From contig RGZB01000011.1 in assembly GCA_010031735.1 (NCBI GenBank), forward strand, positions 1 to 53,868: a stretch of 53,868 nucleotides of DNA. Direction: 5' to 3'. The DNA is from Pseudomonadota bacterium (GTDB lineage Bacteria > Pseudomonadota > Alphaproteobacteria > Rickettsiales > RGZB01). Shown in pieces: positions 1-53,868 of the stretch. The translations under genes and the position numbers were made by a program. Numbering within the stretch: position 1 is the stretch's first letter; each line of letters opens with the position of its first letter. The notes under the pieces are model-generated. The model saw only the letters and a program-made list of their open reading frames with translations, did no database searches and was not told where the DNA came from.

Positions 1-18
1 CTCTTCCGCGCGGAAGAG
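1..18. repeat. Perfect 18-bp palindrome at window edge
   Basis: CTCTTCCGCGCGGAAGAG reads the same on both strands. It lies 29 bases beyond the stop codon of the minus-strand gene ending at 48, so it could be the stem of that gene's terminator. The downstream side, where a T-run would be, lies outside the window, so this cannot be decided. Confidence 0.5.
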
Positions 19-47
19 GGAGTAGGGAGAGATTGTGTCGAATGTAA

Positions 48-413
48 TCAGCGCAGGTAGTAACCGTAGAACCTGAGCAGTTTCTCGGTCACGGTGAAGT
101 GGATCCCGAAGGCGTCTCGGCGCGTCAGATAGTCCTCCTTCACCATCTCGAAGAGCGCGCAGACCATCTCACTGGCGTACGCCTGCTGGCTCTTCATCAG
201 CTGGAAGCTACCGAAGTAGGCCCCGTGCATCCGCTCCGCCGCCTCCTCGGAGAGCGCGAAGCAGAAGATCTCGTCCATCTCGACCTCCTCCCACCGGTTG
301 CCGTTCACGGCGAGGAAGGTGGCGATCAGGGCGACCCAGGCCTCCTTCTGTGGCGATTTGAGCACAGAGTGGGGGAACAGGCAGTGGATCTCGTTCGGCA
401 TGAACTTGGCCAT
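48..413 (-). CDS. Hypothetical protein, compositionally foreign
   Basis: 121 residues, no family recognised. The ATG at 413 is preferred over a GTG at 437 because GAGGG lies about 9 bases before the ATG. The protein is mostly soluble-looking, rich in aromatic and acidic residues (for example NRWEEVEMDEIFCFAL), with no signal peptide or clear membrane segment. Its codon use is unlike the rest of the window: almost every third base is G or C (GAG, CTC, GTC, ATC), while neighbours such as pstB mix GAA, TTA and GCA freely. The 300 bases upstream are much more AT-rich. This suggests transfer from a GC-rich donor. A plus-strand reading frame across the same bases is judged to be its shadow. Confidence 0.6.
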   Translation of the reverse strand: MAKFMPNEIHCLFPHSVLKSPQKEAWVALIATFLAVNGNRWEEVEMDEIFCFALSEEAAERMHGAYFGSFQLMKSQQAYASEMVCALFEMVKEDYLTRRDAFGIHFTVTEKLLRFYGYYLR

Positions 414-493
414 CGTCTCAGACCCTCGACAAAGCACACGACGCTAGATACCGATGCTCTTTTCGGTAGGTACATCATGCGCTACCAACATGG

Positions 494-528
494 ACCCAGT
501 TACACGTGCGATTCACGTGTTCATGGGT
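494..528. promoter_or_regulatory. Long interrupted dyad, candidate operator
   Basis: A symmetric 35-bp element: ACCCA (494-498), three unpaired bases, ACACGTG (502-508), a 5-base centre CGATT, CACGTGT (514-520), three unpaired bases, TGGGT (524-528). Both arms match perfectly and the spacing is symmetric. It lies about 80 bases upstream of the gene starting at 413, as an operator for a dimeric regulator might. A hairpin in RNA is equally possible. No regulator gene is adjacent. Confidence 0.4.
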
Positions 529-640
529 GTACGCGTATTCAGGCGATCAAAGCAGTGTGTACTATAGCGCAAAGAATGTTACAGCAGGGTTAAATAACAA
601 AATAATAATGTAATTATGGGGTGGCCTAGGTTTTAGGCAT

Positions 641-668
641 AAAAAAACCACCTGTTGCAGCGAGGTGG
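641..668 (-). terminator. Rho-independent terminator (second of a tandem)
   Basis: Read on the minus strand: stem CCACCT, a 9-base loop, AGGTGG, then seven T. It lies directly beyond the stronger hairpin at 673-703 and gives a backup stop for the unit ending at 728. Confidence 0.65.
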
Positions 669-672
669 CAGC

Positions 673-703
673 AAAAAAGCGCGCCTCTTTGGCACGCTTT
701 TTT
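673..703 (-). terminator. Rho-independent terminator, probably bidirectional
   Basis: AAAAAAGCG and CGCTTTTTT form the outer stem, with GCC/GGC pairing inside around a short loop. A and T tracts flank it on both sides, so it can act in either direction. Its main client is the minus-strand gene ending at 728. Confidence 0.8.
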
Positions 704-727
704 ATAAAATAGATTGATCGGTAGATT

Positions 728-976
728 TTAAGCAGCGACCATGGTGGCGACTACATTCTCTGCGCTTTCGTCGGTTACCGCATTCGGGATACCCCAGCCG
801 CTCGTGACGACGACACCGAGCTCCTTCGGCGCGAAGTTCGTGAGGCCTTTCTGTTTGGCTTTCTCGAAATGCGCTTCATTCACGAGCAGATAAACATAGT
901 ACGATTCACCCGCTTCGTTCGTGCAGGTGAGGCGTTCCAGGTTATATTTCTTCTGTGCGATTGCGAACTGTTTCAT
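728..976 (-). CDS. Hypothetical small protein, second gene of a CtrA-box unit
   Basis: 82 residues, no family recognised. The ATG at 976 follows the upstream gene's TAG with one base between, and AGGAGG lies about 14 bases before it. An upstream in-frame start at 1021 would overlap the previous gene by 44 bases and is less likely. The sequence is soluble and mixed (YYVYLLVNEAHFEKAKQKGL, then a Gly/Val-rich part and an Ala/Val-rich tail), with one cysteine. It must be co-transcribed with the 255-residue protein before it, and the unit ends at the tandem terminators at 641-703. Function unknown. Confidence 0.65.
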   Translation of the reverse strand: MKQFAIAQKKYNLERLTCTNEAGESYYVYLLVNEAHFEKAKQKGLTNFAPKELGVVVTSGWGIPNAVTDESAENVVATMVAA

Positions 977-977
977 A

Positions 978-1745
978 CTACTTATCGATGCCTCCTGCTT
1001 TACCGATACCCAGACTTTCAAGCACGGATTTTACTGCATGTTTGAGCGCAGGGCCAATGCCTTTTTTGATCGTGACCGTATCCACTTCTTTCGGTTTTTC
1101 ATCGAGCGGTACCGGGCCTTTATCATCTTTTGCGGGTGGCAGGCCGAGATCTTCGTCGGCGAGTTTTAGATCCGCGATGCTTTTATCAATCGCCTTGTTC
1201 AATATACCGAGTGAACGCGTAAGTGCATCTGCGATGCGTTCACGGTAATCGGCAATATGGGCAGGATCTGCAAGGTTATTGATTACGCTGTCACGGCCTA
1301 TCTCTTCATAATGCGCCGTGAGGAGGGAGGGGGTGATAACCCTGCCCTGGAGATCCGGCTTCAAAGAACTTAAGGGCCTGTTGCCGACTAATACGTCATT
1401 GGGCAATCCCTTAAACGCACCTGTCGCAATTGTGTCGAATTCTTTTACGAGCGCTTCTACACCTTCTTTATTGTCGGCCGCCACATAGCGGTCGTTGTTT
1501 ATGTCATCAAATATGGCTGTGAGCTGGTCGCCAAGTACAGGTGTTCCTTTCGTGTTAAAGCCGCGTACAAGATCGGCACGAAATATGACGGTAGCGCTGC
1601 TAAAGTCCCGCGCGTCTCTGACTGCAGCGTTATGTCCTGCCGTGTTCGGAGCGAACCCGCCTGTACGATCGCGGATGAATTCACGCGCGGCTAAGGCAAA
1701 TAGTTGTAATTTCTCACCACGTAATTCCGTTACTGTATCAGCCAT
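978..1745 (-). CDS. Hypothetical protein, first gene of a CtrA-box unit
   Basis: 255 residues, no family recognised. The start is supported by AGGGGAA about 8 bases upstream. No signal peptide or membrane segment. The first 200 residues look like a soluble, mainly helical domain. A charged Pro/Lys/Asp linker follows (around 205-225) and then a short basic helix ending GIGKAGGIDK. Its promoter has a perfect CtrA-type box (1796-1810) and, 11 bases on, a TATACT -10 element, so control by CtrA is inferred. It forms a two-gene unit with the 82-residue gene downstream. The stretch of 93 bases between it and pstB makes co-transcription with pst unlikely. Confidence 0.75.
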   Translation of the reverse strand: MADTVTELRGEKLQLFALAAREFIRDRTGGFAPNTAGHNAAVRDARDFSSATVIFRADLVRGFNTKGTPVLGDQLTAIFDDINNDRYVAADNKEGVEALVKEFDTIATGAFKGLPNDVLVGNRPLSSLKPDLQGRVITPSLLTAHYEEIGRDSVINNLADPAHIADYRERIADALTRSLGILNKAIDKSIADLKLADEDLGLPPAKDDKGPVPLDEKPKEVDTVTIKKGIGPALKHAVKSVLESLGIGKAGGIDK

Positions 1746-1778
1746 ACAACTTCCCCTTCATATGTTAGCGTAAAGAAT

Positions 1779-1810
1779 AGTATAGCGGACAAAGATTAAA
1801 GAATTGTTAA
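1779..1810 (-). promoter_or_regulatory. CtrA-type promoter: TTAA-N7-TTAA plus -10
   Basis: The box TTAA-N7-TTAA is at 1796-1810. On the minus strand 11 bases separate it from TATACT (1779-1784). The arrangement, with the box taking the -35 place, is that of known CtrA-activated promoters. It drives the unknown pair at 728-1745. Confidence 0.75.
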
Positions 1811-1838
1811 GCCCAAATGGCAACAAAATCCTTATAAA

Positions 1839-2621
1839 TCAACCATATCGTCCGGTGATGTAGTCTTCCGTCTGCTTGTTTTTGGGGCGGGTGAAGATCT
1901 GGCTGGTTTCGCCGAATTCCACCAATTTGCCCAGATGGAAGAAGCCGGTGTAGTCCGAAACACGCGCGGCTTGCTGCATCGAGTGGGTGACGATCACGAT
2001 GGTGAATTTCTTTTTCAGCTCGTGTATAAGCTCTTCGATGATCGCGGTGGCGATCGGGTCCAGCGCGGAACACGGCTCATCCATCAGGATCACTTCCGGG
2101 TTCACCGCAATGGCGCGCGCGATACACAAACGCTGCTGCTGACCGCCGGAGAGCGACGTGCCGGAATCCTGCAGACGGTCCTTTACCTCTTTCCACAACC
2201 CCGCTTTGGTGAGCGCATCTTCGACGATCGCATCGGCCTCTTTTTTCTTGGTGAGCATACCGTGGATGCGCGGACCGTACGTCACGTTCTCGTAAATCGA
2301 TTTCGGGAACGGGTTCGGTTTCTGGAATACCATGCCGACCTTGCGGCGCAGGAATACGACGTCGACATCGGTGTCGTAGATGTTCTTGCCATCAAGTTCG
2401 ACACGGCCTTGGATACGGCAGCCCTCGACCGTATCGTTCATACGGTTCAGGCAGCGCAGGAAGGTGGATTTACCGCAGCCGGACGGGCCGATCAGCGCAG
2501 TGACACTATTCTTCGCGACATTGAGGTCAACACCGAAGAGGGCTTGTTTCTGGCCGTAATATACATCCAGATGTTTGGCACTCATGCGTGCGTATTCGAC
2601 TAAATCTTTTTCTTTCGCCAT
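1839..2621 (-). CDS. pstB: Phosphate ABC transporter ATP-binding protein PstB
   Basis: 260 residues, normal PstB length. It hydrolyses ATP to drive high-affinity phosphate import through the PstC/PstA channel at the inner membrane. Walker A is GPSGCGKST at residues 45-53, the ABC signature LSGGQQQR and Walker B VILMDEP follow, and FQKPNPFP is typical of PstB. The start could also be Met13, which leaves the fold intact. It is the last gene of the minus-strand run phoR-pstC-pstA-pstB; pstA ends 9 bases upstream. In most relatives phoU follows; here the next gene downstream is an unrelated unknown with its own promoter. Confidence 0.97.
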
Positions 2622-2630
2622 GATCTTACC

Positions 2631-3941
2631 TTACCATTTACGCTCAAATTTCTTGCGCACCCATGCAGCACATGCATTGGCTACGATTAACACGACCAGT
2701 AGTATCAGGATCGCCGCCGAGGTACGTTCGCGGAAGCCCATCTCCGGACTGTCGGACCAGAGATAGATCTGCACCGGCATCGCCGTCGCGGGGGATAGGA
2801 AACTCGTCGGCACATCGGCCACGAATGCGACCATCCCGATCAGGATCAGCGGTGCGGTTTCGCCGAGTGCGCGCGCGATCGAAAGAATCGTACCGGTCAT
2901 GATGCCCGGGAGTGCAAGCGGCAGGGTGTGGTGGATCACGACCTGCAGCGGCGAGGCGCCGAGTGCACTGGCGGCATCACGGATCGAGGGAGGTACGGAT
3001 TTCAGGCTGGTGCGTGTGGTGATGATGATGATCGGCAGCACCATGAGGGCAAGTGTCAAGCCACCGGCAAGCGAGGAGGAGCGTGGCAAGCCCAGCATGT
3101 TGAGATAAAGCCATAGGCCCAAGAGGCCGTATACGATCGAAGGGACGGCCGCGAGGTTGTTGATGTTCACCTCCACGATGTCGGTGAGCGTGTTGCGCGG
3201 CGCGAACTCCTCGAGATAGACCGCCGTCAGCACACCCAGTGGGAATGCGAGCAGCATGCAGGAAACGATCACGAACAGCGAGCCGAGCGCCGCACCCAAG
3301 ATACCCGCCTGTTCCGGCTCCCGCGAATCCGAGGAGTCGAAGAAGATGTGGTTGAAGCGGACATGCACGCGACCTTCGTTCTTCAGCGTATCGAACCAGT
3401 GGATTTCATTATCGCTTAGCGTGCGGAGATTTTCCGGTGCGGAACGGTCGATGGTGCCTTTGCGGAGCAGGTCCAAGCTAGAGGAAGCCAGCAGCGGCAC
3501 CTCTACGGTGGTGCCTATCAGGTTCGGGTCTTTCAGCACACGGTCCCTCAGTGCATCGGAGGCATTCTTGCTGATCAGGCCGAAGAGTTTGAAGGTTTGC
3601 GCGCGGTCGGTCGCGGCCTCCGGGAAGCGCGCGAGAAGGGCATCCTGGATGAGTGCGTTATAATCCGCACCCCGCAGCACATCTTCCGTACGGGCGCCGG
3701 TGGGGTCGATCGTCTCGGCTTTGAAGGTGACCGGCAGCGTGATGGTGGTGTACGTGAAGGCGCCGATACCGCTCATGAAGATATTGATGAGTAAGAAGCT
3801 CAAGAAAAGGAAGGTGAAGCCCACCGCAGCAAGGCCGAAGAAACGGAAACGGCGCTCTTTGCGATGGCGCGCAGCGATCTGCTTTGCGACCTTGGCGGAC
3901 GCTATCAACATGTTCTTTTCGGTAGGGTTCGTCGTTGCCAT
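2631..3941 (-). CDS. pstA: Phosphate ABC transporter permease PstA
   Basis: 436 residues, longer than E. coli PstA (about 300) because it carries the N-terminal extension seen in alphaproteobacteria (DUF3333 type): a cytoplasmic basic segment, one membrane helix around 35-57, and a periplasmic domain up to about residue 220. The permease core follows with five or six membrane helices and the EAA-like loop ALGASPLQVVIHHTLPLALPG, which contacts PstB. With PstC it forms the phosphate channel. One base separates it from pstC and 9 from pstB, so the three are one operon. Confidence 0.96.
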   Translation of the reverse strand: MATTNPTEKNMLIASAKVAKQIAARHRKERRFRFFGLAAVGFTFLFLSFLLINIFMSGIGAFTYTTITLPVTFKAETIDPTGARTEDVLRGADYNALIQDALLARFPEAATDRAQTFKLFGLISKNASDALRDRVLKDPNLIGTTVEVPLLASSSLDLLRKGTIDRSAPENLRTLSDNEIHWFDTLKNEGRVHVRFNHIFFDSSDSREPEQAGILGAALGSLFVIVSCMLLAFPLGVLTAVYLEEFAPRNTLTDIVEVNINNLAAVPSIVYGLLGLWLYLNMLGLPRSSSLAGGLTLALMVLPIIIITTRTSLKSVPPSIRDAASALGASPLQVVIHHTLPLALPGIMTGTILSIARALGETAPLILIGMVAFVADVPTSFLSPATAMPVQIYLWSDSPEMGFRERTSAAILILLVVLIVANACAAWVRKKFERKW

Positions 3942-3942
3942 A

Positions 3943-5202
3943 TCAGTCGTATTTCTCGCGGTATTTACGGACGATCAGTAACGCCACGACGTTCAGCGCG
4001 AGTGTCACCAGGAAGAGCGTGAGGCCGAGCGCGAATGCCGCTAAGGTTTTGGGGCTGTCGAACTCCTGGTCGCCGACGAGCAGTGTCACGATCTGCACCG
4101 TAACCGTGGTAACGGAATTGAGCGGATTCAAGGTCAGGTTCGCGGATAAACCTGCGGCCATCACGACGATCATGGTTTCGCCGATACCGCGGGAGATCGC
4201 CAGCAGCACCGCACCGGCAATGCCCGGAAGTGCCGCAGGGATAATGACTTTCTTTACGGTTTCCGAACGCGTGGCGCCCAGGCCCAGCGACGCATCTTTC
4301 AGCGAACGCGGGACGGCGTTCATCACGTCGTCGGAGAGGGATAAGATGAACGGTATGATCATGATGCCCATGGTGACACCTGCGGCAAGCGCACTCTCGG
4401 AGGCGATATTGATACCCATGGATGCACCCAGATTACGCAGTGCGGGTGCGAACGCCACGACGGCGAAAAAGCCATACACCACGGTGGGGATGCCGGCCAG
4501 GATCTCCAGGAACGGTTTGATGCGGTTACGGAATGTTGGCGTGGCGTATTCTGAGATATAAATCGCACTCATCAATCCTACCGGCGTTGCCACCAGCATG
4601 GCGATGAAGGTGATCATCAGTGTGCCGAGGAAGACCGGTACGGCACCGAATGCACCCGAACTGCCGGCTTGGTCGGCACGCATAGCCATCTGCGGGCTCC
4701 ACTGTAAACCGAAAAGGAAATCGATGACAGAAATATGTTTGAAGAAGCGTGTCGCCTCGATCACGACGGAAAGGAAGATGAAGACCGTGATCGATACCGA
4801 AAGAAGCGTCGCGGCCCACAGGATCACGCGGCCCCAACCCTCCGCATGGTGACGTGCATGGAACCCGGGCGAGAGGAGCGTGAAAAGCGTGCCGAAACTT
4901 GCGCCCGCAACGCCGAGCGTAACCATGGCACGCAGAAAGGTCGTGCTTTCACCGATCTTGCCGAAAATAAGCGTGTACGCAATCAGCATGAGAAGCGCCG
5001 GAACCATGGTCCAGAAAAACGCGCAAATGCCATAGTAACCCGGCAGTGCGGCGAGCTCGGCATTGTGCTGTCTGGCTTCCGATACCACGAAACGGCGGGC
5101 AAAAACGAAGGCTGCGGCACTTGCGGCGACTAAGATCAGTAGAATAACCGAAACGCTCATTAACATCTGCCAAGTTGGGTGGTTGCTTTTTAAGGAAACC
5201 AT
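3943..5202 (-). CDS. pstC: Phosphate ABC transporter permease PstC
   Basis: 419 residues. It has an N-terminal extension with about three membrane helices (residues 14-160) before the usual PstC core. The EAA-like loop LGATRSETVKKVIIPAALPG is present, as is the conserved SRGIGETM segment. It pairs with PstA in phosphate import. The ATG at 5202 has only a G-rich stretch upstream and no clean Shine-Dalgarno; Met13 is an alternative start. It is the first gene of the pst trio; the 133-base gap to phoR holds an inverted repeat. No pstS (periplasmic phosphate-binding protein) lies nearby, so that gene must be elsewhere. Confidence 0.96.
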   Translation of the reverse strand: MVSLKSNHPTWQMLMSVSVILLILVAASAAAFVFARRFVVSEARQHNAELAALPGYYGICAFFWTMVPALLMLIAYTLIFGKIGESTTFLRAMVTLGVAGASFGTLFTLLSPGFHARHHAEGWGRVILWAATLLSVSITVFIFLSVVIEATRFFKHISVIDFLFGLQWSPQMAMRADQAGSSGAFGAVPVFLGTLMITFIAMLVATPVGLMSAIYISEYATPTFRNRIKPFLEILAGIPTVVYGFFAVVAFAPALRNLGASMGINIASESALAAGVTMGIMIIPFILSLSDDVMNAVPRSLKDASLGLGATRSETVKKVIIPAALPGIAGAVLLAISRGIGETMIVVMAAGLSANLTLNPLNSVTTVTVQIVTLLVGDQEFDSPKTLAAFALGLTLFLVTLALNVVALLIVRKYREKYD

Positions 5203-5281
5203 ACCCCCCGAAACGGCATGGCCCTGAATGTGCCAACACCATACGGGTTCTGGTCAAAAAGGCAAGAGCGGCAGCACAGTC

Positions 5282-5309
5282 ATTTCGATAATACGGCGGA
5301 AATCGAAAT
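5282..5309. repeat. Inverted repeat between phoR and pstC
   Basis: ATTTCGAT (5282-5289) and ATCGAAAT (5302-5309) are perfect arms around a 12-base centre. It lies about 80 bases upstream of pstC. There is no T-run, so a terminator is unlikely; an operator for the pst operon is possible. It does not match the direct-repeat layout of a Pho box. Confidence 0.35.
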
Positions 5310-5335
5310 AAGATAAAAGGCTGATATATAGTTAT

Positions 5336-6769
5336 TTATTGCTCAATATCATCCGGTAATGCCAAGATTACCGTAAAGGTGCTGCCTTTGCCGGGCTCAC
5401 TTTCGATCTCGAGCATGCCGTGGTGGCGTTCCAATATCTGTTTGACGATCGCAAGCCCAAGGCCGGTGCCGCCCACTTCGCGTGAACGAGCCTTATCGAC
5501 ACGGTAGAAACGTTCGGTCAGACGGGGGAGGTGCTCGGCGGCAATACCCTCGCCCTGGTCGCGGACGCTGATCTCGATCACTTCCTTCGCGCCCCGCAGC
5601 CATTTATCACGCGTATAGCGGTTCGGCATGCGGCTGCCAGTGATGTTCACGACGCTGTTCTCCGGGCTGTATTTGATGGCGTTCGAGACCAGATTGTAAA
5701 ATACCTGCTCGAGTTCGCCCTCATCCCCGATGATGCTCGGCAGGCGGCGTTCGAACTTCATACTGAGGCGGATATTCTTCTTCTTCGCTTCCCAGGATAA
5801 GCTGTTCTTTGCGGCCCGCATGGTGAGGGACAGCACGACCGGGTCGGTAGGCGGCGTTTGTGAGCGTTTCTCGATCTTGGATAGCGAGAGGAGATCCTTT
5901 ACGAGCTTGGTCATACGCTCTGCCTGCTCGGCCATGATCTTCAGGAATTTATCCCGCGCCTCTTCATCGTCGCGCGCCGGGCCGCGCAAGGTTTCGATGA
6001 AGCCGGTCAAGGTGGTAAGCGGTGTACGGATCTCGTGGCTCGCGTTTGCGACGAAATCGGCGAAGCTTTGCTCCGTGCGGCGGATCTCGGTCACGTCATG
6101 CATCGTCAAGATCACCGCGATGCCGCCCGGGGACAGGATCGGAAGGCGTTCGATATGTACGATATAGTCACGGTAGATCGGGTCTTCGAGCACACATTCC
6201 ACATCGATGCCCCGGCGGGTCTCCATCACCTGTTTCAGGGCCTTCTGTATGGTGGGTTTGGAAATAATCGTCTGGATGGTTTCCGTATAGAAGCGGCCAA
6301 ATGCCAGCTGTGCTGTGGAATTGGTGCGCACCACGTTCATTTGTTCGTCGAGCATCACGAGGATGTCGGGTAGGCTATCGATCAGAATCTTGCTCTCGGC
6401 CAGAAGCGTCTCAAGTTGGTTTTTCCTGTCGTTCCAGGAATGGTTGAGGCGTTCTACGGCAGCCGATAATTCTTCGACGTTGTTCAGGAAGGTAAGGTCT
6501 GGCGCCTGGGCTTTCTTATCCTGCGAAAGCTCATCCACATAGCGGGTGAGTGCGGCGAGATTGGCGATGTATGGGCGTACGAAGATGATCGAGAGCAGGA
6601 AGATCGCGCCGATGCCCAGTATCGCTTCATTGAAAGTAAGTAAATTGTAGACGCTATAGATCATGAGCACCATGGCCGGCGGCAATACGATGATCGCAGC
6701 GCCCTTAAATAGGGTGCGCCAATGGATGGGTGCAGCCTTCTGTTTGCGTGAGCGGCGCAGCCGAAGCAT
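5336..6769 (-). CDS. phoR: Phosphate-regulon sensor histidine kinase PhoR
   Basis: 477 residues. Two membrane helices sit near the N-terminus (about 22-44 and 48-65), then a PAS-like domain (about 125-230), and a HisKA/HATPase_c kinase core. The phosphorylated histidine is His245 in SHEIRTP. The N-box reads FYNLVSNAIKYS, and the G boxes are RDQGEGI and GGTGLGLAI. Short periplasmic part, PAS domain and linkage to pstCAB identify it as PhoR. It starts six bases after the RTX gene stops and has no clear Shine-Dalgarno, so it may be translated from an RTX-phoR transcript. Its partner phoB is not in the window. Confidence 0.92.
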   Translation of the reverse strand: MLRLRRSRKQKAAPIHWRTLFKGAAIIVLPPAMVLMIYSVYNLLTFNEAILGIGAIFLLSIIFVRPYIANLAALTRYVDELSQDKKAQAPDLTFLNNVEELSAAVERLNHSWNDRKNQLETLLAESKILIDSLPDILVMLDEQMNVVRTNSTAQLAFGRFYTETIQTIISKPTIQKALKQVMETRRGIDVECVLEDPIYRDYIVHIERLPILSPGGIAVILTMHDVTEIRRTEQSFADFVANASHEIRTPLTTLTGFIETLRGPARDDEEARDKFLKIMAEQAERMTKLVKDLLSLSKIEKRSQTPPTDPVVLSLTMRAAKNSLSWEAKKKNIRLSMKFERRLPSIIGDEGELEQVFYNLVSNAIKYSPENSVVNITGSRMPNRYTRDKWLRGAKEVIEISVRDQGEGIAAEHLPRLTERFYRVDKARSREVGGTGLGLAIVKQILERHHGMLEIESEPGKGSTFTVILALPDDIEQ

Positions 6770-6775
6770 GCAGTA

Positions 6776-8665
6776 TTACGGTATTGCAGTGATGTCGGTG
6801 CTTGAGGGGCTCTCTGACGTACCCGCAAGCTCGATCAGCAGGTCGTTGGCACCAAAACCTGCCACGGAATCACAGCCGATCGCGAGGTATTTATGGCCCG
6901 CAAGCGCACCGCCCGTGATATTGATGATCTGTGAATCCCCATTGCCAGTACCGCCACTATTGAACGCGCCGTTCACCAATCCGGCTACGGCACTCAAGCT
7001 GTCAGCAGTCCCTGCGCGCGGTGTATAAACCGTGCGGTTGATCTCGACCGCAGCGATCATTATCTGGTCGGCTCCGGAACGGAAATCGGTGATGATATCG
7101 ACACCGTTCGCGACGTTCGAGCCGGTACCGTCCGCATAACGGAACTGGTCGCTGCTGGTGCCGCCTGTGAGGAGATCCGCACCCAGGCCACCGGAAATCG
7201 TATCGGCAAGATTGCCGCCGGTGATGGTGTCGGCACCAATGCCGCCGGTCACGCGCTCGCCGCCATCGCTCAGTTTTACCTTGGTTGCGCCGCCGGAGAG
7301 CTGGAATATCTCATCATCGGCGGCATGCAGGATCACGGTATGCGTTGGGCTCACCGCAGAAGCATTCACCGTGACGATGGGTGCAGCTTGCGTAGAGCTT
7401 GCGAAAATCTCGAGACTGCCGGTATCGGATCGGGAAACCAGTGCATCGTCGATGGCAATCACACCACTCTGCAATTGGATGACCTCTACGCCGGTGACAT
7501 TGTTGAAAAAGCCGGAAGAGAGGTTCACGCTTACCGGCGTGATCTTGAGCGTGTCGCGCCCCAAGCCACCTTCGATGCGGTCATTCTCGGTAAGTAACGT
7601 CACGTTATCCACTTGCAGGATATCGTCCCCCAGGCCACCGAGCATCGTATCGTTGCCCGTGCCGCCGATGATGCTGTCGTTGCCATCGCCGCCGATCAGT
7701 AAATCATCGCCTTCTTCGCCTTGCAGCGTGTCGTTATCGAGATTGCCGTACAGCGTGTCGTTGCCTTTGTCGCCTTCGATGCTATCGGCACCCTGTCCGC
7801 CTTGGATGATCTCCGCATTCACGCTGCCTAAGATCGTATCGTTACCCTGATTGCCGAACAACTGCACCGCGCTCCCGGCTGCCGCAGTGGCGGCAGAGAT
7901 GCTGTCGTTGCCAAGATTGCCGAGTACAATGGCGGTTTCGCCCGCGTGGGGAGCGACGATGATGTTATCGTTGCCCTGGCCGCCGTCGATCGTGTCGAAC
8001 CCGCTGCCGCTTACGATGGTGTCGTTACCTTGGCCGCCGTGGATGCTGTCGTTGCCGATATCGCCGGTGATGGAATCATCGCCCTCATTGCCTTCGACGC
8101 GGTTAGCGCCTTGGCCTGTGAAAATGGTATCATTACCCGCATTACCCTGGAGGCTATCGTCATCCGCGCCACCATTGATGTAATCACCATCGGCACCACC
8201 AAAGATCGTGTCGTTGCCGACATCGCCCACCAGCGAATCCTGGCCCGCATTCCCTTGCATGAAATCGCTGCCGCCATTGCCGAGGACCGTATCGTTACCG
8301 CCGCGGCCGAACATCGCATCGCCACCGCCGGTGCCGTTTAACGTATTCGCGCCATCATCGAGCGCGTTCGTCGAGCCTGCAGGAGGCACGGCGTTGGTGT
8401 TATCGCCGATAAAGACCTGACCGAGGCCCGGGAATAGTAAATTGTTGCTCGCAAACGCGTTGAGCGATGTGCCGGTAAGTGTGGCGATAGCCGGCGCGCC
8501 GAGCGCCATATCCGCGGTCTTGAATATCTGTACGGTGCCGGAAGTCGGCTCGAGGAACGTGTAGCGTGAAGCCTCGCCGTCCGCAAAAGTGAAAATGATT
8601 GAATCGTTGTTTGGATCAAATGCAGTCGTCTTACCTTTAAGACCACTGAATACAAAACTGGCCAT
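6776..8665 (-). CDS. RTX calcium-binding repeat protein (type I-secreted)
   Basis: 629 residues. Nonapeptide GGxGxDxxx repeats fill roughly 108-350, with a second array around 475-515 next to a serralysin-type C-terminal region ([10 protein letters not shown], then [13 protein letters not shown]). Such repeats fold as calcium-stabilised beta rolls on export through a type I secretion system, which is not encoded here. There is no N-terminal signal peptide, as expected. No catalytic domain is visible, so it may be structural or adhesive. The start has AGGGAG about 7 bases upstream. Its first residues ([11 protein letters not shown]) resemble those of the next RTX protein (MATFNFSAVKG), pointing to common ancestry. 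phoR follows six bases after its stop. Confidence 0.9.
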
Positions 8666-8735
8666 ACCTGACTCCCTATGTATTGGAAGAACAGTGTAGC
8701 GTTTTTTTTAGGTTAAATAAAGGGGTAGGGGGGAG

Positions 8736-8744
8736 TTATCCACA
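8736..8744 (+). other. Perfect DnaA box TTATCCACA
   Basis: Exact match to the consensus DnaA box, lying in the leader of the first RTX gene. It is single and not in an AT-rich cluster, so it does not mark an origin. DnaA could act here as a transcription factor, or the match may be chance. Confidence 0.35.
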
Positions 8745-8822
8745 GATTTCCAGTAAGCGTGGCAAAAATGTATGGTGCCTAGAAAGTGGTCTTGCTACGG
8801 ATAAAACCGCTGCATGCAAAAA

Positions 8823-8846
8823 GGGCGCTCCCGTGAAGGAGCGCCC
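8823..8846 (-). terminator. Rho-independent terminator of the second RTX gene
   Basis: GGGCGCTCC (8823-8831) pairs with GGAGCGCCC (8838-8846) around a 6-base loop. Read on the minus strand the stem is followed by five T. It lies 28 bases after the RTX stop codon and separates the two RTX genes into different transcripts. Confidence 0.9.
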
Positions 8847-8873
8847 CGTTTGTTTGATATTGTCTAGTGTTAA

Positions 8874-11177
8874 CTAGGCAATCTGTGTTACATCGCCTGC
8901 ATCGAGGTCAGCGATCGAGACACCTTGCAGCGTCACGAGGTCGATAACCGTAGCAGCAGCCGTCGTAGAGACGTTGCCGCCGAGTACGACTGCAGCAACG
9001 TTCACGCCACCAGAGGTGTTAGCGTAAGCAACGAGGAACGTATCGCCAGCGGTAGACGTACCGTTGCCGATGGTGCCGATAGACGAACCACCCGTCAGGA
9101 GCAGATCGTCGAAGGCGGCAGCGTTCGCATACGTACCGAACGTGAATTTCACGATTTCGGTGCTCGTAGCTGCGTTCCATGCGCCAGCAGAAGCAACCGT
9201 TTGGAACGTCAGGGTGTTTGCACCGGTGAAGTTCGCAGTTGCGTTCGCAGCATCCACAGAAACCATACGCGTGATGTTCGCGCCTGAACCTTCGAGGTCA
9301 GACTCGTCGATCGCGAGCGTATCAGCCGTGTTAGCGTTGAAGTCAGTGACGAGGAGGATCGCACCTTCATCTTGTACAACGATCGTGTCGTTGCCAGAGC
9401 CGGAGGTGATGGTATCCACTACGTGGTCAGCAGAACCCGATTCGACACCGCGGATGAAGTCTGCACCAGCACCGCCGCTGATGCTGTCCGCACCATCGTT
9501 ACCGGTGATCGTGTCAGAACCCGTGCCGCCGATGATCGTATCAGCGCCAGAGCTACCGAGGAGCGTACCGTTGACACCGTCAGCGATACCGATTTTGCTA
9601 GCACCACCGAGGGTCACAGTGCCAGAACCCGCAACTTTCACCAGGTTTGCAGAGTTCACTGCAGTCGTGGTGGCGGTCAGGGTAAATGCACCGTTCTCGA
9701 GAGAGAGCAGGTGGTTATCAGAAGCATTCACTACGTCATCACCGAGGGTGATCGTGGAGTTGCCCGTGAAGGAGATCGCATCGATGCCCGTTACGTTAAC
9801 GAGGTCAGCAGCCACTACCGTACCGCTGTCCAGAGCCAGGGTATCAGAACCCGTGCCGCCGGTGAATACGTCGTTGTCTGCGTTCAGGTTAGCGATCGTT
9901 TCTACGATACGGTCATCACCTGCACCTGCAATCACGGTGTCTTTATCAGAACCGCCGGTGATGGTGTCGTTACCAGCACCGCCATCGATCACATCGAGAC
10001 CAACAGAGTTGGTGATGCTGTCGTTGCCGTCGCCGCCGAATACCGTGTCGTTACCAGCAGCAGATACGATCGTATCGTTGCCAGCGCCGCCATCGATGGT
10101 TTCGTTGCCCGCACCACCCGTGATGGTGTCAGCGCCGATACCACCTTGCAGGTAGTTCAAGCCGGTACCACCCGTGATGCTGTCATCGCCCGCACCGCCG
10201 TGGATCGTGTCGTCGCCCGAACCACCGGTGATGGTGTCGTTACCTTCGTTACCGAAAGCGAGCATGTTACCAGCGTGGGTGTTCGATGCACCGTTGATGG
10301 AGTCATCGCCTGCACCGCCGAGAACCGTTACGCGATCCGTAGCAGCACCCGCTTCGAGGGTGATACGGTCATCGCCAACGCCACCTTCAACGGAGTCATT
10401 GTCGCCGACAGACGTGATGCTGTCGTTGCCTTGACCGCCGTACAGGTAGTCGCGACCAGCAGAACCCACGAGGGAGTCATTGCCTGCGTTACCTTGGAAG
10501 TTCACGCCGTCAACCGTGTCAGAGAGAGCCGCACCAGAGAGCGTATCTGCATCGTCACCACCTTGAGCGGTGATGCTGTCAGCCGTAGAAGCGGTGTTCG
10601 TGCCAACGATCGTGTCAGAACCAACGCCACCTACGATGGAGTCGATGCCGCCGCCAGCGTTGATGCTGTCGTCGCCTTGACCACCGAATACCGTGTCGTT
10701 ATCCGCACCAGCGTCGATAGAGTCGTTGCCAACGTTGCCTTCGAGGCGATCGTTGCCAGCACCACCGGAGATGGTATCAGCACCGTCGTTACCGAATACT
10801 TTATCGTTGCCGCTGCCCGCCGTTACGTTATCACCACCACCAAGACCTTGGTAGTAGTCAGAACCGCCGGTGAGGGTTACGGTGTTGCCGATATCGTCGA
10901 TTAACGTACCAGAAGAATCATCACCGAACGTTACGATGCCGAAGCTCGTAGCTTGACCAGCAACGGTGAAGTTGCCTTTCGCGAGCGCCGCGAGCGTGAT
11001 GCCCGTGAGCGTTACGCTGCCAGTAGCAGCCGTAATCACCACGTTCGCACCGCTTTGCGCGATCGTCAGGCTGTTCGGCAGAATCACCTGATTGTTCGCC
11101 ACGTCGAAGTTCAGAATATCGCTAGTCGTGAAAGCGACGGACGTGCCTTTTACAGCAGAAAAATTAAAAGTAGCCAT
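8874..11177 (-). CDS. Large RTX calcium-binding repeat protein, possibly S-layer-like
   Basis: 767 residues, almost entirely Gly/Asp/Asn-rich RTX nonapeptides (about 105-425 and a shorter array near 550-600) between an Ala/Thr/Val-rich N-terminal region and a beta-rich C-terminal region without cysteine. No signal peptide; the C-terminus should carry the type I secretion signal. Codon choice is strikingly uniform (repeated GGT, AAC, GAC, ACC), more so than in the first RTX gene, which is common for abundant proteins. Size and composition resemble RTX surface-layer proteins such as RsaA, but no direct family match is claimed. AAGGGG precedes the ATG; the gene has a strong terminator of its own. 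Confidence 0.88.
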   Translation of the reverse strand: MATFNFSAVKGTSVAFTTSDILNFDVANNQVILPNSLTIAQSGANVVITAATGSVTLTGITLAALAKGNFTVAGQATSFGIVTFGDDSSGTLIDDIGNTVTLTGGSDYYQGLGGGDNVTAGSGNDKVFGNDGADTISGGAGNDRLEGNVGNDSIDAGADNDTVFGGQGDDSINAGGGIDSIVGGVGSDTIVGTNTASTADSITAQGGDDADTLSGAALSDTVDGVNFQGNAGNDSLVGSAGRDYLYGGQGNDSITSVGDNDSVEGGVGDDRITLEAGAATDRVTVLGGAGDDSINGASNTHAGNMLAFGNEGNDTITGGSGDDTIHGGAGDDSITGGTGLNYLQGGIGADTITGGAGNETIDGGAGNDTIVSAAGNDTVFGGDGNDSITNSVGLDVIDGGAGNDTITGGSDKDTVIAGAGDDRIVETIANLNADNDVFTGGTGSDTLALDSGTVVAADLVNVTGIDAISFTGNSTITLGDDVVNASDNHLLSLENGAFTLTATTTAVNSANLVKVAGSGTVTLGGASKIGIADGVNGTLLGSSGADTIIGGTGSDTITGNDGADSISGGAGADFIRGVESGSADHVVDTITSGSGNDTIVVQDEGAILLVTDFNANTADTLAIDESDLEGSGANITRMVSVDAANATANFTGANTLTFQTVASAGAWNAATSTEIVKFTFGTYANAAAFDDLLLTGGSSIGTIGNGTSTAGDTFLVAYANTSGGVNVAAVVLGGNVSTTAAATVIDLVTLQGVSIADLDAGDVTQIA

Positions 11178-11480
11178 TATAAAACCCCTTTTTTAAGTTA
11201 CTAATTGTATTATTGCGTGACCCGAAAAGGCCTGCACAATTCCATAAATCATCGCAGCTCACACTGTTTTCCTAACTAGCGCAAACGCGACGCTTTATAC
11301 TTCATCACACATCGTGACTAATATAAAAAACGGTTTATTACAAGCAGTTTTGGCCTATGAATGCAACCCTGATTATGGCATGCCCAGCAAAATAGCCATT
11401 TAATGAAAGTGTTGTTGCAAAAAGGATACAAAACTGTGTTCTGTTTGCAATTTTAGCTAAATATACTTTGTAAATAAGCA
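11178..11480. other. AT-rich intergenic region upstream of the second RTX gene
   Basis: About 300 bases between divergent genes. It holds the Shine-Dalgarno of the RTX gene (AAGGGG, about 11186) and AT-rich tracts, but I could not pick out a convincing -35/-10 pair for the RTX transcript. A 66-codon minus-strand frame covering 11338-11538 is not credible. Confidence 0.5.
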
Positions 11481-11481
11481 C

Positions 11482-11510
11482 TTGCGAAAGCGCCGACAGC
11501 CCGTTAATAG
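11482..11510 (+). promoter_or_regulatory. Predicted sigma-70-type promoter of the sulfotransferase gene
   Basis: TTGCGA (11482-11487), 17 bases, TAATAG (11505-11510). The same TTGCGA/TTGCAA -35 form recurs before argG, atpH and the DUF2282 gene. The -10 ends six bases before the ATG at 11517, which would make the transcript leaderless if that ATG is used. Confidence 0.45.
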
Positions 11511-11516
11511 ACGCGC

Positions 11517-12365
11517 ATGCTACGAAAGTTATCCACATGGCTGTCTCAGAACAAATCGCCCCTCGCTAAACTCGGGGGTATGAGTGCCCCGATCGTCGTC
11601 GGGGGTACCGGCGGATCAGGCACGCGCGTGGTGCAGGCGCTCCTCTCGGACGTCGGTGTGTATATGGGCAAAGCGCTCAACCAGCCGGGGGATGCCATGC
11701 AGTTCGAGCCGCTCCTGGATGAGAAGATCAATCCCGTTCTTTCCCAGGTCCATAGCCTGGACTACACGCCAGACGCGGTCGAAAAAGAATTACGCAAAGA
11801 AATCCTGCAAATCATCCATCAAACCGCCGCACTTTATATCGAGGATATGCCGCAGGGCGCGAATTCGGAAGGAAACCCGCGCTGGGGCTGGAAAAATCCC
11901 CGCAGTATGTTCCTGCTCCCGTTGATCCACTCGGTGTTCCCAGAGCTGTATTATATCCATGTGGTGCGCGACGGGCGTGATATGGCGTTCTCAAAAAACC
12001 AGAACCAGCCCCATAAACATTACCAGGCGCTGTTTAACAAGCCCTACAGCGCCTCCACCCGCGAAAAAGCGGCGGTGCAGGCGATCGAGCTGTGGAGCAA
12101 GGCGAATCTGGATACTGCGGCGTATGGCGAAAAACAATTGAAAGAGCGCTATATACGCGTGCGTTTCGAAGATCTTTGCCAGAATCCGGAAGCAGAAGCA
12201 GTGCGTATGCTATCGGCGCTTTCGATCCCACGGTCGCCGACCGAAGCGGCCCTCAAATCGGTAGAGAAGCCGACCAGCGTGGGACGATTCCAGGAAGAAG
12301 CGGACCTGATTGAAGCCGTAACCAAGGCGGGTCGCGTGGGACTCAAGGAATTCGGCTATCTTTAG
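11517..12365 (+). CDS. Sulfotransferase family protein
   Basis: 282 residues from the ATG at 11517, or 261 from the ATG at 11580, which has GGGGG just upstream. It should transfer sulfate from PAPS to an unidentified acceptor. The 5'-phosphosulfate loop is VVGGTGGSGTR near residues 27-37, and the 3'-phosphate-binding stretch is YIHVVRDGRDMAFS near 145-158. No signal peptide, so it acts in the cytoplasm. It runs head-on into an ABC-2 permease of the polysaccharide-export type with three bases between them, which would fit sulfation of a surface glycan, but that link is inference. A perfect DnaA box (11529-11537) lies inside its first codons. Confidence 0.85.
   Translation: MLRKLSTWLSQNKSPLAKLGGMSAPIVVGGTGGSGTRVVQALLSDVGVYMGKALNQPGDAMQFEPLLDEKINPVLSQVHSLDYTPDAVEKELRKEILQIIHQTAALYIEDMPQGANSEGNPRWGWKNPRSMFLLPLIHSVFPELYYIHVVRDGRDMAFSKNQNQPHKHYQALFNKPYSASTREKAAVQAIELWSKANLDTAAYGEKQLKERYIRVRFEDLCQNPEAEAVRMLSALSIPRSPTEAALKSVEKPTSVGRFQEEADLIEAVTKAGRVGLKEFGYL
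11529..11537 (+). other. Perfect DnaA box TTATCCACA inside a coding start
   Basis: Second exact DnaA-box match in the window, within the N-terminal codons of the sulfotransferase gene and about 2.8 kb from the other. With only two widely spaced boxes this is not an origin; possible minor DnaA-binding site or chance. Confidence 0.3.
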
Positions 12366-12368
12366 CCT

Positions 12369-13163
12369 TTAGACGGCTTCGGCAAAACCGCATTTCAGTT
12401 TGGTGAAAATGCCGTATCCAAAAAGCGACGTCACGACCCCGATGAGATAAAACACCAGGATACCGTGTGTATCCGGCAGCGTACCTTGCAAAATCAGGCT
12501 GCGTGCGGCATCGGTCGCGTAGGACAGGGGGTTCAGATAGATATACGGGCGGATGCGCTCTGGTAGCGACGCTGCAGGATAGAATACCGTGCTGAAGAAC
12601 AGCATGAGCGTGAGTGCCAAGCCCATGCCGTGGCTGATATCGCGCACATACGTGCCGAGTGCCGCAAGCGCCCACATCGCTCCAAGCAACATCAGCGCGA
12701 AAGGCAGGAAAACGATGGGTATCAGGAGTGCGGTCGGTTGCAGGCCGCCGGTGGTGAAAGCGACGCCCGCGAGTAAAACCGTCAAGCCTACCAGGTACTG
12801 GAAGGCCGCGGCAAGCAGCGCAGAAGCGGGCAGAATCTCCAGCGGAAACACGACTTTTTTCACGAAAGAAGCATTGTCGATCATCAGGCGTGGTGCGCGG
12901 ATCAAGCATTCACTCGCGAATTGATGCAGGATAAGGCCCGTGAATAACGTGAGTGCAAACGCATGCGTGCCATCACCGCTACCCTGCCAGCGCACTTTCA
13001 TCACGATGCCGAATACGAAGGTGTAAAGCGCTAGAAGCGAGAGTGGCAGCAGCAAAGACCAGATAAGGCCGAGTGCGGAGCCACGGTAACGCGCTTCAAT
13101 GTCGCGCATCGCGAGTTGCAGGGTGAGACGGATGCGCTTGGGGCTTTGTGCGAATGGGTGCAT
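12369..13163 (-). CDS. ABC-2 type permease, polysaccharide/O-antigen export family
   Basis: 264 residues with six predicted membrane helices and the pattern of Wzm/TagG/KpsM permeases: an N-terminal amphipathic start (RDIEARYRGSALGLIWSLL), the segment YVRDISHGMGLAL before the fifth helix, and FYPAASLPERIRPYIYLNPL near the C-terminus. Such permeases move lipid-linked polysaccharide across the inner membrane with a separate ATPase, usually encoded next door. No ATPase gene lies beside it, so the partner must be elsewhere. No Shine-Dalgarno is evident before the ATG. Its 3' end almost touches that of the convergent sulfotransferase gene. Confidence 0.85.
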   Translation of the reverse strand: MHPFAQSPKRIRLTLQLAMRDIEARYRGSALGLIWSLLLPLSLLALYTFVFGIVMKVRWQGSGDGTHAFALTLFTGLILHQFASECLIRAPRLMIDNASFVKKVVFPLEILPASALLAAAFQYLVGLTVLLAGVAFTTGGLQPTALLIPIVFLPFALMLLGAMWALAALGTYVRDISHGMGLALTLMLFFSTVFYPAASLPERIRPYIYLNPLSYATDAARSLILQGTLPDTHGILVFYLIGVVTSLFGYGIFTKLKCGFAEAV

Positions 13164-13194
13164 CCCAAAGCATTAGCGGTTCGGTCCGTGATTG

Positions 13195-13226
13195 TTAAGC
13201 GAAAATTAACCAACCCCGCCTAAAAT
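13195..13226 (+). promoter_or_regulatory. CtrA-type promoter giving a probable leaderless mRNA
   Basis: TTAA-N7-TTAA at 13195-13209, 11 bases, then TAAAAT (13221-13226). Only six bases separate the -10 from the ATG at 13233, so transcription should begin at or beside the start codon. Confidence 0.75.
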
Positions 13227-13232
13227 GGAAGG

Positions 13233-14039
13233 ATGGCAGATTTTTCACTCCTAGCGCATGAACACTCCAACCGTACGCGCGCGCTCAGCGCGAGTGCAAA
13301 CATTTATCTCTCTTCCGGCATTATGCTGCCGCTCACGCGGTACCGTGACGATGTTGATTTCATCCTGCGCACCACATCTGAACTGGCGCAGAGTCTTGAG
13401 GTGCTCGCGAACCGAGCGTGGGAGCTTGAGCGTAACCCAGCCGGGATTGGATATGCGGATAAAGAGCGTGAGCGCGGGGTGGATGCGATCGCGAATCTCT
13501 GCCGCAGGGAGTTTGCCCGCACGATTTCGCGTTGCAACACCGTTAGCAATAAGATGATGATCGATTTCCTGGAAGGTATGGTGAACCTTGGCGAGGAAGA
13601 GGTTTGGCAGGAACGGCCGGATGTGCGGGGACTCTTAAGCGAGCGCGCAAGCAACATCCTGGCATTCAACGACACGCTTTTCGACAGGTTCGCCGAACTG
13701 ATCGATCCTTCCCTGATCCCGTTGCTCGATCAAGAGGCGCCGCAAGCCTTGATGAACACGAGCCAGCAGGTGGCGAACTTTATCATGCTGAACCTGAGTG
13801 CGAGCATCTTCGGTGCGGTGATGCAGCCAGTCGATTTCCGCCAGCTCGACAACAGCGAAGCAATCGCAGCGCATTGTGTGGGGCTGTATCTTTACGGTGC
13901 TGCACAGAATGGCCCTTACGGCCTCAATGCGACATTCCGTGAGTTCAGGGATGCACACGTCGCCTGGCGCAAAGAGCGCGGGATCAACGATAGCAGGCCC
14001 GACCTGCCGGATGACGATGAGGGACAGAGGGCGCGTTAG
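13233..14039 (+). CDS. Hypothetical protein under a CtrA-type promoter
   Basis: 268 residues, no family recognised. Mostly helical, soluble, without signal peptide. Arg/Glu-rich helices fill the first half (a long helix around 45-110), hydrophobic helices the middle (around 180-200, NFIMLNLSASIFGAVM), and the C-terminal 30 residues are charged and probably disordered (DDDEGQRAR). The ATG at 13233 lies directly behind GGAAGG, too close for normal Shine-Dalgarno use, and the -10 is six bases upstream: a leaderless start is the best reading. It ends three bases before the convergent ileS. Function unknown. Confidence 0.7.
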   Translation: MADFSLLAHEHSNRTRALSASANIYLSSGIMLPLTRYRDDVDFILRTTSELAQSLEVLANRAWELERNPAGIGYADKERERGVDAIANLCRREFARTISRCNTVSNKMMIDFLEGMVNLGEEEVWQERPDVRGLLSERASNILAFNDTLFDRFAELIDPSLIPLLDQEAPQALMNTSQQVANFIMLNLSASIFGAVMQPVDFRQLDNSEAIAAHCVGLYLYGAAQNGPYGLNATFREFRDAHVAWRKERGINDSRPDLPDDDEGQRAR

Positions 14040-14042
14040 GAT

Positions 14043-17000
14043 TTAAGCGGCTTTCGACAGACCGATTTTCACGAGTGCGCCATCCATATCAACCTCACTC
14101 ACATGTTTCAGGCCACTTGTGGCCGCAAAACGGAGTTTTGAGAGCGTTTGCTCTTCGATGAAGCGCTGATTGGCCGTGGCCGCCTGTTTTACGGCATCCG
14201 GTGCTTCGATCGCGAGCTCGATACGGTCCGCGATATTGAGATTCGCGTTCTTCCGCGCTTCCTGCACCGCGCGCACCAGATCGCGCGCGACCCCTTCGGC
14301 GATCAGTTCCGGCGTGAGATTGAGGTCCAGCACCACGAGCGCATCGTTCGTGGAGAGCGCTTTTGCCGATTTGGCGAATTCCGGTTTCGGCTCGAGATCG
14401 AGTGTCGCTTCTTCAGGAAGTAGTTCTTCGCCGCAGATTTCGATGCGGCCATTCGGCAGTTGTTTCCATTCGCCTTTTTTCGAGGCAGGGATGATCTGTT
14501 TCATCTTCTCCGGCAGGCGTTTGCCGAGGATGGGGAAATGGATGGAGAGTTTGAAGTTGGCGAAATTCTCCAAATGCATATCACCTTCATTGACGTGCTT
14601 CACGTTAATTTCATCTTTAATGATATCGGCAATCGCGCTGCCATAGTCTTTCTTCCAACGCACAGCCACCGCCGCGTCTGAAGTTGCAAGGGTAACCTCG
14701 TTAAGCGGCTGACGCACACGCATGTTCTGTTCGTTACGCAGGGCCAATGCCGTCGCACAGATATCGCGGACGCGGTCCATGTCACGGGTCAAGCCTACTT
14801 CCTTCGGGAATGCCGACACGTCCGGGAAATCGGCGAGGTGCACGGACTTCTCGCCCGTGAGTTTGGTATAGATCTCCTCAGCGACCAGTGGGATCAGCGA
14901 GGCAGACGCTTTCATCATCGTGGTGATCACCGTGAAGAGCGTGTCGTATGCCGCTTGTTTATCGGCATTCTGCTCCTCGCTCCAGAAACGCTCGCGCGAG
15001 CGGCGGATATACCAGTTATTGAGCGCCTCGAAGAAATCCTCGATCGCCTTGTAGGCTTCGGGCATCAGGTACGCTGCCATCGACCGGTCAATCTTCTCCA
15101 CCGCATCGCGGCATTTGGCTAGAATATAACGATCGAGCAGCTGCGCAGAGTCCGTGCTGAATTTCGCCTTCACGCCGTCCGCATTGGCGTACATGGTGAA
15201 GAAACGGTAGCTGTTCCAGATCGGCTGGATAAATAAGCGTACCGTGTCGCGGATATCGTTGCCATCCTTGGAAATCAATAGATTGCCGCCGTGCATGATC
15301 GGTTCTTTCAGCATGCGGGCGCGCATCGCATCGGCACCATACGTGTTGAACATGTCGTTCGGGTCCGGATAATTCCGGAGGCGCTTGGAGAGTTTCTTAC
15401 CCTCGGAGTCTAAGATGATGCCGTGGCAGATACAGTTCTTGAACGGTTCGGAATCAAAGAGCGCCGTCGCCAAGACGATCAGTGTATAGAACCAGCCGCG
15501 CGTCTGGCCGACATATTCCACGATGAAATCCGCCGGGAAGTGGGCATTGAACCAGTCTTTGTTCTCGAACGGATAGTGGACTTGCGCAAACGGCATGGAG
15601 CCGGATTCGAACCAGCAATCGAACACGTCGGAGGTGCGGGTGATGCGGAAAGCGGGGTCTTCGCTATCGGGCGCGGAGAGGGCATCGACGAAGGGTTTAT
15701 GCAGATCGATGATATGGTAGTGATTCTCACTCGCAGCTGCACTGGTGGGTGCTGGGGTGTCGGCTTTCCGTGCATCGGTATCGCGCCGTCCTCGGGCGAG
15801 ATAGCCCGCTTCCACCCATTGTTCCTTCTCGTTCTCCGGCATGTGCGGCAGGAAGAAATCCTCGATCTCTTTCAAGGAGCCGAAGGAGAAGATCGCTTTA
15901 TTATCCGGATTGTTCGAACGCCAGATCGGGATCGGCGTGCCCCAGAAGCGGTTGCGCGAGATCGACCAATCGCGGGCGCCCTCGAGCCAATTGCCCATCT
16001 GCCCGTCCTTGATGTGCTCCGGGATCCAGTTGATCTTCTGGTTCAGTGCGACCATGCGATCTTTGAATTTCGTGACCTCGACATACCAGCTCGGGAGCGC
16101 GCGGTAGATCAGCGGTTTATCGGTGCGCCAGCAGTGCGGATAGGAGTGTTTGTAATCTTCCTGTTTCACCAGTTGGCCGTTCTCTTTGAGCCACGTGATG
16201 ATGCGGAGGTTCACGAGCCCGTATTTCGCGAGCTGCGATTCGGTATACGGCTCATTTGCCGATTTCTCGAGTGCCTCGAGGACGTTCAGGCCTTTCAAGG
16301 AAAGCTTCGGCAGGTCGATAATATCATCGGTGAAGCGGCCTTTTTCATCGACCGGGCAGATGACCGGGATGTCGTTCTTCTCGCACACGCGTTGATCGTC
16401 TTCACCGAAGCCCGGCGCCATATGCACGATACCCGTGCCGGAACCTTCTTCGATGAAATCCGAACCGTCGAGCACGCGGAAGGCATTTTCCGTGTCTTTG
16501 AAATAGGGGAACAGCGGTTCGTAGGAAAGGCCGAGGAGGTCGTCTTTTTGAACGTCGATAAGTCTTTTGTGTGTTTTTATATAATCACCTACTATCTCTT
16601 CTTCTTTTTCAGAATGGTGATCTGGGAAAAGTTTTTTTCCTTGGGAAGTAGAGCAAATGTAGCAAATCTTTCCATCCTCGCTAATGTGGCCTGAATACCC
16701 ATTGATTTGACCGACGGCTAGAGCAAGATTTGAAGGTAATGTCCACGGTGTGGTTGTCCACGCAAGGATGTAACAGGCCTCTACTTTGTCGCCCTTTCCC
16801 TTTGCATCCTTAATTACGTTTGGAACTACCTTAAATTTAAACGACACCGTGATCGCTTTGTCTTCGCGGTCGCGGTAGGAGTTGTCCATGCGCGTCTCGA
16901 AGTTCGAGAGCGGGGTTTCCGCTGCCCAGGAATAGGGCATCACGCGGTGCGATTCGTAGATCAGGCCTTTTTTGTACAGTTCATTGAACGCCCAGATGAC

Positions 17001-17492
17001 CGACTCCATGTAATCGAGATCCATCGTTTTATAATCATGCTCGAAATCCACCCAGCGCGCGGCACGCGTCACCGTATCCTGCCAGATATGCGTGTATTTC
17101 ATCACGCTCTCGCGGCAGTGTTCGTTGAATTTCTCGATGCCATACGCCTCGATCGCGGCACGGCCGGAGACGCCGAGTTCCTTCTCGGATTCCATCTCGG
17201 CCGGAAGCCCGTGGCAATCCCAGCCGAAGCGGCGCTCGGTCTTCTTGCCTTTCATGGTCTGGTAGCGGGCGACCGTGTCTTTCACGAAGCTGGTGAGGAG
17301 ATGTCCGTAGTGCGGCAGGCCGTTGGCGAACGGGGGGCCATCGTAAAACACGAATTCGTTGTGGTTCCCACGGTTTTCGACGGAGGCGCGGAAGGTGCCT
17401 TCTTTTTTCCATGTCTGAAGTGTCGCCTCTTCGATCGAAGGGAGATCGGGCGATCCTGCGACTTCCGGATAATGATGCTTGGGATTCGTCAT
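14043..17492 (-). CDS. ileS: Isoleucyl-tRNA synthetase, long class-2 form
   Basis: 1149 residues. It charges tRNA-Ile in the cytoplasm. The HIGH-type motif is GLPHYGH (about 58-64) and the KMSKS-type motif is KKLSKRLRNYPDP, followed by an anticodon-binding domain. Length and the SKRLRNYPDP form place it with the eukaryote-like IleS2 class, which also occurs in Rickettsiales and tends to be mupirocin-insensitive. ATG at 17492 is chosen over an upstream TTG. Two oddities: an Ala/Thr-rich insertion near 575-600 (DTPAPTSAAASEN), and a roughly 290-base AT-rich patch (16555-16845) covering the start of the editing domain with WTTTPWT. It follows the glutathione peroxidase gene by 38 bases and is probably co-transcribed. 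Confidence 0.96.
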   Translation of the reverse strand: MTNPKHHYPEVAGSPDLPSIEEATLQTWKKEGTFRASVENRGNHNEFVFYDGPPFANGLPHYGHLLTSFVKDTVARYQTMKGKKTERRFGWDCHGLPAEMESEKELGVSGRAAIEAYGIEKFNEHCRESVMKYTHIWQDTVTRAARWVDFEHDYKTMDLDYMESVIWAFNELYKKGLIYESHRVMPYSWAAETPLSNFETRMDNSYRDREDKAITVSFKFKVVPNVIKDAKGKGDKVEACYILAWTTTPWTLPSNLALAVGQINGYSGHISEDGKICYICSTSQGKKLFPDHHSEKEEEIVGDYIKTHKRLIDVQKDDLLGLSYEPLFPYFKDTENAFRVLDGSDFIEEGSGTGIVHMAPGFGEDDQRVCEKNDIPVICPVDEKGRFTDDIIDLPKLSLKGLNVLEALEKSANEPYTESQLAKYGLVNLRIITWLKENGQLVKQEDYKHSYPHCWRTDKPLIYRALPSWYVEVTKFKDRMVALNQKINWIPEHIKDGQMGNWLEGARDWSISRNRFWGTPIPIWRSNNPDNKAIFSFGSLKEIEDFFLPHMPENEKEQWVEAGYLARGRRDTDARKADTPAPTSAAASENHYHIIDLHKPFVDALSAPDSEDPAFRITRTSDVFDCWFESGSMPFAQVHYPFENKDWFNAHFPADFIVEYVGQTRGWFYTLIVLATALFDSEPFKNCICHGIILDSEGKKLSKRLRNYPDPNDMFNTYGADAMRARMLKEPIMHGGNLLISKDGNDIRDTVRLFIQPIWNSYRFFTMYANADGVKAKFSTDSAQLLDRYILAKCRDAVEKIDRSMAAYLMPEAYKAIEDFFEALNNWYIRRSRERFWSEEQNADKQAAYDTLFTVITTMMKASASLIPLVAEEIYTKLTGEKSVHLADFPDVSAFPKEVGLTRDMDRVRDICATALALRNEQNMRVRQPLNEVTLATSDAAVAVRWKKDYGSAIADIIKDEINVKHVNEGDMHLENFANFKLSIHFPILGKRLPEKMKQIIPASKKGEWKQLPNGRIEICGEELLPEEATLDLEPKPEFAKSAKALSTNDALVVLDLNLTPELIAEGVARDLVRAVQEARKNANLNIADRIELAIEAPDAVKQAATANQRFIEEQTLSKLRFAATSGLKHVSEVDMDGALVKIGLSKAA
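16555..16845. other. AT-rich mosaic patch inside ileS
   Basis: By hand count the GC content of successive 60-base lines is about 30, 40, 43, 57 and 37 %, while adjacent parts of ileS are near 60 %. Codons here are AT-ending (AAA, TTT, ATT, GTA) but the frame and the protein motifs are intact. It covers roughly residues 217-312, including the threonine-rich editing motif. A recombined segment from a lower-GC relative would explain it. Confidence 0.6.
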
Positions 17493-17530
17493 GCGGGCTT
17501 TTCTATAGCGAACCGCAGGCAAATTCAAGG

Positions 17531-18085
17531 CTATTGCGCATCAAGCGCCTTTTCGATGGCTTCCTTGAGGTCGCCATCTTCCGGTGCGGTGGTGCTGGAG
17601 AACCAGGTGATGAATTCGCCATTCTTACCGATCAGGTATTTATGGAAATTCCATAGCGGTTTGCCAAGAAGACCGGCTTTACCGCCCGCCCATTGATAGA
17701 ACGGGTGCGCCTTCTCGCCGGAGACCTCGGTTTTTGCCATCAGCGGGAAGGTGACATGATGCTCCTTCGCTGCATAATCCTTGATGCCTTTGGCGTCGTT
17801 CGGTTCCTGTCCGCCGAAATCGTTCGACGGCACGCCGATCACGACCAGGCCTTTGTCTTTATAGGTGTCATAGAGTTTCTGCAGGCCACTCAATTGCGAA
17901 CTGAATCCGCACTGTGAAGCGGTGTTGACGACGAGCAGCACCTTGCCGCTGTATTTGCCGAGGCTGACGTCCTTACCGTCGATATCCTTGAAGGTGAATG
18001 GGTAGGCGTTATCGGCACTGGTCTCGGCATGTGCGGCGCTGAAAATACAAACGAAGAATAAAAGAAACGTAGAAAAGATACGCAT
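17531..18085 (-). CDS. Secreted glutathione peroxidase-family protein
   Basis: 184 residues. The first 20 form a signal peptide (basic start, FLLFFVCIFSAAHA), so it acts in the periplasm, reducing peroxides with thiols. The peroxidatic Cys59 is in NTASQCGFSSQ, and the family's Gln93, Trp145 and Asn146 are in FGGQEP and LWNF. The usual CNQF segment reads SNDF, leaving Cys59 as the only cysteine of the mature protein, so a 1-Cys mechanism is likely. ATG at 18085 is chosen for AAGGAG four bases upstream and because it begins the signal peptide; longer in-frame starts lack both. ileS follows after 38 bases. Confidence 0.92.
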   Translation of the reverse strand: MRIFSTFLLFFVCIFSAAHAETSADNAYPFTFKDIDGKDVSLGKYSGKVLLVVNTASQCGFSSQLSGLQKLYDTYKDKGLVVIGVPSNDFGGQEPNDAKGIKDYAAKEHHVTFPLMAKTEVSGEKAHPFYQWAGGKAGLLGKPLWNFHKYLIGKNGEFITWFSSTTAPEDGDLKEAIEKALDAQ

Positions 18086-18223
18086 AAGACTCCTTAAAAA
18101 ACGGTGGCTTCTTTTACCACAATCGCCTTCAAGGTAGCAGGAAGATGCATAAAAAATCCACAAAGATAAACGCGGACCGTGACGACCAGCACCAAACGAT
18201 ACCGGCCGCCACGAGCCGTAGGC

Positions 18224-19420
18224 TTAGAAATTGAACAGCAGACCGGTCTGGATCACGGTCGCGTCGTTATCCGCGATCGCCGGATCGTTCGCATCCAGCG
18301 AGGCTTGTGTCACCTCGACGAACGGCGTCAAACCCGGGATGGCTTTATAATCCACACCCAGTGATACGGCCGAGAGGTCGTTTCGCAGGTATTTGCTGTC
18401 GAGGTACGTGACGCTGACACCAATGATACCGGCATCATAATCCGCCCCTAACGCATAATACCCGCCGTCGGGTGTGTCGCTCGTTGCGTGCTGTACGCTC
18501 GTGCCCCAATCGCCATAGGCTGCACCCACGGTGAGGCGTTTATAACCGACTTGGGCGGCAAGTTCGTAAGCCTTCAGGTCTTCATGGCCTGGGACTTCTT
18601 CGTTGCCGTATTCGCCCACCGCACTTGCCTCTATACGGATATCGCCGAACCGATGTTCGGCGTTGATACCCGCATTCACTACGTTGCCGTACTCGCGGTG
18701 TCCGCTTTTGCCGGTTGCCGCCAGGTAGGTGCCCGCATCCCCGCTGTCCGGGATGAAGCTTACGCCCACCTGCACACCGTTGATACGCGGACTGAAATAC
18801 GAGATCTTGTTCGCATCCTCGGCTGCTCCGTGCATCTCATGCAAGGGAAGCGACGGGGAATGGATGAAGTTCTCGTGCCCGAGATGTGCGGGCGAGTCGC
18901 CGTGGCTGTGCCCGCCTGCCGGATCGGCCGGGAAAGCGGTGACGGCGAACCAGTCACCATGCACCCCGCCCGTGCCCCGTGCGAAATGCGCAGGATTCGC
19001 ACTCAGGCGCGAACCCGCATCCGTGACCGCGCCGGCTTCTGCCCGACCGTAACCGGATTCGACGAATAAGAAGGTTTTGTCAGCATTCAAGCCCTCTTCG
19101 TTGAAGTCCTCGGAGACGTCTGCCTCAAGTTCGATCACCGCGCCGTAGGCAAAACCGGCATCCGAGGTATGGCGTACATTCACATGCACTTCGGTGTCGT
19201 TTGCCAGGGTGGTATCACGGAACCCACGGTCGATATCCTGACTTACGTGACTTCCGATCACATTCATGAACCCGGTGACGGTGACACCGTCTTTTTCAGG
19301 GATCATGACGTGCTTTTGGCTGTGGGCTGCGTGGGATTCACCCGCATGATCCTCAGGGCCATGCGCGTAGGCTGCGCTCGCCACCAACGACGAGGCAGCC
19401 AGTAGTACTAGCTTCTTCAT
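18224..19420 (-). CDS. Histidine-rich outer-membrane porin-like protein
   Basis: 398 residues. A signal peptide (MKKLVLLAASSLVASAAYA) is followed by a His-rich stretch (AHGPEDHAGESHAAHSQKH) and then alternating beta-strand sequence ending in phenylalanine (LLFNF), the hallmark of outer-membrane barrels. It resembles the general Gram-negative porin fold. A second His-rich loop lies near 170-205 (GGHSHGDSPAHLGHENFIH). The histidines suggest metal binding, perhaps copper or zinc. It lies downstream of a DUF2946 protein with a CPMC motif, itself associated with copper handling. The role as a metal-responsive porin is inference. Confidence 0.75.
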   Translation of the reverse strand: MKKLVLLAASSLVASAAYAHGPEDHAGESHAAHSQKHVMIPEKDGVTVTGFMNVIGSHVSQDIDRGFRDTTLANDTEVHVNVRHTSDAGFAYGAVIELEADVSEDFNEEGLNADKTFLFVESGYGRAEAGAVTDAGSRLSANPAHFARGTGGVHGDWFAVTAFPADPAGGHSHGDSPAHLGHENFIHSPSLPLHEMHGAAEDANKISYFSPRINGVQVGVSFIPDSGDAGTYLAATGKSGHREYGNVVNAGINAEHRFGDIRIEASAVGEYGNEEVPGHEDLKAYELAAQVGYKRLTVGAAYGDWGTSVQHATSDTPDGGYYALGADYDAGIIGVSVTYLDSKYLRNDLSAVSLGVDYKAIPGLTPFVEVTQASLDANDPAIADNDATVIQTGLLFNF

Positions 19421-19442
19421 AAAAAATCCTATGTGTAAAAAT

Positions 19443-19470
19443 GATTTAGTGGGTTTAAGTGAACTAAATC
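19443..19470. repeat. Inverted repeat between the DUF2946 gene and the porin gene
   Basis: GATTTAGT (19443-19450) and ACTAAATC (19463-19470), perfect 8-base arms around 12 bases. It overlaps the DUF2946 stop codon. No T-run, so it may adjust the relative expression of the two genes through an mRNA hairpin, or be an operator for the porin. Confidence 0.4.
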
Positions 19471-19883
19471 AGCACCGGTGGCCCGCGCGGGACGGCAGGC
19501 GTGGTAAATACCACATGGATGGGTGGCGCCGCGGTCTCGACATAGAAGGCCGGTGCGCTGTGGTCGGGGACATCGATCGCGATCAGGTTATCGGTGGGCG
19601 GCGGAAGCAGGTGCGAGAGCGAAGAAAGCACGCACATCGGACAGTGGGGCACGTGACTTTTCGGCACTTTATCCAGATCGGCGATATCGATATAGACGAT
19701 ACCATCCGCCGTACAGATCGGGATCTTGGTCGGGATATCCGTGATGCTCGCATTAATCGGCGGCTTCGGTGCATTGATATGGGCGTAGAACGGCAGCAGC
19801 ATCCCGATCACGATCAGGGGGATGGTGAGGAACGCCGCGTAATGCGCAACGCCCATGCGGGGAGAGAAAAGCGTCCGTAACAT
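19464..19883 (-). CDS. DUF2946-like protein, putative metal-stress factor
   Basis: 139 residues from the ATG at 19883 (a GTG at 19901 is also possible; neither has a clear Shine-Dalgarno). It has one membrane helix near the N-terminus (AAFLTIPLIVIGMLLPFYAHI), then a periplasmic part with ICTADGIVYIDI, a conserved CPMC pair (HCPMCVLSSLSHLL) and a Pro-rich tail. This order (helix, CTADG, CPxC) is characteristic of DUF2946, small proteins often found with copper-responsive genes. The cysteines and nearby histidines could bind copper. It lies between a small membrane protein and the His-rich porin on the same strand, in a probable three-gene unit. Confidence 0.7.
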   Translation of the reverse strand: MLRTLFSPRMGVAHYAAFLTIPLIVIGMLLPFYAHINAPKPPINASITDIPTKIPICTADGIVYIDIADLDKVPKSHVPHCPMCVLSSLSHLLPPPTDNLIAIDVPDHSAPAFYVETAAPPIHVVFTTPAVPRGPPVLI

Positions 19884-19948
19884 ACGTGCACGTTTGTACA
19901 CGACGGATCAGCGGGTGGCAACGGGATTCTATATGCGACAGGTGCGTG

Positions 19949-20191
19949 CTAGGAACAAGGGTAAAAGTGATGGGTAAAAACAACCTCTGGTGGTGTATTT
20001 GGCGGCGGTTCTGTGAGGGGATCATCCGGTGCGTGTTTCAGCGCCGCTGCCGCATAGAAGCAGAGGATAAGGGGCGAAACCAGCAATACTGCCACAGCAA
20101 ATACTATTTTCATAAAGACCGTTATGACCATAGCATAAAACCACATTAAATCAACTAAAGGTTGTGTTCTGATATATGCCGCCTCCTGCAT
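19949..20191 (-). CDS. Small membrane protein of the putative metal locus
   Basis: Up to 80 residues; Met16 (20146) and Met27 (20113) are alternative starts and none has a well-spaced Shine-Dalgarno. The core is a long hydrophobic helix (about residues 16-50, VFAVAVLLVSPLILCFYAAA), followed by a short Pro-rich tail ending EVVFTHHFYPCS. The tail's PP..VVFT resembles the PPIHVVFTTP end of the DUF2946 protein downstream, which hints at a shared origin. The tail's His-His and Cys could bind a metal. It is divergent from the DUF2282 gene. Function unknown. Confidence 0.5.
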   Translation of the reverse strand: MQEAAYIRTQPLVDLMWFYAMVITVFMKIVFAVAVLLVSPLILCFYAAAALKHAPDDPLTEPPPNTPPEVVFTHHFYPCS

Positions 20192-20211
20192 CCTTTTCCA
20201 GCACTCTTTGC

Positions 20212-20241
20212 TTGCAAATCCGCCCCAAAGCAGGCTTAACT
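20212..20241 (+). promoter_or_regulatory. Predicted promoter of the DUF2282 gene
   Basis: TTGCAA (20212-20217), 18 bases, TTAACT (20236-20241). The upstream sequence CTTTGCTTGCAA resembles the atp promoter. About 50 bases of leader follow. Confidence 0.4.
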
Positions 20242-20297
20242 AGATGCTCCGTCCTACAAAGGGCGGGTAACCGAAAAGACGAAAAAGGAACCAACCC

Positions 20298-20561
20298 ATG
20301 AATTCAACGAAAACACTGCTTATTGCCGCGGGCCTGCTCGCCGCGGGCCTTGCTGCCCATAGCGCATCTGCAGAAGATAAAGCGACCGGCAAAATCGAAA
20401 AATGCTACGGCGTCTCCAAGGCCGGCAAGAACGACTGCGGCGCGAAAGACAGCTCCCACTCATGCGCAGGCCAAGCGAAGAAGGATTCCGACCCGAATGA
20501 GTGGATCGCGGTCCCGGCAGGCCTGTGTGACCGCCTGGTGGGTGGCGTGAAGGCCATCTAA
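20298..20561 (+). CDS. DUF2282/BufA1-family bufferin precursor (orphan)
   Basis: 87 residues. A signal peptide (1-25, ending AHSASA) precedes a 62-residue mature part with four cysteines at 36, 47, 56 and 77, in the family pattern EKCYG, GKNDC, HSCAG and VPAGLC. DUF2282 members are precursors of bufferins: copper-binding, ribosomally made peptides whose cysteines are modified by a DUF692/MNIO enzyme with a partner protein, encoded next to the precursor. Here no DUF692, DUF2063 or DoxX gene is adjacent, so the enzymes would have to act from another locus. Divergent neighbours (DUF2946, His-rich porin) support a copper role. Initiation region is purine-rich (AAAAAGGAACC). Confidence 0.88.
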
Positions 20562-20615
20562 TATTCATCCATAAGGTTAATGAGTGGTTGCTGGCCTACG
20601 CCTGTACCGGTGTGT

Positions 20616-20639
20616 AAAGGAGATAAAGGCATCCCCTTT
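20616..20639 (+). terminator. Possible terminator of the DUF2282 gene
   Basis: AAAGGAGAT (20616-20624) and ATCCCCTTT (20631-20639) pair at 8 of 9 positions around a 6-base loop, with four T at the end. The stem has one mismatch and the T-run is short, so efficiency is doubtful. Confidence 0.4.
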
Positions 20640-20658
20640 TCAATTGCCGGGTGTCGGC

Positions 20659-20684
20659 TTAATTCTTCTTTAATACCATATAAT
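20659..20684 (+). promoter_or_regulatory. CtrA-type box upstream of the unknown-valS unit
   Basis: TTAA-N7-TTAA at 20659-20673, then a perfect TATAAT at 20679-20684. The spacer here is 5 bases, not the 11 seen elsewhere in the window; the 11-base position would give TAAACC. CtrA bound here would cover the -35 region and could repress or activate. Confidence 0.65.
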
Positions 20685-20705
20685 TAAACCATTCAGATAA
20701 ATAAA

Positions 20706-21824
20706 ATGGCGACAGAAAAATCCATAACCCCAGAGCAAAGACTCCCCGGCCGGGGTACCCCCCGGCGGGAAGCGGAAACGCATTTCGCGCCGGTGATAAG
20801 TAAAGGCAAGCTCGTGATCTTCGCAACGGGCAGGGGCAAAAACCCCCCACGTAAAGCTTTCGATACCGGTATCGAGGCGGAGGATGAGGCGTCAACCGCC
20901 AAACTCGATCCCGTTGCCTTAGCGAATCTGCTCGAGGATAAACTCGGCCACCTGACGCTTGAATCTTCCGATCTTGAACCTAAAACTTCGGAACGGATGA
21001 TCCATTACATGCTTGCCAAAAAAATGGACTTTCCCTTGCGCCTACTCGACCGCGCCTTCAAGGATAGCGTGGTTTCCCTGCGCGATATCGAATTCACCCA
21101 TAACCGTTCGGCAGGTACCGTTCGGCAGAACCAGATCATTCGTGTGCGCTATCGTGAGCGGGAGGGATTAAAAGATGCAGGCAAGGATCACACGCTCGTG
21201 CGCAGTTTCGGGGTCGAGAGCATCGATGAGAACACCCAACAGCTGATCGCCCGTGCGATTGCAGCAAAAATGTATAAGGCCCTCAAGAAAACGGTGACAT
21301 TCAGCACCGAGGAATTCAAAGCACTCGTCGAGGGTGTGATTGCAGGCCACAAGCAACATTATGAAGCAGACCGCAGTTCCACCCGCAAGATCGATATCGA
21401 TCCGAAGAAGGTGGCGATCGGCCCGCTCACGCTGATGGGCCCGTATTTCTCCCCCGTCTCTCAGATCCTGCGAGTAGAGTTCCGCATCAAGCACACGGTG
21501 GACAATGATTCGCAATTCTTCTTCCGCGTGGACCGCAGCCTTGGAAGAAGGATGGGCCCTGAAGGCGAATACCCGGATGTGCCCGCTTGGATGCGCGACC
21601 GGATTGAGCGTGCTTTCGGGCGGCTTGAGCAAGCGCTCGGCACATTCGTGAAGGAATATGGCCTCGAACAGGAGACAAGGCCGTTTGCGACCTTGCAATC
21701 AGAGGGTGGAACAGCGTATAAACTCGCCAAAGAATCCGACAAGGTGCTGTTTGAAGACATTGCCATGGACACCTTGGTGCTGGTGAAAACCCGAATGACC
21801 CGAAGAAAAGGACCATCGAAATAG
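20706..21824 (+). CDS. Hypothetical protein encoded just before valS
   Basis: 372 residues, no family recognised, no signal peptide. A disordered basic N-terminus (about 1-75) is followed by two similar-looking alpha/beta modules. The first has QIIRVRYRERE, a strand (LVRSFGVESID) and a helix (QQLIARAIAAKMYKAL); the second has QILRVEFRIKH, FFFRVDRSL and a helix (MRDRIERAFGRLEQAL). This suggests internal duplication. There is no Shine-Dalgarno before the ATG. The stop lies three bases before valS, so the two are co-transcribed from the CtrA-box promoter at 20659-20684. Function unknown. Confidence 0.72.
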   Translation: MATEKSITPEQRLPGRGTPRREAETHFAPVISKGKLVIFATGRGKNPPRKAFDTGIEAEDEASTAKLDPVALANLLEDKLGHLTLESSDLEPKTSERMIHYMLAKKMDFPLRLLDRAFKDSVVSLRDIEFTHNRSAGTVRQNQIIRVRYREREGLKDAGKDHTLVRSFGVESIDENTQQLIARAIAAKMYKALKKTVTFSTEEFKALVEGVIAGHKQHYEADRSSTRKIDIDPKKVAIGPLTLMGPYFSPVSQILRVEFRIKHTVDNDSQFFFRVDRSLGRRMGPEGEYPDVPAWMRDRIERAFGRLEQALGTFVKEYGLEQETRPFATLQSEGGTAYKLAKESDKVLFEDIAMDTLVLVKTRMTRRKGPSK

Positions 21825-21827
21825 CGT

Positions 21828-24407
21828 ATGAAGGCATTACCCGAACGTTACGATCATAAGGAATCCGAAGCACGCTGGCAGAAGACGTGGGTCGAACAGA
21901 AGACCTATGCGTGGAAGAACGATAAGTCGCGTGATCAGACATTCGTGATCGATACGCCACCCCCGACGGTGTCCGGCATCCTGCACATGGGCCATATCTT
22001 CAGCTACACGCAGGCGGATTTCGTAGCGCGCTACCAACGCATGAAGGGCAAAGACGTGTTCTACCCGATGGGTTTCGACGATAACGGGCTTCCGACCGAA
22101 CGCCTCGTCGAGAAAGAAAAGAAGATACGCGCCACCGATTTCATCAAGGAAAAAGGCCGCGAAGGATTCATCGCACTCTGCCAGGAAGTGGTGAAGGATG
22201 CGGAGGAAGAATTCCGCAGGTTATTTAAATCCGTCGCGCTCTCGGTCGACTGGGATCAGGAATATCAAACTATTTCCGAAGAATCGCGAAAGATCTCGCA
22301 GATGAGTTTCCTCGATCTGTTCCACAAGAACGAGGCCTACCGCAAGCTGCAACCGATGCTGTGGGACCCGGTGGACCAGACCGCGATCGCACAGGCGGAG
22401 GTGGTCGATAAAGAACTGCCGAGTGCCGAAAACTACATCGTATTTGGTTTGGTCGATAAAAAGACCGGCGCGAAAGCGGGTGACGTGCTGATCATGACCA
22501 CGCGACCGGAATTACTGCCGGCGTGTGTGGCGGTGATGTGCGATCCTTCCGATGAGCACAAATATACGAATTTCGATGCGATGACGCCGCTCTTCGGTGT
22601 GCGCGTGCCCATCATCGCGGATGAAAAAGTCGATAAGGAAAAAGGTACCGGTGTCGTGATGTGCTGTACCTTCGGCGACGAGACCGACATCCATTGGTGG
22701 AAGAAACATAATCTCAACACGAAGATCGTGCTCAACAAATACGGCAAGCTGGATGAAGTAGCACTTGTGGATGCATTGAAAGACGGTGATGCATCGCTCA
22801 TTGCCGAAATCAAAAACAAGAAATGCTACAACCCCGACCCGAAAAACTTCGGCGCGCGTGAGACCTTGCTCGCGAAACTGAAGGAGGCGGGACTGCTCAA
22901 AGAACAAAAACCGATCACGCACGCGGTGAAATGCGCGGAGCGTTCCGGTGCGCCGCTTGAGATATTGCCGACGCACCAATGGTTCGTGAAAGTGCTCGAC
23001 AAGAAAGAGGCGCTCAAAGCGAAAACCAATGCATGCGAATGGTTCCCGGAATTCATGAAGCTCCGCTGCGAACAGTGGATCGATGGCCTGTCGTGGGATT
23101 GGTGCATCTCTCGCCAGCGTTATTTCGGCGTGCCGTTCCCGGTGTGGTATTCGAAACGTTCCGGTGAGGAAGGAAAAATCCTGGTGCCGGATATCGACCA
23201 GTTGCCGGTGAACCCGATCAAAGACTTGCCGAAGGGATATACGAAGGATGAAGTCGAGCCCGATATGGACGTGATGGACACGTGGGCGACGTCGTCCGTA
23301 TCGCCGCAACTCTCCGCGGGTGGCATCAACAAGGATTACATGACGCCGCGCGGTGCCAAAGACAACCGCTTTGCAAAACTTTTCCCTGCCGATATGCGCC
23401 CGCAGGCGCATGAGATCATCCGCACATGGGCGTTCTACACGATCGTGAAGGCGCATCTGCATGAGAACGCCATCCCGTGGAAGAACCTGATGATCTCCGG
23501 CTGGTGTCTGGCCGCGGATAAAACCAAGATGAGCAAATCGAAGGGTAACGTCATCACGCCGGTGGACCTGATCGAGAGCAAAGGTTCCGACGCGGTGCGT
23601 TACTGGGCATCGACCTCGCGTCTTGGCGCCGATACGGCCTTCTCGGAAGATGTTTTGAAAATCGGTAATAAACTCGTCACCAAACTCTGGAACGCGACGA
23701 AGTTCGCGAGCATCCAATTTTCGCATCTGAAATCCGAACCGAGTAGCGCCGCGGAAGAAGTGAAGAGCGGCATCATCACCGAGACGCTCGATAAATGGAT
23801 TCTCTCGCGTCTTTCCGAGACGATCCACAAAGCGGATACGGAATTCGCCCGCTTCGAATATTGCGATGCGCGTGTTGCCATCGACGATTTCTTCTGGAAA
23901 GATTTCTGCGACAACTATCTCGAGATGGTGAAGATTCGTGCCTACGGTGGTGAAGGCATTTCCGAGAAAGCGCAGATGAGTGCCGTGCATACGGTCTATC
24001 ACTGTGTGGAAGCGATCCTGCGTCTTTACGCGCCGTTCGTGCCGCATATCACGGAAGAACTCTACAGCCACATTTTCGATGCCAAACACGCGAAGGTGAA
24101 AAGCATCCACGCGCGCGGCAACTGGCCGGACGCGAAACACTATCCCGTGGATGTGATCGCACGCGATGCGGGCATCTTATCCGTCGAAGTGCTGGAGACG
24201 GTGCGCCGGTTGAAAGCGGAGAAGAACGTCTCGCTCAAATGGCCGCTCACCGAACTGCGCATACGCGGCAACGAAGCGCTCCTTAAAGGTGCGGCGGAAG
24301 ATCTACGCCAGGTGACGAACGCTGCAAAGATCGTGGTAGCGGAAGGTGAACTGAGCGTCGATGCGGACTTCGCGGCCGAGAGCGACCAGAAGACGGCGGA
24401 AGCTTAG
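21828..24407 (+). CDS. valS: Valyl-tRNA synthetase, archaeal-type
   Basis: 859 residues. It charges tRNA-Val. The HIGH motif is TPPPTVSGILHMGHIFSYTQ (about 43-62), the editing domain has MTTRPELLPAC, and KMSKSKGN is intact. It lacks the C-terminal coiled-coil arm of typical bacterial ValS (about 950 residues). The TPPPTVSGxLHMGH form and the shorter length match the archaeal-type enzyme known from Rickettsia and some other alphaproteobacteria, regarded as an old lateral acquisition. It begins three bases after the upstream unknown gene, and its stop overlaps that of the convergent gene at 24404. Confidence 0.97.
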   Translation: MKALPERYDHKESEARWQKTWVEQKTYAWKNDKSRDQTFVIDTPPPTVSGILHMGHIFSYTQADFVARYQRMKGKDVFYPMGFDDNGLPTERLVEKEKKIRATDFIKEKGREGFIALCQEVVKDAEEEFRRLFKSVALSVDWDQEYQTISEESRKISQMSFLDLFHKNEAYRKLQPMLWDPVDQTAIAQAEVVDKELPSAENYIVFGLVDKKTGAKAGDVLIMTTRPELLPACVAVMCDPSDEHKYTNFDAMTPLFGVRVPIIADEKVDKEKGTGVVMCCTFGDETDIHWWKKHNLNTKIVLNKYGKLDEVALVDALKDGDASLIAEIKNKKCYNPDPKNFGARETLLAKLKEAGLLKEQKPITHAVKCAERSGAPLEILPTHQWFVKVLDKKEALKAKTNACEWFPEFMKLRCEQWIDGLSWDWCISRQRYFGVPFPVWYSKRSGEEGKILVPDIDQLPVNPIKDLPKGYTKDEVEPDMDVMDTWATSSVSPQLSAGGINKDYMTPRGAKDNRFAKLFPADMRPQAHEIIRTWAFYTIVKAHLHENAIPWKNLMISGWCLAADKTKMSKSKGNVITPVDLIESKGSDAVRYWASTSRLGADTAFSEDVLKIGNKLVTKLWNATKFASIQFSHLKSEPSSAAEEVKSGIITETLDKWILSRLSETIHKADTEFARFEYCDARVAIDDFFWKDFCDNYLEMVKIRAYGGEGISEKAQMSAVHTVYHCVEAILRLYAPFVPHITEELYSHIFDAKHAKVKSIHARGNWPDAKHYPVDVIARDAGILSVEVLETVRRLKAEKNVSLKWPLTELRIRGNEALLKGAAEDLRQVTNAAKIVVAEGELSVDADFAAESDQKTAEA

Positions 24408-24946
24408 GCCGGACTGAGGTCGTCTGGGCCTTGCTCGCGTGAGATCAGGTTCAGGTACGCATCGGAGATACGCCCCTCGATCATTTTTCCGTGTGTCTGG
24501 ATGCCCGGATGATAGGTGCGCGGATCGGGCATCGGTTCACCGCCATCGCCCGGATCGATATCGGGGTATTCATCATCTTCGATATAACCGCCGATCACAT
24601 GTTTATCGAGCTCGAGTGTGAGTGCATGGGCCTCTATATCCGGCACATAAAACAGCAACACCGGCATATTGGATGGATCGCGCATCACACCGCGTACGAC
24701 TTCGACGGACGCCGCTTCCTCACCCTGGCCTTTCGACCACGACCAACTGTTCGGATCGGACTGTATCATCGGTTCAAAGCCGCAGGCTTTTAAAGGTACA
24801 TCCATGATCTGGCTTGGGGGTAGATCAGTGATGATGCGGATCACGATCTCGCCGGGCGTTACTTCGGCACGTCCCTCATCATCCCGCGTGTACGAGATCA
24901 TGCTCTTGCCGCGCGTCACCCCACCGTTCATATAGAATCGTAACAT
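24404..24946 (-). CDS. Hypothetical protein next to a CtrA-type box
   Basis: 180 residues, no family recognised. The ATG at 24946 has GGGGAA about 7 bases upstream; a GTG six bases earlier would be too close to it. No signal peptide. The N-terminal 120 residues look like an alpha/beta domain (strands EIVIRIITDL, SVEVVRGVM, VLLFYVPDIEA, ALTLELDKHVIGG). An acidic, Asp/Pro-rich linker (about 125-145) and a short helix end the protein. The CtrA box at 24991-25005 lies about 45 bases upstream. Its stop overlaps the end of valS by three bases in convergent orientation. Function unknown. Confidence 0.68.
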   Translation of the reverse strand: MLRFYMNGGVTRGKSMISYTRDDEGRAEVTPGEIVIRIITDLPPSQIMDVPLKACGFEPMIQSDPNSWSWSKGQGEEAASVEVVRGVMRDPSNMPVLLFYVPDIEAHALTLELDKHVIGGYIEDDEYPDIDPGDGGEPMPDPRTYHPGIQTHGKMIEGRISDAYLNLISREQGPDDLSPA

Positions 24947-24990
24947 GCACACTTCCCCATCGTTACAAGGTCAGGGTACCATGGGATTCG

Positions 24991-25005
24991 TTAAGAATTG
25001 ATTAA
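24991..25005. promoter_or_regulatory. CtrA-type box between divergent unknown genes
   Basis: Perfect TTAA-N7-TTAA. Toward the minus gene a TACCCT -10-like hexamer (24973-24978) follows after 12 bases; toward the plus gene no good -10 is placed. It could control either or both. Confidence 0.6.
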
Positions 25006-25022
25006 AATACTCGCCACTTCGA

Positions 25023-25050
25023 TTGACTGGTTGCACCTAAATGCTAGAGT
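25023..25050 (+). promoter_or_regulatory. Predicted sigma-70-type promoter
   Basis: TTGACT (25023-25028), 16 bases, TAGAGT (25045-25050), about 20 bases before the Shine-Dalgarno of the gene at 25077. The CtrA-type box lies just upstream of its -35. Confidence 0.5.
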
Positions 25051-25076
25051 GCGGCGAATCAGCCCCAGGGGAAACC

Positions 25077-25373
25077 ATGAGCGATATCAAAGAAATCCTG
25101 AAACGCCTGCCAAGTGCTGCGAAAGCTGCAGTCGACCAGGCGGCCGAAACCCGCGATATGATGGAAGATGCAGAGTATGCGAAACAATCCTCTCGCATCA
25201 TCGGTGATGCACTGAAGGACGGATGCGATGTCTTGCAACTCGGGAATGGCGATATCGTGACTTCGGGTATGAAACTCGTCGAGACCCGCTATACGTGGGA
25301 TGAGAACAAAGGCCGTATGGTGAAAGTATCGGTGAATACCCAGTCGATAAAACCGGAATCAGAACAACACTAA
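25077..25373 (+). CDS. Hypothetical small protein
   Basis: 98 residues, no family recognised. The ATG at 25077 has AGGGGAAACC directly upstream, so the in-frame ATG 36 bases earlier is rejected. The first half is helical (KEILKRLPSAAKAAVDQAAETRDMMEDAEYAKQ would be one long helix in two parts), the second has short strands with DVLQLGNGDIVTSGM and ETRYTWDENKGRMVKVSV. One cysteine, no signal peptide. It ends three bases before the convergent gene at 25377. Function unknown. Confidence 0.65.
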   Translation: MSDIKEILKRLPSAAKAAVDQAAETRDMMEDAEYAKQSSRIIGDALKDGCDVLQLGNGDIVTSGMKLVETRYTWDENKGRMVKVSVNTQSIKPESEQH

Positions 25374-25376
25374 ATA

Positions 25377-26426
25377 TTAACCAAGCTCGCGGCCTTCTTG
25401 CTGACGAAGCGCAGTATATACGGTGCTGAAGAGGGTATCTCGCCTGAACGTACTTTCCGGAAAATGTTCTGCAAGCAAAGTCTTTACGGCTGCAGAGAGA
25501 TGTTCTTCCTGTTTATATTTTGCTTTCAGCGTGGATGGCGTTGCATGTAGTTCGAAGGCTGCCACCAATTCATTGGTTAGTTTCTTTACTGCGTCATCGT
25601 TATCGATATGTTCGGCGACGATCGAGGTGATACGCTCTTTCAGGTGGTCTGCCTCTGCGCGGGTGCGGAGTTTGCTATAGCCATCGATGAAATCCATTAT
25701 CTTCATGTTCTGGATCGTCGGAGAGATCACGGGCGGAGAACGCTCGAATTCGTTCTGTATCACACGCAGATCCTGTGCCAGTCGTCTATAGAGTATGTCG
25801 GGATTCATGCCATCCGGCACTTCGAGATAGAGCACATCCGAGCCTGCCCACATAGCGCCGTAGCCGGGTATCTGACGCATGGTGGTGAATCCTTCGGCTC
25901 GGTATTTTGCTTGCAGATGGTTCATGAGGTAGAATGCCGGTATGGCTTTTTCCCGATCTGCCTCGCTACCAAAGGTATCATGTGTTCCATCTGCACGAAT
26001 GTTTTCTTGCGTAGCAGAGAATGGCTGCTGAGCAGCATCAAAACCGATGTAGTATTTAGCAGGTATACTGTGAGATTTTTGTGGCACCGAAAGTGATACT
26101 TCTATTTTCATCTCTACTTGCGTTTTATCGGGGCGCACGAATACCGTGCGTATATATTCGGAAATACTTCCCGCGGGATCGAACCGCAAGTCGCCTTTAC
26201 TGAAATCATCCTCCGGGGCGATCGGTTCACCCGAAAGATAGGTGCGCGGAGGTTGTGTCATGGCCGGAAGTTTTTCGAATACGTCCTTGGGTGCAGGAAT
26301 ATCATCATCCGTTAGGTTGAATATGGCGTCGTCTGCCTGGTTCCTGCGTGCAGAAGAAGAGAAGGTTGCGGCGATCTTGTCCCACATGCCTTTCCACCAC
26401 TCACCCCATCCGCTGAAGAATCCCAT
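25377..26426 (-). CDS. Hypothetical protein, paralogue of the upstream gene
   Basis: 349 residues, no family recognised. It starts with an amphipathic Trp/Gly-rich segment (MGFFSGWGEWWKGMWDKIA), then a linker, then a strand-rich region (EYIRTVFVRP, VEMKIEVSLSVP, KYYIGFDAAQQPF), a helix (FYLMNHLQAKYRAEGF) and a C-terminal helical domain (about 235-345). The same order of elements is found in the gene just upstream (26426-27325): IRVRI, TTVEIQVRLNQP, AVFVRAGLQNVDAAHRPIS, a helix ending KLEALGY, and a C-terminal helical part. The two are diverged tandem copies. Start and stop overlap in TAATG, so translation is coupled. Confidence 0.72.
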   Translation of the reverse strand: MGFFSGWGEWWKGMWDKIAATFSSSARRNQADDAIFNLTDDDIPAPKDVFEKLPAMTQPPRTYLSGEPIAPEDDFSKGDLRFDPAGSISEYIRTVFVRPDKTQVEMKIEVSLSVPQKSHSIPAKYYIGFDAAQQPFSATQENIRADGTHDTFGSEADREKAIPAFYLMNHLQAKYRAEGFTTMRQIPGYGAMWAGSDVLYLEVPDGMNPDILYRRLAQDLRVIQNEFERSPPVISPTIQNMKIMDFIDGYSKLRTRAEADHLKERITSIVAEHIDNDDAVKKLTNELVAAFELHATPSTLKAKYKQEEHLSAAVKTLLAEHFPESTFRRDTLFSTVYTALRQQEGRELG

Positions 26427-27325
26427 TAGCGCCGACCTACCTGCGGGAAGCGGACGATGGTCAGGAAATCCGCGATCGCACTGGTGGAGATGCGCTCCAT
26501 CTCAGGCCTATCCGGATGGTCCTTTAAGATAGGATGCTCCTCGAACAAATTGTATACGGCACGGCCGAGTTGGCCACCATCTTGGTAGCGCTCGACCTGT
26601 ACACCCGGATCGACGATCTGCGGCCTGCCCTGTGCTTCGAAGACGAGAATCAACCTTTCGGTGAGGTCCCTTAACGTGCTGCCTTCCATATCGAAACGCA
26701 TGAGATCGCCCGCGATGCGGTTGGTAAGACTGGTTTCGTGATCGGGATGCATCGCGATACGCCGGGCATGGTCGGTGCGGTAAAAGGCCTCGCCGATAAT
26801 ATGCTGTGTTGCGATAGGGGTGCGGCTTGCCTCGTTTTCGATGGCGCGGAGTACACCCACCACTTGCGTAAAGGCTTCATCGGCATAGAGCGCGCGGGGG
26901 TGGGTGAGCAGCATTTGGTTTTGACTAAAGGGAGCAACACCGGAATTGATCGATGCCTGATCAGGCATAACGAAGGCAATCTGGTATCCTAGGGCTTCGA
27001 GTTTTGCCCCCAAGATGCTTATGACATCCGCGGCTAAGGCAGTCTTACGCAAATCGGGCGTATCGGCGCGATTGTGAAGTTCATCGTTTCCCGAGATGGG
27101 GCGATGCGCGGCATCCACATTCTGCAAACCGGCACGTACGAACACGGCGTTCTTATACTCCGAACCCTGCGCGCGTTCATTCGGTTGGTTGAGCCGCACC
27201 TGGATCTCGACAGTTGTGAAGATAGGCTCTTCGCTGCCGGGTGGGTGGATACGCACTCGGATGAACTCCGCATGCTCCCGCACCGGAGGATGGAAGAACT
27301 GGCTGAAGGACTTTCGTATACCCAT
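26426..27325 (-). CDS. Hypothetical protein, first of a tandem paralogous pair
   Basis: 299 residues, no family recognised, no signal peptide. It starts MGIRKSFSQFFHPP, followed by strands FIRVRIHPPG and TTVEIQVRLNQP, AVFVRAGLQNV, a helix with DVISILGAKLEALGY, and a C-terminal helical half (LTNRIAGDLMRF, LRDLTERLILVFEAQG, LGRAVYNLFEEHP) that matches the layout of its neighbour. The promoter is a CtrA-type box with TATTCT only nine bases from the ATG and no Shine-Dalgarno, so a leaderless message is likely. Together with 25377-26426 it forms a two-gene unit. Function unknown. Confidence 0.72.
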   Translation of the reverse strand: MGIRKSFSQFFHPPVREHAEFIRVRIHPPGSEEPIFTTVEIQVRLNQPNERAQGSEYKNAVFVRAGLQNVDAAHRPISGNDELHNRADTPDLRKTALAADVISILGAKLEALGYQIAFVMPDQASINSGVAPFSQNQMLLTHPRALYADEAFTQVVGVLRAIENEASRTPIATQHIIGEAFYRTDHARRIAMHPDHETSLTNRIAGDLMRFDMEGSTLRDLTERLILVFEAQGRPQIVDPGVQVERYQDGGQLGRAVYNLFEEHPILKDHPDRPEMERISTSAIADFLTIVRFPQVGRR

Positions 27326-27334
27326 AGGCTTTTA

Positions 27335-27366
27335 AGAATAACAGTCCTTGATTAACAAATGGTTAA
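27335..27366 (-). promoter_or_regulatory. CtrA-type promoter of the tandem pair
   Basis: TTAA-N7-TTAA at 27352-27366; on the minus strand 11 bases, then TATTCT (27335-27340), nine bases before the ATG at 27325. Its inner 16 bases, TTAACCATTTGTTAAT, are identical to those of the box at 38955. Confidence 0.75.
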
Positions 27367-27375
27367 ACCATCTGG

Positions 27376-27418
27376 TTCCACTTTTAGGCTTGCGAAAAGG
27401 ATGATTGTTGCTTAAAGA
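27376..27418 (+). promoter_or_regulatory. Predicted argG promoter with upstream element
   Basis: TTGCGA (27390-27395), 17 bases, TAAAGA (27413-27418). Immediately upstream is TTCCACTTTT (27376-27385), which with GCTTGC is also found before atpH. The CtrA box for the divergent unit ends 9 bases upstream and might affect argG too. Confidence 0.55.
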
Positions 27419-27446
27419 GAGCGTTTCCAAACAAGAGGCACGCGCT

Positions 27447-28664
27447 ATGGCACAGAAAAAAACATCCTCCAAGGGCATCAAAAAAGTCGTTCTCGCGTAT
27501 TCCGGCGGGCTTGATACCTCCATTATCCTGCACTGGCTGAAAGAGCACTATAACTGCGAGATCGTGACGTTCACGGCGGATCTCGGCCAAGGGGGTGAAC
27601 TCGAATCCGCGCGCCGCAAAGCCAAACGCATGGGTATCAAAGAAATCTATATCGAGGACCTCCGCGAAGAATTCGTGCGTGATTACGTGTTCCCGATGTT
27701 CCGCGCCAACACCGTATATGAAGGCCAATACCTGCTCGGTACCTCCATCGCCCGGCCGCTGATCGCCAAACGCCAAGTGGAAATCGCGATTGAAACCGGT
27801 GCCGACGCGGTATCGCACGGTGCTACCGGTAAGGGTAACGACCAGGTGCGTTTCGAACTCGGCTATTATGCCCTGAAACCGGACATCAAAATCATCGCGC
27901 CGTGGCGCGAATGGGACCTCGCTTCCCGTACCCGTCTGCTGCAATATGCACGCGAACGCCAGATCGAGATCCCGCGCGATAAAGAGAACGAGCCGCCGTA
28001 TTCAACGGATGCGAACCTGCTCCACATCTCCTATGAAGGCCGCGTGCTCGAGGATCCGTGGAAAGCGCCGCCGGAAGATATGTTCACCCGTTCCGTCTCT
28101 CCGGAGAAAGCGCCGAACAAACCCGAGGTCATCGAAATCGATTTCGCCAAAGGCGATCCGGTCGCGATCAACGGCAAGAAACTCTCGCCGGCCGCACTCC
28201 TCACCAAACTCAATGAACTGGGTGGCAAACACGGTATCGGTCGCTTGGACATCGTCGAGAACCGGTATGTCGGCATGAAATCCCGTGGTGTCTATGAAAC
28301 GCCGGGTGGTACGATCCTCTTGGACGCACACCGTGCGATCGAAAGCATCACGCTCGACCGTGAAGCGATGCACCTGAAAGACGAGCTGATGCCTAGGTAC
28401 GCGAAACTCATCTACAACGGTTACTGGTGGTCACCGGAACGTCGTATGCTGCAATCCGCGATCGATCTTTCACAGGCCAATGTCACCGGTACGGTACGTC
28501 TGAAACTCTACAAAGGCGGCATCACCGTGCTTGGCCGTAAATCACCGAAGAGCATCTACAGCCAAGAGCATGTGACGTTCGAGGAAGATTCCGTTTACGA
28601 TCAACGGGATGCACAGGGTTTCATCAAATTGAATGCCCTCCGTCTGCGCCTTGCCCGTAAATAG
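27447..28664 (+). CDS. argG: Argininosuccinate synthase
   Basis: 405 residues, typical length. It joins citrulline and aspartate using ATP, the penultimate step of arginine synthesis. The ATP-pyrophosphatase P-loop is AYSGGLDTS (about 16-24). [15 protein letters not shown] and the C-terminal [15 protein letters not shown] are conserved. The start at 27447 is chosen because AAGAGG lies about 9 bases upstream and the conserved domain begins soon after; an in-frame start 42 bases upstream adds a poorly conserved extension. It is a single-gene unit here; argH is not adjacent. Confidence 0.97.
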
Positions 28665-28684
28665 TTGAAAAGGACGATTCTACG

Positions 28685-28716
28685 CTAACCAATCGTTAAC
28701 CTTTACACTCTATACT
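28685..28716 (+). promoter_or_regulatory. CtrA-type promoter of the paralogue triplet
   Basis: CTAA-N7-TTAAC (28685-28699), one mismatch to the box consensus, then 11 bases and TATACT (28711-28716). The gene at 28743 starts about 20 bases after the expected transcription start. Confidence 0.68.
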
Positions 28717-28742
28717 GTAAGCATAATTTACGTGTAGACGGT

Positions 28743-29327
28743 ATGGCAACGAACGGTCGTTTAGCGGGAGAAAAGCAAAAGGTGCTCACGCACCTCCGGC
28801 TTCTGCTTGACCGCAATGCGGAGGGAGTTACGGCTCCAGATGCTCCGCCCACCTCTTCGGTCACCCGCCATGACGGATGGTTCGAGATCGATGCCGAATC
28901 TCCTCGGATGCGTTATGCGCATGTGGCGCCTGAAATCTTGGTACGAGCGCTTGCACACCTTCTCGATATCGAATTCGTCGAAGGTGAAAGACTCCATCGT
29001 CGTATCGAGGATCATGAACGCACAGCAGAATGCGAACCCGAAGATGCGCGTCTTTATGTCATCTCCCATGGAGCAATGGCGCTCGACATGCGCCCGACGC
29101 CGGGCGGGACACGGACGCAAATCTATCTACCGGACAGCTTGTTCACGAGCCCGTTTGCCATCGAAGCGTTGACGGAAGTAAGTTGCGCAGCGCTCGATGC
29201 TGCAGTGGATCGTATCGCACACTGGACCAAACATCACCCGCATGAAGAGTGGACGGAGCGTCGCGCTAAACGGGGTGAAAGAGGCGCTACGTCGCGTGGT
29301 GGTGACAACCCCCCGTTTATTAGGTAG
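28743..29327 (+). CDS. Hypothetical protein, paralogue triplet member 1
   Basis: 194 residues, no family recognised, no signal peptide. N-terminal helix VLTHLRLLLDRNAEG, then a linker, the motif DGWFEIDAESPR, a helix ILVRALAHLLDIEF, a charged helix, and a strand TQIYLPDSLFTSP. The same order and motifs (L..LLDR, [WG]FEI, helix ending in a hydrophobic pair, IYLP/ILVS/LIIP strand) recur in the next two genes, so the three are diverged tandem duplicates. The last 30 residues are basic and Gly-rich. Six bases plus a Shine-Dalgarno separate it from member 2. Function unknown. Confidence 0.72.
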   Translation: MATNGRLAGEKQKVLTHLRLLLDRNAEGVTAPDAPPTSSVTRHDGWFEIDAESPRMRYAHVAPEILVRALAHLLDIEFVEGERLHRRIEDHERTAECEPEDARLYVISHGAMALDMRPTPGGTRTQIYLPDSLFTSPFAIEALTEVSCAALDAAVDRIAHWTKHHPHEEWTERRAKRGERGATSRGGDNPPFIR

Positions 29328-29336
29328 GGGCGCTTG

Positions 29337-29948
29337 ATGCAAATAAACAAACACGTCCTCTTGAAATTACGCGAACTGCTCGACAGGGCGGATTCACCGC
29401 TTGATATCTATCTTCCGCAGGTGATGGATGGGTCGGTAAAGGACCGGACGAAACTCGAACATGACACAGCGCTCGGTATAGAAGACCTGCGCCCAGTAGG
29501 TCAGCTGCGGTCTTCGGTGGGCCGCACCGATAATTGGTTTGAAATTCATCCCACCTCTCCGTATTGCCGGCATCGATTGGAAAATCCACTGGTGGTAGCG
29601 GGGGCCTTGTGCACCCTGCTTCACGTATTTTTGTCGCACGACCAAGCTTTGAAAGAAGTGATTGCCGGGCATGCAGCAGCGTTAGGTATCTCGCTTGAAC
29701 AAGCGCGCGTCGATGAGATCGGACTACGTACTAACATGGGTGCGATCATGCTCGAGACCACCAATATGCAAGGTCAAACCCGCGCACTTCCGAAGATCCT
29801 GGTGAGCGAACGTCTCTTCATGACCGAGACGGAAAAAGAAACCGATGCATACAGGCGATTGATGAACATCACGCCGCTCGAGATGGTGAATACGGTGGAG
29901 GGCTTGAGGGCTCGCTTCAAAGGCAGGCCGGAAAGAGGGCAAGGATAA
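29337..29948 (+). CDS. Hypothetical protein, paralogue triplet member 2
   Basis: 203 residues, no family recognised. The ATG at 29337 is preferred to the TTG at 29334 because AGGGG lies six bases before it. It has VLLKLRELLDRADSP, TDNWFEIHPTSPY, the helix VVAGALCTLLHVFLSH, a helix KEVIAGHAAALGISLEQARV and the strand PKILVSERLFMTE, in the same order as its neighbours. It ends in an Arg/Gly-rich tail. Its stop overlaps the next start as TAATG, so translation is coupled to member 3. Function unknown. Confidence 0.72.
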   Translation: MQINKHVLLKLRELLDRADSPLDIYLPQVMDGSVKDRTKLEHDTALGIEDLRPVGQLRSSVGRTDNWFEIHPTSPYCRHRLENPLVVAGALCTLLHVFLSHDQALKEVIAGHAAALGISLEQARVDEIGLRTNMGAIMLETTNMQGQTRALPKILVSERLFMTETEKETDAYRRLMNITPLEMVNTVEGLRARFKGRPERGQG

Positions 29949-30616
29949 TGCCGCTACTCACACCCTACATACGCATCTTCGAGAAGCTGAGCGAATTGTT
30001 CGATCGCGAGCCCGTGAAATTCAATCCCGATGGCAGGCCGGATCCTGGGATGAACGAGCCACTCGACCCGACCGACACCTCGCTTCCGTTTGATTTATCG
30101 GAAGACCATGTGCGCGCAAAAGAGCTGAACAGTGTACTGATAGGTCCCTATGTCGCGGGTGATGAACCGGATATCATCGTCGGCTACAACCCCAACCATG
30201 CAGACGATGACCAAAGCACGGTTTCCTGCCGTGACTACGGATTCGAGATACATCTCCGGCGACCTTGTTCTGAATTGAACGGTTACCCCGCAGAGGCCAT
30301 CGGATATGCACTCGCCAACCAACTTGGCATACCGTTCCGCACCTCAGCGGAACTCGATCAGATGATAAGGGATCAAAGGATGCTCCGCGGCAACATCAAT
30401 GCGAGCCAGGCACGGCTGGAGTTGTTCGAGGCAGAGTGTGCCATCCTTCAGCATGAACGTCAGGCGGGCGTGCTCATCATACCCGATGTGGTGGTGCAAC
30501 ACGTGCTCTATGCCGATAATCGTCTGCACACGATCGATCGCGCAGAATTCATCCGCTCCGTAGGACAACGTGCGCAAGAGATGAGAGATACGCGCGGTGG
30601 GCCGTTCGTCGGCTAA
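29948..30616 (+). CDS. Hypothetical protein, paralogue triplet member 3
   Basis: 222 residues, no family recognised. It begins IRIFEKLSELFDREP, has a longer Pro/Asp-rich insertion (about 25-50), then CRDYGFEIHLRRPC, the helix AIGYALANQLGIPF, ELDQMIRDQRMLRGNINASQ and strand GVLIIPDVVVQHVL, matching members 1 and 2 in layout though with low identity. AAGGA precedes the start, which overlaps the previous stop by one base. The gap to the J-domain gene is 43 bases with no terminator seen, so read-through into that gene is likely. Function unknown. Confidence 0.72.
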   Translation: MPLLTPYIRIFEKLSELFDREPVKFNPDGRPDPGMNEPLDPTDTSLPFDLSEDHVRAKELNSVLIGPYVAGDEPDIIVGYNPNHADDDQSTVSCRDYGFEIHLRRPCSELNGYPAEAIGYALANQLGIPFRTSAELDQMIRDQRMLRGNINASQARLELFEAECAILQHERQAGVLIIPDVVVQHVLYADNRLHTIDRAEFIRSVGQRAQEMRDTRGGPFVG

Positions 30617-30659
30617 GTCCTGCATTGAAAAAGGCAGACGACTACCGCATAATCGGTGG

Positions 30660-31244
30660 ATGCAGCAGAAACGGAACCGCAAGAAATCCAAGAAGCAAGA
30701 GCCTAAACCCACCCATCCGTGTGAATGGGAAGGATGTACGCTCATGGGGGAATTCCGTGCCCCGAAAACCCGGGTACGCGATGACGGTACGCGTCCGGAA
30801 TATTATTGGTTCTGCTTAGAGCATGTGCGCGAATACAACGCCAAATGGGATTATTTCAAAGGACTGACGGAAGCCGAAGCCCTCCATTTCCAAAAAGAAG
30901 CGGTGCACGGGCATCGCCCGACCTGGAAGACGACCGACCGTGTGGCAAAGAACGTGCAGAAATTGCGCGAGGCAGTGGAGCGTTTCAGTGGCGGCTTCAG
31001 CCACTTCGGAACGCAGAAAAAAGAACGCAGTGAAAGTCGGCCGATCTCGAGCGAAGAAAAGCGATCGATGGAAACCCTCGGGCTTTCCTATCCGGTGACG
31101 CTTAAGGAAATCAAACGGCGCTATAAAGAACTCGTGAAGCAATATCATCCGGATCTAAGCGAAGATAAAGCGCACGCGGAAGAGCGTTTCAAAGATATCA
31201 GCCAGGCTTATCACTATCTCGCCAAATCCGGATTGTTCCAGTAG
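30660..31244 (+). CDS. J-domain protein with N-terminal zinc-finger-like motif (cobS-linked)
   Basis: 194 residues. The N-terminus is strongly basic (KRNRKKSKKQEPKP), followed by CEWEGC...YYWFCLEHVREYN, where the C-x4-C and C-x2-H spacing suggests a zinc site. The C-terminal 70 residues are a J domain with the HPD tripeptide (KQYHPDLSED), which stimulates DnaK ATPase. This architecture and its place before cobS and cobT are conserved in alphaproteobacteria. Here an acyltransferase gene has come between it and cobS. The ATG at 30660 is chosen since the longer frame overlaps the previous gene; its Shine-Dalgarno (GGTGG) is poor. Confidence 0.85.
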   Translation: MQQKRNRKKSKKQEPKPTHPCEWEGCTLMGEFRAPKTRVRDDGTRPEYYWFCLEHVREYNAKWDYFKGLTEAEALHFQKEAVHGHRPTWKTTDRVAKNVQKLREAVERFSGGFSHFGTQKKERSESRPISSEEKRSMETLGLSYPVTLKEIKRRYKELVKQYHPDLSEDKAHAEERFKDISQAYHYLAKSGLFQ

Positions 31245-31250
31245 GAAGCG

Positions 31251-32348
31251 ATGCAAAAGAACCCCTCCTCGTTCATCCGTACACTCACACCACCGCGCGG
31301 TATCGCCGCACTCGGTGTGCTGGCACTGCACATCACTTCGACAGAAGCGGCCATCAGCTATCCGCCGTTCGTTAAGAACCTTTACCTGTGCGTGGACTTT
31401 TTCTTTATCTTAAGCGGCTTCATCCTGATGCATGCCTACTCCGGCCAGTTCAGGCATTCCGTAAAGAAAAATGCCTACAAGAAATTCATGATCGCACGCT
31501 TTGCGCGCATCTATCCGCTGCATTTGACCGGAATCGCCCTGATAATGGGAATGGAGATATTGCGTATAGCCTTCATTCGGGCCGGCTATATGAGTACGAG
31601 CGGGCGCGAGGCTTTTACCAATATGTACGATCTTAAATATCTGCCGCTGCAGCTGACATTCATGCAGGACTGGACATATAGCAGCGCGCTCAGTTGGAAT
31701 GGTCCTAGCTGGTCGATTGCCTGCGAATGGCTGGTGTACATGATCTTTCCCTTCACCGTGGCATTCATCCATACATCCAAAGACTGGATGCGCCTGGCTG
31801 CCATGGTGCTGATTATCGGTGGGTATTATGCACTCTGCATGTACCATCCCGAACATAGTCTCGATATCGTCTACGGGTATTCGCTACTGCGTACGGCACT
31901 CGGCTTCTTTCTCGGGACGATCCTATATTGCTATTACCGCGATGCACGCTTCAGCATCCTGCACAGCGACACCGTGCTTGCGGGAATCATGGCTTTCTCC
32001 TTTTGGTCATTATGGCACGGGTATGACGTGCTGACAGTATGTCTTCTGGCATTGATCGTTTTCGGTTTAAGTGCAAATAAAGGCATCTGCCACCGTATCT
32101 GCGAGACCCAGCCGGCCCTTTTTCTGGGCAATATCTCCTTTGCGATTTACATGGTGCACTGGCCGGTTATCCTTCTGGTTGCACAATTAGGTCGCCTGTT
32201 TTTTCATGTCGAACCTAAAGATTTTTCGCCATATCAAGCCTATATCTTCATAGTAGCCGCCTTCAGCATCACGCTGATACTCGCCGGGCTCGCCTACCAC
32301 CTGATTGAGATGCCGACACGAAACTATTTACGTAAAAGATTTGCGTAG
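31251..32348 (+). CDS. Acyltransferase family 3 membrane protein (OafA/YrhL-like)
   Basis: 365 residues, about ten membrane helices. It has the family's N-terminal pattern with arginine then histidine around the first helix (TPPRGIAALGVLALH), FFFILSGFILMHAYS, RFARIYPLHL, and WSIACEWLVY. Such enzymes acetylate or otherwise acylate sugars of surface polysaccharides or lipids at the inner membrane; the substrate cannot be told. It lies six bases after the J-domain gene and 75 before cobS on the same strand, splitting a pair that is usually adjacent. Its codon use is somewhat less biased than that of cobS, compatible with later insertion. Confidence 0.88.
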   Translation: MQKNPSSFIRTLTPPRGIAALGVLALHITSTEAAISYPPFVKNLYLCVDFFFILSGFILMHAYSGQFRHSVKKNAYKKFMIARFARIYPLHLTGIALIMGMEILRIAFIRAGYMSTSGREAFTNMYDLKYLPLQLTFMQDWTYSSALSWNGPSWSIACEWLVYMIFPFTVAFIHTSKDWMRLAAMVLIIGGYYALCMYHPEHSLDIVYGYSLLRTALGFFLGTILYCYYRDARFSILHSDTVLAGIMAFSFWSLWHGYDVLTVCLLALIVFGLSANKGICHRICETQPALFLGNISFAIYMVHWPVILLVAQLGRLFFHVEPKDFSPYQAYIFIVAAFSITLILAGLAYHLIEMPTRNYLRKRFA

Positions 32349-32423
32349 GGCTTGCCCTCACTCCCGCTTGGGATTATGAAGGAAGCGTGCGGCGTACAAG
32401 AGAAGGCCGCGGTAAGGGATCAT

Positions 32424-33461
32424 ATGACAAAGAAGCCAACCAAAAACGACAGTAAATCATCTTCCGGTTCTGAGAGGGCGCATGCGGATAAAGGTAGCGC
32501 CAGAACGGTAAAACTTTCCGTACAGGACATCTTCGGTTTCCCGAGTAACCTGCAGGTGGAAGGCTTTGCGGAACGTACGGAGTTCGTACCGGAGATCGAC
32601 GAGGCCTATCACTTCGATCCGGAGACGACGCTTGCGATCCTGGCCGGGTTTAACCACGATCGCCGTGTGCTCATCCAGGGCTTCCATGGCACCGGTAAAT
32701 CGAGCCATATCGAACAAGTGGCGGCGCGCCTCAACTGGCCCCTGATCCGTATCAACCTAGACGGCCATGTCAGCCGTATCGACCTGATCGGTAAGGATGC
32801 GATCGTGCTCGAGGAAGGGAAGCAAGTCACTAAATTCCGCGAAGGCTTCCTGCCGTGGGCGATGATCCATGGGGCGGCGGTCGTATTCGATGAGTACGAT
32901 GCCGGACGCCCGGACGTGATGTTCGTGATCCAGCGTCTGATGGAATCGAACGGCAAACTGACGCTCACCGACCAGAACCGTGTGATCCATCCGCATCCGG
33001 CGTTCCGCCTGTTCGCGACTGCGAACACGATCGGCCTGGGCGATGCAAGCGGCCTCTATCACGGTACCAACCCCGTGAACCAAGGCCAGATGGATCGTTG
33101 GAACATCGTGGTGAAACTGAACTATCTGCCGGCGGCGGAAGAAGAGAAGATCGTGCTCAAGAAAGCACCAAGCATGGACAACAAAAATGGCCGTGTGCAG
33201 GTGAGGTCGATGGTGGCACTCGCGGCGCTTACGCGTGAAGGTTTTGCGGCGGGCGATATCTCGACAGTGATGTCGCCGCGTACGGTGATGAGCTGGGCGG
33301 ATAACTACCAGATCTTCGGCGACATGGAAAAGTCCTTCCGCATGACGTTCATGAATAAATGCGATGAAGCGGAATACCCGGTGATCGCGGAATATTATCA
33401 GCGCTGTTTCGGTACCGCGATGCCGGAACTGCCGAAACCGGCTGCAGGCGGACGTATATAA
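32424..33461 (+). CDS. cobS: Cobaltochelatase subunit CobS (MoxR-type AAA+ ATPase)
   Basis: 345 residues. The AAA+ domain has Walker A GFHGTGKSS (86-94) and Walker B VVFDEYD (153-159), with FATANTIGLGD as sensor-1 region. With CobT it forms a chaperone-like complex that drives cobalt insertion by CobN in aerobic B12 synthesis. No cobN or other cobalamin gene is in the window, and CobST pairs are widespread in non-producers, so the actual role may differ. ATG at 32424 is chosen for AAGGG seven bases upstream; an in-frame TTG 72 bases earlier is unlikely. cobT follows after three bases. Confidence 0.93.
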   Translation: MTKKPTKNDSKSSSGSERAHADKGSARTVKLSVQDIFGFPSNLQVEGFAERTEFVPEIDEAYHFDPETTLAILAGFNHDRRVLIQGFHGTGKSSHIEQVAARLNWPLIRINLDGHVSRIDLIGKDAIVLEEGKQVTKFREGFLPWAMIHGAAVVFDEYDAGRPDVMFVIQRLMESNGKLTLTDQNRVIHPHPAFRLFATANTIGLGDASGLYHGTNPVNQGQMDRWNIVVKLNYLPAAEEEKIVLKKAPSMDNKNGRVQVRSMVALAALTREGFAAGDISTVMSPRTVMSWADNYQIFGDMEKSFRMTFMNKCDEAEYPVIAEYYQRCFGTAMPELPKPAAGGRI

Positions 33462-33464
33462 ACC

Positions 33465-35309
33465 ATGGATGAGCGGCTCAAAGAATCGCTCAGTGGAGCC
33501 TTCCGTGCGCTATCCGGCGACGAGAAAGCCGACGTACAGTTCTATAGCCGTCTACGTATGGGCCCGCAAAGCCCGCTTCCGGACGCGCACTATTTCTCCG
33601 ATGGCCATCGCGTCAGCGTTTCTGCCTCCGACGGCCTCGCACCGGAAGACCTTGCCATACTGCGTGGTGTGATGGATGGCGTGGCGCTCCGTGCCCATCA
33701 CCACGATCAGAAAACGCATGATAAAAACCGCAAAGACGGTTCCGCCGGACAACTGCTCGATCGCTTGGAACAAGTGCGCGTTGAGGCACTCGGTGCAGAA
33801 GCGATGCAGGGTGTCGCGGACAATATCGATGCCCGCCGCCGGAAAGAATTCACCGCCCATGGCTATCACGCGAAAGAGAACATCAAAGACATGCCGATCG
33901 TAGAGGTCAGTGCGATGCTGCTCTGGCATACGCTTACGGGTAGGCCGACCCAGGATTTTGAACGCGCGGCCATGGATAGCTGGGGCAAAATTCTTGGTCG
34001 CAAGATCGAAGAAGATTTATCAGGCTTAAAGGCACTTACACACGATCAGCAGGCCTTCGCCGATGCCATCAACCGCATGGTGCATAAGTTCGGGTTCGCC
34101 GATACGGCGCAAGCGAACGAGCAGGGTGAAGCACCCGATGCGATGACGAGCAACGAACAGGAAAAATCGGAAGAAGAAGCCGAAGGCGAGATGCCTAAAC
34201 AAGGTGAGTCGGGTGCAAGCGCACCGGAGGCAGGAGCACAGCCGGAAGCCAAAGCCCTGAAGAAAAAAGAATTGCCGACGGATGCAGAGCTGCAAGGTGC
34301 AGAGGAGCCGGGAGGCGGCGAACGCCCGCCGGCCAGTGAGTCGGCAGAATTTTTCCCGTACCGTGCGTTCACTACGCAGTTCGACCGCACTGTCCGTGCA
34401 CGTGAACTGGTGACGCCGTCGGAACTGACCCAACTTCGTATGCAGCTTGATAAACGGTTGGCGCTCCTCACCGATATCACCAGCAGGCTGGCTGCCAAGC
34501 TGCAACGCAAACTCATGTCGCGCCTGATGCGTTCGTGGAAATTCCATATGGAAGAGGGCATCATCGATGCGGCGAAACTCACGCACATCATTACCGATCC
34601 CTCCTATTCCTACGTCTACAAAAGCGAGAAGGAGATCGAGGATCCGAACACGGTGGTGGGACTCTTGATCGACAATTCCGGCTCGATGCGCGGACGGCCC
34701 ATCACGGTCGCGGCGCTCTCGGCCGATATCCTGGCGCGTACGCTCGAGCGCTGCGCGATCAAAACGGAAGTGCTCGGTTTCACCACCACCGATTGGAAGG
34801 GCGGTAAATCCCGCCGCCTCTGGATGGAGAAGGGGGGGCACGCAAACCCGGGCCGCTTAAATGACCTGCTCCATATCATCTACAAGAAAGCGGATGAGCC
34901 GTGGCGTATGGCACGTAAGAACCTGGGCTTGATGCTGAAAGAAGGCCTGCTCAAAGAGAACATCGATGGCGAGGCGCTGCTCTGGGCTGCAGGTAGGTTG
35001 GCGGTCAGACCCGAGAAACGCAAAATCCTGATGGTGATATCGGACGGTGCGCCGGTCGATGACAGCACCTTGTCTGCCAATGCGGGCGATTATCTCGATT
35101 ATCATCTGAAGCAGGTGATCGCCGAGATCGAACAAGCGGGTGAAGTAGAGTTGCTCGCGATCGGTATCGGTCACGACGTGAATGCGTATTACCGCCATGC
35201 AGTGACGATCCGCGATGTCGACCAGCTCGGCGATACGATGATCGCAGAACTGGCGAGGCTCTTCGAAGAAGGGCGTGAGCGCGTTCCCTTCCGCCGCCGC
35301 GCTTCCTAA
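33465..35309 (+). CDS. cobT: Cobaltochelatase subunit CobT (VWA protein)
   Basis: 614 residues. An N-terminal helical domain (about 1-215) leads to an acidic, low-complexity linker (about 216-295, rich in Glu, Ala, Pro and Lys), then a coiled region and a C-terminal von Willebrand A domain whose metal site is DNSGSM (403-408), with a downstream TTTDW and VISDGAP. It works with CobS as an AAA+/VWA pair. The start lies three bases after cobS, and the stop overlaps that of convergent xerC. Without cobN nearby, a general protein-remodelling or metal-insertion role remains possible. Confidence 0.93.
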
Positions 35310-36211
35310 GCGCGGGGATGGGCCTTCGTATAGGCTGCGAGCAAGCGCGCGCTATCCACATTCGTGTAACGCTGCGTCGTCGATAAACTCGCGTGGCCTA
35401 GCAACTCCTGTATCGAACGAAGGTCGGCGCCACCGGAGAGTAAGTGTGTCGCAAAACTGTGCCGGAATGCATGGGGTGTGGCATTCTCTGGCAGCCCTAA
35501 ACGAATACGAAGGTGTTTCAGCTGCGTGCGGAACACGGGCGCTTGCAAGGCCTTCCCCTGCTTGCCGACAAAGAGCGGGGAATCATTGCTGAAAGGATAG
35601 GGGCAGGAAGTAATATAATCCGCCAAGGCGTCTTTGATGAGCGGAAGCAGTGGCACGATCCGCTCCTTGTTGCCTTTGCCGCGCACTCGTAGCGTTTCAT
35701 TCGTTGGGCGGTCGCTGTAGCGGAGCGAGAGCGCTTCACCGATGCGCAGCCCCGCACCATAGAGCAGCAGTAACAGCGCGGCATCCCGCTTCCCGACCCA
35801 GGGTTCTTTTGCTTCTTCGGCGATCTCTGCCACGGAAGAAAGGGCCAGATGTTCCGGCACGGCTTTGGGTACGGCTTTACCGATCTTGGGATTACGGATA
35901 TTGGCGATAGCGGCATTTTTGAACAGGCCCTTTTTCTCGCCGTAGCGGAAGAAATGGCGGAGCGTAGAGAGGGCGCGGGCGGTTGAACTTGCTTCCATCT
36001 TTTTCTCCGATTTCCGCCAGGCAAGCCAGGCACGGAAATCGCGCACCTCAAGCGAACCGAGCATCGCCTCTGTCGGCTCTTCGCTACGGTAGGATTTCAG
36101 GAAGGTAAAGAAGGTTTGGAGATCGTTCTGATACGCGAGCACCGTATTGGGTGAGAGACGTTTCTCTTCCGCAAGCGAGGTAAGGAAATGGCGAGCGCTA
36201 TCCATCAGCAT
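35306..36211 (-). CDS. xerC: Tyrosine recombinase XerC
   Basis: 301 residues. It resolves chromosome dimers at dif together with XerD. The N-terminal SAM-like DNA-binding domain (about 1-90) is followed by a catalytic domain with the full set: Arg in GLRIGEA, Lys in [18 protein letters not shown] (His, Arg), [11 protein letters not shown] (His, nucleophile Tyr). The start at 36211 is preferred because an earlier in-frame codon overlaps fsa. The gene order xerC-fsa, divergent from priA, is common in alphaproteobacteria, where this gene is annotated XerC; XerD cannot be fully excluded. Confidence 0.9.
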
Positions 36212-36228
36212 AGGCTGATGATAGCATA

Positions 36229-36885
36229 TTACAGAATCGATTGGCCGGTTTTCTTCCAATCTGCCATGAAGGACTCCAGGCCCCTATCGGTCAGCGGATG
36301 TTTGATCAGTGTGCGAAGCACCGAAGGCGGGATGGTGGCGACATCAGCACCCATCATCGCGGCCTGCACGATATGGCGTGGGTGGCGGGTGGAAGCGACC
36401 AGGATCTGTGTTTCGATCGCCGGATATTGTTTGTACATCTGTTTGATTTCCGCGATGAGACCCATACCTTCCTGGCCAATATCATCAAGACGGCCTACGA
36501 ACGGGGAGATGTAGGTGGCGCCGGCTTTTGCCGCCAGCAACGCCTGCGCAGCAGAGAAACAGAGTGTGACGTTGGTTTTTACACCGGCATCGGTGAGCGT
36601 GCGGCAGGCTTTCAGGCCATCGGTCGTAAGCGGCAGTTTGATCACCACGTTCTTCGCGATCTTGGATAGGACCTTCGCCTCTTTCAGCATGGTGGGCGTA
36701 TCGAGTGCAGTGACTTCTGCGGATACCGGCCCTTTGACGAGTGCGCAAATCTCCGCCACGACCTCAAGGAATTTGCGGCCGGATTTCGCGATCAGCGACG
36801 GGTTGGTGGTCACTCCGTCCAGAATGCCCATTTCGACAAATTCTTTGATTTCAGTAGTATCGGCTGTATCGACAAAAAATTGCAT
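36229..36885 (-). CDS. fsa: Fructose-6-phosphate aldolase/transaldolase (small form)
   Basis: 218 residues, the short TalC/FSA type. It is a TIM-barrel enzyme forming a Schiff base with Lys83 in NVVIKLPLT; the N-terminus [13 protein letters not shown] and [11 protein letters not shown] are typical. Whether it acts as transaldolase in the pentose phosphate pathway or as fructose-6-phosphate aldolase cannot be told from sequence; the alphaproteobacterial members are usually taken as transaldolases. Start at 36885 has GGAG eight bases upstream and matches the family. It is divergent from priA, 38 bases away, and xerC follows 17 bases after its stop. Confidence 0.93.
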
Positions 36886-36923
36886 GGCATCGCTCCGTTT
36901 TTTGCACATACTAGGCAGACGGA

Positions 36924-38936
36924 ATGGAATTACAAGACCTAAAAATGCAAACGAAACCCCTATTCGCCGAAGTGTTGGTGCCACGTGCAGTCGATGTGCC
37001 GTTCACCTACGGCGTTCCTGAGGGCGCTATTCTCCACGCAGGGGATGTGGTGGACGTGCCTTTTGGCCGGGAACGCATCTGGGGTGTGGTGTGGAAACTC
37101 ACGCGTGAACGACCCGACTTCAAGAACATCAAACACGTGGAAGCGGTATTCGAAGGGGTGAATATTTCGGAGCGTATGCGGCAATTCGTGGACTGGGTCG
37201 CGGAATATACCCTATCGCCCCGCGGCAATGTGCTCGGGATGGTGCTCTCGGTGCCTAAAGTATTCGAGCCGATGAAGCGCAAGACCAAACCACTGACGGT
37301 GGCCCCGGCCGAAACGCCGAACGTGCCCACCTTATCCCCGGCGCAGAAAAAGGCCGCAGATACACTGGTCGCTGCGGTCGGTGCCGATAAATATGCGACG
37401 ACGCTACTGGAAGGCGTCACCGGCTCGGGGAAGACCGAGGTGTATATGGAAGCGATCGAAGCGGTGATAAAGAAAGGCAAGCAAGTGCTTCTCCTCATGC
37501 CGGAGATCGTGCTCACGGCACAGATGAAACAACGTCTGCAGGCGCGCTTCGGGGTGATGCCGACCGAATGGCACTCTCACCTGACGCCCAAAGCACGGCG
37601 GGAGCACTGGCAACAGATCGCAGGCGGAGAGGCAAAACTCGTGATCGGTGCACGCTCGGCATTGTTCCTGCCGTTTAAATCACTCGGACTTATCATTGTC
37701 GATGAAGAGCATGAAAGTGCTTACAAACAGGAAGACGGCGTGGTGTATCACGGCCGCGATATGGCGGTGGCGCGCGGATATCACGAGAAGATCCCGGTCG
37801 TGCTTGTTTCCGCTACACCCTCGCTTGAGACGATGTGTAATGTCGAAGAAGGAAAATTCACGAAACTCCATCTTCCTGAACGTCATGGGGGTGCTGAGCT
37901 TCCCGATATCCAGGTCATCGATATGCGACAAGAACACCTGGAGATGAACCATTGGATTTCCCATCCGCTGAAAGCGGCGATCGCAGAGGCCTTGAGTAAA
38001 GGAGAACAGGCATTGTTGTATTTGAACCGTCGCGGTTACGCGCCCCTCACGCTTTGCCGTGCATGTGGACACCGTATGCGCTGCCCGCATTGTACTGCGT
38101 GGCTGGTGGAACATAAAAAAACCGGGCGCCTCCAATGCCACCACTGCGGGTACCATGCGCCGATGGTGGATACCTGCCCTTCGTGCGGCGAGCACGATTC
38201 GTTGATCGCGTGCGGCCCGGGTGTGGAGCGGCTTGAAGAAGAAGTGCGTGCGATTTTCCCCGATGCGCAAGTGGCGGTGATGACGAGCGATACCCTCGAT
38301 AACCCGGAGGAAGCACGCACGCTCTTAAAGAAAATACTGAACCGCGAGATCGATATCATCATCGGTACGCAGATGGTGACGAAGGGACATCACTTCCCGC
38401 ATCTGACACTCGTAGGGGTGGTGGATGCCGACGTAGGCTTAGAGGGCGGCGATCTTCGCGCGGCAGAGAAATCGTATCAGCTTCTCCACCAGGTGGCGGG
38501 GCGTGCAGGACGGGAAGGATTAAAAGGCCGCGCGATGGTGCAGACCTACGCGCCGGAAAGCGGACTCATGCAGGCACTCAGAAGCGATGACCGCGCCGGC
38601 TTCGCAAGCGGCGAGAAACGCGCACGTGAACAAGCCGGTATGCCCCCTTACGGCAGGTTGGCGGCACTCATACTTTCCGGTGCGGATGAGCAGAAGGTAA
38701 AACGCGCCGCGATCGACATGGTGAAAGCGGCGCCGCGTAAAGACGGTGTAAAGATTCTGGGGCCGGCACCGGCACCGCTGGCATTGCTCCGAGGCAAATA
38801 CCGGTACCGCATCCTGGTGAAAGCGGGCAAGAAAACGGGGCTTCTGCAACCGCTTATCCGCGAGTGGGCCGCAGGCCAGAAGCTGCCCTCGACCATCCGC
38901 ATGAAAGTGGATATCGACCCTTACAGCTTCATGTAA
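36924..38936 (+). CDS. priA: Primosomal protein N' (replication restart helicase PriA)
   Basis: 670 residues. It recognises stalled forks and loads the replisome. An N-terminal 3'-end-binding domain (about 10-110) precedes the helicase with Walker A GVTGSGKT (164-171) and DEEH (260-263). Eight cysteines in paired CxxC units (LCRACG, MRCPHC, LQCHHC, TCPSCG, about 375-425) form the two zinc sites typical of PriA. Motifs HQVAGRAGR and [12 protein letters not shown] are present. Met8 could be used instead of Met1. In relatives priA often lies just before atpH; here two unknown CtrA-box genes separate them. Confidence 0.96.
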
Positions 38937-38954
38937 CATATTGATCTTTTGACG

Positions 38955-38986
38955 TTAACCATTTGTTAATTCGGTTTTGGTATGCT
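38955..38986 (+). promoter_or_regulatory. CtrA-type promoter of the unknown pair before atp
   Basis: TTAA-N7-TTAA at 38955-38969, 11 bases, TATGCT (38981-38986). AAGGAG follows at about 38992-38997 and the ATG at 39004, leaving a very short leader. The box includes TTAACCAT, the half-site form of CtrA sites. Confidence 0.78.
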
Positions 38987-39003
38987 TTTCGAAGGAGATT
39001 TTC

Positions 39004-40398
39004 ATGACCAAATTTATGGAATTCGCAGCCAGGGTCTTTGAGGGCTGCCTTGAAATGGCAGATGATATTGCGACCGAGATCGAAGGTATACCGGGCTATG
39101 ATATCGGCTTTGAGAACGATGATGCGATACCCGGCGATAATCTGAGCCCCGAAATAGCATCGACAGTTGCAGAACTGATCGAGGGCATTCGCACGGTTAC
39201 ATTCAACGACCGGTCGCCGGTCGCGGCAGAGAATATCATGGTGATTGAGAACACCAATGACTTCCGTTTCTTCGTTCCCGCGGAAGACACCACAGCACTC
39301 GAAAGAATGTATCGTACGGCAAACACTTTGCCCGTGTTTATCGGCAAGGTTCTCGAGGGTATGGAATCCGAAGCAGAAAGTGCGACGGCACGGCCATTTG
39401 TACTGCCTGCGGCCAACCAGGATGCAGCGACGGGGTTCGTGCAGATATTCAGAGCACTCGCAGAATACCACATGTCAGGGCTTACGGATGACGACATCCA
39501 GATTGGAGAGACGGAGGATGATGACGGCACTACGCTCTATACGGTGGTGGTGAAACTACATGTAATGTACGGTATCGCGAGGGAAGAAGGCTGGCTCGAT
39601 AGAGCCAAAGAGCATACCGCTGAGGAAACACTCGTTTTTCCTGCGCCAGAAGTGATCGAGGCAGGTAAGCCGGAGAACATCTTAGAGAAAGCAGCACTCG
39701 TGGCAGGACAGACCTATTTCCATTACGGGCGTGCCGGTAAGAAGCATATGGAGGGCAGCAATCCGTATCAATTGACGGTCGATAACGATAAGTTGTCCGA
39801 AGAACTCGACAAACTTCATATCGATTCTTCGCGCCAAGCGGAAGCAGTCGCCAAAGTGCTCGCATGCGCGATGGCAGTGTTGCTACAGAAAGATGAAGAC
39901 TGGTTGAAAAAGACGCATCCAAAAATGTGGAAGGCGAAATCAGAAGATATCTACCGCTTCACGCTGCCTACTTCAGAACTCGCCACCGTGAAGAATACAT
40001 ACGAAACGATCGCTAAGCTCTGTCACACGTTGCTTGATACGTTGCCCGGTGATCCAGGCTATGCGCGTAGGGACGAACTCTCGACAATCAAATTCGAAGA
40101 TATGGATGCTGCGAAAGCGTGCGGACATCTGCTGTCTGTGCTCTCACACTATTATCACATCGATATCGAAGGTGAGATCAAGGTCGGCACGCTTTCGACA
40201 GGCGAAGGTGTGACGCCCATTATTGAACTCAGCCAACGGAAACTGGCAGAAATATTGGTTGCGGATGGTGTGATGGAAGTCCCCGTAAAACACCTGACGG
40301 AAGGGGAGCGCGAAGCAGTCATCGTCAGCTCGCTCAAACTGCTGAAGCAGTTGATGGAGAAAGAACAGAAAATCGGCAAAAGTAACCTGCGGAATTGA
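39004..40398 (+). CDS. Hypothetical protein with internal duplication
   Basis: 464 residues, no family recognised, no signal peptide, strongly acidic. The ATG at 39004 has AAGGAG seven bases upstream. Two segments about 250 residues apart align by eye: FRFFVPAEDTTALERMYRTA with YRFTLPTSELATVKNTYETI, and IFRALAEYHMSG with LLSVLSHYYHID, each followed by a strand and an ILVADGVM or IAREEGWL helix. This indicates an ancient internal duplication. The following gene, four bases on, shows a weaker resemblance. Driven by a CtrA-type promoter and placed between priA and the atp operon. Function unknown. Confidence 0.72.
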   Translation: MTKFMEFAARVFEGCLEMADDIATEIEGIPGYDIGFENDDAIPGDNLSPEIASTVAELIEGIRTVTFNDRSPVAAENIMVIENTNDFRFFVPAEDTTALERMYRTANTLPVFIGKVLEGMESEAESATARPFVLPAANQDAATGFVQIFRALAEYHMSGLTDDDIQIGETEDDDGTTLYTVVVKLHVMYGIAREEGWLDRAKEHTAEETLVFPAPEVIEAGKPENILEKAALVAGQTYFHYGRAGKKHMEGSNPYQLTVDNDKLSEELDKLHIDSSRQAEAVAKVLACAMAVLLQKDEDWLKKTHPKMWKAKSEDIYRFTLPTSELATVKNTYETIAKLCHTLLDTLPGDPGYARRDELSTIKFEDMDAAKACGHLLSVLSHYYHIDIEGEIKVGTLSTGEGVTPIIELSQRKLAEILVADGVMEVPVKHLTEGEREAVIVSSLKLLKQLMEKEQKIGKSNLRN

Positions 40399-40402
40399 TG
40401 TT

Positions 40403-41710
40403 GTGCCTGAAACCCTCGTCAAACTTGAAAAGGCACTACGCGATAAGATGAAGTCCATCGAAGAACGCGGGGGCGTCACCCTCTCAGCCTCGCGGACCCT
40501 GACACTCGATCTGGCTGAGGAAGAAGGCAAGACGGTATTTGCGATGATAAAGGGTTACTACGCCGCAACCGGAAGGCCAGACCTTGAAGAACAAGTGCGG
40601 TTGCGTTCCAGCGGCGCTAAGACCGATATCGTGATGCCAGTGAATGTGGTGGATACGTATGAACACATGGCGGATATGGTATCGCACACGCGCCAGCTCC
40701 TCAAGATGAGCGATGATCCGCTCGAACGCCTGACTGCAGATACACCCAAAAAGGTGAGCCTAGAATACCCAGAGCGCAAACCACAGGTCGTCAGGGTCGC
40801 AAACGAGACCGAAGCGAATATCGTGCAAGTACTTACTACAACGCTTGCCATGCATCATCAGATACCCATAGAAGACGGAGCGCTTTACACAAAGCAATAC
40901 CCGCAGTCGGATGCAGTGGCGGTGCATCTGAAGGATGAGGTGGTGGATCAAATCCGCCATGCCGACCGCGATCGTGCGAAAGACGGTGAAATCGACCTGA
41001 TGAATTCCGACAGGCATTATCTGCCGTTCAAGGAACCCGTCCTGTTCACTATCGAGCAAGTGCTCGACACCATGCTTGAGATGGGTATCGAGAAGAGCAG
41101 GCGTTTCAGCTTCCCCGTGGCCAATCATGTCCAAGGAAAGATCATCGCAGATATATTCCAGTTCTGTATACCCGTGAAGAAAGGCTATGCGCTCGATATG
41201 AACGATAGCGCGGGTCTGGAGGGAGGCGATCTGCCGGATGGTGCGGTAGCATTCGAAGATCCGCCGGAGCAGGAACCCGAGCGGAGAGAACCCCCGGACA
41301 GTACGTGGAATAGGGTTTCCGCGCATCAGGAACTGGAATTCGCGCAGAAGCAGAATGTGAGGAATATACGCGCACGCTTGTGCCGTATCCGTGACATGCT
41401 TTTCAACAATCCAGAGATGGTTGTGAAGCACGATGACCAGGTCACCCTTCCGATCCGTGGCATGGATATCAGGACCAAGGCGAATCGGGTTCTTACCGAA
41501 CTCGTGAAGGCGCATATCGTGCCGCTGGAATTATATGACGATCTCGACGATAAAATGCCGAAACACGAGAAAAAGACACTGATAGTACCGGCCGATGCCT
41601 ATGAACGCATACGCGAGCGTGAATCCCGCGAGACCCTGAGGGACGTCCTGCAGCAGTATCAGCGCAGCCGGGACCGTGAGGCGGGTAAAGGTTCACCGGA
41701 GCGGAACTAA
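40403..41710 (+). CDS. Hypothetical protein, second gene of the CtrA-box pair
   Basis: 435 residues from a GTG at 40403, four bases after the previous stop; no better start is seen. No family recognised and no signal peptide. The N-terminal helix LVKLEKALRDKMKSIEERGG and the segment VRVANETEANIVQVLTTTLAMHHQ with a strand AVAVHLKDEVVDQI resemble parts of the preceding protein (AANQDAATGFVQIFRALAEYHM, TVVVKLHVMYGIA). A Pro/Glu-rich linker lies near 275-310, and the C-terminus is a long charged helix. It is the last gene before the atp promoter. Function unknown. Confidence 0.7.
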   Translation: MPETLVKLEKALRDKMKSIEERGGVTLSASRTLTLDLAEEEGKTVFAMIKGYYAATGRPDLEEQVRLRSSGAKTDIVMPVNVVDTYEHMADMVSHTRQLLKMSDDPLERLTADTPKKVSLEYPERKPQVVRVANETEANIVQVLTTTLAMHHQIPIEDGALYTKQYPQSDAVAVHLKDEVVDQIRHADRDRAKDGEIDLMNSDRHYLPFKEPVLFTIEQVLDTMLEMGIEKSRRFSFPVANHVQGKIIADIFQFCIPVKKGYALDMNDSAGLEGGDLPDGAVAFEDPPEQEPERREPPDSTWNRVSAHQELEFAQKQNVRNIRARLCRIRDMLFNNPEMVVKHDDQVTLPIRGMDIRTKANRVLTELVKAHIVPLELYDDLDDKMPKHEKKTLIVPADAYERIRERESRETLRDVLQQYQRSRDREAGKGSPERN

Positions 41711-41745
41711 ATCCTTCCGCTTAAGGGGCTAAAATCCTTTGGGTA

Positions 41746-41788
41746 TTCCACTTTTGCGCTTGCAAGCCTTAAGGCCATATGTTAGAAC
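41746..41788 (+). promoter_or_regulatory. Predicted atp operon promoter with upstream element
   Basis: TTGCAA (41760-41765), 17 bases, TAGAAC (41783-41788), preceded by TTCCACTTTT (41746-41755). TTCCACTTTT-N2-GCTTGC is shared with the argG promoter. About 65 bases of leader precede atpH. Confidence 0.5.
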
Positions 41789-41856
41789 GCGCCTGCCGGA
41801 AACGATCTACACCGGTTAAATAATTATAAAAACAACGAAATTTCAGATAGTTGACC

Positions 41857-42423
41857 ATGACAGCATCCACTGCTCGCCAGACTGGACTCGCCCGACGCTA
41901 CGCTTCCGCGCTTTTTGAGCTTGCGGAGTCTAAAAAAGCCGCGGCGCAAGTCGGCGAAGACCTCGCATCGTTCATGGCGCTCGTGGGTGAAAACGAAGAG
42001 CTGGCGAATGTGGTCTTAAATCCGCTCCTTCCGAAAGACCAAGTCGCAAAAGCACTCTCCGCCGTGGCAAAAAAAGCCGGCGCACACGAATTGACCGTCC
42101 GTTTCATCGAAGTGATCGCGGAGAACCGCCGTCTCGGCCTCTTCGACCAGATCGAAGCAGCGTATGCTGCAAAACTCCGCGAAAAGCAGGGCGAACTCAC
42201 CGCAAGCGTGATCACCGCGACGCCGCTTTCCGCTGCGAACAAAAAAGAACTCGAACAATCGCTTTCGAAGAATTCCGGTAAGAAAGTGCAGATCGAAGAA
42301 ACCGTCGATGCAACCATTCTGGGCGGGCTGATCGTTCAGCTCGGCTCGAAGCGCGTGGATGCATCGGTCGCGGGCAAACTCGAACGCCTCGCCATCAAAC
42401 AGAAACAAGCTAACGTATTATAG
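41857..42423 (+). CDS. atpH: ATP synthase F1 subunit delta
   Basis: 188 residues. The delta subunit caps the F1 alpha-beta hexamer and joins it to the b-subunit stalk. The N-terminal helical domain contains LARRYASALFELA, the C-terminal end has the family's DATILGGLIVQLGSKRVDASV. The ATG at 41857 is chosen over a TTG six bases upstream. It opens the five-gene order delta-alpha-gamma-beta-epsilon, which is standard for alphaproteobacteria, where F0 genes lie elsewhere. atpA follows after 25 bases. Confidence 0.96.
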   Translation: MTASTARQTGLARRYASALFELAESKKAAAQVGEDLASFMALVGENEELANVVLNPLLPKDQVAKALSAVAKKAGAHELTVRFIEVIAENRRLGLFDQIEAAYAAKLREKQGELTASVITATPLSAANKKELEQSLSKNSGKKVQIEETVDATILGGLIVQLGSKRVDASVAGKLERLAIKQKQANVL

Positions 42424-42448
42424 ATAGACGTATTTAAAGGAGCAGACC

Positions 42449-43981
42449 ATGGCATTAGATATTCGTGCAGCAGAAATTTCCGATATCCTGAAAAAACAGA
42501 TCAGCGATACCTCGAAAGAAGCGGAACTCGCGGAAGTGGGCCAGGTCGTGAAAGTCGGTGACGGTATCGCGACCGTATACGGCCTCGATAACGTGCAGGC
42601 AGGCGAGATGGTGCAGCTCGGTAAAGCCAAAGGCATGGTGCTGAACCTGGAAGAAGACAGCGTTGGTATCGTACTGTTCGGTGATGACCGCGACGTGAAA
42701 GAAGGCGACACCGTGAAGCGTACCGGCGAGATCGTATCCGTTCCGGTCGGTAAAGGTCTGCTCGGCCGCGTAGTCGATGGTCTCGGCAACCCGATCGACG
42801 GCAAAGGCCCGCTCAAAAACGTGGAGATGTCCCGCTTAGAGGTGAAAGCGCCGGGCATCATCGCACGTAAATCCGTCCATGAACCGGTACAGACCGGTAT
42901 TAAAGCGATCGACGCACTGATCCCGATCGGCCGTGGCCAGCGTGAGTTGATCATCGGTGACCGCCAGACCGGTAAAACCACGATCATCCTGGACGCATTC
43001 CTCAACCAGAAGGCGGCGAATCAAGGTAAAGACGAATCCAAGAAACTGTACTGCATCTACGTGGCGATCGGCCAGAAACGTTCGACCGTTGCACAGTTCG
43101 TGAAGAAACTCGAAGAACGCGGCGCGATGGAATACTCGATCGTCGTGGCAGCTTCTGCTTCTGAACCGGCTCCGATGCAGTTCCTTGCGCCTTACACCGG
43201 TTGCGCGATGGGCGAATATTTCCGCGACAACGCGATGCACGCACTGATCGCATACGATGATCTGTCCAAACACGCGGTCGCGTACCGTCAGATGTCACTC
43301 CTGCTCCGCCGCCCACCGGGCCGTGAAGCCTATCCGGGTGACGTCTTCTACGTACACTCGCGCCTCCTTGAGCGTGCGGCTAAAATGTCCGACGCGGAAG
43401 GCGCTGGCTCCCTCACCGCACTGCCGGTGATCGAAACCCAGGCAGGCGACGTATCCGCCTACATCCCGACCAACGTGATCTCGATCACCGACGGTCAGAT
43501 CTTCCTCGAGACGGAACTGTTCTACAAAGGTATCCGTCCGGCACTGAACGTCGGTCTTTCCGTATCCCGCGTCGGTTCCGCGGCACAGATCAAAGCGATG
43601 AAACAAGTCGCCGGCTCGATCAAACTCGAACTCGCACAGTTCCGTGAAATGGAAGCCTTCGCACAGTTCGGTTCCGACCTCGATGCCGCTACGCAGAAAC
43701 TGATCGGCCGTGGTCAGCGCCTGACGCAGCTGCTGAAGCAGAACCAATACGAACCGCTCGCGGTCGAAGAACAAGTCTGCGTGATCTACGCGGGTGTGAA
43801 AGGCTACCTCGACAACGTGCCGACCGTGAAAGTGAACGCGTTCGAACAACAGTTCGTGAACGAACTCCGTAGCAAACACGGCAAGCTGCTCGAAGAAATC
43901 CGCAGCGCTCAGAAACTCGATGAGAAATCGGAAGAGAAACTGAAAGAAGTGCTCGCGAAGTTCGCGAAAGTCTTCGCGTAA
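42449..43981 (+). CDS. atpA: ATP synthase F1 subunit alpha
   Basis: 510 residues. It forms the non-catalytic nucleotide sites of F1. Walker A is GDRQTGKTT (170-178); the arginine finger is within the conserved [13 protein letters not shown] stretch. AAGGAG precedes the ATG. Codon use is highly uniform (GAA, AAA, CGT, GGT, ATC), as for abundant proteins. It lies between atpH and atpG in the standard order. Confidence 0.98.
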
Positions 43982-44012
43982 CGCAACGGGAATCTCCTTT
44001 TAGGAAAAAACG

Positions 44013-44906
44013 ATGGCGAATTTAAAGGCACTCAGGAACCGGATCAAAAGCGTGAAGTCCACGCAGAAGATCACCAAAGCCATGAAGATGGTGGCGGCTT
44101 CCAAACTGCGCCGTGCACAGGAGCGCGCGCAGGCCGCACGTCCGTATGCGGAGAAAATGGAACGTGTGCTTGCGACCCTCGCGTCCGGCATCGAATCGCC
44201 GGATAACGCGCCGAAACTTTTGGTCGGTAATGGTTCGGATAAACGCCATCTACTGGTCGTCATGACGTCTGACCGCGGCCTCTGCGGCGGTTTCAACACG
44301 ACGGTCTGTCGTGGCGTGCGCTTAGAGATCGAGCGCCTGAAAGCTGCCGGCAAGGAAGTGAAGCTCATCATCGTCGGTAAAAAAGGCTACGACCAGTTGA
44401 AAGGTTTATATAGCAAATACATCGTCGAGCGCGTGCAGGATATCGCTAAAACGCCTGTCACCTACGTCGAAGCATCGCAGATCGGTGATAAGATCCTCAG
44501 TATGTTCGAGGCCGGTGAATTCGATGTATGCACCGTGGTGTTCAACAAATTCATCTCCGCGATCTCGCAGCAAGTGACGCTGCAACAGCTGATCCCGCTC
44601 GATGTGAAGTCGATCCCGGTCGATACGAAAAACACGGGTCTTGCTGGCGGCGCTACGTATGATTATGAGCCGAGCGAAGATGCGGTGCTCGCGGACTTAC
44701 TGCCGCGCAACATCAGCGTGCAGATCTTGAAAGCGCTGCTCGAATCCGCCGCTTCGGAACAAGGTGCGCGTATGAGTGCGATGGATAACGCAACGCGTAA
44801 CGCGGGCGAGATGATCAAGAAACTGACGCTCGAATACAACCGTTCACGTCAAGCGGCGATTACCAAGGAACTGATTGAAATCATCAGCGGCGCAGAAGCC
44901 GTTTAA
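44013..44906 (+). CDS. atpG: ATP synthase F1 subunit gamma
   Basis: 297 residues. The gamma subunit is the rotating central shaft that couples proton flow to catalysis. The N-terminal coiled-coil strand ([20 protein letters not shown]) and the C-terminal strand ([20 protein letters not shown]) are both well conserved, and [10 protein letters not shown] is the usual middle motif. AGGAAAA precedes the start. It follows atpA after 31 bases. Confidence 0.97.
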
Positions 44907-44921
44907 TTAGAGTTTTTTTAA

Positions 44922-46421
<1,500 letters not shown>

Positions 46422-46429
46422 GGTATATC

Positions 46430-46849
46430 ATGGCAGAAGCGAAGATCACCGATAAACTGACCCTCGACCTGGTAACGCCGATCTCGGTCGCGTTCTCGAA
46501 GCCAGTGACCATGGCGGTCGTGCCGGGTGCGGATGGTGTGATGGGTATCCTTGCTCACCACGCGCCGATCATCTCGACGCTCAAAGCCGGTGTGGTCGAA
46601 ATCTATGATGGCAACAACATCACGGATCAGATCTTCATCACGGGTGGTTTCGTGGAAGTAACGGGGGACCGTTGCACGGTACTTGCCGAAGAGGCGATCG
46701 ATCTTTCGAAGTTCGAGCGCTCTACCGCCGAAGCACGCTTAGAGAAGGCGAAAAAGGCCTTCGATAAAGCAGCGAACGACCACGACAAAGCACGTGAAGA
46801 GAAAAACGTGCAGGTCGCTGAAGCGCTGCTCGCTGCGGTGCGCCACTAA
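46430..46849 (+). CDS. atpC: ATP synthase F1 subunit epsilon
   Basis: 139 residues. The epsilon subunit binds gamma and regulates ATP hydrolysis. The beta-sandwich domain includes GVMGILAHHAPIISTLKAG and the conserved ITGGFVEVTGDRCTVLAEEA; the C-terminal helical hairpin (RSTAEARLEKAKKAF onward) is present. It ends the atp operon. The convergent antiporter gene ends ten bases further, and no hairpin terminator is visible in that short gap. Confidence 0.96.
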   Translation: MAEAKITDKLTLDLVTPISVAFSKPVTMAVVPGADGVMGILAHHAPIISTLKAGVVEIYDGNNITDQIFITGGFVEVTGDRCTVLAEEAIDLSKFERSTAEARLEKAKKAFDKAANDHDKAREEKNVQVAEALLAAVRH

Positions 46850-46859
46850 TTCCTAATTA

Positions 46860-48476
46860 TTACCGGGTACTGCCGAAACGTGCGGAGAGCAGATCGATCT
46901 CACGCAGGATATCGTGCATGTTATCGTCGCCGATCTTGAAGGCCTTCCGGAGATTGATCACTACATTGCGCTCGACCGTGAGCACTTCCTGCCAGAGTGT
47001 TTGCTCGGCCTCTGCAATCGGATGCAGGTTGCCGCTATTCGATTCACTCGGCTCGAGCGGGGTATTCGGGCCATCCCCTAAGGCGGCTAACCTGTCGACA
47101 TAGAAACTGCGCACGCGCTCGTATGCCGACCGGTAAATATCCGGGCAGACGGTCAGCGTTTTATCGAGATGCTTCAGGGCTTCTTTCGTGGCGGCGACGC
47201 GCGCGCTCCAATCCTCAAACAGCAAGGTGTAGTCATAGGAAAGCGTCAGCTTATGCACGATCCACGGCAGGAGCAATCCTTGGACGACGATCGTGAGCAG
47301 GATGACCATCAGGCTTAAGAAGATGATGAAATCGCGGTACGGGAACTCCTGCCCGTTCGCGATGGTCACGGGAAGTGCGAGTGCGGTGGCCAGCGACACC
47401 ACGCCGCGCATGCCCGTCCAGCCTATTAGGAATACATTCTGCCAGGCAGGGTAAGGGTCGCGTGCTCGGAGGCGCGGCATAACAAAGCGAACACCGTATG
47501 CGGTGACGTAGACATAGACCATACGGATGCTGACGGCGACGAGCCATAGGATCAACGAATACTCGATCAAGATTTTCATGCTGTATTGGGTGGACAGGTT
47601 TTTGACGATTCCCGGGAACTGCATCCCGATCATCACGAACACGAAGCCATTGAACGTGTAGGACACCATCTGCCACACCGAGGCAGCGGGAATGCGGAAG
47701 CCCGGGCTGAATACGGTGGGTGCACGCCAGCCGACCATCAGACCCGTTGCCACCACAGCGAGTACGCCAGAAGCGTGTAAACTCTCGGTTAAGATATAAG
47801 AGCCATAGGGCAGCAGGAAGGTGGAGAGGATCTCCGTCGGCTGATGCTTGATGTGGCGGAAGAGGTACATGTAGATATACCCGATCACGAGGCCAAGCAG
47901 GATGCCGACCGCAACCATCCAGCCGAATTGCAGCGTGGCATCGGTCCAGGAGAAGATGCCGAGCACTACCGCGGCGACGGCGAATTGGTAGATGACGAGG
48001 CCGGTGGCGTCGTTGACCAGGCTTTCGCCTTCCAGAATAGAGACCACACGTTTCGGCACGCGGCTTTTATCGATGATCGAAGTAGCGGCCACCGCATCCG
48101 GCGGGGAGATGATCGCACCCAGCACAAACGCGGTTGCGATGCCCATACCCGGTATCAATTTCGGCATCAGGAAGGCCACGACACAGCTGGTGAATACGAC
48201 CAGACCCAGTGCGAGCTGCACAATCGGTCGCAAGTTGGCGCGGAAATCACGGAACGACGTGAAATATGCCGCTTCCATGAGGAGTGGCGGCAGGAAAATC
48301 ATGAGCATATATTCCGGAGGTACGGAGAAGGCCTGCAGCGCAGGGATGGATCCAAGACCGATACCCCCGATCAGGAACGCGATCGGCTGGGCGAGCTTCA
48401 TACGGTTCGCTACGGTCGCAATCAAGCACATGCCGAGCAGGATGATCAGGAAACACTGCACCGCTGCGAATTGCAT
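46860..48476 (-). CDS. Na+/H+ antiporter, CPA1/NhaP family
   Basis: 538 residues, about 12 membrane helices over the first 410, and a soluble helical C-terminal tail of about 120. Exchanges sodium or potassium for protons at the inner membrane. Conserved features: FLIGGIGLG, PPLLMEAAY, the ion-binding helix pair with ISPPDAVAATSI and LEGESLVNDATGLV, and GWTGMRGVVSLATALALP. It resembles bacterial YjcE/NhaP-type exchangers. Its ATG directly abuts the TAG of ubiG (TAGATG), so it is the last gene of the minus-strand run from ilvD. Confidence 0.93.
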   Translation of the reverse strand: MQFAAVQCFLIILLGMCLIATVANRMKLAQPIAFLIGGIGLGSIPALQAFSVPPEYMLMIFLPPLLMEAAYFTSFRDFRANLRPIVQLALGLVVFTSCVVAFLMPKLIPGMGIATAFVLGAIISPPDAVAATSIIDKSRVPKRVVSILEGESLVNDATGLVIYQFAVAAVVLGIFSWTDATLQFGWMVAVGILLGLVIGYIYMYLFRHIKHQPTEILSTFLLPYGSYILTESLHASGVLAVVATGLMVGWRAPTVFSPGFRIPAASVWQMVSYTFNGFVFVMIGMQFPGIVKNLSTQYSMKILIEYSLILWLVAVSIRMVYVYVTAYGVRFVMPRLRARDPYPAWQNVFLIGWTGMRGVVSLATALALPVTIANGQEFPYRDFIIFLSLMVILLTIVVQGLLLPWIVHKLTLSYDYTLLFEDWSARVAATKEALKHLDKTLTVCPDIYRSAYERVRSFYVDRLAALGDGPNTPLEPSESNSGNLHPIAEAEQTLWQEVLTVERNVVINLRKAFKIGDDNMHDILREIDLLSARFGSTR

Positions 48477-49244
48477 CTAGCGCTTCCTTTCGGCCACCAG
48501 CATGTAATTGACGCTGGTGTCGCGGCTTACACTGAAACTATCCTTGAGGGCGTGATACTGCACACCCCGGATATCTTTGGTTTTGTAACCGAGTTTCTCA
48601 AGCGGCATCACGATCTCGGAGGGCTTCAGGAATTTCTGCCACGTATGCGTCCCCTTCGGTAGCCAGCCCATGACATATTCCGCACCGATAATGCCGAACA
48701 GATACGATTTTACGGTACGGTTCAGTGTCGCAACGAAGAGCAGGCCACCCGGTTTCACCAGCGAAGCGCAAGCTTCTAAAAAGGCAGGGACATCGGCTAC
48801 GTGCTCGATAATCTCCATAGCGAGCACGACATCGAACGTTTTTTTCCTGCCCGCAAGTGATTCAGCAGTGGTGCAGCGATAATCGATCTTCAGCTTCTGC
48901 GCTTCGGCATGAAGCGATGCGATGGCGATATTTTTCTCGGCGGCATCTACACCGACGACCTCCGCACCCAAGCGTGCCATCGGTTCAGAAAGCAGCCCGC
49001 CGCCGCACCCGATATCGAGTAGTGAGATTCCTTTCAATACGTGCGGTTTGGTAGCATCGCGTGAGAAATGGTCGGCGATCGCATCGCGGATATAACCAAT
49101 ACGTACGGGATTGAATTTATGCAGGGGTTTGAATTTTCCAGTCGGACTCCACCACTCATCGGCCATAGCGGTGAATTTAGCGATCTCCGAGGGATCGACC
49201 GTGTTCTTGGGTCCAGTACTTGTTTTTTTGAGTGCCTTTTTCAT
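48477..49244 (-). CDS. ubiG: Ubiquinone biosynthesis O-methyltransferase UbiG
   Basis: 255 residues. It performs the two O-methylations in ubiquinone synthesis with S-adenosylmethionine. The N-terminal MADEWWSPTGKFKPLHKFNPVR is diagnostic; the SAM-binding motif I is LDIGCGGGLLSEPMARLGA, with AMEIIEHVADVP and NRTVKSYLFGIIGAEYVMGW. Start overlaps the end of the upstream gene by four bases (ATGA). It is co-transcribed with that unknown protein and the antiporter. Confidence 0.96.
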   Translation of the reverse strand: MKKALKKTSTGPKNTVDPSEIAKFTAMADEWWSPTGKFKPLHKFNPVRIGYIRDAIADHFSRDATKPHVLKGISLLDIGCGGGLLSEPMARLGAEVVGVDAAEKNIAIASLHAEAQKLKIDYRCTTAESLAGRKKTFDVVLAMEIIEHVADVPAFLEACASLVKPGGLLFVATLNRTVKSYLFGIIGAEYVMGWLPKGTHTWQKFLKPSEIVMPLEKLGYKTKDIRGVQYHALKDSFSVSRDTSVNYMLVAERKR

Positions 49245-49969
49245 GGCGCTGCGGTGGCTGGCTTCTTTTCGTCCTCGTCGTCTTCGTCTTTACGCTCGGA
49301 CATGACCTTCCTAAACGAATCGATGGCGATTTCACGGCGGCCCATCCATTCATCGTCTGGGAAATACGGGTAGTATTTGTATTTTTCTGCATCATCGCCC
49401 TGCAGACACAGCCACTCCGCCGGTGACCGGTCTTTGGTGAATTCTTCCATCTCCACCGCGAAGGTACCGGCAGATACTTTGTTACCCGGATTCTCTTCAA
49501 GGTATTTCGGCACATCGGGGAACGGCGATTCGAGTGCCGCAATCATTGTTTCCGCTGTCTTATCCAAGCAGCGGAGCAAGTCAATGCGTGCCACCAGGCC
49601 ACCCGCGAAGTAATACAGGATCGCCTCCTTCTGGTTGCCGAGATTGTTCATGTGCAGCGCTTGTGCATAGTAATACGGTGCGAAGCCCTTATCCTCCCGG
49701 TCATGCAGCCACGGTAGCACCTTGGTGCTGTAGGCTTTATCGCGGTTGGTATAAAGCGTGTTGATGAGCTTTGTATAATCCTTGTTGTGCTCATAAATCT
49801 CTAGCGTGGCGAGATCCGGATCTTTGGAAAGACCGTGCGGCTGGCTTTTATAATGCACATATCCGAGGACAGAGAGGGCACCCACGGTCACGACCAGCAT
49901 CGCCACCACGATGGTCTTTAAAAATGCCTGTTCATCGGATTTATCCGGCAGTCTTCCAAAACGTTTCAT
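49241..49969 (-). CDS. Hypothetical membrane-anchored protein between ilvD and ubiG
   Basis: 242 residues, no family recognised. One membrane helix (about 17-42, TIVVAMLVVTVGALSVLGYV) after a short basic cytoplasmic start, then a periplasmic domain with TPR-like helices (ATLEIYEHNKDYTKLINTLY; PYYYAQALHMNNLGNQKEAI), three cysteines at most, and an acidic/basic tail (KDEDDEDEKKPATAAP). The helix pairs would fit a tetratricopeptide scaffold, but this is only by eye. It starts two bases after ilvD and overlaps ubiG by four. No CtrA box is linked to it. Function unknown. Confidence 0.72.
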   Translation of the reverse strand: MKRFGRLPDKSDEQAFLKTIVVAMLVVTVGALSVLGYVHYKSQPHGLSKDPDLATLEIYEHNKDYTKLINTLYTNRDKAYSTKVLPWLHDREDKGFAPYYYAQALHMNNLGNQKEAILYYFAGGLVARIDLLRCLDKTAETMIAALESPFPDVPKYLEENPGNKVSAGTFAVEMEEFTKDRSPAEWLCLQGDDAEKYKYYPYFPDDEWMGRREIAIDSFRKVMSERKDEDDEDEKKPATAAP

Positions 49970-49971
49970 GG

Positions 49972-51690
49972 CTAGATATCCGCGTAGGTTTTCTTTTCTT
50001 TTTTACCGCCCGGGTGGGTCACTGCACCGCCTTCTGCCGGCCCCACGATCTGCGAGTAACGCCAGAGTGCACCGGATTGGTAATCATGTTCGCGCGGTTT
50101 CCAACTCTTCTTGCGGGCATCGAGTTCTTTCGCAGAAAGATCGACACTGATCGTGCCTTTCACCGCGTCGAGAGAAATGATATCGCCGTTCTTGAGGAGT
50201 GCGATCGGGCCGCCGACGGCTGCTTCAGGGCCCACATGGCCGATGCAGAAGCCGCGGGTGGCGCCGGAGAAGCGACCATCGGTAATGAGGGCGACTTTAT
50301 CCCCTCTGCCCTGGCCGTAAATCGCCGCCGTGGTAGCGAGCATCTCGCGCATGCCAGGGCCGCCGCGCGGTCCTTCATAGCGGATGACGAGCACTTCGCC
50401 GTCCTTGTATTTCCCGGCTTCGACGGCTTTGAAAGCATCCTCTTCGCAATCGAATACACGTGCCGGACCGCTGAACAGCAGATTCTTCATGCCTGCGACT
50501 TTCACGATCGCACCCTCAGGCGCAAGATTGCCCTTAAGCGTCACGACGCCACCGGTCTTGCTGATCGGCTTTTTCGCAGAGTGCACGACGACCTGGTCTT
50601 TCGGGAACACCACGTTCTTTAAGTTCTCTTTCACGGTCTTGCCGGTAACGGTCATGCAATCGCCATGCAGATAGCCGCTCTCGAGGAGCGTCTTCATGAT
50701 GATGGGGATCCCGCCCGCTTCATAAAGATCCTTCTGCACATATTTGCCACCCGGTTTCAGGTCAGCGATATACGGTGTTTCATGGAAGATGCGGCCGACA
50801 TCGTGCAGGTCGAATTTGATACCCGCCTCATGCGCGATCGCCGGAAGGTGGAGCGCTGCGTTCGTGGAGCCACCGGTGGCTGCTACCACCGCTGCGGCGT
50901 TCTGGAGTGCTTTCAGCGTGACGATATCGCGCGGGCGGATATTGTTCGCGATCAATTCCATCACGGTGCGGCCGGAATCGAAACCGAGCTGGTCACGCGA
51001 TTCATACGGTGCCGGTGCGCCGGCCGAACCCGGAAGGGCGAGGCCAAGGGCTTCCGAGACGCCGCCCATGGTATTCGCGGTGAACTGACCGCCGCATGAG
51101 CCGGCCGTCGGGCACGCGACTTCTTCAAGCGCGTGGATATCGTCTTCGGTGATTTTGCCCGCCGCATATTGCCCGACCGCCTCGAACACGTCTTGCACGG
51201 TAACATCTTTGCCTTTGAAACTACCTGGCATGATGGAGCCGCCGTAGATGAATACGGATGGGATGTTCAGGCGAACCATCGCCATCATGAGACCGGGGAG
51301 CGATTTATCGCAACCCGCTAAGCCCACCAGCGCGTCGTAGCAATGGCCGCGCACGGTGAGCTCGACGGAATCGGCGATCACTTCACGCGAGATGAGGGAG
51401 GATTTCATACCTTGGTGACCCATGGCGATGCCATCGGTGACCGTAATGGTAGTGAACTCGCGCGGCGTGCCACCGGCGGCGGAGACGCCTTTTTTCACGA
51501 CCTGTGCCTGGCGTGCGAGCGAGATGTTGCAGGGAGCCGCTTCGTTCCACGTGGTGGCAACCCCCACGAACGGCTGGTTGATCTGCTGTTTGGTCATGCC
51601 CATCGCGTAATAGTAGGAACGGTGCGGGGCACGTTCAGGACCTACAGAGACATGGCGGCTGGGGAGTTTGGTCTTGTCGATTTTCTTCAT
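49972..51690 (-). CDS. ilvD: Dihydroxy-acid dehydratase
   Basis: 572 residues. It dehydrates dihydroxy acids in valine and isoleucine synthesis, using an iron-sulfur cluster. Cluster cysteines are seen in [12 protein letters not shown] and [43 protein letters not shown] and [19 protein letters not shown] are typical. The ATG at 51690 is chosen; an in-frame ATG 33 bases earlier adds residues outside the family and has no Shine-Dalgarno. It leads a minus-strand run with the unknown protein, ubiG and the antiporter. Confidence 0.97.
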
Positions 51691-51792
51691 GGCATATCCG
51701 TTGATGCGAAAGGAAGCGCCCATACTAGCGCGAACACGGCGGAATGCAAGGGTGGCTTAAAAGAAATCGCGGGTGGTAGGAGGGCAAAAAAA

Positions 51793-53868
51793 CTAGGGTT
51801 TTTTCATCTCGCTGTCGGCGTTCTTGAGCATATCCTCAAGCGCTTTCATATCCGCTTCGGCGGGAACAGGAAGCCCTGGCTCCGGAACACCCGCGGGCGC
51901 CGCCGGGATTTTTGCTTCCGGCGGTTTCGGTTTGGTAGCAGAAGGTGCAGCCGGCATATCGATTTTCGCCGGGGGTGCCGAGAGTTTCTTGCCGGTCTCT
52001 TCCGTGCCGGGCAGCGGTGGCAGGTTCGGTGCAGCCGCAGCAGGAGCGGTAGAGGATTTGGTTTCTACTTTTGTCGGTGCGGCCGGTTTAGCAGGTGCGG
52101 CGGGCGCTGTGGCCGCAGGGGCTTTTACTTCCGGTGCTTTGGGTGCGACCGGTTTCAATGCATCCAGTTTCGGCATCTCGAGCGCCGGTGTCTTTGGCAT
52201 CTCGATCTTCGGCGGGATCACTTTGGCTGCCTCCGGTTTCGGCATATCCGGTAATTTCGGCATCGGTTTGCTGGTGTCGATATCCGGTAGTGCCGGCATA
52301 TCCGGCAGCGACGGCATTGCCGGGGCAGAAGGTTTCACTTCCGTTTTCGCAGCCGCCGGTGCCGCTGACTTTTTCGGATCCGGCAGGACGACGTCTGGTT
52401 CTTTGACACTCTTCGGCGGTGTGAGCGGCGGTGCCGAGGGCGTTGCAGATGGTGTCGGCGGTAAGGCCGGTTTTTCTTCTTTTTTCGCCGGAGCCGCTAC
52501 TTTTGGTGCCTCCACTTTCGGTGCAATGAGTGGAGCGGGGACGGGTGCCGCCGGTGTTGCCTTACGCTCTTCGGCCTTTCCCGGTGCAGGCGTTGCCGGA
52601 AGCGGCGGCATCATCGGCATCGCCGGTGGTGCGGGGAGTTCAGGCTTCTTCGCCTCCGGTTTCTTTTCATCGGCTTTCGGGACCGGAGCCGGTTCTACCT
52701 TCGGTGGTTCTGGCGCTTTCATCGGTGCCGGTGGTGGGGTCGTTTTCTCGACCGTTTTTTCAATCACCTGCTTCTCGGCTTCTTTTTTCTCCGGTGAAGG
52801 TGTTGCTGTGGTTTTCTCAACGACCTTCTCGATCACTTGCTTGGTGTTGTCCGGTTTCGGCGCCGCGGGTGTTGGCGGTGGAACGGCCGGGAGAGATGCC
52901 GCGGGTTTTTCCGGCGGTTTCAGGACCGGTGGTACTGCAGGAGCGGGCGCGCCGCCATTTTCTTTAAGCTGTGGATCGCGCGACGGTTCGGACGGCATTT
53001 CGATTGTCGGCTTTTCTTCTTCCGCCTGACGCGGGATCGTGAGCTCTTTCGGCTTTGCGACCGATTTCTGGTTGCTTAAGCTCGCTGCCTTGTCGATCTC
53101 ACCAACGCTTTGTTTCGTGGGATCCACGGTTTTCGCTGCACTGTCCGCGGTCACCGGTTTGATCGGTGCTTTCGGCGCGGTTTTGAGCTCTTCATACGGT
53201 TTATTGACCGTGATGCCCATCGCCTCCGGATCACCCGGTGGTTTGCCATGCTTTACGGCTTCCATCTGCGACTTGTTCTGGATCAGCTCGCTGAAGAAGC
53301 GCGCTTCGCGGTTTGCACCACCATCCATCAGCATTTTCGCGACTTCGTAATGCTTGCCGTTCGCCGCAAACTGAAGCGGCGTGTTCTTGTAGTTGTCGAC
53401 GAGGTTCGGGTTCGCCCCCATCTTCAGGAGTGCACGCACCATATCCGCGCGTCCCGTATCGGCAGCGACATGGAGTGCGGTGAGGCCTAAGTCGTTCTGT
53501 AGGTTCGGATCCGCGCCACGCGCAAGGAGCAAGCGGAGCGTATCGACACGGCCATGCACCGCGGCGTGGATCAGCGGCGTGTTACCGTAGGTATTACGCG
53601 GGTTGATCGGGAGCAGGCCCTTATCCATCACCGCGCGCAGGCCGTTCACGTCGCCATTCCCGGCGGTGTCGAACATCATGCGTTCCAGATCCTGCATGTC
53701 GACAGAGAGGGGCAGGTGGCGGTTGTCGTTCTGGGGCTCGTATTCCTTGCCGTAGATCACTTCCGGCAGGAACTGGTTCTTGAATTTGGTCTCTTCGTTC
53801 AAGACCGGTTTGATATCGGCGGGCTCTTCTTTTTTCTTCGCCTTATCGGACTTTTTCGTGTCCTTCGC
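51793..53868 (-). CDS. Ankyrin-repeat protein with long Pro/Ala/Lys-rich tail, 5' end outside window
   Basis: At least 691 residues; the frame is open to the window edge, so the true start lies beyond 53868. The visible N-terminus is Lys-rich (KKSDKAKKKEEPAD). Three ankyrin repeats follow (GNTPLIHAAVHGRVDTLRLL, GLTALHVAADTGRADMVRAL, NTPLQFAANGKHYEVAKML), then about 480 residues of low-complexity sequence dominated by Pro, Ala and Lys with the recurring VIEKVVEKTT/VIEKTVEKTT and MPxLPDMP units. A short helix (MKALEDMLKNADSEMKKP) ends it. No signal peptide or membrane helix is visible in the part present. It may be a scaffold or a cell-envelope-spanning or secreted protein; no function is assigned. 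Confidence 0.8.
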   Translation of the reverse strand, partial: AKDTKKSDKAKKKEEPADIKPVLNEETKFKNQFLPEVIYGKEYEPQNDNRHLPLSVDMQDLERMMFDTAGNGDVNGLRAVMDKGLLPINPRNTYGNTPLIHAAVHGRVDTLRLLLARGADPNLQNDLGLTALHVAADTGRADMVRALLKMGANPNLVDNYKNTPLQFAANGKHYEVAKMLMDGGANREARFFSELIQNKSQMEAVKHGKPPGDPEAMGITVNKPYEELKTAPKAPIKPVTADSAAKTVDPTKQSVGEIDKAASLSNQKSVAKPKELTIPRQAEEEKPTIEMPSEPSRDPQLKENGGAPAPAVPPVLKPPEKPAASLPAVPPPTPAAPKPDNTKQVIEKVVEKTTATPSPEKKEAEKQVIEKTVEKTTPPPAPMKAPEPPKVEPAPVPKADEKKPEAKKPELPAPPAMPMMPPLPATPAPGKAEERKATPAAPVPAPLIAPKVEAPKVAAPAKKEEKPALPPTPSATPSAPPLTPPKSVKEPDVVLPDPKKSAAPAAAKTEVKPSAPAMPSLPDMPALPDIDTSKPMPKLPDMPKPEAAKVIPPKIEMPKTPALEMPKLDALKPVAPKAPEVKAPAATAPAAPAKPAAPTKVETKSSTAPAAAAPNLPPLPGTEETGKKLSAPPAKIDMPAAPSATKPKPPEAKIPAAPAGVPEPGLPVPAEADMKALEDMLKNADSEMKKP

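What the first reader, a model, noticed from the sequence alone, without database searches (positions are those of the whole stretch)
28743..30616. Three tandem, strongly diverged paralogues of an unknown family
The genes at 28743, 29337 and 29948 share the order: N-terminal L..LLDR/L..LFDR helix, a WFEI or GFEI motif followed by a short turn, a hydrophobic helix, a charged helix, and a late strand (IYLP, ILVS, LIIP). Identity is low but the motifs are in register. They are translationally coupled (TAATG between the last two) and start with a CtrA-type promoter, which suggests the products form one complex. I recognise no family.
Basis: partly seen in the sequence, partly recalled or inferred. 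Interest (0 to 1): 0.72.

Follow-up and report, generated by a model that had tools for sequence, protein, structure and literature searches.

The report
CtrA-promoter operon of three orphan paralogues
Three neighbouring genes really are far-diverged copies of one gene found in no other genome searched, and they belong to a set of about 70 promoters, all of one cell-cycle-regulator (CtrA) type, that mostly drive equally unknown proteins with a shared kind of tail, possibly an export signal.

Summary
The ORFs at 28743-29327, 29337-29948 and 29948-30616 are homologous: g1-g2 BLASTP E 4e-9; a g1+g2 profile ranks g3 first among 395 ORFs of this genome (E 8e-4) and beats 2000/2000 shuffles; hhalign E 4e-4, in register. 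Two AlphaFold models show the same order of elements. No relative turned up in Pfam, NCBIfam, PHROGs, PADLOC, PDB, all 344 held genomes of the order, 385 of the class, or virus, phage and plasmid collections.

The CtrA-type promoter is also real: CTAA-N7-TTAA-N11-TATACT, with one mismatch. This architecture occurs 73 times in the genome (control 1), and a bona fide CtrA is encoded. Its targets are mostly Pfam-less soluble proteins (in the window, 11 of 11 site-linked genes); several targets are other tandem, diverged paralogues.

New here: these proteins, the triplet included, tend to be acidic with short flexible Arg/Gly tails (34/63 versus 38/252 controls). The same holds in two other families of the order (10/13).

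Best reading: a lineage-specific, CtrA-timed operon of small soluble proteins. Export as type IV secretion substrates is my leading but unproven mechanism. That the three form one complex could not be tested.

The parts
28685..28699 (+). CtrA-type full site CTAA-N7-TTAA (one mismatch to TTAA-N7-TTAA)
   Evidence: (19 sites vs 5 expected in the window); promoter class 73 vs 1 control genome-wide
28711..28716 (+). -10 hexamer TATACT, 11 nt after the second TTAA
   Evidence: -10 score peaks only at offset 11 over 56 site-gene pairs
28743..29327 (+). g1, orphan paralogue 1 (194 aa); N-helix, WFEI domain, basic tail SRGGDNPPFIR
29337..29948 (+). g2, orphan paralogue 2 (203 aa from ATG 29337); WFEI domain, tail RPERGQG
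29948..30616 (+). g3, orphan paralogue 3 (222 aa), overlaps g2 in TAATG; GFEI domain, tail TRGGPFVG

Best explanation
A lineage-specific operon of three tandemly duplicated, strongly diverged genes is switched on by CtrA as part of a large CtrA-type regulon. Each product is a small soluble protein: an amphipathic N-terminal helix, a flexible linker, one compact beta-hairpin / three-helix / beta-hairpin / helix domain, and a short flexible Arg/Gly tail. Shown here by computation: the paralogy, the operon layout, the promoter class, CtrA in the genome, the orphan-rich regulon, and the shared tail bias. Inferred: that CtrA binds and activates this promoter, and that the products are made in the CtrA phase (late, motile or dispersal cell). 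My leading mechanism for what they then do is that the basic tail marks them for export by a VirB/D4-like type IV secretion machine, the three being variants or partners of one delivered activity.
For: Paralogy and operon. Promoter: the -10 peak lies only at offset 11; 73 matches versus 1 control in the genome; CtrA at C1:60863 passes its NCBIfam cut-off (394 versus 350 bits); full TTAA-N7-TTAA sites at -35 activate transcription in Caulobacter (PMC4287350). Regulon: 15 of 17 scanned first genes outside the window have no Pfam hit at cut-off (my tally); all 11 site-linked genes in the window lack Pfam, against 2 of 31 others (Fisher 2e-8). Tails: Arg in the last 10 residues is 1.24 versus 0.58 inside the same proteins and 0.69 in control tails; few hydrophobics; acidic bodies; tail signature 34/63 versus 38/252 controls, and in G009/G083 targets 10/13 versus 10/52 local controls. 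Secretion: VirB8 and VirB9 (PF04335 1e-19, CagX 9e-64) lie beside a TTAAN7TTAA site; a cluster of basic residues at the C-terminus can suffice as a type IV signal (PMC3297438).
Against: No VirD4 coupling protein was looked for. The VirB8 promoter side lacks the -10 at offset 11. The tail criterion was set after looking at the tails, and g3's tail is only weakly basic. Some targets (glutamate synthase, PfkB, response-regulator-like proteins) are plainly house proteins, so the regulon is not purely effectors. Flexible basic tails have other uses. The organism's name and lifestyle are unknown. The triplet's site has one mismatch.
Confidence: 0.4

Rival explanations
1. The three proteins stay inside the cell and work as a heteromeric adaptor or regulator of the CtrA phase (division, polarity, motility), joined through their conserved N-terminal helices; the tails are just flexible ends.
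For: Translational coupling, shared N-helix with a hydrophobic face, and a regulon that also holds response-regulator-like and chemoreceptor-like proteins. CtrA regulons elsewhere are rich in genes of unknown function without being effectors (PMC7200025).
Against: Core cell-cycle parts are usually conserved among relatives; this family is in none of the other 343 genomes of the order. It does not explain the tail bias across unrelated orphan families.
Confidence: 0.37
2. The triplet encodes winged-helix DNA-binding proteins (helix, short strand, two helices, two-stranded wing).
For: Order of elements in both models; many of the best Foldseek hits are MarR, PadR or RTP winged helices.
Against: Best E-values 0.06 and 0.3, TM at most about 0.25 and large rmsd: the models do not superpose on that fold. 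No HTH family hit.
Confidence: 0.08
3. Mobile or phage-derived cargo, or a defence or toxin-antitoxin module.
For: Orphan status; a XerC-like integrase 5 kb downstream.
Against: Flanks are argG and a dnaJ-cobS-cobT block; no PHROGs, no significant PADLOC hit, no match in virus, phage or plasmid collections.
Confidence: 0.07
4. Fast-decaying duplicates with no selected function.
For: Weak coding signal and no relatives.
Against: Three intact frames, conserved motifs, predicted folds and a well-placed promoter.
Confidence: 0.05

Closest known systems
CtrA-activated promoters and CtrA regulons of Caulobacter crescentus (PMC4287350) and Hyphomonas neptunium (PMC7200025)
   Same: TTAA-N7-TTAA placed at -35, nearly always intergenic, controlling ctrA, chemotaxis/motility and many genes of unknown function.
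   Different: Here most of the scanned first genes lack any Pfam family, several are tandem diverged paralogues, and the products share acidic bodies with Arg/Gly tails. CtrA binding itself is not shown.
VirB/VirD4 type IV secretion effectors (Agrobacterium, Bartonella, rickettsial rvh; reviewed in PMC3297438)
   Same: Hydrophilic, lineage-specific proteins with a short basic C-terminal tail; VirB8/VirB9 are present in the genome.
   Different: No known delivery domain, no coupling protein tested, no transfer shown; tails are Gly/Arg rich with no single consensus.
Winged-helix regulators (MarR, PadR)
   Same: Order of secondary-structure elements in the core.
   Different: No superposition (TM at most about 0.25) and no sequence match.

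Membership tests
CtrA-activated promoter | TTAA-N7-TTAA full site | tested here: met
   CTAACCAATCGTTAA, one mismatch in the distal half
CtrA-activated promoter | site at -35 with a -10 at fixed spacing | tested here: met
   TATACT at offset 11, the genome-wide peak
CtrA-activated promoter | CtrA encoded in the genome | tested here: met
   NF045991, 394 bits, cut-off 350
CtrA-activated promoter | CtrA binds and activates | not testable with these tools
   needs ChIP or ctrA depletion
Type IV secretion effector (VirB/D4 type) | hydrophilic basic C-terminal tail | tested here: met
   all three pass the tail criteria; criteria were set after the fact
Type IV secretion effector (VirB/D4 type) | type IV machine in the genome, with coupling protein | tested here: inconclusive
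   VirB8 and VirB9 found; VirD4 not sought
Type IV secretion effector (VirB/D4 type) | transfer into another cell | not testable with these tools
   needs a Cre or CyaA fusion assay
Winged-helix DNA-binding protein | winged-helix fold | tested here: not met
   Foldseek best E 0.06/0.3, TM at most about 0.25
Known protein family | match to a curated model or solved structure | tested here: not met
   none in Pfam, NCBIfam, PHROGs, PDB; one weak PADLOC hit for g2 (DruE, E 0.016), taken as chance
Heterotrimeric complex | g1, g2 and g3 bind one another | not testable with these tools
   no multimer prediction offered

The most novel reading that the evidence does not exclude
In this alphaproteobacterial order the CtrA-type promoter marks a large, fast-turning repertoire of exported proteins that share a short Arg/Gly C-terminal signal but little else, and the triplet is one tandem-duplicated example. 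Promoter plus tail would then predict the secreted repertoire of each genome from DNA alone.
Probability: 0.33. Interest if true: 0.82.

Novelty: new variant of a known kind. Interest (0 to 1): 0.57.

Why it matters
Orphan genes are usually hard to approach because nothing ties them together. Here a regulatory signature and a shared tail tie dozens of unrelated orphan families, the triplet among them, into one testable set. If the tail is an export signal, a cell-cycle regulator has been co-opted to time delivery of an effector repertoire. If it is not, a large lineage-specific CtrA programme still awaits a function.

Tried and rejected
- Relatives by sequence: two genome-contig scans, three viral scans, phages, plasmids, order, class: none. 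Marginal profile hits in the order fall in an exonuclease VII large subunit-like protein, a PAS-like protein and a short frame, so chance.
- Synteny: genes upstream of dnaJ in 29 relatives; nothing like the triplet.
- All orphan proteins of the window as one sequence superfamily: all-against-all and profile searches do not join them. My impression of a repeated strand-helix unit stayed unproven.
- Winged helix: only the order of elements fits.
- Dot/Icm system: the gene I first took for DotI is VirB8.

Full report
g1 (28743-29327) and g2 (ATG at 29337, ending 29948) are 9 nt apart with a good Shine-Dalgarno, and g3 (29948-30616) overlaps g2 in TAATG. They sit between argG (27405-28664) and dnaJ-like 30660-31244, an acyltransferase, and CobS/CobT-like genes.

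Are they paralogues? g1-g2 is clear (BLASTP E 4e-9). g3 is distant: BLASTP sees g1-g3 at E 0.005 in register and g2-g3 not at all. A profile from g1+g2 only ranks g3 first of 395 ORFs outside its members (E 8e-4, next 0.16) and above 2000 shuffles of g3; hhalign gives E 4.4e-4 over 118 columns. AlphaFold models of g2 and g3, each with only three sequences, agree on N-helix, disordered linker, hairpin, three helices, hairpin, helix; both used the same three sequences, so this is support, not independent proof. g1 was not modelled.

What family? None: Pfam, NCBIfam, PHROGs and PDB are empty, and PADLOC gives one weak hit for g2 (E 0.016, taken as chance). No relative in all 344 held genomes of the order, 385 of the class, two genome-contig scans, or virus, phage and plasmid collections. 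The own genome has exactly these three copies. The genome is the only one held of its family, so 'orphan' may partly mean 'unsampled lineage'. Foldseek finds no significant match; winged-helix proteins recur among the weak hits but do not superpose.

The promoter opened a wider view. In the window, TTAA-N7-TTAAC with up to one mismatch occurs 19 times against 5 expected, and sites lie upstream of essentially every Pfam-less unit: 1796 (g978), 13195 (g13233), 20659 (g20706), 24991 (g24404), 27352 (g26426/g25377), 28685 (triplet), 38955 (g38977/g40403). In 427 kb of the genome, 44 of 47 exact TTAA-N7-TTAA sites are intergenic. Aligning 56 site-gene pairs, a TATAAT-like hexamer appears only at 11 nt after the second TTAA (mean score +1.5 versus about -3.5 at most other offsets). 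TTAA-N7-TTAA-N11-TANNNT occurs 73 times in the genome, once for the reversed control. CtrA is encoded and has its own TTAAN7TTAA site. In Caulobacter, full sites near -35 mark activated promoters (PMC4287350), so CtrA control is the natural reading; binding is not shown.

What else is behind this promoter? I fetched nearly all sites and listed 72 units. Of 17 first genes outside the window tested in Pfam, 15 have no hit at cut-off (my tally); within the window 11 of 11 site-linked genes have none against 2 of 31 others (of those two, 19431 is probably not a gene and 49241 was tested in NCBIfam only; argG was counted as known without a scan). Tandem diverged paralogues recur: C1:132951/133995 (phmmer 9e-18), C3:25377/26426 (9e-7), C25:36994 genes 2 and 3 (9e-4), and at least three small lipoproteins at C173:17713 (to 2e-15). 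The pair at 25377/26426 is also found only in this genome among 175 of the order. Two distant families of the order show the same promoter (50 and 36 matches, controls 0). Some targets are shared: a 106-aa protein (C184:12863) with relatives behind the same promoter in both (9e-14, 2e-19), and a glutamate-synthase-like protein with one in G009. Most are not: 7 of 10 scanned targets there have no Pfam hit at E 0.01. So there is a small shared core and a large changing periphery; the triplet belongs to the periphery. That CtrA regulons are rich in unknown genes is known (PMC7200025); the degree here is striking.

The tails. Regulon proteins are acidic overall (-1.6 versus +0.4 per 100 aa) but end in short Arg/Gly-rich, hydrophobic-poor tails. 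For one gene per unit, Arg in the last ten residues is 1.24 versus 0.58 inside the same proteins; control proteins show no such Arg rise. A simple tail signature is met by 34/63 regulon first genes and 38/252 controls (p 9e-10), and by 10/13 complete targets of the two other families against 10/52 neighbouring ORFs there. All three triplet proteins meet it. I set the signature after seeing tails, and some control ORFs may not be genes, so it needs a pre-set test. A cluster of basic residues at the C-terminus is a known minimal signal for VirB/D4 secretion (PMC3297438), and VirB8/VirB9 lie beside a TTAAN7TTAA site. From this I commit to export as the most likely mechanism, at about 0.4, with an intracellular heteromeric role close behind. 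Paralogy, orphan status and promoter class I hold at about 0.9.

Limits: organism and lifestyle are not named by the tools; the order's genome list and a DUF2671 gene suggest a Rickettsiales-like alphaproteobacterium, which is inference. No expression, binding, complex or secretion data exist here.

Noticed in passing
window 25377-27325 (-): Second orphan paralogue pair (349 and 299 aa, BLASTP 9e-7), own CtrA-type promoter at 27335-27366, found only in this genome among 175 of the order.
   Followed up: yes
window 38955-41710 (+): CtrA-type promoter followed by two Pfam-less proteins (473 and 435 aa) with repeated strand-helix-looking stretches.
   Followed up: partly
window 978-1745, 13233-14039, 20706-21824, 24404-24952: Four further Pfam-less genes directly behind TTAAN7TTAA sites.
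   Followed up: partly
G000:C1:60863-61627: CtrA (NCBIfam 394 bits), with its own TTAAN7TTAA site, divergent from a FliI-like gene.
   Followed up: yes
G000:C1:41684-43258: VirB8 and VirB9 genes beside a TTAAN7TTAA site; the exact promoter pattern points the other way, to a 1395-aa protein with an apparent signal peptide.
   Followed up: partly
G000:C173:17713 onward: Tandem small putative lipoproteins sharing QGW.DGC-like motifs, at least three significantly related, behind one CtrA-type promoter.
   Followed up: no
G000:C184:12863; L156; L167: Small protein conserved behind the CtrA-type promoter in three families of the order: a candidate core member of the regulon.
   Followed up: partly
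G000:C47:4179-4196, C206:3979, C230:8835, C58:22338: Regulon proteins that by eye resemble deaminases, asparaginases and a phosphoribosyltransferase; not tested beyond Pfam on the last one (no hit).
   Followed up: no
window 51793-53802 (-): 669-aa protein matching ankyrin-repeat protein models, all far below their cut-offs.
   Followed up: no
window 6776-11177 (-): Two large RTX calcium-binding repeat proteins in tandem.
   Followed up: no
G000:C58:16424-16460: Three overlapping TTAAN7TTAA sites in a row before a 1422-aa orphan protein with repeated domains.
   Followed up: partly
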